IMG/VR virus record: IMGVR_UViG_3300039049_000083
Location: 1-22,437 of that record
DNA from: a virus
Length of the DNA stretch: 22,437 nt
Direction: 5' to 3' (one strand)
Both the position numbers and the translations under genes were made by a program. A model generated the notes under the pieces. That model searched no databases, was not told the DNA's origin, and saw nothing but the letters and a program-made list of their open reading frames with translations. This document shows, piece after piece, positions 1-22,437 of the stretch. Numbering within the stretch: the stretch's first letter is position 1; every line of letters starts with the position of its first letter.

Positions 1-1059
1 GAAGATAAAACTAAAATAATATTAGCAGTTGATACAGACGATCCTGGTTTAGCCCTGCGCGCTGAGCTTGTTCGTAGACTGGGTGCTGAAGTTTGTTTTC
101 TAGCAGACTTTGAAAACTGTAAAGATGCTAACGAATATTTAATAAAGCATGGTAAAGAAAAGCTTAGACAAGCTATAAAACAAGCTAGACCATATCCGTT
201 AGAAAATGTTACAACATTTAAAGATATAGAAAATGATGTAACAGACTTTGTTAAAAACGGTTTTAAAGCTGGTTATCAAATAGGTTTATCTAACTTTGAC
301 CAAATATTTTCTACATATACAGGTCAGTTTATTACAGTAACAGGTATACCAAGTTCAGGTAAATCTGATTTTGTAGATCAGATGGTTGTAGGTTATAATA
401 AAAATTATAGTTGGAAGACAGCGTTTGCATCACCAGAAAATGCACCGAACTATTTACACGCTCACAAGCTTATGCGTAAAGTGTGGGGCGATATGCCAAG
501 TAGAGATGATATAGGTTCTGCTAAATGGAAAGAAGTTGCTAATCACGTAAACGATAACTTCTTTTTTATAGATATGGAAAAATATACTCTTGAATCTGTA
601 TTACGTAAAGGAGCAGAGCTTGTTAAACGTAAAGGTATTAAATGTTTAGTCATTGATCCTTTTAATAAAGTTAGAGATCGCAATGCTAGTTCGTTAGATG
701 TTAACATATATACTATGGAATATCTAACTAAAATAGAAACATTTGCTAAAAAATACGACGTGTTAGTGTTTATTGTAGCACATCCAACTAAAATGTACAA
801 AACCAGTGACGGTAAAATTGAAGAACCTAATATGTACAACATTAAAGGTGGTGGTGAATGGTATGATGCTAGTTATCATGGTTTATTAGTACATAGGGAT
901 TATGAACTTAAAAATACAAAAGTAAAAGTATTAAAAGTAAAATTTCAAAACTTAGGTGAAAATGGTGCTGAGGCTTTCTTTACATGGGAGCCAAGATCAG
1001 GTTGTTTTATACCAGACGTAGCACAAGTAGCTAATGAAGAGCCAATGCCATGGGAATAA
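1..1059 (+). CDS. Primase-helicase (T7 gp4/Twinkle type), 5' end outside the window
   Basis: The frame is open from base 1 to the TAA at 1057-1059, so this is the last 352 residues of a longer protein. Residues 8-16 carry the TOPRIM acidic pair (AVDTDDPG, D11 and D13), which marks the end of a primase domain. A DnaB/RecA-like helicase domain follows: Walker A GIPSSGKS at 115-122, Walker B LVIDPF with D219, and an AHPTK motif near 261-264 typical of Twinkle-like helicases. The family unwinds duplex DNA at the phage fork and primes the lagging strand. The zinc-binding and catalytic primase N-terminus would lie left of the window. It ends one base before the next start codon, and its place at the head of a nucleotide-metabolism cluster fits T7-like phages. 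An internal ATG at 382 lies after Walker A and cannot be the true start. Confidence 0.93.
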   Translation, partial: EDKTKIILAVDTDDPGLALRAELVRRLGAEVCFLADFENCKDANEYLIKHGKEKLRQAIKQARPYPLENVTTFKDIENDVTDFVKNGFKAGYQIGLSNFDQIFSTYTGQFITVTGIPSSGKSDFVDQMVVGYNKNYSWKTAFASPENAPNYLHAHKLMRKVWGDMPSRDDIGSAKWKEVANHVNDNFFFIDMEKYTLESVLRKGAELVKRKGIKCLVIDPFNKVRDRNASSLDVNIYTMEYLTKIETFAKKYDVLVFIVAHPTKMYKTSDGKIEEPNMYNIKGGGEWYDASYHGLLVHRDYELKNTKVKVLKVKFQNLGENGAEAFFTWEPRSGCFIPDVAQVANEEPMPWE

Positions 1060-1308
1060 ATGCCTAGAAAAAAAGATGTAATGGGAATATACTTACCAAC
1101 GCGTAAAGAAAAAGAAGCTTACCATTGGTGTATAAACAATGGTATTTTTATTTCTCCTTTTGCAACTGGTGAAGGCACATGGTATATAGATATAAAATTA
1201 AATAATAATAATCATAGATCACCTGAAGCATATAGCCCAATAACTATATGGATAAAGATGTATGAATATTATAAATACTATTATAATAAATATGCGCACA
1301 AAATTTAA
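1060..1308 (+). CDS. Hypothetical 82-aa protein between primase-helicase and TS-like gene
   Basis: I do not recognise this protein. The ATG at 1060 follows directly after the TAA of the primase-helicase, and the end overlaps the next gene by 17-47 nt, so spacing supports it as a real cotranscribed gene. It has a basic N-terminus (MPRKKD), a Trp/Tyr-rich centre (YHWCINNG, GTWYIDIKL) and a Tyr/Lys-rich tail. No transmembrane segment, signal peptide or catalytic motif is visible. Small proteins of this size are common fillers in marine phage replication modules. The gene is probable; no function is offered. Confidence 0.7.
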   Translation: MPRKKDVMGIYLPTRKEKEAYHWCINNGIFISPFATGEGTWYIDIKLNNNNHRSPEAYSPITIWIKMYEYYKYYYNKYAHKI

Positions 1309-1933
1309 AAATGCAGATGAAGCTTACAACTATTTTCTTGATAAAATTATAGTTGATGGTGTAGCCTTTGGTGATACTAAAGCTTTATTTAATGTAGGTT
1401 TTACTTTAAAAAAACCTATGGAAAATTATATATTTAATAAAGAACGTAATTGGAAACCTGATTATGCTATTGCTGAGTGGAAATGGTATTTATCTGGTGA
1501 TCCTAATATTTACAAGCTTGGCGATATATACGGTAAAATACCGCCGATATGGGAGCGTATGGCTGATAGTTACAATAAAGTTAGGTCTAACTACGGTTGG
1601 CAGTGGCAACGTAACAACCAGCTAGATTACGTAGTCGCTAAACTTAAAAATGAAAAAGATACTAGACACGCAGCTATTAGTATTTATGACTGTAAAGAGC
1701 ATGCAACTTATGCTAAAGACACACCGTGTACATATGCTGTACAATTTACAATTGTAAATAATAAGCTAAATATGGCTGCTCTAATGCGTTCTAATGATCT
1801 CTGGTATGGTTTCTGTAATGATCAATACTGTTTTAGTATGTTACAAAAATTAGTTGCAGATAGGTTGAATATTGAAGTTGGTGAATATTATCATTATGCG
1901 CACAACTTACACTTATATAATAATAAATTATAA
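1292..1933 (+). CDS. Thymidylate synthase-fold enzyme, possibly dCMP hydroxymethylase
   Basis: From the ATG at 1292 the 213-aa product lines up with E. coli ThyA almost residue for residue in its second half. The catalytic Cys is C146 (TPCTYAVQF), the phosphate/nucleotide segment is RSNDLWYGF (R166-F174), and the tail HNLHLYNN places H207 and Y209 where ThyA has its sugar-binding His and Tyr. E62 in AEWKWYLSGD matches the catalytic Glu58 region. The odd point is D177: thymidylate synthases have Asn177 here to hold dUMP, while T4 dCMP hydroxymethylase has Asp (D179) to hold dCMP. The fold is certain; the substrate (dCMP rather than dUMP) and the product (5-hydroxymethyl- or 5-methyl-dCMP rather than dTMP) are inferred. 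An in-frame ATG at 1262 would add ten residues and a longer overlap, so 1292 is preferred. Confidence 0.88.
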   Translation: MRTKFKNADEAYNYFLDKIIVDGVAFGDTKALFNVGFTLKKPMENYIFNKERNWKPDYAIAEWKWYLSGDPNIYKLGDIYGKIPPIWERMADSYNKVRSNYGWQWQRNNQLDYVVAKLKNEKDTRHAAISIYDCKEHATYAKDTPCTYAVQFTIVNNKLNMAALMRSNDLWYGFCNDQYCFSMLQKLVADRLNIEVGEYYHYAHNLHLYNNKL

Positions 1934-1935
1934 AT

Positions 1936-2727
1936 ATGTATTTTATTTATCACATACCGGGTAAAAAAATTGGTGTTACAAGTAATCTTAATACGAGAGT
2001 TACGTTAACACAGGGTTATAGCCCAGACGAATATGAAGTTCTTGATCAGTCCGATGATATAGATTATATATCAGAGAAAGAGATAGAACTTCAAAAGTCT
2101 TATGGGTATAGAGTTGATCGTAAAAAATATAATGAATTAGTTAAATTAAATAAAATGAAAATAAACGTAACAGAACAAACTACTACGTTTCCTTATCCAG
2201 TTAAAAAATTGAAAGGTAATTTAATGGACAATATAGGTATGGAGTGGGAAACCGAACATGGCTTATTTGTTTTAAATTTAGATTCAATTAGATGGATAAT
2301 GCAAAACGTTAAAACTTCTATGTATAACGATAATAGATGTTATGTATATAACAAAGCGTTTGCTGAGTGGTTTAAAGCTCCTGAATTATGGGGTGATGAT
2401 GTACCTGAAGGTAAAAGTGAAGTAATTGAAATTGCATCTATATTTGATAAAATTAGAGCATGGGCAAAAGCAAGAGGCTTATATGATAAAGGCAATACAT
2501 ATGTGCAATATGTTAAACTTCAAGAAGAAGCGGGTGAATTAGCAAAAGCATTACTACAAAATGATCATGATGAAATAAATGATGCAATTGGTGATATGGT
2601 TGTAGTGCTTACAAACCTAGCGCATTTACATGGTACAGAAATAGAGTATTGTATTGAAGATGCTTATAATGTTATTAGTGAACGAACAGGTAAAATGATT
2701 AACGGAACATTTGTAAAAGATGAATAA
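1936..2727 (+). CDS. GIY-YIG-like N-terminus joined to a MazG-type NTP pyrophosphohydrolase
   Basis: The C-terminal part (about residues 165-263) is an all-alpha MazG-like domain. It has the acidic helix LQEEAGELAKAL (E197, E198, E201) followed by HDEINDAIGD (E213, D216, D220), matching the EExxE-ExxD metal-binding signature. Such enzymes hydrolyse NTPs or dNTPs to monophosphate and pyrophosphate. The first 60 residues (YFIYHIPGKKIGVTSNLNTR) resemble a shortened GIY-YIG nuclease fold, with KIGVTSNLNTR standing for the YIG strand and conserved Arg (R21). I cannot confirm a catalytic Glu, so nuclease activity is uncertain. The centre (85-160) is Trp-rich and unrecognised. The gene starts 3 nt after the TS-like stop and overlaps the next gene by 8 nt, consistent with shared work in dNTP handling. 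Confidence 0.85.
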   Translation: MYFIYHIPGKKIGVTSNLNTRVTLTQGYSPDEYEVLDQSDDIDYISEKEIELQKSYGYRVDRKKYNELVKLNKMKINVTEQTTTFPYPVKKLKGNLMDNIGMEWETEHGLFVLNLDSIRWIMQNVKTSMYNDNRCYVYNKAFAEWFKAPELWGDDVPEGKSEVIEIASIFDKIRAWAKARGLYDKGNTYVQYVKLQEEAGELAKALLQNDHDEINDAIGDMVVVLTNLAHLHGTEIEYCIEDAYNVISERTGKMINGTFVKDE

Positions 2728-3025
2728 ATACGTAGTAAAAACAGACGATAAAATCGTACAACAAGTAATCGAAAAGATAGATCAACGTAGTCTGATTGGT
2801 CAAGCTAAGTACGGTGCAATGATGATGGAAGAAGTTGAAGGAAAAGATAAAGACCTTAACGATTTTTTAACAGACGTGCAAGAAGAAATAATGGATGCTT
2901 TGCTATACATACAAGCAGCTAGAGCTTGCTTACGTGATGAAATAGAAGAAGCTATGTTAAACCGTATGAATATTATAGGTCAAAACGGTAATGACGGCTT
3001 ACATTATGAAGAAGAAGATTTATAG
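2720..3025 (+). CDS. Small MazG-like / all-alpha NTP pyrophosphohydrolase-family protein
   Basis: This 101-aa acidic protein overlaps the MazG-domain gene by 8 nt. It has the pattern of a small phage family: IDQRSLIGQAKYG near 20-32, then LNDFLTDVQEEIMDALLYIQAARA at about 46-69, where the acidic helix QEEIMDALLYI resembles the EExxD core of MazG-like hydrolases. The C-terminal 30 residues are acidic and probably disordered. The likely role is nucleotide pyrophosphate hydrolysis or a regulatory relative of it; the assignment is by pattern only. Two neighbouring genes with this kind of fold suggest division of labour between substrates. Confidence 0.68.
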   Translation: MNKYVVKTDDKIVQQVIEKIDQRSLIGQAKYGAMMMEEVEGKDKDLNDFLTDVQEEIMDALLYIQAARACLRDEIEEAMLNRMNIIGQNGNDGLHYEEEDL

Positions 3026-3476
3026 AAAAAAGAAACGTGGACCTGTACAGGCAAAAAAAGTAACATATGATGGTATCAAATTTGCTTCAGGTCTTGAAAA
3101 ATATATGTATCAAGCTCTTAAAAAAGCTAAATTAAAAGCTGTTTATGAAGGAGCAACATTTGAAGTATCAAAAGGATTTGAATTTACAAATACTTCATAT
3201 GAAAGAACAGGTAATGGTAAAGGCGAGTTTAAACAAAGAGGTAAAAAAAAGATATTACCAATTAAATACACGCCTGATTTTATAGGATACACTAATGGAG
3301 CTGAATATCATTACATAATTGAATGTAAAGGTAGGGCTAATGAATCTTTTCCAATGCGATGGAAATTATTTAAAAAATATGTTAGTAAGAATTTACCAAA
3401 TACAACGTTATTTAAACCACAAAATCAAAAAGAATGCGACGAAACAGTAAGGTTAATCCTAAGTTATCTAAAATAA
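3006..3476 (+). CDS. T7 endonuclease I-like Holliday-junction nuclease
   Basis: The product shows the PD-(D/E)XK layout of T7 gp3. From the ATG at 3006 (156 aa) it has FASGLEKYMYQALKK (E31), then IKYTPDFIGY (D91), then YIIECKGRAN (E106, K108). T7 endonuclease I uses E20, D55, E65 and K67 in the motifs SGLE, YTPDF and ETKG, so all four catalytic residues are present. The family cuts branched DNA, resolving replication and recombination junctions before packaging and helping degrade host DNA. The N-terminus is very basic (MKKKIYRKKKRG), suiting DNA binding. An in-frame ATG at 2991 gives a 161-aa form with a longer overlap (35 nt) with the previous gene; neither start has a clear ribosome binding site. 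Confidence 0.88.
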   Translation: MKKKIYRKKKRGPVQAKKVTYDGIKFASGLEKYMYQALKKAKLKAVYEGATFEVSKGFEFTNTSYERTGNGKGEFKQRGKKKILPIKYTPDFIGYTNGAEYHYIIECKGRANESFPMRWKLFKKYVSKNLPNTTLFKPQNQKECDETVRLILSYLK

Positions 3477-3607
3477 TAGCTAGGAAAAAATACGCTGAGC
3501 GACAAATTGACAAGTGGGTTAAATGGTCTTGGCAGCAAAGAGGAAAAATAAAATACAAAGAACTTGTTAAATATCAAGATCAATATAATATTAAAGTTTA
3601 TGGATAA
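3434..3607 (+). CDS. Hypothetical 57-aa basic protein
   Basis: A 57-codon frame runs from ATG at 3434 to TAA at 3605-3607. It exactly fills the gap between the endonuclease gene (ends 3476) and the next gene (ATG 3600), overlapping them by 43 and 8 nt. This is the packing seen throughout the module. The product is strongly basic (MRRNSKVNPKLSKIIARKKY at the start, WVKWSWQQRGKIKYKEL in the centre) and could bind nucleic acid, but I do not recognise a family. Without it, 3477-3599 would be the largest hole in the + strand module. Confidence rests on context, not on homology. Confidence 0.6.
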   Translation: MRRNSKVNPKLSKIIARKKYAERQIDKWVKWSWQQRGKIKYKELVKYQDQYNIKVYG

Positions 3608-3749
3608 AGAAAAATGGAACTGGTCTTTGTCAATAGGTTTTTATCCGGGTGTATTATTCGGTGCAAGAGCTTATGAAGAAAAAGATCGATTAACTTATGT
3701 GTTTTATATCCCGTTTGTGGATATAGCACTAGAAATACCTTATAATTAA
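3600..3749 (+). CDS. Conserved-looking 49-aa phage protein
   Basis: The ATG at 3600 overlaps the previous stop codon region (ATGGATAA). A longer reading from 3564 is possible but adds an unlikely Ile/Asn-rich leader. The product MDKEKWNWSLSIGFYPGVLF continues with GARAYEEKD and YIPFVDIALEI. I know this pattern as a small protein recurring in marine phage genomes without assigned function. It has hydrophobic stretches but no clear transmembrane helix. It stops one base before the following ATG at 3750, so translation is probably coupled. Confidence 0.7.
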   Translation: MDKEKWNWSLSIGFYPGVLFGARAYEEKDRLTYVFYIPFVDIALEIPYN

Positions 3750-3989
3750 ATGTTTAGCAATATACCCAAAGATAAATTGTTACACTTTTTTTATGGAACA
3801 TTAATTAGTTTTGGTTCTATAGGATTATTTGGTGTATATGGTTTGTGGATTACAGTAATTGTAGCTGCAGCCAAAGAAATAGTATACGACTGGTATTTAG
3901 GCAAAGGTACTCCAGACTTTAAAGACTTTGTGATTACATGCTTACCAGCATTAATGTTTTTAATAATAGAATATAATGAGTTTATTTAA
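3750..3989 (+). CDS. Small integral membrane protein, unknown function
   Basis: This 79-aa protein begins directly after the preceding TAA and overlaps nrdB by 14 nt. After a short N-terminus (FSNIPKDKLLHFFYG) it has hydrophobic segments at about 12-27, 29-42 (GLWITVIVAAAKEIV is partly amphipathic) and 60-74 (VITCLPALMFLIIEY), so two or three membrane passes are likely. The KDKLLHFFYG start and the KEIVYDW--GKGTPDFKDF centre recur in many phage-encoded membrane proteins of this size. A holin-like role is conceivable, but its place inside the nucleotide module rather than near the lysin argues against that. No function is assigned. Confidence 0.72.
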   Translation: MFSNIPKDKLLHFFYGTLISFGSIGLFGVYGLWITVIVAAAKEIVYDWYLGKGTPDFKDFVITCLPALMFLIIEYNEFI

Positions 3990-4944
3990 AGAAAGAATAC
4001 CCTACAAACCGTTTGAGTACCCAATATATTATACCGAAGGTTGGTTAAAGCAAGCGCAAGCGTTTTGGTTACATACAGAAATACCTATGTCAGGTGATGT
4101 TAAAGACTGGAACGAAAAGCTTACACTAGCTGAGAAAAACTTAGTTGGTAATATACTATTAGGTTTTGCTCAAACCGAATGTGCTGTATCTGACTACTGG
4201 ACACAAAAAGTCGTATCATGGTTTCCAAAACACGAAGTGCAACAGATGGCTATGATGTTCGGCTCACAAGAAACAATACACGCTGTTGCATATAGTTATT
4301 TAAATGAAACATTGGGACTTGAAGACTTTGAAGCGTTTCTTCACGAACCTGCGACGTCAGAACGTTTTGACAACTTGGTTGCTTATGACGGCAACGATCC
4401 TGTGGGCATCGGTCGTAGCTTGGCAATCTTTTCCGCTTTCGCAGAGGGTGTTAGTTTATACAGTGCTTTTGCTGTTTTATATTCTTTTCAATTACGTAAT
4501 TTACTCAAAGGAATAGGACAACAAATGAAGTGGTCTGTAAGAGACGAATCATTACATAGTAAAATGGGTTGTCAATTATTTAGACATATGTGTGAAGAAA
4601 TACCTACACTAAAAGAAGACTGTAAAGAAGATATATACAAAGCCGCTAAAATTATGGTTGAGCTTGAAGAAAAATATATAGATAAAATGTTTGAGATGGG
4701 TGATATTGAAAACCTTAAAGCATATGATCTAAAACAATTTATAAGAAAAAGAACAAATGAGAAACTTATGGAACTGGGTTATACAGACAAAAGACGCTTT
4801 TTTAGCTTTGACAGAGCTGGCGCTGATGTACTTGATTGGTTTTATCATCTTACTGGTGGTCACACTCATACGGACTTTTTTGCGATTAGGCCGACTGATT
4901 ATAGCAAAGCTAATGAAGGTGAAGACTTTGAAGATATTTGGTAA
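3976..4944 (+). CDS. nrdB: Class I ribonucleotide reductase small subunit (NrdB)
   Basis: The 322-aa product is a ferritin-fold R2 subunit, which makes the stable radical used by NrdA to reduce ribonucleotides. Ligands and radical site align by spacing with E. coli NrdB. E99 and H102 (SQETIHAVAY) match E115/H118, Y106 matches the radical Tyr122, E157 (FAEGVSLY) matches E204, and E191/H194 (RDESLHSKMG) match E238/H241. D190 matches D237. The first ligand is E68 (FAQTECAV), exactly 31 residues before E99 as D84 is before E115, so it is Glu instead of Asp. The C-terminus (GEDFEDIW, with Y309 upstream) resembles the tail that docks into NrdA. It is shorter than E. coli NrdB (375 aa), as usual for phages. 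The partner is at 5324, but that copy is broken. Confidence 0.95.
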   Translation: MSLFKERIPYKPFEYPIYYTEGWLKQAQAFWLHTEIPMSGDVKDWNEKLTLAEKNLVGNILLGFAQTECAVSDYWTQKVVSWFPKHEVQQMAMMFGSQETIHAVAYSYLNETLGLEDFEAFLHEPATSERFDNLVAYDGNDPVGIGRSLAIFSAFAEGVSLYSAFAVLYSFQLRNLLKGIGQQMKWSVRDESLHSKMGCQLFRHMCEEIPTLKEDCKEDIYKAAKIMVELEEKYIDKMFEMGDIENLKAYDLKQFIRKRTNEKLMELGYTDKRRFFSFDRAGADVLDWFYHLTGGHTHTDFFAIRPTDYSKANEGEDFEDIW

Positions 4945-5137
4945 CGGTAAATTACCAGTGCGTATAGGTTATATGGGTGCTGGTATGATACTAGCTGCAC
5001 ACTGGACATTAGAACCTATATTATTTATATGTGGTTTTAGCTGTGTGTTAGTTCAAGTATCTTATAGAAAACAATGGAATTTAGTAGCGCTAAACATAAA
5101 TGGTTTAGTAGCTTGGATAATACATTATTTAAAATGA
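4913..5137 (+). CDS. Small membrane protein downstream of nrdB
   Basis: The start is placed at ATG 4913, giving 74 aa and a 32-nt overlap with nrdB. A longer frame from 4757 would lie wholly inside nrdB and is rejected. The N-terminus MKVKTLKIFGNGKLPVRIGY leads into two hydrophobic segments (about 21-32 GAGMILAAHWTL and 33-45 EPILFICGFSCVLV), then a polar turn with RKQWN and a third hydrophobic stretch at the C-terminus (NGLVAWIIHYL). I recall similar short proteins next to RNR genes in marine phage contigs; no function is known to me. The TGA is shared with the next ATG (ATGA), indicating coupled translation. Confidence 0.7.
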   Translation: MKVKTLKIFGNGKLPVRIGYMGAGMILAAHWTLEPILFICGFSCVLVQVSYRKQWNLVALNINGLVAWIIHYLK

Positions 5138-5358
5138 AAGAAAGTAAATTAATAGATATGCAGCGTAAAGTAGAAATACTTGGATCTGCATTAAAAAAAG
5201 CTTTGGTAAAACTAGATGCATTAGAAACATTTACACAAGGCATGCTAACATCTTTTCAAATACATATTGGTAAAGATGAGTGGGATAAAATAGTTGAACA
5301 ATTAAAAGATATAAACAAAAGAGATGATGTGGAACAACCAGTGGAAGAAAGGAGTTGA
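5134..5358 (+). CDS. Hypothetical 74-aa helical protein between nrdB and nrdA
   Basis: The ATG at 5134 overlaps the previous TGA in an ATGA junction, so this start is preferred over 5074. The product (MKESKLIDMQRKVEILGSAL, then KKALVKLDALETFTQGML) has heptad-like hydrophobic spacing at about residues 5-40, suggesting a coiled coil, and a charged acidic tail (DINKRDDVEQPVEERS). It overlaps the start of the RNR large-subunit frame by 35 nt. No catalytic motif is visible and no family is recognised. Confidence 0.68.
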   Translation: MKESKLIDMQRKVEILGSALKKALVKLDALETFTQGMLTSFQIHIGKDEWDKIVEQLKDINKRDDVEQPVEERS

Positions 5359-8113
5359 TTATCCAGAGTGGGGTGACAACGAAGTATATAAAAAAACAAT
5401 AGCAGGAGGATATTTATACAATGGAGAAACACCAAGACAAGCGTACGAAAGAGTTGCTAGAACAATTGCGAAAAGATTACAGAAGACCGAAATGGCAGAA
5501 AGTTTTTTTGAATATATTTGGAAAGGCTGGTTGTGTTTGGCTTCACCAGTTCTATCTAATACTGGTACAGATCGGGGCTTACCTATTAGTTGCTTTGGCA
5601 TTGATGTCGCTGATTCTATTATTGACATAGGACAAAAAAATTTAGAGATGATGCTACTCGCTAAACACGGCGGTGGAGTAGGTATCGGTATAAATCAAAT
5701 AAGACCCGCCGGATCTAAAATTACTGGTAATGGAACAAGTGACGGAGTTGTACCTTTTTGTAAAATATATGATTCAACTATACTTGCAACGAATCAAGGA
5801 TCTGTCAGACGCGGAGCTGCATCTGTTAATATCAACATTGAACATGACGATTTTGAAGAATGGCTCGAGATTAGAGAACCAAAAGGAGACGTCAATAGAC
5901 AGTCACTTAACCTGCATCAATGCGCGGTCGTCGGTGATAAGTTCATGCGAAAGCTTACTGCAGGAGATATTAATGCTAGAAAAAAATGGAGCAAACTTTT
6001 ACAAAAGCGCAAAGCAACTGGCGAACCTTATATTTTATTTAAAGGAAATACAAACAAGCAAAACCCAGCAGCTTACAAAGATAACGCATTAAAAGTACAT
6101 ATGACTAACATCTGTAGTGAAATAGTTTTACATACAGATGAAAATCATAGTTTTGTTTGTTGTTTATCTAGCTTAAACCTAGCTAAATATGAAGAGTGGA
6201 AAAATACTAATATAATATATGACTCAATATGGTTTCTTGACGGTGTGCTTGAAGAGTTTATACAAAGAGCTAAATACAGAAAAGGTTTTGAAAACTCTGT
6301 GCGTTTTGCTGAAAAAAGCAGAGCATTAGGCTTAGGTGTACTCGGGTGGCACACATATTTACAAGAAAAAGGTTTACCATTTGAAGGTTTATTATCACAA
6401 TATGAAACAAGAAGAATATTCAGCCAAATCAAAATCGAAAGTGAACGTGCTAGTATGGCTCTTGCTGAGAAGTTTGGCGAGCCTTTGTGGTGTGTTGGTA
6501 CTGGTTTCCGTAATACTCACTTGCGTGCTATTGCTCCCACTGTTAGTAATAGCAAGCTTGCAGGAAATGTTTCACCAGGAATAGAACCTTGGGCTGCTAA
6601 TGTATTTACAGAGCAGTCAGCTAAAGGTACATTTATACGTAAAAATCCCACACTTGTAAAAGTGTTAAATAAACTTAAATTAAATACAAAAGAAATATGG
6701 GACAAAATATTAGCAGATGGTGGCTCAGTGCAAGATATAGAAGGTTTAGACTCAAAAGATCTAATTTATTTTAGAACTTTACATTCTCTTGCTTTCAGTT
6801 GGCTTGGACTAAGCACATCAGAAGTTATGTCGGGTCGTGACTACAACGAGTTAGGTAAACTTGTAGGTTTAGATTTTAGAACCACACAAACAGTGAGTAT
6901 GGAAGAAGGTCCACTCTTTAATGTTGGTGCTGGTGGCGATAAATATATGTCACTAATACAGTATGCTAGAGTGAAACAAGTTGATCTCATAGAAGAGTTT
7001 CATAGGGGTTGGGATCAAAGTTTAAACAAACAACAACTATTAGTATTAGATAAGGCTTTCAAAGATTATAAAAAAGCGAAGGGTAAACTCGATTTTATTG
7101 ATATGATAGAAAAGTTTATTTGGCAAGGAACGTCTCCCGACTTTGATTTACTTATTATAGATGAAGCACAAGACTTAGCTCCACTACAGTGGAAGATGGT
7201 TAAGGATGTTCTTGTTCCAAACTCAAACAAAGTTTACTACGCTGGAGATGATGACCAGGCGATATATTCTTGGATGGGTGTTGATGTAAATAATTTTCTT
7301 AATGCTAGTGAAACTAAATATGTATTAAGTAAATCATATCGTGTTCCAGAACATCCGTTTGCTTTTGCTGAAGGATTAACCGATCAAATCACGAAACGAG
7401 AAAATAAATCGTGGAACCCAACAAAAGAAAAGGGACTTGTTACATGGCATAATGACATTCTTGATGTTGATATGACAGAGGGCGAGTGGTTGATTCTTAC
7501 AAGAACTAACTACATAGCTAATAAAGTCTGTCAGAAATTAAGAGAAGAGGGTTATGTTTTTTGGAGAGAAGGAGAAGGTTGGTCTGTATCTGTCAATGTA
7601 CTAGTGGCAATAGAAGTTTGGTTAAAGTTACAAAGAGGAGCATCAGTGCCTGCCGACTTGTTAAAACCTTTTTCAAAACTGATTGATCCAAAACATATAA
7701 CAAGATCGGGTCGAAAGTTAATGTATTCTTTGGCAGATGTTAATAGTGAAAGACCACCAGATGAAGGTTACTCTTTAGGTAATCTAGAAAGATTATGTGA
7801 GTTTACGGCAAATAGATTTGTGACATGGCAAAATGTATTAAAAATATCAGAACAAGTTGCTGCATACATAGTATCTGTTAGAAAAAGAGGAGAGAAGATT
7901 CTATCGGCAGATCCCAGGATTCGTGTATCCACAATCCACAGAGCAAAAGGTGGAGAAGCTGATAATGTAGCATTGTTGCTAGACTCAACGAAGGCATGTG
8001 TGGAAAGTCCAGATCAAGATGCAGAGAGAAGAGTTTGGTATGTGGGTGTAACGAGAGCAAAGAAGGAGTTACACATAATAGAAAAATCTGGACAGTTTGG
8101 ATTTGAATTATGA
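5324..8113 (+). CDS. In-frame fusion of truncated RNR large subunit (NrdA) and truncated UvrD-like helicase
   Basis: Residues 1-475 are class I NrdA. They include C90 (LPISCFG, active-site Cys), N262-C264-E266 (TNICSEI, the N437/C439/E441 equivalents), a Cys at 279/280 (SFVCCLSSLNL, C462 equivalent) and SPGIEPW at 417-423. There is no ATP-cone domain; homology begins at DYPEWGDNEVY. NrdA homology ends at SVQDIEGL (468-475), so the Tyr730/731-type radical-transfer pair and the C-terminal Cys arm are missing. From about 480 a superfamily 1 helicase begins at IYFRTLHSLAFSWLG. It has motif II LLIIDEAQD (D613-E614), motif III AGDDDQAIYSW (D642-Q645), SKSYRVPEHP, motif V STIHRAKGGEADNV (T870-V882) and motif VI RRVWYVGVTRAKKE. 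Walker A is absent. Neither half can be fully active as drawn. This is a real deletion fusion or a misassembly. The start is ATG 5324 or 5327; the end shares ATGA with the next gene. Confidence 0.9.
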   Translation: MMWNNQWKKGVDYPEWGDNEVYKKTIAGGYLYNGETPRQAYERVARTIAKRLQKTEMAESFFEYIWKGWLCLASPVLSNTGTDRGLPISCFGIDVADSIIDIGQKNLEMMLLAKHGGGVGIGINQIRPAGSKITGNGTSDGVVPFCKIYDSTILATNQGSVRRGAASVNINIEHDDFEEWLEIREPKGDVNRQSLNLHQCAVVGDKFMRKLTAGDINARKKWSKLLQKRKATGEPYILFKGNTNKQNPAAYKDNALKVHMTNICSEIVLHTDENHSFVCCLSSLNLAKYEEWKNTNIIYDSIWFLDGVLEEFIQRAKYRKGFENSVRFAEKSRALGLGVLGWHTYLQEKGLPFEGLLSQYETRRIFSQIKIESERASMALAEKFGEPLWCVGTGFRNTHLRAIAPTVSNSKLAGNVSPGIEPWAANVFTEQSAKGTFIRKNPTLVKVLNKLKLNTKEIWDKILADGGSVQDIEGLDSKDLIYFRTLHSLAFSWLGLSTSEVMSGRDYNELGKLVGLDFRTTQTVSMEEGPLFNVGAGGDKYMSLIQYARVKQVDLIEEFHRGWDQSLNKQQLLVLDKAFKDYKKAKGKLDFIDMIEKFIWQGTSPDFDLLIIDEAQDLAPLQWKMVKDVLVPNSNKVYYAGDDDQAIYSWMGVDVNNFLNASETKYVLSKSYRVPEHPFAFAEGLTDQITKRENKSWNPTKEKGLVTWHNDILDVDMTEGEWLILTRTNYIANKVCQKLREEGYVFWREGEGWSVSVNVLVAIEVWLKLQRGASVPADLLKPFSKLIDPKHITRSGRKLMYSLADVNSERPPDEGYSLGNLERLCEFTANRFVTWQNVLKISEQVAAYIVSVRKRGEKILSADPRIRVSTIHRAKGGEADNVALLLDSTKACVESPDQDAERRVWYVGVTRAKKELHIIEKSGQFGFEL
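6746..6763 (+). other. Fusion or assembly junction between NrdA and helicase homology
   Basis: NrdA-like sequence ends at codon Leu475 (6746-6748, end of the GSVQDIEGL motif). Helicase-like sequence is recognisable from Leu480/Ile481 (6761 onward). The four codons between (DSKD) belong clearly to neither. I see no repeat, recombination site or obvious composition jump at this point, and the frame is kept across it. Confidence 0.7.
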
Positions 8114-8526
8114 AAAAAGAATGGTATTTACAAAGAGCAACTGACGAAGAAAACCCTAGTCCGTTTTGGGATAGTTACGTCCATGACATGTGCGAAGTCC
8201 TTGAAACCACAAACAAATCTCCTTTTGGTAAACCAATAAAAGAGTTTAAAGAAAATAAAAAAGACAGAAAATATTTTTTAGATCAAGCAGAGAAGCTAAT
8301 CAATGGTCCGAGAGCCAAAGAGTATGGGCCTGCTAAATTTAATCACGAAAGAATAGCAAGAATATGGTCTGTTATATTAGACAGAGAAGTTACGGCACAA
8401 GAAGTTGTGGCTTGTATGGTTGGTGTAAAACTAGCCAGACTAGCAGAAACGATAGAACACGATGACAGTTGGGTCGATATAATAGGCTATGCTGCATTAG
8501 GTGGAGAAATTATAAATGACAAGTGA
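8110..8526 (+). CDS. DUF6378 domain protein
   Basis: The start overlaps the stop of the helicase part in an ATGA junction. The second half of the 138-aa product matches the phage family DUF6378 as I remember it: INGPRAKEYGPAKFNHERIA (about 64-83), IWSVILDREVTAQEVVACM, then KLARLAETIEHDDSWVDIIG and YAALGGEI near the C-terminus. The first 55 residues are a charged extension (SPFGKPIKEFKENKKDRK). The family is widespread in phages and has no established function. The many conserved acidic and His residues (H79, H117, D118, D119, D123) could bind metal, which is an inference. It overlaps the polymerase gene by 11 nt, so it is made together with the helicase and the polymerase. Confidence 0.82.
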   Translation: MKKEWYLQRATDEENPSPFWDSYVHDMCEVLETTNKSPFGKPIKEFKENKKDRKYFLDQAEKLINGPRAKEYGPAKFNHERIARIWSVILDREVTAQEVVACMVGVKLARLAETIEHDDSWVDIIGYAALGGEIINDK

Positions 8527-10426
8527 CCAATACCATTTATTGGAACAAGACATAAAAGATGTGGCATGGGGGAATGTTGATTCAGACTGGACTCCACCCG
8601 AAGTTATACCAGATCTATCGCAGTACGATACGATAGCCATTGACTTAGAAACGAGAGATGAGAATCTAACAAAGCTAGGACCTGGATGGTGTAGAAAAGA
8701 CGGACACATCATAGGCATAGCCGTGGCGGCTGGAGATAGTTCTTGGTATTTTCCAGTGGCACATACTGTGGGTAATATGCCAAGACGACCAGTGTTTCAG
8801 TGGTTGACAGATCTGTGTAAAGACACAACTAAAACATTCGTGTTCCATAATGCACTATACGATCTTGGTTGGCTTAGAGCAGAAGGTGTAGAAGTCAAAG
8901 GCAAGATCAGAGATACCATGGTTGCAGCGCCTTTACTAAACGAGAATAGAAGATACTATAATCTAAACTCGTTAGCTGGAGATCATCTTGGCACATACAA
9001 AGACGAAAAGATGCTCAAGAGTGCCGCCGAAGAGTTTGGTGTAGATCCAAAGTCTGGTATGTGGAAACTACCGCCTCGATATGTTGGTGCTTATGCAGAA
9101 CATGACGCTGCAATAACTTTGAGATTATGGAACGAGTTACGAAAACAGATAACAAAAGAAGAATGTAGTGGTATATTTGAACTAGAAACTAGACTCACAC
9201 CTCTGCTTCTTGACATGAAAACAAAAGGTGTACGAGTGGATTTAAACAGAGCAGAGCAAGTTAAGAAAGAACTGACTGCGTTAGAGAAATCACTTGTAGA
9301 GGAGATAGTCAAAGAAACTGGAGTTACGATTGAACCTTGGGTCGCCACATCTGTAGCAAAGGTCTTTGATGCTATGGGACTTGCGTATTCTCGCACAGAA
9401 AAGTCCAGGGCCCCCGCGTTTACAAAACAATTTCTTGCTAATCACTCTCATCCCATTGCGAAGAAGATTATAAAAATAAGGGAAGTTAATAAAGCCAACA
9501 CGACTTTTATTGATACAATTCTTGAACACTCGCATGATGGTAGAATACATTGTGATTTTCATCCTTTACGTTCTGATGGCGGAGGCACTGTTACTGGTAG
9601 ATTTAGCTCAAGTAATCCTAACTTGCAACAAATACCTGCAAGAGATCCATACATAAAGAAACTTATTAGAGGATTGTTTATTCCAGAAGAAGGATCTAAG
9701 TGGGGATCTTTTGACTATGCTTCACAAGAGCCTAGATGGCTTGTGCATTATTGTGCAACATTAAAAGGACTTGATAGACACCCACAGATAGATGATGTTG
9801 TGGCTTTGTATAACAAAGGCGAAGCTGACTTTCATCAGATCGTGGCAGATATAGCAGGCATACCAAGAAAACAAGCAAAGACTGTGAATCTTGGATTAAT
9901 GTATGGCATGGGTAAAGGCAAGTTGGCAAACATTCTTGATCTGTCTGTTGATGAAGCAACAACTTTATTAGATAAATACAATGACAAAGTTCCATTCTTA
10001 AGATCTATTTCAGAGAAGACAACAAGGAAAGCTGCCGAGAGTGGGATTATCAGAACTTGGTTGGGCCGTAAATGTAGATTCAATATGTACGAGCCTAGAT
10101 CGTACAAGTATAATAAAGCATTACCGATGAAAGAAGCCATTGATGAATATGGTGGCAAGGGCAGTATCAGAAGAGCTTTTACATACAAGGCACTTAATAG
10201 ACTAATACAAGGGTCTAGTGCCGATCAAACTAAGAAAGCCATGGTCGATTGTTACGATGCTGGTCTTACACCAATGTTAACTGTGCATGATGAATTATGT
10301 TTTAACATACAAAACGACAAGCAAGTGGAGCAAATCAAAGAGATTATGTGTAATTGTGTGCCCGAACTCAAAATACCCTTTGATGTAGACGCTGAAATGG
10401 GGTCAAACTGGGGAGAAGTTGGATAG
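8516..10426 (+). CDS. Family A DNA polymerase with 3'-5' exonuclease domain
   Basis: The 636-aa product replicates the phage genome. Its N-terminal DEDDy exonuclease has D43 and E45 (IAIDLETRD), D116 (FHNALYDLGWL) and Y193/D197 (GAYAEHDAAIT), so proofreading looks intact. The polymerase part shows the TGRFSSSNPNLQQIP segment (360-374), motif A FDYASQEPRW (D400, E405, R407), motif B R451-KQAKTVNLGLMYG (K455, Y463) and motif C TVHDE (H591-E593). The residue matching E. coli Phe762 is L459. The length is typical of phage PolA, close to T7 gp5 (704 aa), with no 5'-3' nuclease domain. The start ATG 8516 overlaps DUF6378 by 11 nt. It is the last gene of the + strand module and is followed within 70 nt by a terminator. 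Confidence 0.96.
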   Translation: MTSDQYHLLEQDIKDVAWGNVDSDWTPPEVIPDLSQYDTIAIDLETRDENLTKLGPGWCRKDGHIIGIAVAAGDSSWYFPVAHTVGNMPRRPVFQWLTDLCKDTTKTFVFHNALYDLGWLRAEGVEVKGKIRDTMVAAPLLNENRRYYNLNSLAGDHLGTYKDEKMLKSAAEEFGVDPKSGMWKLPPRYVGAYAEHDAAITLRLWNELRKQITKEECSGIFELETRLTPLLLDMKTKGVRVDLNRAEQVKKELTALEKSLVEEIVKETGVTIEPWVATSVAKVFDAMGLAYSRTEKSRAPAFTKQFLANHSHPIAKKIIKIREVNKANTTFIDTILEHSHDGRIHCDFHPLRSDGGGTVTGRFSSSNPNLQQIPARDPYIKKLIRGLFIPEEGSKWGSFDYASQEPRWLVHYCATLKGLDRHPQIDDVVALYNKGEADFHQIVADIAGIPRKQAKTVNLGLMYGMGKGKLANILDLSVDEATTLLDKYNDKVPFLRSISEKTTRKAAESGIIRTWLGRKCRFNMYEPRSYKYNKALPMKEAIDEYGGKGSIRRAFTYKALNRLIQGSSADQTKKAMVDCYDAGLTPMLTVHDELCFNIQNDKQVEQIKEIMCNCVPELKIPFDVDAEMGSNWGEVG

Positions 10427-10495
10427 TGGACAATACAAAAACACTCAAAAACAAAAGTATTTCTAGGGTACAATCACACACGGACACTTTGTTTC

Positions 10496-10529
10496 GGCTC
10501 TGTGTGGCGATCTGAGAGCCTATTTTTTT
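10496..10529 (+). terminator. Rho-independent terminator ending the + strand module
   Basis: GGCTCT (10496-10501) and AGAGCC (10515-10520) form a perfect 6-bp stem around a 13-nt loop. It is followed by TA and a run of seven T (10523-10529). It lies 70 nt after the polymerase stop. There is no A-run on the left side, so it should not act well on the opposite strand. The rest of the gap, 10427-10495, shows no gene; it has a weak imperfect pairing of CACACA (about 10475) with TGTGTG (about 10501) that competes with the terminator stem. Confidence 0.8.
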
Positions 10530-10702
10530 CTGACAGGTTTACAATATGCAGTGATTTTGCCTATTTTACCATCTGGTAGTGGGACATCGGGCTGATTGTT
10601 CAAACGTCTGGCAAAATACAAACAACTGTTAATATTTTCAAATCTTTGTGTCTGATCTATCACTCTTTCGTTGAGCATGAAGATCAGAAGAAACTCTATC
10701 AT
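10520..10702 (-). CDS. Small 60-aa protein at the end of the - strand operon
   Basis: The ATG overlaps the stop of the upstream gene (ATGA, 10699-10702). The product begins with a hydrophobic stretch (MIEFLLIFMLNERVI), then QRFENINSCLYFARRLNNQP and ITAYCKPVRKK at the basic end. I know similar short proteins at the end of the virion module in marine phage contigs, always uncharacterised. Two Cys residues (in SCLYFA and YCKPV) may form a disulphide if the protein is exported, and the N-terminus could be a weak membrane anchor or signal. Its TAG (10520-10522) lies in the foot of the opposite-strand terminator. Confidence 0.7.
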   Translation of the reverse strand: MIEFLLIFMLNERVIDQTQRFENINSCLYFARRLNNQPDVPLPDGKIGKITAYCKPVRKK

Positions 10703-11340
10703 TCATCTTTTGCCTTCCAAAAATACTCGTCTGTGTCTCCGAGTCTGAACTTCTGTCCGTTCTCAACTTGATATATCTCTGTGCTAACTTTGAAGTCTGG
10801 TTGTAGTGGTTTGTCTGGTGTCAGTGAATTGTCGTACACTCTCATTCTGTTGTTTGGATACAGACAGAATTGATTATTTTCTAGTTCTAGTAAGTTAAAC
10901 GATTTGTGTTCTGCTGGTTTCTCACTGGTTGAGTAATCTATTGTGTCTATGCTTTCGTGATAGTTATCAAGAGTACAAACGTAAGATCCTTTCACGATAC
11001 CATGGTCTCTTGTATAAACCTCAAAGTCCATAGATCCTATAAACTGTTTGCTAACTGCCACCACCCCATAGTCCATGCAATTCCAAAACTGGAGATTATA
11101 AAGATCCATATCTGGAGTCGGGGTCTGTGGTTCAACAGTAAAAGCACTAATAGGAAGTTTATCATAAAGAGCACCGTAGTCAGGCAGATAAGTTTCAAAA
11201 TAGAAAGCTCTACCTGGAATAGACTTTGCTGTAACCCAGACACCTTTTACAAACTCTCCGTGTCCATCTTCGCCATCTCTTAAATATTCTTTACGAACCC
11301 ATACATCTATAGAAGGTAAATTAACAACTAGTGTAGCCAT
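10699..11340 (-). CDS. Conserved phage protein of unknown function, 213 aa
   Basis: The ATG follows directly after the TAA of the M15 peptidase gene. The product starts MATLVVNLPSIDVWVRKEYL and includes GHGEFVKGVWVTAKS, FYFETYLPDYGALYDKLPI, DLYNLQFWNCMDYGVVAVSK and DTDEYFWKAKDE at the end. It is rich in aromatic residues and beta-prone, with no membrane segment, and seems a compact single domain. I recognise the pattern as a recurrent, unusually well conserved protein in uncultured marine podovirus-like genomes; I know of no function. Its position between the lysin and the end of the operon suggests a late product, either structural or host-takeover related. The real function cannot be read from sequence. 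Confidence 0.82.
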   Translation of the reverse strand: MATLVVNLPSIDVWVRKEYLRDGEDGHGEFVKGVWVTAKSIPGRAFYFETYLPDYGALYDKLPISAFTVEPQTPTPDMDLYNLQFWNCMDYGVVAVSKQFIGSMDFEVYTRDHGIVKGSYVCTLDNYHESIDTIDYSTSEKPAEHKSFNLLELENNQFCLYPNNRMRVYDNSLTPDKPLQPDFKVSTEIYQVENGQKFRLGDTDEYFWKAKDE

Positions 11341-11805
11341 TTATGTGTAAATCAAACCTCTTCTGTATCCGTTGACTCTATCATATGTGAGAATCTCTTT
11401 TCTGTTTGCGTCACCAACGTATGATACATGCACCCAACCAGAGCTTGGACCCTTGGCTCTTTCATAACATTCTAATATCAACTGATCGAAATCTAATTCG
11501 TTTGCTATATATTGTGCCAGTTCTGCATTAGCAACGCCTGGTATTTCTATATCAGCGGCCTGACCTTTGCAATGTTGGCTGGTGGATTTTGATCCTATGG
11601 CTCGACACAACGCTGCGCTGCGATATCCAGAGTTAACTACAACTGGCTTGTCAAAATGTTTACGAATGGGTTCAAGAACCCTTTCACATAGTGCCATCAT
11701 AGCCACTACATGCTTGTCTCCAGGTGTGTTCTCTATGCCTTTTCTTTCTGCCGTTTGTGATTTCACAAACTCTGCTATAGTAAAATGTGGTGATAATCTA
11801 CTCAT
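11341..11805 (-). CDS. M15-family peptidase, probable endolysin
   Basis: The 154-aa product has the Peptidase_M15_3 layout. It opens SRLSPHFTIAEFVKSQTAER, then has VVVNSGYRSAALCRAIG (55-71), the zinc motif TSQHCKGQAADIE with H78 and D85, and SGWVHVSYVG with the third ligand H126. E112 in LILECYERA is a candidate catalytic or structural acid. The family cuts peptide links in peptidoglycan (D-Ala-D-Ala or L-Ala-D-Glu type), so in a phage it most likely releases progeny at lysis or softens the wall at entry. There is no signal peptide, so a holin would be needed; none is identified nearby. The start is supported by an AGGAG six bases upstream and an ATGA overlap with the preceding gene. Confidence 0.92.
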   Translation of the reverse strand: MSRLSPHFTIAEFVKSQTAERKGIENTPGDKHVVAMMALCERVLEPIRKHFDKPVVVNSGYRSAALCRAIGSKSTSQHCKGQAADIEIPGVANAELAQYIANELDFDQLILECYERAKGPSSGWVHVSYVGDANRKEILTYDRVNGYRRGLIYT

Positions 11806-14800
11806 CCAGTTCTCCTAGCTATATCTAAATTTTTAAGAATGTCATCTGGACTACTACCTAGAAAAGACGGATTTGTTCTAGTTAATGGACTTGTGCCCAC
11901 ATCCGTAGTTTGTATCGGAGCAAAAGATGGTGTAGTATCAACACTCGGTGGTGGTGTAGTATCAATCTTAGGAGGCAGTTGAGTTGTAACTGCTCTTTGA
12001 TTTCCTAATCCAAATAAGTTAGACATGCTTAACTGATCTGAATCTATCTCTTTTCTCAAGGACATTCCTCTTCTTAATGATCGTAATGCGTTTATGTCAC
12101 CAGTAGGAACATAAATGTTTTTCTTTCTTGCATCTTTTATTTTTTCTTTACTTGGTTTGAAAGGAACATATCTATCATTTAACAGAGAACTTGTCTCCTC
12201 CTCTCCTAATTGTGCATCCTTCATAATTTTTCTTACCTCTGGTCTTGTTAGACCAAGTGTTTTTAAATCATCTATTGTTGACGCATATTTTCTAAAAACT
12301 TTTAGTCTAGCATCATCTGCTCTTCTAAAAGCTGTAATGATTTGTTCTGGTGATGCTTCTTCGAGTCTTAAAACTTCGTTAAATAGTGCAGCAGTACCAG
12401 ATCTATCTTGTTTAAACTCTTGTGCTCTAAACTCTCCTAGTCTTTTTAAATCTAATGTTTGTGTATTCAAACCAGTAAAAGCTCTAAATAGTTCTGCTCC
12501 TTGTTGATAAGTCTTACCAGTTGTCGGCTCCATCTCACCCTCTGGAGAAAACACACCTCGTAAGAATCTAGATTTTTCTATGGATTTTACACCTTCTGGA
12601 AAGTTGCCACCAGCTATACCAAGCTCTGCTCCGACTGGTATTCTTACTGGAACCATGCCTGGTATCAAAGTATTAAACAGATGTAACATAGACTTTTCAA
12701 AAGCAACACCAGAAGAGTCTTGTTCTCTATAAACCTTTGCACCAGACCTAGTTCTACCACCACGACCACCACCTGCTACAGGTGCTACATCTTGTAAAGC
12801 AGAGAAAACCATAGAGTAATCTATAAATGGAGTAAAGTATTCAGACAAAGTTTCAAATCCTATTTTTCTGACTTGTTCTCCTAAAGGCACACTTTGTCTT
12901 TCCGTTTCTCTGTATGTGTTTAATATGGTTCTAAACCCTCTTGATAATAAATCGTATGGGTTAGTGTGACTGAAATCTATAAATTCAGGATTACCATTAT
13001 CGTCCTTGCCAACTGGTATTAACTGTGAGTTTCTCTGCCAACTAGCAGCTAATCTATTTATTGACTGTAGTTCTTCGTCACTAGTATCTGTTAAGTTTTG
13101 TGCAAACCTTTGTAAAGTATCACCCACAAGACCAAAGGCAGTCACACCACCCATCAATCTTTTCATTCCTATTTCTCTGATAGCTTGGACTGGACTCTCT
13201 AACTCTTTTGCAGCAGTGTCAAGAGTATTAAAACCAGTTCTTAATATTTCTGCGGGGAAGGCAATAAAGTTACCAAGAGGCACACCTCTTAACCCTTTTA
13301 TAACATCTGGAACAAGCTCGTAGTTTGGAACTGTGTTACGAACAGTATCTGCCGCAGCTCTTCTTAACGCTTCATCCAGTCCTTCGCCTTTTTGTTTTCC
13401 TATGTGTCTAGCAAATGCAGACAGTTGTTGTCTTCTTAGAGTAGGATTATCTGCAAAATCAGTCCCTATTTTTGCTATTGAATTTCTTAATTTTTGTAAT
13501 TCAAAAGCATAGTTGTATATCTTCCAAATATCATCACCACCCTTATAGAGACCTTCTGCCGTGTCTAAGAATCTCCTTGTCATATTCATACTGCCTTTTA
13601 GAGCAGTCTTTGACATACCTTGCAGTCCTTTACCATCTGGAGGAGTTTCTATTATGGATTGTTGTCTAGCTACAGAGTCTTCTACTGCTTGTGGTCTAAC
13701 ACCCAGAGCAATATCAAAATCAGAAACACCCACTTCATCTGCTACGCCAGTTCTTTGCGCTGGAAGACCCGTGATCCCTGTGCCTCTATACCCTAATCCT
13801 TGACGCAAGTTAGCTTGTATTTCTCGGAGTTGAGCCGAACTACCGATAACACCTCTGTTCTGTAGATCTACTAGAAAATCTAAAACCTCATCATTTAAGG
13901 AAAAGTCAAATCTATCGTTGGCAAATTTTGACACTTTACCAGTGCCTTTTAATTTAAGTTCTTTATCAATTAAATCTCTTAGAACTAAATCTACTGATTC
14001 AAAAAGACTAGCGTTCTTTCCCACATTACCTTGTGCAAGAGCAAACAAAGAAGCTGATGTTACGTTTCTTACTTGTGTGATTGGAGATAAAATTGTTTTT
14101 GCGTATTGAGAGATACCTTTTAACTTGACCATAGGATAGTAAAGTCCTCTTGCTATATCTCCCATGACACTTGTTCTTTCATTAATAACATTACTCATAG
14201 CTTCGTACATGGGTTTTGGTATGGCATATCCATACATCTCACCAAACACACTTCGTGCAGCAAGACCCTCTGGATCAAAACCAGACACGGAATCTCTGCC
14301 AAGAATGACATACTCCAGTCCTCTGCCACCTCTTCTTTGCACACTTTCCATGACATCTTTTAAAACAGCATCTCTTTCTGCTGATGGTAAGTCACGAAGA
14401 GATGTTATTTGTTCTTGTGGTGCTCTTGTTTGATTTATTTGTACAATTCTTTCTCTAACTAAATCGTTTGTGTTTATAAATAAAGGTTTATCTGCTCTAG
14501 GATCTGTGTTTCTAATTATATTGTCTGCGGTTCTTTTAAAAGAAGAATAGAAAGCATCTGCTGCTACAAAGTTAGAGAGCTCTCCCACGGTGTGCATGTA
14601 TGCTTCTTTTGGATTTCTAACTTCACCAAGTATGGATCTAATAATTTCATTATCAACTTTTGATTTATTTAGAACTGCTGGATTAAGTCTAACAGTCGGA
14701 ACAGTTCTAGCTGCTGTGCCGTATGCTCCACCAGAACTGTGTTTTAAACTTTTGTAATATTTTGTAACATTGTCTATGTACCGTTCTGCTTGTCGTCTTG

Positions 14801-16553
14801 TTAACGCAAACTGACCGACACCTTCTGGACCTTCTCTCTGTAACGATCTAAATGTGTCTACAAACTCATCAGAAATTCTAAAAGTTTCTGGTTCATCTTT
14901 TAAAAATTTTTGAACATGTTTTATGTCTACTGCTTTACCATCTACAATCTGATCTACAAGAGCCTCTCTCATGTCGGGTGCTAATTTAAAATTATCATCG
15001 TTAAATAATTGATATTGTCTGGAAAGATAACCACCATTTTCTATGTTATTTTTGACTTGTTCTACAAATTGTCTTCTAGACATCAGACCACTAGTTGACA
15101 CTTCTGGTAAACTTTTAGCAGCACCAGTGTCTATAACCCTCTCTGATAAATCGTCAATAATATTTTTTGCTTTTAGAAATTTGTCAAACAATGCTTTAGG
15201 TATTTCTAAATCTTTTTCTGTTGCTCCTTCTAAAACATCCATGAAGTTGTTTATAAGTTTTTGTTTTGTAAAATCTGGCAGTCTTCTGTATTCTGAAAAT
15301 TCTTTGTTACTTGGACTTAGAACCTCTGCGATTTGTCTATCAACTTCTTTTAATGCTTTCTCTGCTTTTTTGATATCACCTTCTATAGCTGGATTAACTA
15401 GAGACTTTACTCTTGCTACGTCACCTGGCAAGAACGATCTATATCTGAAGGCAGATAAAGTTCTAGCAACAGCTCTGTCTAATGTATTAATAAGGCCTGG
15501 ATCAGAGGACTCACCTTTTAAAAATCTTTCTTCTTGTTTTGCAATAGCTTCTGCTGCTTTTTTGGATCCAGCTCTCAACACTCTTGAACTTACTCCAGCA
15601 CCAGCACCGATACCTGCACCATACGCTGCACCAGTTGCCACCTTTCCAAAATCTATATCTTCTACATCTTTGCCTTGAGCCAGTTCATCAACTGTAGCCG
15701 CACCAGCACCAATCGCTGCGCCTGGCACTGCAAGACCAACTTCTCTTCCCGCTCTGGCTCCTATTTTTGCAGAAGTGCTAAGACCAGCACCAATCACTGG
15801 TGGTAAAGCACCAGCAAGAAGTGACCCAGAAAGACCATGAGCCATGACTTTATTGTATATTCTAGCTGCAGCTCTTTCTCTGCCTTCTAATCCTATAAGA
15901 TCTTCAGTTTGAAAAAAAGGACCGTAGCCACCTTCAAAAAAATCACCCAAAGATTGTGTGCCATCTGTGGCTACAACTGCATCTGCTGCACCTGCCGCCG
16001 CCATTTGTTGTGCCGCCAGTCCTAGTTTTTGACTTTTAGTTAAGTCTTTCATTTCAAGAGGTTGCTTTGTGATCTTCATGGTTTTCAAAGATCCAGCATC
16101 AGGTTTCATGCCTCGTGTGCCTCGTGCCAACTTACCAAGTTTACTAAACTTTGATACGGCAGCCGCGGCTCCAAGACCTGGAATACCAAACTGAATAAGA
16201 CCTTCTGTTATTTTACCAGCGGCTCCCGCTGGATCGATACCAAGATCGTCTCTCATTTTATTGAAACCTCTAACTACAGCATCTGTGTAATTAGTGCCTG
16301 CACCAAGATCTATAATACTTGTCACAGTTTCTGCTATACCTTGTGGTATGGCTATTAATCCAGATCCTACACCCTCTGCTATTTCTTGTAGAGTTCCCTC
16401 ATCTTCTGGATCTAGATAATTACTTGTTCCTTCTTGTGCAGTGGCTTGATCGCCTGAAGAACCAAAGCGAGTTTTGATAAAAGCCTCTGCTTCTTCTTGC
16501 GTAAGATCTTCTTTGATAAAATAAGTTTTACCATTTACTACATAACTAGGCAT
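11802..16553 (-). CDS. Giant internal virion / DNA-ejection-type protein, 1583 aa
   Basis: This is the largest gene here. The N-terminus (MPSYVVNGKTYFIKEDLTQE) is followed by an acidic linker. Two Gly/Ala-rich hydrophobic zones follow at about 105-140 (GLIQFGIPGLGAAAAV) and 240-325 (LSGSLLAGALPPVIGAGL and ATGAAYGAGIGAGAGVSS), typical of segments that enter membranes during DNA ejection. The long middle is helical and charged, without a lysozyme or transglycosylase motif that I can recognise. The C-terminus is Pro/Thr-rich and disordered (LPPKIDTTPPPSVDTTP) and ends with a short helix. Size, glycine zippers and position between virion genes and lysin match the large internal core proteins of podoviruses (T7 gp15/gp16 role); this is inference by position and style. 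It begins directly after the previous TAA. Confidence 0.85.
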   Translation of the reverse strand: MPSYVVNGKTYFIKEDLTQEEAEAFIKTRFGSSGDQATAQEGTSNYLDPEDEGTLQEIAEGVGSGLIAIPQGIAETVTSIIDLGAGTNYTDAVVRGFNKMRDDLGIDPAGAAGKITEGLIQFGIPGLGAAAAVSKFSKLGKLARGTRGMKPDAGSLKTMKITKQPLEMKDLTKSQKLGLAAQQMAAAGAADAVVATDGTQSLGDFFEGGYGPFFQTEDLIGLEGRERAAARIYNKVMAHGLSGSLLAGALPPVIGAGLSTSAKIGARAGREVGLAVPGAAIGAGAATVDELAQGKDVEDIDFGKVATGAAYGAGIGAGAGVSSRVLRAGSKKAAEAIAKQEERFLKGESSDPGLINTLDRAVARTLSAFRYRSFLPGDVARVKSLVNPAIEGDIKKAEKALKEVDRQIAEVLSPSNKEFSEYRRLPDFTKQKLINNFMDVLEGATEKDLEIPKALFDKFLKAKNIIDDLSERVIDTGAAKSLPEVSTSGLMSRRQFVEQVKNNIENGGYLSRQYQLFNDDNFKLAPDMREALVDQIVDGKAVDIKHVQKFLKDEPETFRISDEFVDTFRSLQREGPEGVGQFALTRRQAERYIDNVTKYYKSLKHSSGGAYGTAARTVPTVRLNPAVLNKSKVDNEIIRSILGEVRNPKEAYMHTVGELSNFVAADAFYSSFKRTADNIIRNTDPRADKPLFINTNDLVRERIVQINQTRAPQEQITSLRDLPSAERDAVLKDVMESVQRRGGRGLEYVILGRDSVSGFDPEGLAARSVFGEMYGYAIPKPMYEAMSNVINERTSVMGDIARGLYYPMVKLKGISQYAKTILSPITQVRNVTSASLFALAQGNVGKNASLFESVDLVLRDLIDKELKLKGTGKVSKFANDRFDFSLNDEVLDFLVDLQNRGVIGSSAQLREIQANLRQGLGYRGTGITGLPAQRTGVADEVGVSDFDIALGVRPQAVEDSVARQQSIIETPPDGKGLQGMSKTALKGSMNMTRRFLDTAEGLYKGGDDIWKIYNYAFELQKLRNSIAKIGTDFADNPTLRRQQLSAFARHIGKQKGEGLDEALRRAAADTVRNTVPNYELVPDVIKGLRGVPLGNFIAFPAEILRTGFNTLDTAAKELESPVQAIREIGMKRLMGGVTAFGLVGDTLQRFAQNLTDTSDEELQSINRLAASWQRNSQLIPVGKDDNGNPEFIDFSHTNPYDLLSRGFRTILNTYRETERQSVPLGEQVRKIGFETLSEYFTPFIDYSMVFSALQDVAPVAGGGRGGRTRSGAKVYREQDSSGVAFEKSMLHLFNTLIPGMVPVRIPVGAELGIAGGNFPEGVKSIEKSRFLRGVFSPEGEMEPTTGKTYQQGAELFRAFTGLNTQTLDLKRLGEFRAQEFKQDRSGTAALFNEVLRLEEASPEQIITAFRRADDARLKVFRKYASTIDDLKTLGLTRPEVRKIMKDAQLGEEETSSLLNDRYVPFKPSKEKIKDARKKNIYVPTGDINALRSLRRGMSLRKEIDSDQLSMSNLFGLGNQRAVTTQLPPKIDTTPPPSVDTTPSFAPIQTTDVGTSPLTRTNPSFLGSSPDDILKNLDIARRTG
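11812..11816 (-). promoter_or_regulatory. Ribosome binding site of the M15 peptidase gene
   Basis: Read on the - strand, AGGAG lies six bases before the ATG at 11803-11805. It sits within the last codons of the 1583-aa gene. It is one of the clearer Shine-Dalgarno matches in the window and confirms the peptidase start. Confidence 0.65.
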
Positions 16554-18338
16554 TTAACCACCAGTGCTTAGTTCTAGAACATCTGCATAATCATCTTGGT
16601 TTGTGCCACCACCACTTTTACTGCCTTGTAAATATTTCTTAACATCTCCAGACAGTGAATTTTCTGGTATGGTTATACCTGGAAAGTTTCTCTTCTGACT
16701 TCTTACAAATTCAACAATTCTGTTAAATCTATCAATAGGATCTGATAAACTACCTAAATCTTCCATTAACTGTTCACCAGCTATACCATAAGATTCTTTA
16801 ATATCATCGTTAGCGTCTCCAAAACCTGGAGGTTTTGGAACTATGCTAACCTGTCCAGTGTTAGCAATGTTTGTTCTCTTTATATTAAACTCACTAAAAC
16901 TTTGTCCTAGACCGCCTTTACCTTTTTTCAATTCTTTTAGATAATCGGAAATGGCTTTTTCACCTTTCGGAGTCAACTCGTATTGATCTAAATAACCTTC
17001 TTCTCCATAAGGTATTTCTGTTGTGATACCTTGTTTTAATTTCATGTCTTTATTTGCTTTTAACAACGAGATGATTTCTGGTTGTGATCTTAAGATAGCC
17101 GCTCTAAATGTTTTTTCTACGTTATCTTTCGTGACTTCTAATTGCTTTTCTTTAAATTGCATATCAGCAGCTGCACCTAATAAATCCGAGCTAAACTTCA
17201 ATTCTGTAATCTGTTTATTGAATTGATCCAGTGCTTTCTGTCTTTGATCTCCCACAAGTTGTCTTTGAATATTTACAACACCTTCCATCTGTTGTAGTTC
17301 CAAAGTTCTCTTTGCAAGAGCCTCTGACTTAGCGTCTTTTAAAAGATTATACATAGTGTTTCGTGCTTCTCGTCTATCTTCTCTTAAATTTTTAGAAAGG
17401 AGATTTACATCCTCTCCGTATCCTTGAAGTCCTACACCAAAACCTCTTGCTATATTTGTTATGGCATTGTCACTTTCACCAGCTGCGATAGCAAGACCAG
17501 CTTTCATCATGTTTAAAAATATAGACGCTTTTCTATCTTCTTCAAACTCACCTTCTAGTTCTCGTGGGTCAAACCCTAATAATTTTATTGCATCATCTTG
17601 TACGTCTGCAAGTGTAGGCTCTTGTCCTTTTTCTTGCATTTTTGCTACTAATGCGTTTGTATTCTCAACAATTGTTTTACCACCCAGTTTTATATCCTCT
17701 GCACTTGCAAGGCCTGTGGATAAATTAGCAACTGCCGTCTGCATCCTATCAGACAACTGTTTTTGTTTTGACTGAAAGCCACTTAAAATATTTGGTTCGG
17801 GTGTTGTCCCAGCGTTTGGGTTTGGTTTTAAATCTGCTTTACCAGATCCCTCATTTGTAAAAGGAGCTTCTGTAACAGGCACATCTCCACCAAAATAATC
17901 TGCATCTGCGTCATCCATTCCAGCTCCTACTTGAGTTTTGCCTTTTAATGCCTCTTCAGGATCAAAAGAATCAACCACTTTGGGTGCATCTTTTATCTTT
18001 TGTTTTCTTGCAGCTTCTTTTAGCTTCTCTAAATTACTTTTTTCTAATTGTTTTTTTCTTTGTTCTTCTGTGCCGATCCCTTCTATGTCTCCAGTATTTA
18101 TCTTTTGAGTTGAATCAATGACATTCGGAAAAGTCGTAGGATTTCCTATCAATTCTGCTACGCTTGGCTTCACATCTTTATACATGGGTATTTGAAAAGT
18201 ATTTGTGGCAGATCCCGTCAATAATGGATTTGCATTTGCTACACTTGCTCTAATCAGATTTGGACTGGAAGCCATGATACCAGAGGCTTGATTGTTCATG
18301 CCAGGCACTCTGAACATTGGTCTGTTAAATACACTCAT
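16554..18338 (-). CDS. Internal virion-type protein, 594 aa
   Basis: No enzyme motif is seen. The N-terminal 90 residues are low in charge (MSVFNRPMFRVPGMNNQASG). A Lys/Gln-rich helix (about 90-118, EEQRKKQLEKSNLEKLKEAA) and a Pro/Asn linker (about 150-184) follow. A long helical centre (about 185-420) with coiled-coil character includes IFLNMMKAGLAIAAGESDNA and NIARGFGVGLQGYGEDV, a pattern common in marine phage virion proteins. The C-terminus is Gly/Ser-rich. Its start shares one base with the stop of the preceding gene (TAATG), and it stops one base before the giant protein. A role as a core or ejection protein is inferred from context. Confidence 0.8.
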   Translation of the reverse strand: MSVFNRPMFRVPGMNNQASGIMASSPNLIRASVANANPLLTGSATNTFQIPMYKDVKPSVAELIGNPTTFPNVIDSTQKINTGDIEGIGTEEQRKKQLEKSNLEKLKEAARKQKIKDAPKVVDSFDPEEALKGKTQVGAGMDDADADYFGGDVPVTEAPFTNEGSGKADLKPNPNAGTTPEPNILSGFQSKQKQLSDRMQTAVANLSTGLASAEDIKLGGKTIVENTNALVAKMQEKGQEPTLADVQDDAIKLLGFDPRELEGEFEEDRKASIFLNMMKAGLAIAAGESDNAITNIARGFGVGLQGYGEDVNLLSKNLREDRREARNTMYNLLKDAKSEALAKRTLELQQMEGVVNIQRQLVGDQRQKALDQFNKQITELKFSSDLLGAAADMQFKEKQLEVTKDNVEKTFRAAILRSQPEIISLLKANKDMKLKQGITTEIPYGEEGYLDQYELTPKGEKAISDYLKELKKGKGGLGQSFSEFNIKRTNIANTGQVSIVPKPPGFGDANDDIKESYGIAGEQLMEDLGSLSDPIDRFNRIVEFVRSQKRNFPGITIPENSLSGDVKKYLQGSKSGGGTNQDDYADVLELSTGG

Positions 18339-19285
18339 TATGCTGGAGTCCTTCGTCCAAAGAAATTAGGAAAACCACCTGCAGCGCCAACTGCTCCAAG
18401 ACCCGCGATCCCTAGTCCAAGAAGTTGTGAACCTGTGCTAGGTCGAGGCGTACTGGTCGTAGTCGCAGTCTGTTGCAGTGATGGTACACCTTTAAAAATA
18501 TCAGATAAGAAACCTATTTTTTGGAAAGGCAATGCTTGTTGAGCTAATAGATTTTGTTTATCAATATCAAGTTGTTTTTGCGTTTGACCTTGTTGCAGAC
18601 CACCTATTCCAAGTAATGTATTTATATCTTGCACACCCATTTGTTGTCCTAACTGACCAAGAGCCGCGGTTTGTGTACCAAGACCCGCGACAGTTTGACC
18701 CAACTGTCCAGTAAGTTGTGCTTGTTTTAATTGTTGTTGTGCTGCTTGTTGAGCTAAGTTTTGTGCTTGTTGAAAACCTTGTGATCTTAATTGTGCACCA
18801 GTTCTTGCTTGTTGATCCATGACATTTCTTGCAATTTCACCTTGTGCAATACCTTGTCTTGAACCACCAAATGCACCAGCGCCCACGGCACTTGCTGCTA
18901 ATTGATTCTGTTGCATAGCACCTTGTCTTGCTATGTCGGCTTGTGTTGCTGCAATGACATCTTCTGTATAAGGATCCATAAACTGTTGATAGTCAGTTGG
19001 AGAAAAACCAGCACCTGCAACGTAGTTTTGTGCAGTTCCTAACTGTCCAATGCCTTGTCCAATGGCTTGTGCTCCTTGTTGCAGAAAAGGTTGAAAAGAG
19101 CCAACACCTTGAAGTGCTGATGTTATTGCTTGTTGTTGTCCTTGAGAAAGATCTGCTAGTTTTGATGGAGCAAAAGGCATAGTGCCGTCATCTGCTAGAT
19201 TCTTTGCACTCTTAAAAATATTTGCTAAAAAGTCCTCTTGAAACTTTGGTAGTCTTGCTTCTTGTATAACTGTTTGTGTAGCCAT
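18338..19285 (-). CDS. Gln/Gly/Ala-rich internal virion-type protein, 315 aa
   Basis: The product is strongly biased toward Gln, Ala and Gly. The N-terminus MATQTVIQEARLPKFQEDFL is followed by DLSQGQQQAI, then a conserved-looking TDYQQFMDPYTEDVIAATQA (about 97-116). A helical Gln-rich stretch covers 120-240 (QAQNLAQQAAQQQLKQAQL). The C-terminus is Gly-rich and hydrophobic (GLGIAGLGAVGAAGGFPNFF). The MDPYT-VI-AT and GAFGGSRQGIAQGE patterns recur in virion proteins of marine phages that I would class as DNA-transfer or internal proteins. No enzyme motif is seen. A GAGAGGG-like Shine-Dalgarno stretch (19293-19299 on the - strand) stands 7 nt before the ATG, inside the end of the upstream gene. 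Confidence 0.8.
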   Translation of the reverse strand: MATQTVIQEARLPKFQEDFLANIFKSAKNLADDGTMPFAPSKLADLSQGQQQAITSALQGVGSFQPFLQQGAQAIGQGIGQLGTAQNYVAGAGFSPTDYQQFMDPYTEDVIAATQADIARQGAMQQNQLAASAVGAGAFGGSRQGIAQGEIARNVMDQQARTGAQLRSQGFQQAQNLAQQAAQQQLKQAQLTGQLGQTVAGLGTQTAALGQLGQQMGVQDINTLLGIGGLQQGQTQKQLDIDKQNLLAQQALPFQKIGFLSDIFKGVPSLQQTATTTSTPRPSTGSQLLGLGIAGLGAVGAAGGFPNFFGRRTPA

Positions 19286-20064
19286 TATGCGACCCTCTCT
19301 AGTTCAGACATCATTTCATACATTCTTGCAGCTCCGATGTCTCTGTCTCCACCACCTGCTCCTCTAACTGCCTTTGCAGTTAGTACAAATTCACCATCTG
19401 ATAGCCTTGCTGGTACAGAATCACTTGTGCCTGTTCCAGGTCCGTTTACCTCACCACCACTAGCAGAGAATATTGGGTCTATACCTACTTCTCTGTCTCT
19501 TGGCATAATACCTTGCTTTTCTCTTAGGTCTTCAAAATACTTCTTTCTCTCTTCATCATCATCTAGATCATAACTCTTATCGCCAATAATGCCAATACCT
19601 AACATAGATTCACCAACTGGATCTGGTCTTCGTTTAAATTTTTGTTGTTCTGGCTCTTCTGCACCTAGTGCTGCAAGAGTCCCAATACCTGCGGAAGTTA
19701 TATATGAGTTTTCTTTTGCAAAATCGATTGCCTTGTTAAAAAAACTTGGAGTATCTGCTGACTTTACTGCTATATCTGCCAGTTCACCAGTTGCCATGGC
19801 TCCAGATCCATATTGTGTGGGAAGTGCCGCGGCTTTTGGAGTGAAAAAACTACCACTCGCAGCGTATCCACCAATACCACCAAGAAGTGCCGCCTTCAAT
19901 GCGTCATCTGTGTCATAACCTGCAGCGAGTGATCCTATACCAGCACCCAAAGCAGAACCTATGGCAGCAGAACCGAGTGGACCACCAAGAGCAAAACCGA
20001 TGGTTCCACCTATAACTGGCGCTGCTTTCTTAAGAATCTTTTTAAAACTTTTAAAAATACCCAT
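19285..20064 (-). CDS. Virion-associated protein with glycine zipper and GPGTGTSD C-terminal motif, 259 aa
   Basis: An amphipathic basic N-terminus (MGIFKSFKKILKKAAPVIGG) runs into a glycine zipper at 16-50 (GPLGSAAIGSALGAGIGSL) and another at 58-70, suggesting membrane insertion. The C-terminal domain (about 203-259) holds GGEVNGPGTGTSDSVPARLS, then DGEFVLTAKAVRGAGGGD and MYEMMSELERVA. This motif recurs at the ends of many phage virion proteins and is probably a small beta fold for assembly; its exact function is unknown. It stops one base inside the next gene (TAATG type). Upstream is a 39-nt gap (20065-20103), AT-rich, with no clear promoter or Shine-Dalgarno site. Confidence 0.8.
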   Translation of the reverse strand: MGIFKSFKKILKKAAPVIGGTIGFALGGPLGSAAIGSALGAGIGSLAAGYDTDDALKAALLGGIGGYAASGSFFTPKAAALPTQYGSGAMATGELADIAVKSADTPSFFNKAIDFAKENSYITSAGIGTLAALGAEEPEQQKFKRRPDPVGESMLGIGIIGDKSYDLDDDEERKKYFEDLREKQGIMPRDREVGIDPIFSASGGEVNGPGTGTSDSVPARLSDGEFVLTAKAVRGAGGGDRDIGAARMYEMMSELERVA

Positions 20065-20103
20065 GATTCAATACTCTATCAATAATTACACTTTTGTTCA
20101 ATG

Positions 20104-20493
20104 TTATATTCTAGTTATCGCACTCGTTGTTACTCTTGTTTTAGACAATTCTTGAATACTAGCTACAACATGCAATCTGTTTGCAGTTGCGGCCTGCACT
20201 TTTAATATCTCTCCACTCTGCAATATTAAATCTTTTGTAAGTAATTCTACAGTTGTGTTAGCTCCCACGGCTTTGACTTTGAATAAACTAAATGTGTCAC
20301 TGCCACTTACAAGTGTAACTGTTATCGTGTCTGCATTTCCACTGTCCTCTGATACTAGTATAGAGTTAACAACGGCTGCATTGAAATCGGCATCACTAGG
20401 AACTGTAAACAAAACTGTATCATTTGTTGTAGTTAAATCTACTTTTGCGTTTGTTATACCTTGAATATACTGAGGAATACTGGTTATAAGCAT
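20104..20493 (-). CDS. Small beta-rich virion-type protein, 129 aa
   Basis: The start shares a base with the stop of the nozzle-like gene (TAATG). The product is dominated by short alternating strands (VDLTTTNDTVLFTVPSDADF, ADTITVTLVSGSDTFSLF, LQSGEILKVQAATANRLHVV), with a Ser/Thr/Val-rich composition and few Lys or aromatic residues. This is typical of a jelly-roll or Ig-like decoration or tail accessory protein. It contains no Cys. The position directly after the nozzle gene supports a structural role; no family name can be given. Confidence 0.75.
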   Translation of the reverse strand: MLITSIPQYIQGITNAKVDLTTTNDTVLFTVPSDADFNAAVVNSILVSEDSGNADTITVTLVSGSDTFSLFKVKAVGANTTVELLTKDLILQSGEILKVQAATANRLHVVASIQELSKTRVTTSAITRI

Positions 20494-22437
20494 TAGCGTC
20501 TACCATCCTCTCTTATATCTACTCTAGGTGTGCCTAATTTATATTTTGTTCCTAGTGATGTGGAATCAATTCTTAAAGCAAAAGATCTACCTCGTAAACG
20601 ATAATTTAACTTTTCTGTAAATTGTTCTACTGGACTAGTTGCAGATCTTTGTGCTGTATTAGATGTTGACTCATTAAAGTTAGCACCAGGATTATTTCTT
20701 GATTTCATAGTAAAGGCTACGTCTGGATTAACACTCGTAGATCCGTTGAATGTAATGTCTGGAATAACTTGCTTTATAAACAAGAACTTATCGCCTTCTC
20801 CTATATCAATAGCTGAAGATTCAATGAATGATGTCATAGCAGATCCATCATCATCAAATCCTACTTCATGGTTGTAAAGATACTGATTACCAGTGGCTTG
20901 TGGTAAGTTTCTTATACCTCTATCGAGCCATGCTTGTCTTACAAGTGTGCCATAGTACCAAACTTTTTCTAAATAATTATAGGCAACATACTTATCTATT
21001 TCTGTACCAGCAGATGACGGATAAAACCACAAGATCTCACTAAATTCAGAATTAAGTCCTACATGCACCTTGTCTCGTTCTTCAAAGTTAAAATCTAAAA
21101 ACACTTTGTCTTTAACTGTGCATGGTAGTTGTATTGTTTGACCACCAGAATAAACGTAGAACGTATCTACACCCATCCAAAACACTGCATCTTCAACAGC
21201 TATTGCAGAAAAAGGACTCATTATAGTTATGTTCTTTGATAGTTCTTGCAAACCAAATGTAAATGGTGGACCTATGAACTTCATAGCGTGTAGTGTTTTA
21301 TTAGTGAAGACGAGTATCTGTTGTTTTGTTTCAACAGCTTGTACGAAGGTAGATCCACCACCTAACCTTAAATCACCTGCTGTGTTTGTAGCAGTTGGAA
21401 AGAAATCCACTGGGTTTTCTTGTGAAGAAAAACGTATCAACAATGGATCTTGTACTCCATTTCCTTGTGTAGCAGACGAGTTTGCACCTAATCCATCACA
21501 ACCAAACACGATAACATGTCGGTCTTGGTCTGATACAAGAACTTGTTTAGCAATAGTTGGCACACTTGTTTCTCCAGAATATGTGCTCGTTGCACTAAGC
21601 TCTACCGCTCTAGTGCCTAAACCATTTGTTTTGTCCCAGTAAAATAATCCACCATCTCTTGGATTTATAATTATGTCTTCACCAAAATTATCATGTGACC
21701 ATAATCTAATCTGTGCTCCAGGAACCGTGACACTTGCTGCATTACCCCATCCAACAAAGTCATTAGCAGAGTCTGCATTACCAGTTGCTAATCTTACAAG
21801 TGTATTATCTGCATGTGTTGCTGCGGCTGTACCACTTGCACCTCTAGTTGATGGACCTCCACCAGTTCCTAAAGTGTTAGTGCTTATTGTACCGACAGTA
21901 ATTAGTTCTTCTTCTATTAATATCAAATCACCAGCCGTGATCCCTGTTGCACTGTCCACATCTATTGCAGTTTCACTTGCATCTAATGCTTCTGCTAGTT
22001 GTGTTGCTAAAGCACCAGATGTTGTACCACTCCATTGACCAGCACCCCAACCAGTTCCACCAACTGTATTATCAAGTCCTACGTTTATTTGAAAATCTAA
22101 AGTAACACTTCCTGAACTTTTTGCTATTCCTGTCTCAGCTCTAGTGGCATCACTTCCAACATCTATTTTAAATGCATTAGAACTTACAAGTTCTATTATC
22201 TGATGTTCTTTCCCATTAGAGTCTCCAATAGCAGATGCAGGTATTCCACCAACTGCATCTGCCCCATTAGCATTTGTTATTGTAACAAAATCGTTAACAT
22301 TTGCACCATGAGCGTTAGAATTAACAATAACTTGTGATGCTGTGCCACTAGTGGTATTTGTTGTAAAAGTAACATTAGTTGTTACTGTTGATCTAATCGG
22401 TGTAATATCATTAAATGTCTGACCCTCTTCTATGTAA
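20493..22437 (-). CDS. P22 gp10 / T7 gp12-like tail nozzle protein, 5' end outside the window
   Basis: The frame is open from the right edge to TAA at 20493-20495, about 647 residues. A GTG at 21957-21959 is not a convincing start because the frame continues through it. The C-terminal 350 residues look like the beta-propeller nozzle protein of short-tailed phages (P22 packaged-DNA stabilisation protein gp10, T7 tail tubular protein B). Segments in order include LHAMKFIGPPFTFGLQELS, FWMGVDTFYVYSGGQTIQLP, FSEILWFYPSSAGTEIDKYV, YNYLEKVWYYGTLVRQAWL and HEVGFDDDGSAM. The upstream part holds a small domain around ASETAIDVDSATGITAGDLI that occurs in other phage surface proteins, and GWGAGQW. The protein is expected to close the tail tube under the portal. 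The assignment is by remembered pattern, not by search. Confidence 0.75.
   Translation of the reverse strand, partial: YIEEGQTFNDITPIRSTVTTNVTFTTNTTSGTASQVIVNSNAHGANVNDFVTITNANGADAVGGIPASAIGDSNGKEHQIIELVSSNAFKIDVGSDATRAETGIAKSSGSVTLDFQINVGLDNTVGGTGWGAGQWSGTTSGALATQLAEALDASETAIDVDSATGITAGDLILIEEELITVGTISTNTLGTGGGPSTRGASGTAAATHADNTLVRLATGNADSANDFVGWGNAASVTVPGAQIRLWSHDNFGEDIIINPRDGGLFYWDKTNGLGTRAVELSATSTYSGETSVPTIAKQVLVSDQDRHVIVFGCDGLGANSSATQGNGVQDPLLIRFSSQENPVDFFPTATNTAGDLRLGGGSTFVQAVETKQQILVFTNKTLHAMKFIGPPFTFGLQELSKNITIMSPFSAIAVEDAVFWMGVDTFYVYSGGQTIQLPCTVKDKVFLDFNFEERDKVHVGLNSEFSEILWFYPSSAGTEIDKYVAYNYLEKVWYYGTLVRQAWLDRGIRNLPQATGNQYLYNHEVGFDDDGSAMTSFIESSAIDIGEGDKFLFIKQVIPDITFNGSTSVNPDVAFTMKSRNNPGANFNESTSNTAQRSATSPVEQFTEKLNYRLRGRSFALRIDSTSLGTKYKLGTPRVDIREDGRR

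Follow-up and report, generated by a model that had tools for sequence, protein, structure and literature searches.

The window, by which we mean the whole stretch of 22,437 nucleotides analysed here (IMG/VR record IMGVR_UViG_3300039049_000083), contains at 1292..1933 on the plus strand a gene for a putative dCMP hydroxymethylase with the thymidylate synthase (TS) fold. The reading frame is open throughout and gives a protein of 213 aa that matches the Pfam model PF00303 at 6.4e-25. The start codon is uncertain, with an in-frame ATG upstream at 1262 that would give 223 aa. A scan of IMG/VR gave at least 431 related stretches, and the best 80 of these (68–92% identity) were kept and aligned with the window protein and one Bacteroides phage protein to give the 82-protein alignment used below. 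Only 4 residues follow Y209 in the window protein; its marine relatives are 209–218 aa long from the aligned start, and the Bacteroides phage protein has 226. Since every relative has the same short end, a frameshift or truncation is ruled out as the origin of the short C-terminus and 213 aa is the natural length of the protein. The gene is under purifying selection (dN/dS of 0.06–0.13 against four relatives), which together with the Asp found at position 177 in 82/82 proteins means that this Asp is neither a random change nor a sequencing error.

Directly downstream on the same strand (1936..2727) lies a gene for a protein with a C-terminal all-alpha NTP pyrophosphohydrolase domain of the MazG/PRA-PH kind (PF01503 at 3.7e-5, PF03819 at 4.3e-5). 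In 78 of 79 loci a gene of this kind either overlaps the hydroxymethylase ORF or starts no more than about 10 bases past its end. The MazG fold is modelled for residues about 168–263 only, with a pLDDT of 65 for the protein overall, and the nearest fold matches of the domain (archaeal MazG, HisE, S-2L MazZ and DCTPP1) do not discriminate between these enzymes. The first 70 residues of the same protein look GIY-YIG-like by eye (YFIYHIPGKKIGVT...R...E); family searches gave no match and this part is modelled poorly. Both ribonucleotide reductase subunit genes follow the MazG gene in the same conserved block, which is complete in 65 loci. The small subunit, serving dNTP supply, is encoded at 3976..4944 on the plus strand (PF00268 at 2.2e-58; in 73 of 81 loci), and the N-terminal part of the large subunit, NrdA, at 5324..6752 on the plus strand, where it is cut at the junction described below. 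PADLOC found nothing convincing in the neighbouring genes.

A junction between two viruses

The window record is a chimera of two different viruses. Bases 1–6752 come from a flavobacteriophage-like podovirus and bases 6733–22437 from an HTVC023P-like virus, the junction being a 20-nt word at 6733..6752 (plus strand) that is common to both parents; the boundary is accurate to about one base. Relatives of the left side align up to 6751 and those of the right side from 6732 on, where L086/L087 are 99.5% identical to the window, and no compared locus matches both sides. The GC fraction is 0.331 to the left of the junction and 0.388 to the right. In the ORF that spans it (5324-8113; 929 aa) the N-terminal part of NrdA is joined in frame to a UvrD-like helicase. 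NrdA has lost its C-terminal portion there and the helicase its Walker A end; L087 has the helicase intact. We reject a natural NrdA/UvrD fusion for this ORF, since the parents each have a gene of their own and no compared locus crosses the junction.

The right-hand virus (6753..22437) has an HTVC023P-like polymerase, whose closest named counterparts are 023Pt_psg01 and that of pelagiphage HTVC023P, and no TS-fold gene. A PF00303 TS-fold gene was found in 0/14 records of the right-hand type and a family A polymerase in 0/30 of the left-hand type, which are the records that carry the hydroxymethylase. The DNA polymerase of the window belongs to this other virus, not to the hydroxymethylase phage. 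An assembly artefact is the likeliest cause of the joining, with a real recombinant as a possible alternative, and the record should not be used as one genome. Another joined assembly is perhaps represented by contig IMGVR_UViG_3300030380_004057 (76964 bases; L009, L015), in which two distinct copies of the hydroxymethylase lie, with 84% and 82% identity to that of the window.

Thirty relatives of the left-hand virus (G001–G030), whose records span 50–96 kb and are possibly incomplete so that absence there is not proof, contain no ThyX, no TS-fold protein of another kind, no dCMP deaminase, no T4-type (gp1) dNMP kinase (PF21448, for which the T4 control was positive) and no DNA polymerase of family A or B. 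Nor did the relatives yield any DNA glycosyltransferase that could be recognised. Those inspected do have genes for a primase-helicase, a ligase, ERF, an exonuclease and a sigma factor, and G020 has a GroEL-like gene (L171:3961-5520). At L172:3529-7428 and 12 other loci NrdA is directly followed by genes for a JmjC-like/cupin protein, a small cupin, a KdsB-like cytidylyltransferase and a member of the DAHP/KDO8P-synthase family; in L172 the block goes on to encode an uncharacterised protein and a glycosyltransferase of GT29-like type. The four genes named first occur in only 13 of the 80 loci, and the block is not needed for the hydroxymethylase. A glycosylated product made via this KdsA/KdsB/GT29-like block was considered and set aside on the same count, with no DNA glycosyltransferase identified.

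The host is probably a marine flavobacterium because of the terminase matches and a labelled bacterial contig. The G020 terminase is 62% identical to that of ctfjg026 and about 46% to those of Flavobacterium phages of the ‘elemo’ group; 87 records match it, the matches being otherwise to phages of Flavobacterium, Cellulophaga, Tenacibaculum and Maribacter. The hydroxymethylase gene also occurs on six bacterial-genome contigs, one of which is labelled Flavobacteriaceae. Megablast of the window gave no match among named phages.

Active-site residues, fold and phylogeny

The sequence-only reading of this DNA had placed C146, R166-S167, D169, H207 and Y209 at the numbers of E. coli ThyA, with Asp in place of Asn at position 177, and the alignment bears out both statements. 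The segment R166-S-N-D-L-W-Y-G-F-C-N-D177 is equal in length to R166-S-C-D-V-F-L-G-L-P-F-N177 of E. coli ThyA and aligns to it with no gap, and no alternative Asn takes the role of N177. The codon of Asp177 (T4 Asp179), which points to cytosine recognition, is GAT at 1820..1822 on the plus strand, and its neighbour N176 is kept in 80/82 proteins. C146, S167, D169, H207 and Y209 are invariant across the 82 proteins and R166 is present in 81/82.

Asp177 was known as a marker before this analysis. Asn177 and Asp177 have been tied to dUMP and dCMP use, respectively, and in MetaGPA 177 and 147 are the two highest-ranked positions for telling TS-fold proteins on experimentally modified phage contigs from those on unmodified ones (PMC8670742). 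E. coli ThyA, three phage TS and the SPO1-type dUMP hydroxymethylase have Asn at position 177, a residue that no member of the window clade has there, and at position 147 the window protein has Thr, as in T4, not His. As a sufficient sign of the product, however, for which the earlier reading had relied on it, D177 fails, since the RB69-type dCMP hydroxylase and a TS-like protein of a Microbacterium phage carry Asp as well. Annotating dCMP hydroxymethylases by Asp177 alone is unsafe, since it also occurs in relatives that are hydroxylases or probable methylases.

The further claim of that reading, that the product is a modified dCMP and not dTMP, has good support from residues that it had not named (D143, S99, Y101 and E62). 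In the motif D143-T-P-C146 (1718..1729, plus strand; T4 D145/C148), invariant in 82/82, an Asp predicted to activate water precedes the catalytic Cys by three residues, and S99-N-Y101 (1586..1594, plus strand; T4 S94/Y96) has S99 and Y101 invariant in 82/82. An Asp at this distance from the Cys (T4 D145), together with Ser94 and Tyr96, constitutes the published hydroxymethylation signature (Park et al., PMC6400193). Glu62 (1475..1477, plus strand; ThyA Glu58, T4 Glu60), the residue for folate ring opening, is gone in the flavin-type dCMP hydroxylase. The window protein retains it along with the other residues linked to folate chemistry, W87, D169, G173 and Y209, and E62, W87 and D169 correspond to T4 Glu60, Trp82 and Asp171. 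R125 and S167 are those of deoxy-preferring enzymes, as opposed to Lys133/Ala176 of MilA, which go with a ribose preference. At the TS positions W83 and L143 the window protein has Met (M90) and Asp (D143). It also lacks the C-terminal tail that seals the TS active site, as does the T4 dCMP hydroxymethylase (dCH).

A profile built from 30 family members and compared with the PDB matches the MilA CMP hydroxymethylase (2.3e-24; 89.4 bits) and T4 dCH (1e-21; 80.7 bits) ahead of any TS, and the dCMP hydroxylase 9iqc with 54.5 bits. The AlphaFold2 model of the window protein (mean pLDDT 90) has MilA as its top Foldseek match with a TMq of 0.88, followed by AfhB (9iqc/9iqu) at 0.83–0.85, TS at up to about 0.79 and T4 dCH at up to 0.77. 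It is clear from these values that the fold does not separate the chemistries, which are told apart by residues. The NCBIfam TS equivalog models all score far under their cut-offs (70.5 vs. 327 bits and similar). The fold, the residues with their conservation, and the pairing with the MazG gene are all direct observations.

In a phylogeny of the TS-fold families, which had been suggested as a check, the TS references form a clade that excludes the window family in all three trees, with support from 100/99 to 100/100. The window family and protein b of Bacteroides phage BF503P2 make up one group (99/99, 98/99 and 100/98), and the T4-type dCH is nearest or near to it in two of the three trees (93/81 and 85/70), the deep forks being weak. 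A sister relation of the window family to TS is not rejected (p 0.435). An AU test that had appeared to reject it (p 3.7e-6) was set aside, since its constraint split the DirtyBubble protein from the TS clade and the fair test gives the former value. We therefore place the window family outside TS and claim nothing more on its deep placement.

Predicted reaction and its alternatives

The window protein is very probably a dCMP hydroxymethylase, and its reaction is one that we infer from known families. C146 would attack C6 of dCMP, with the cytosine ring recognised and protonated by D177, and the methylene carbon would be taken from CH2-tetrahydrofolate (E62, W87, D169). No hydride transfer would follow; water activated by D143, S99 and Y101 would add to the exocyclic methylene to give 5-hydroxymethyl-dCMP. 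The downstream MazG/PRA-PH protein probably hydrolyses dCTP to dCMP, which would feed the enzyme and lower dCTP at the same time. This double role as supplier of dCMP and remover of dCTP seems plausible because PRA-PH genes co-occur with TS-fold genes on the modified contigs of MetaGPA (PMC8670742) and a MazG-like enzyme of phage S-2L provides the monophosphate for base replacement (PMC8342488). Use of 5hm-dCTP in replication would then bring hydroxymethylcytosine, perhaps further decorated, into the DNA, and such DNA would be protected from host nucleases.

Hydroxymethylcytosine or a derivative of it is thus a likely prediction for the DNA of the carrier virus. The earlier reading had extended modified cytosine to the phage DNA as read from the window, and this part does not stand as worded: since the record joins two unrelated viruses, the prediction is limited to the virus from which the left 6.7 kb come. 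The later steps (kinase, polymerase, glycosyltransferase) are unsupported because the relatives yielded no T4-type dNMP kinase, no polymerase of family A or B and no recognised DNA glycosyltransferase. A tentative and somewhat doubtful scheme is that this widespread clade of uncultured, flavobacteriophage-like marine podoviruses has hydroxymethylcytosine in place of cytosine and relies for this on a minimal set, namely the tail-less 213-aa hydroxymethylase and the MazG-domain protein, while the host phosphorylates and polymerises the modified nucleotide. Host enzymes are proposed for these two steps because no T4-type dNMP kinase or family A/B polymerase was recognised in the 30 records.

It seems unlikely that 5hm-dCMP serves pool depletion or a small molecule instead of being built into the phage DNA. 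The failure to identify a kinase, polymerase or DNA glycosyltransferase in the relatives would agree with such a use, but host kinases and a host polymerase could serve, and the pairing of the hydroxymethylase with a MazG/PRA-PH gene and with ribonucleotide reductase resembles base-replacement gene sets.

We consider it very unlikely that the enzyme is instead a dCMP methylase forming 5-methyl-dCMP, as phage XP12 reportedly possesses. According to literature cited in PMC8670742, an N-to-D change in TS yields 5-methyl-dCMP, and a natural TS-like D177 protein exists in Microbacterium phage DirtyBubble. The water-excluding features of TS are missing from the window protein, however, with Met at W83, Asp at L143 and no C-terminal tail, and no dihydrofolate reductase gene was recognised beside the hydroxymethylase gene in the window.

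Slightly more improbable still is a flavin-dependent dCMP 5-hydroxylase of the RB69/HY126 (AfhB) type, an enzyme with the TS fold and Asp177 whose product, 5-hydroxy-dCMP, is the precursor of arabinosyl-hydroxycytosine. The cytosine Asp at the aligned position, the high fold match to 9iqc/9iqu and the similarly short lengths are all in line with such an enzyme. Against this, RB69 ORF048c carries F, I, N, V and F at the positions of E62, W87, D169, G173 and Y209 of the window protein, and Glu in place of D143; the profile score for 9iqc is below those for T4 dCH and MilA; and forcing the window clade together with the RB69-type hydroxylase costs 8.9 log units, though the p of 0.069 is not decisive. 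Equally improbable is a dUMP-using enzyme, thymidylate synthase or hydroxymethylase, with an odd residue 177. The family name in annotation libraries and the lack of any other TS or ThyX in the relatives might speak for it, but the equivalog scores are far below cut-off, Asn177 is absent from the window clade, the window protein has T147 in place of H147, and it lies outside the TS clade (100/100).

If the window protein is a dCMP hydroxymethylase that supplies the viral DNA, cytosine hydroxymethylation would be common in an abundant group of marine viruses, and restriction, CRISPR and sequencing-based surveys of these viruses would be affected. Our literature search returned nothing direct on hydroxymethylated DNA in flavobacterial phages.

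Comparison with known systems

The hydroxymethylase forms a new branch of a known kind of enzyme. Hundreds of uncultured marine viruses carry it (at least 431 loci in IMG/VR are related to that of the window), and it has no close relative among the named phages searched (best match 42%). The related complete podovirus ctfjg026 has ThyX and does not have such a hydroxymethylase. SPO1 gp29, a dUMP hydroxymethylase, has Asn177 and Asn147 where the window protein has D177 and T147. The D177 TS-fold proteins of MetaGPA (PMC8670742) share with it the Asp and the co-occurrence with PRA-PH (PF01503), but are accompanied by dCMP deaminase and carbamoyltransferase, of which dCMP deaminase is not found in the 30 window relatives.

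The RB69/HY126 dCMP hydroxylase (AfhB, PDB 9iqc) is likewise short and has the TS fold, the cytosine Asp and the catalytic Cys, without the folate-chemistry residues that the window protein keeps. By PDB titles 9iqc is a flavin-dependent dCMP hydroxylase, and RB69 ORF048c matches it over its full length with 540 bits (phmmer); the Mosigvirus 5-hydroxy-dCMP synthase is described as a hydroxymethylase homologue with a distinct activity (PMC13390438). DirtyBubble gp58 (L181:595-1509) is TS-like, with Asp177, the TS-type W83 and a long tail and with no D143, and a dihydrofolate reductase gene lies two genes upstream of it. From its sequence it is a candidate dCMP methylase (5-methylcytosine).

The closest named-phage protein, at 42% identity, is the ‘deoxycytidylate 5-hydroxymethyltransferase’ of Bacteroides phage BF503P2 (226 aa, OP172671), which falls in the same clade and has the same key residues. 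It differs in coming from a gut phage whose genome also encodes another, divergent TS-fold protein and carries a dut gene. This second paralogue (L082:9121-9927) keeps D143 and an equivalent of D177, but the folate Glu and G173 are both replaced by Leu and W80 by Tyr, substitutions that suggest it probably has a different chemistry. MilA (PDB 5b6d, 5jnh), which hydroxymethylates cytosine nucleotides, is the best match by both profile and fold and shares D177, D143 and N168-D169. It differs in having Lys133/Ala176 for R125/S167 and a large C-terminal helical region, and it acts in antibiotic biosynthesis rather than on the route to phage DNA.

Phage T4 hydroxymethylates dCMP to disguise its DNA. 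Its enzyme gp42 (PDB 1b49, 6a9a) is only about 25% identical to the window protein in the Foldseek alignment and continues for 28 residues after the HxY motif where the window protein has 4. Counter-points to the likeness are the tetrahydrofolate-tail-binding R177 of T4, which is C175 in the window protein, and the second phosphate Arg (T4 R124, E. coli R127), which is H126. T4 also has the gp1 kinase, whereas neither a T4-type gp1 kinase nor a family A/B DNA polymerase was recognised in the window relatives. What the two enzymes have in common is the TS fold, the lack of a C-terminal TS tail and the residue pairs (T4/window) D179/D177, D145/D143, S94/S99, Y96/Y101, C148/C146 and E60/E62.
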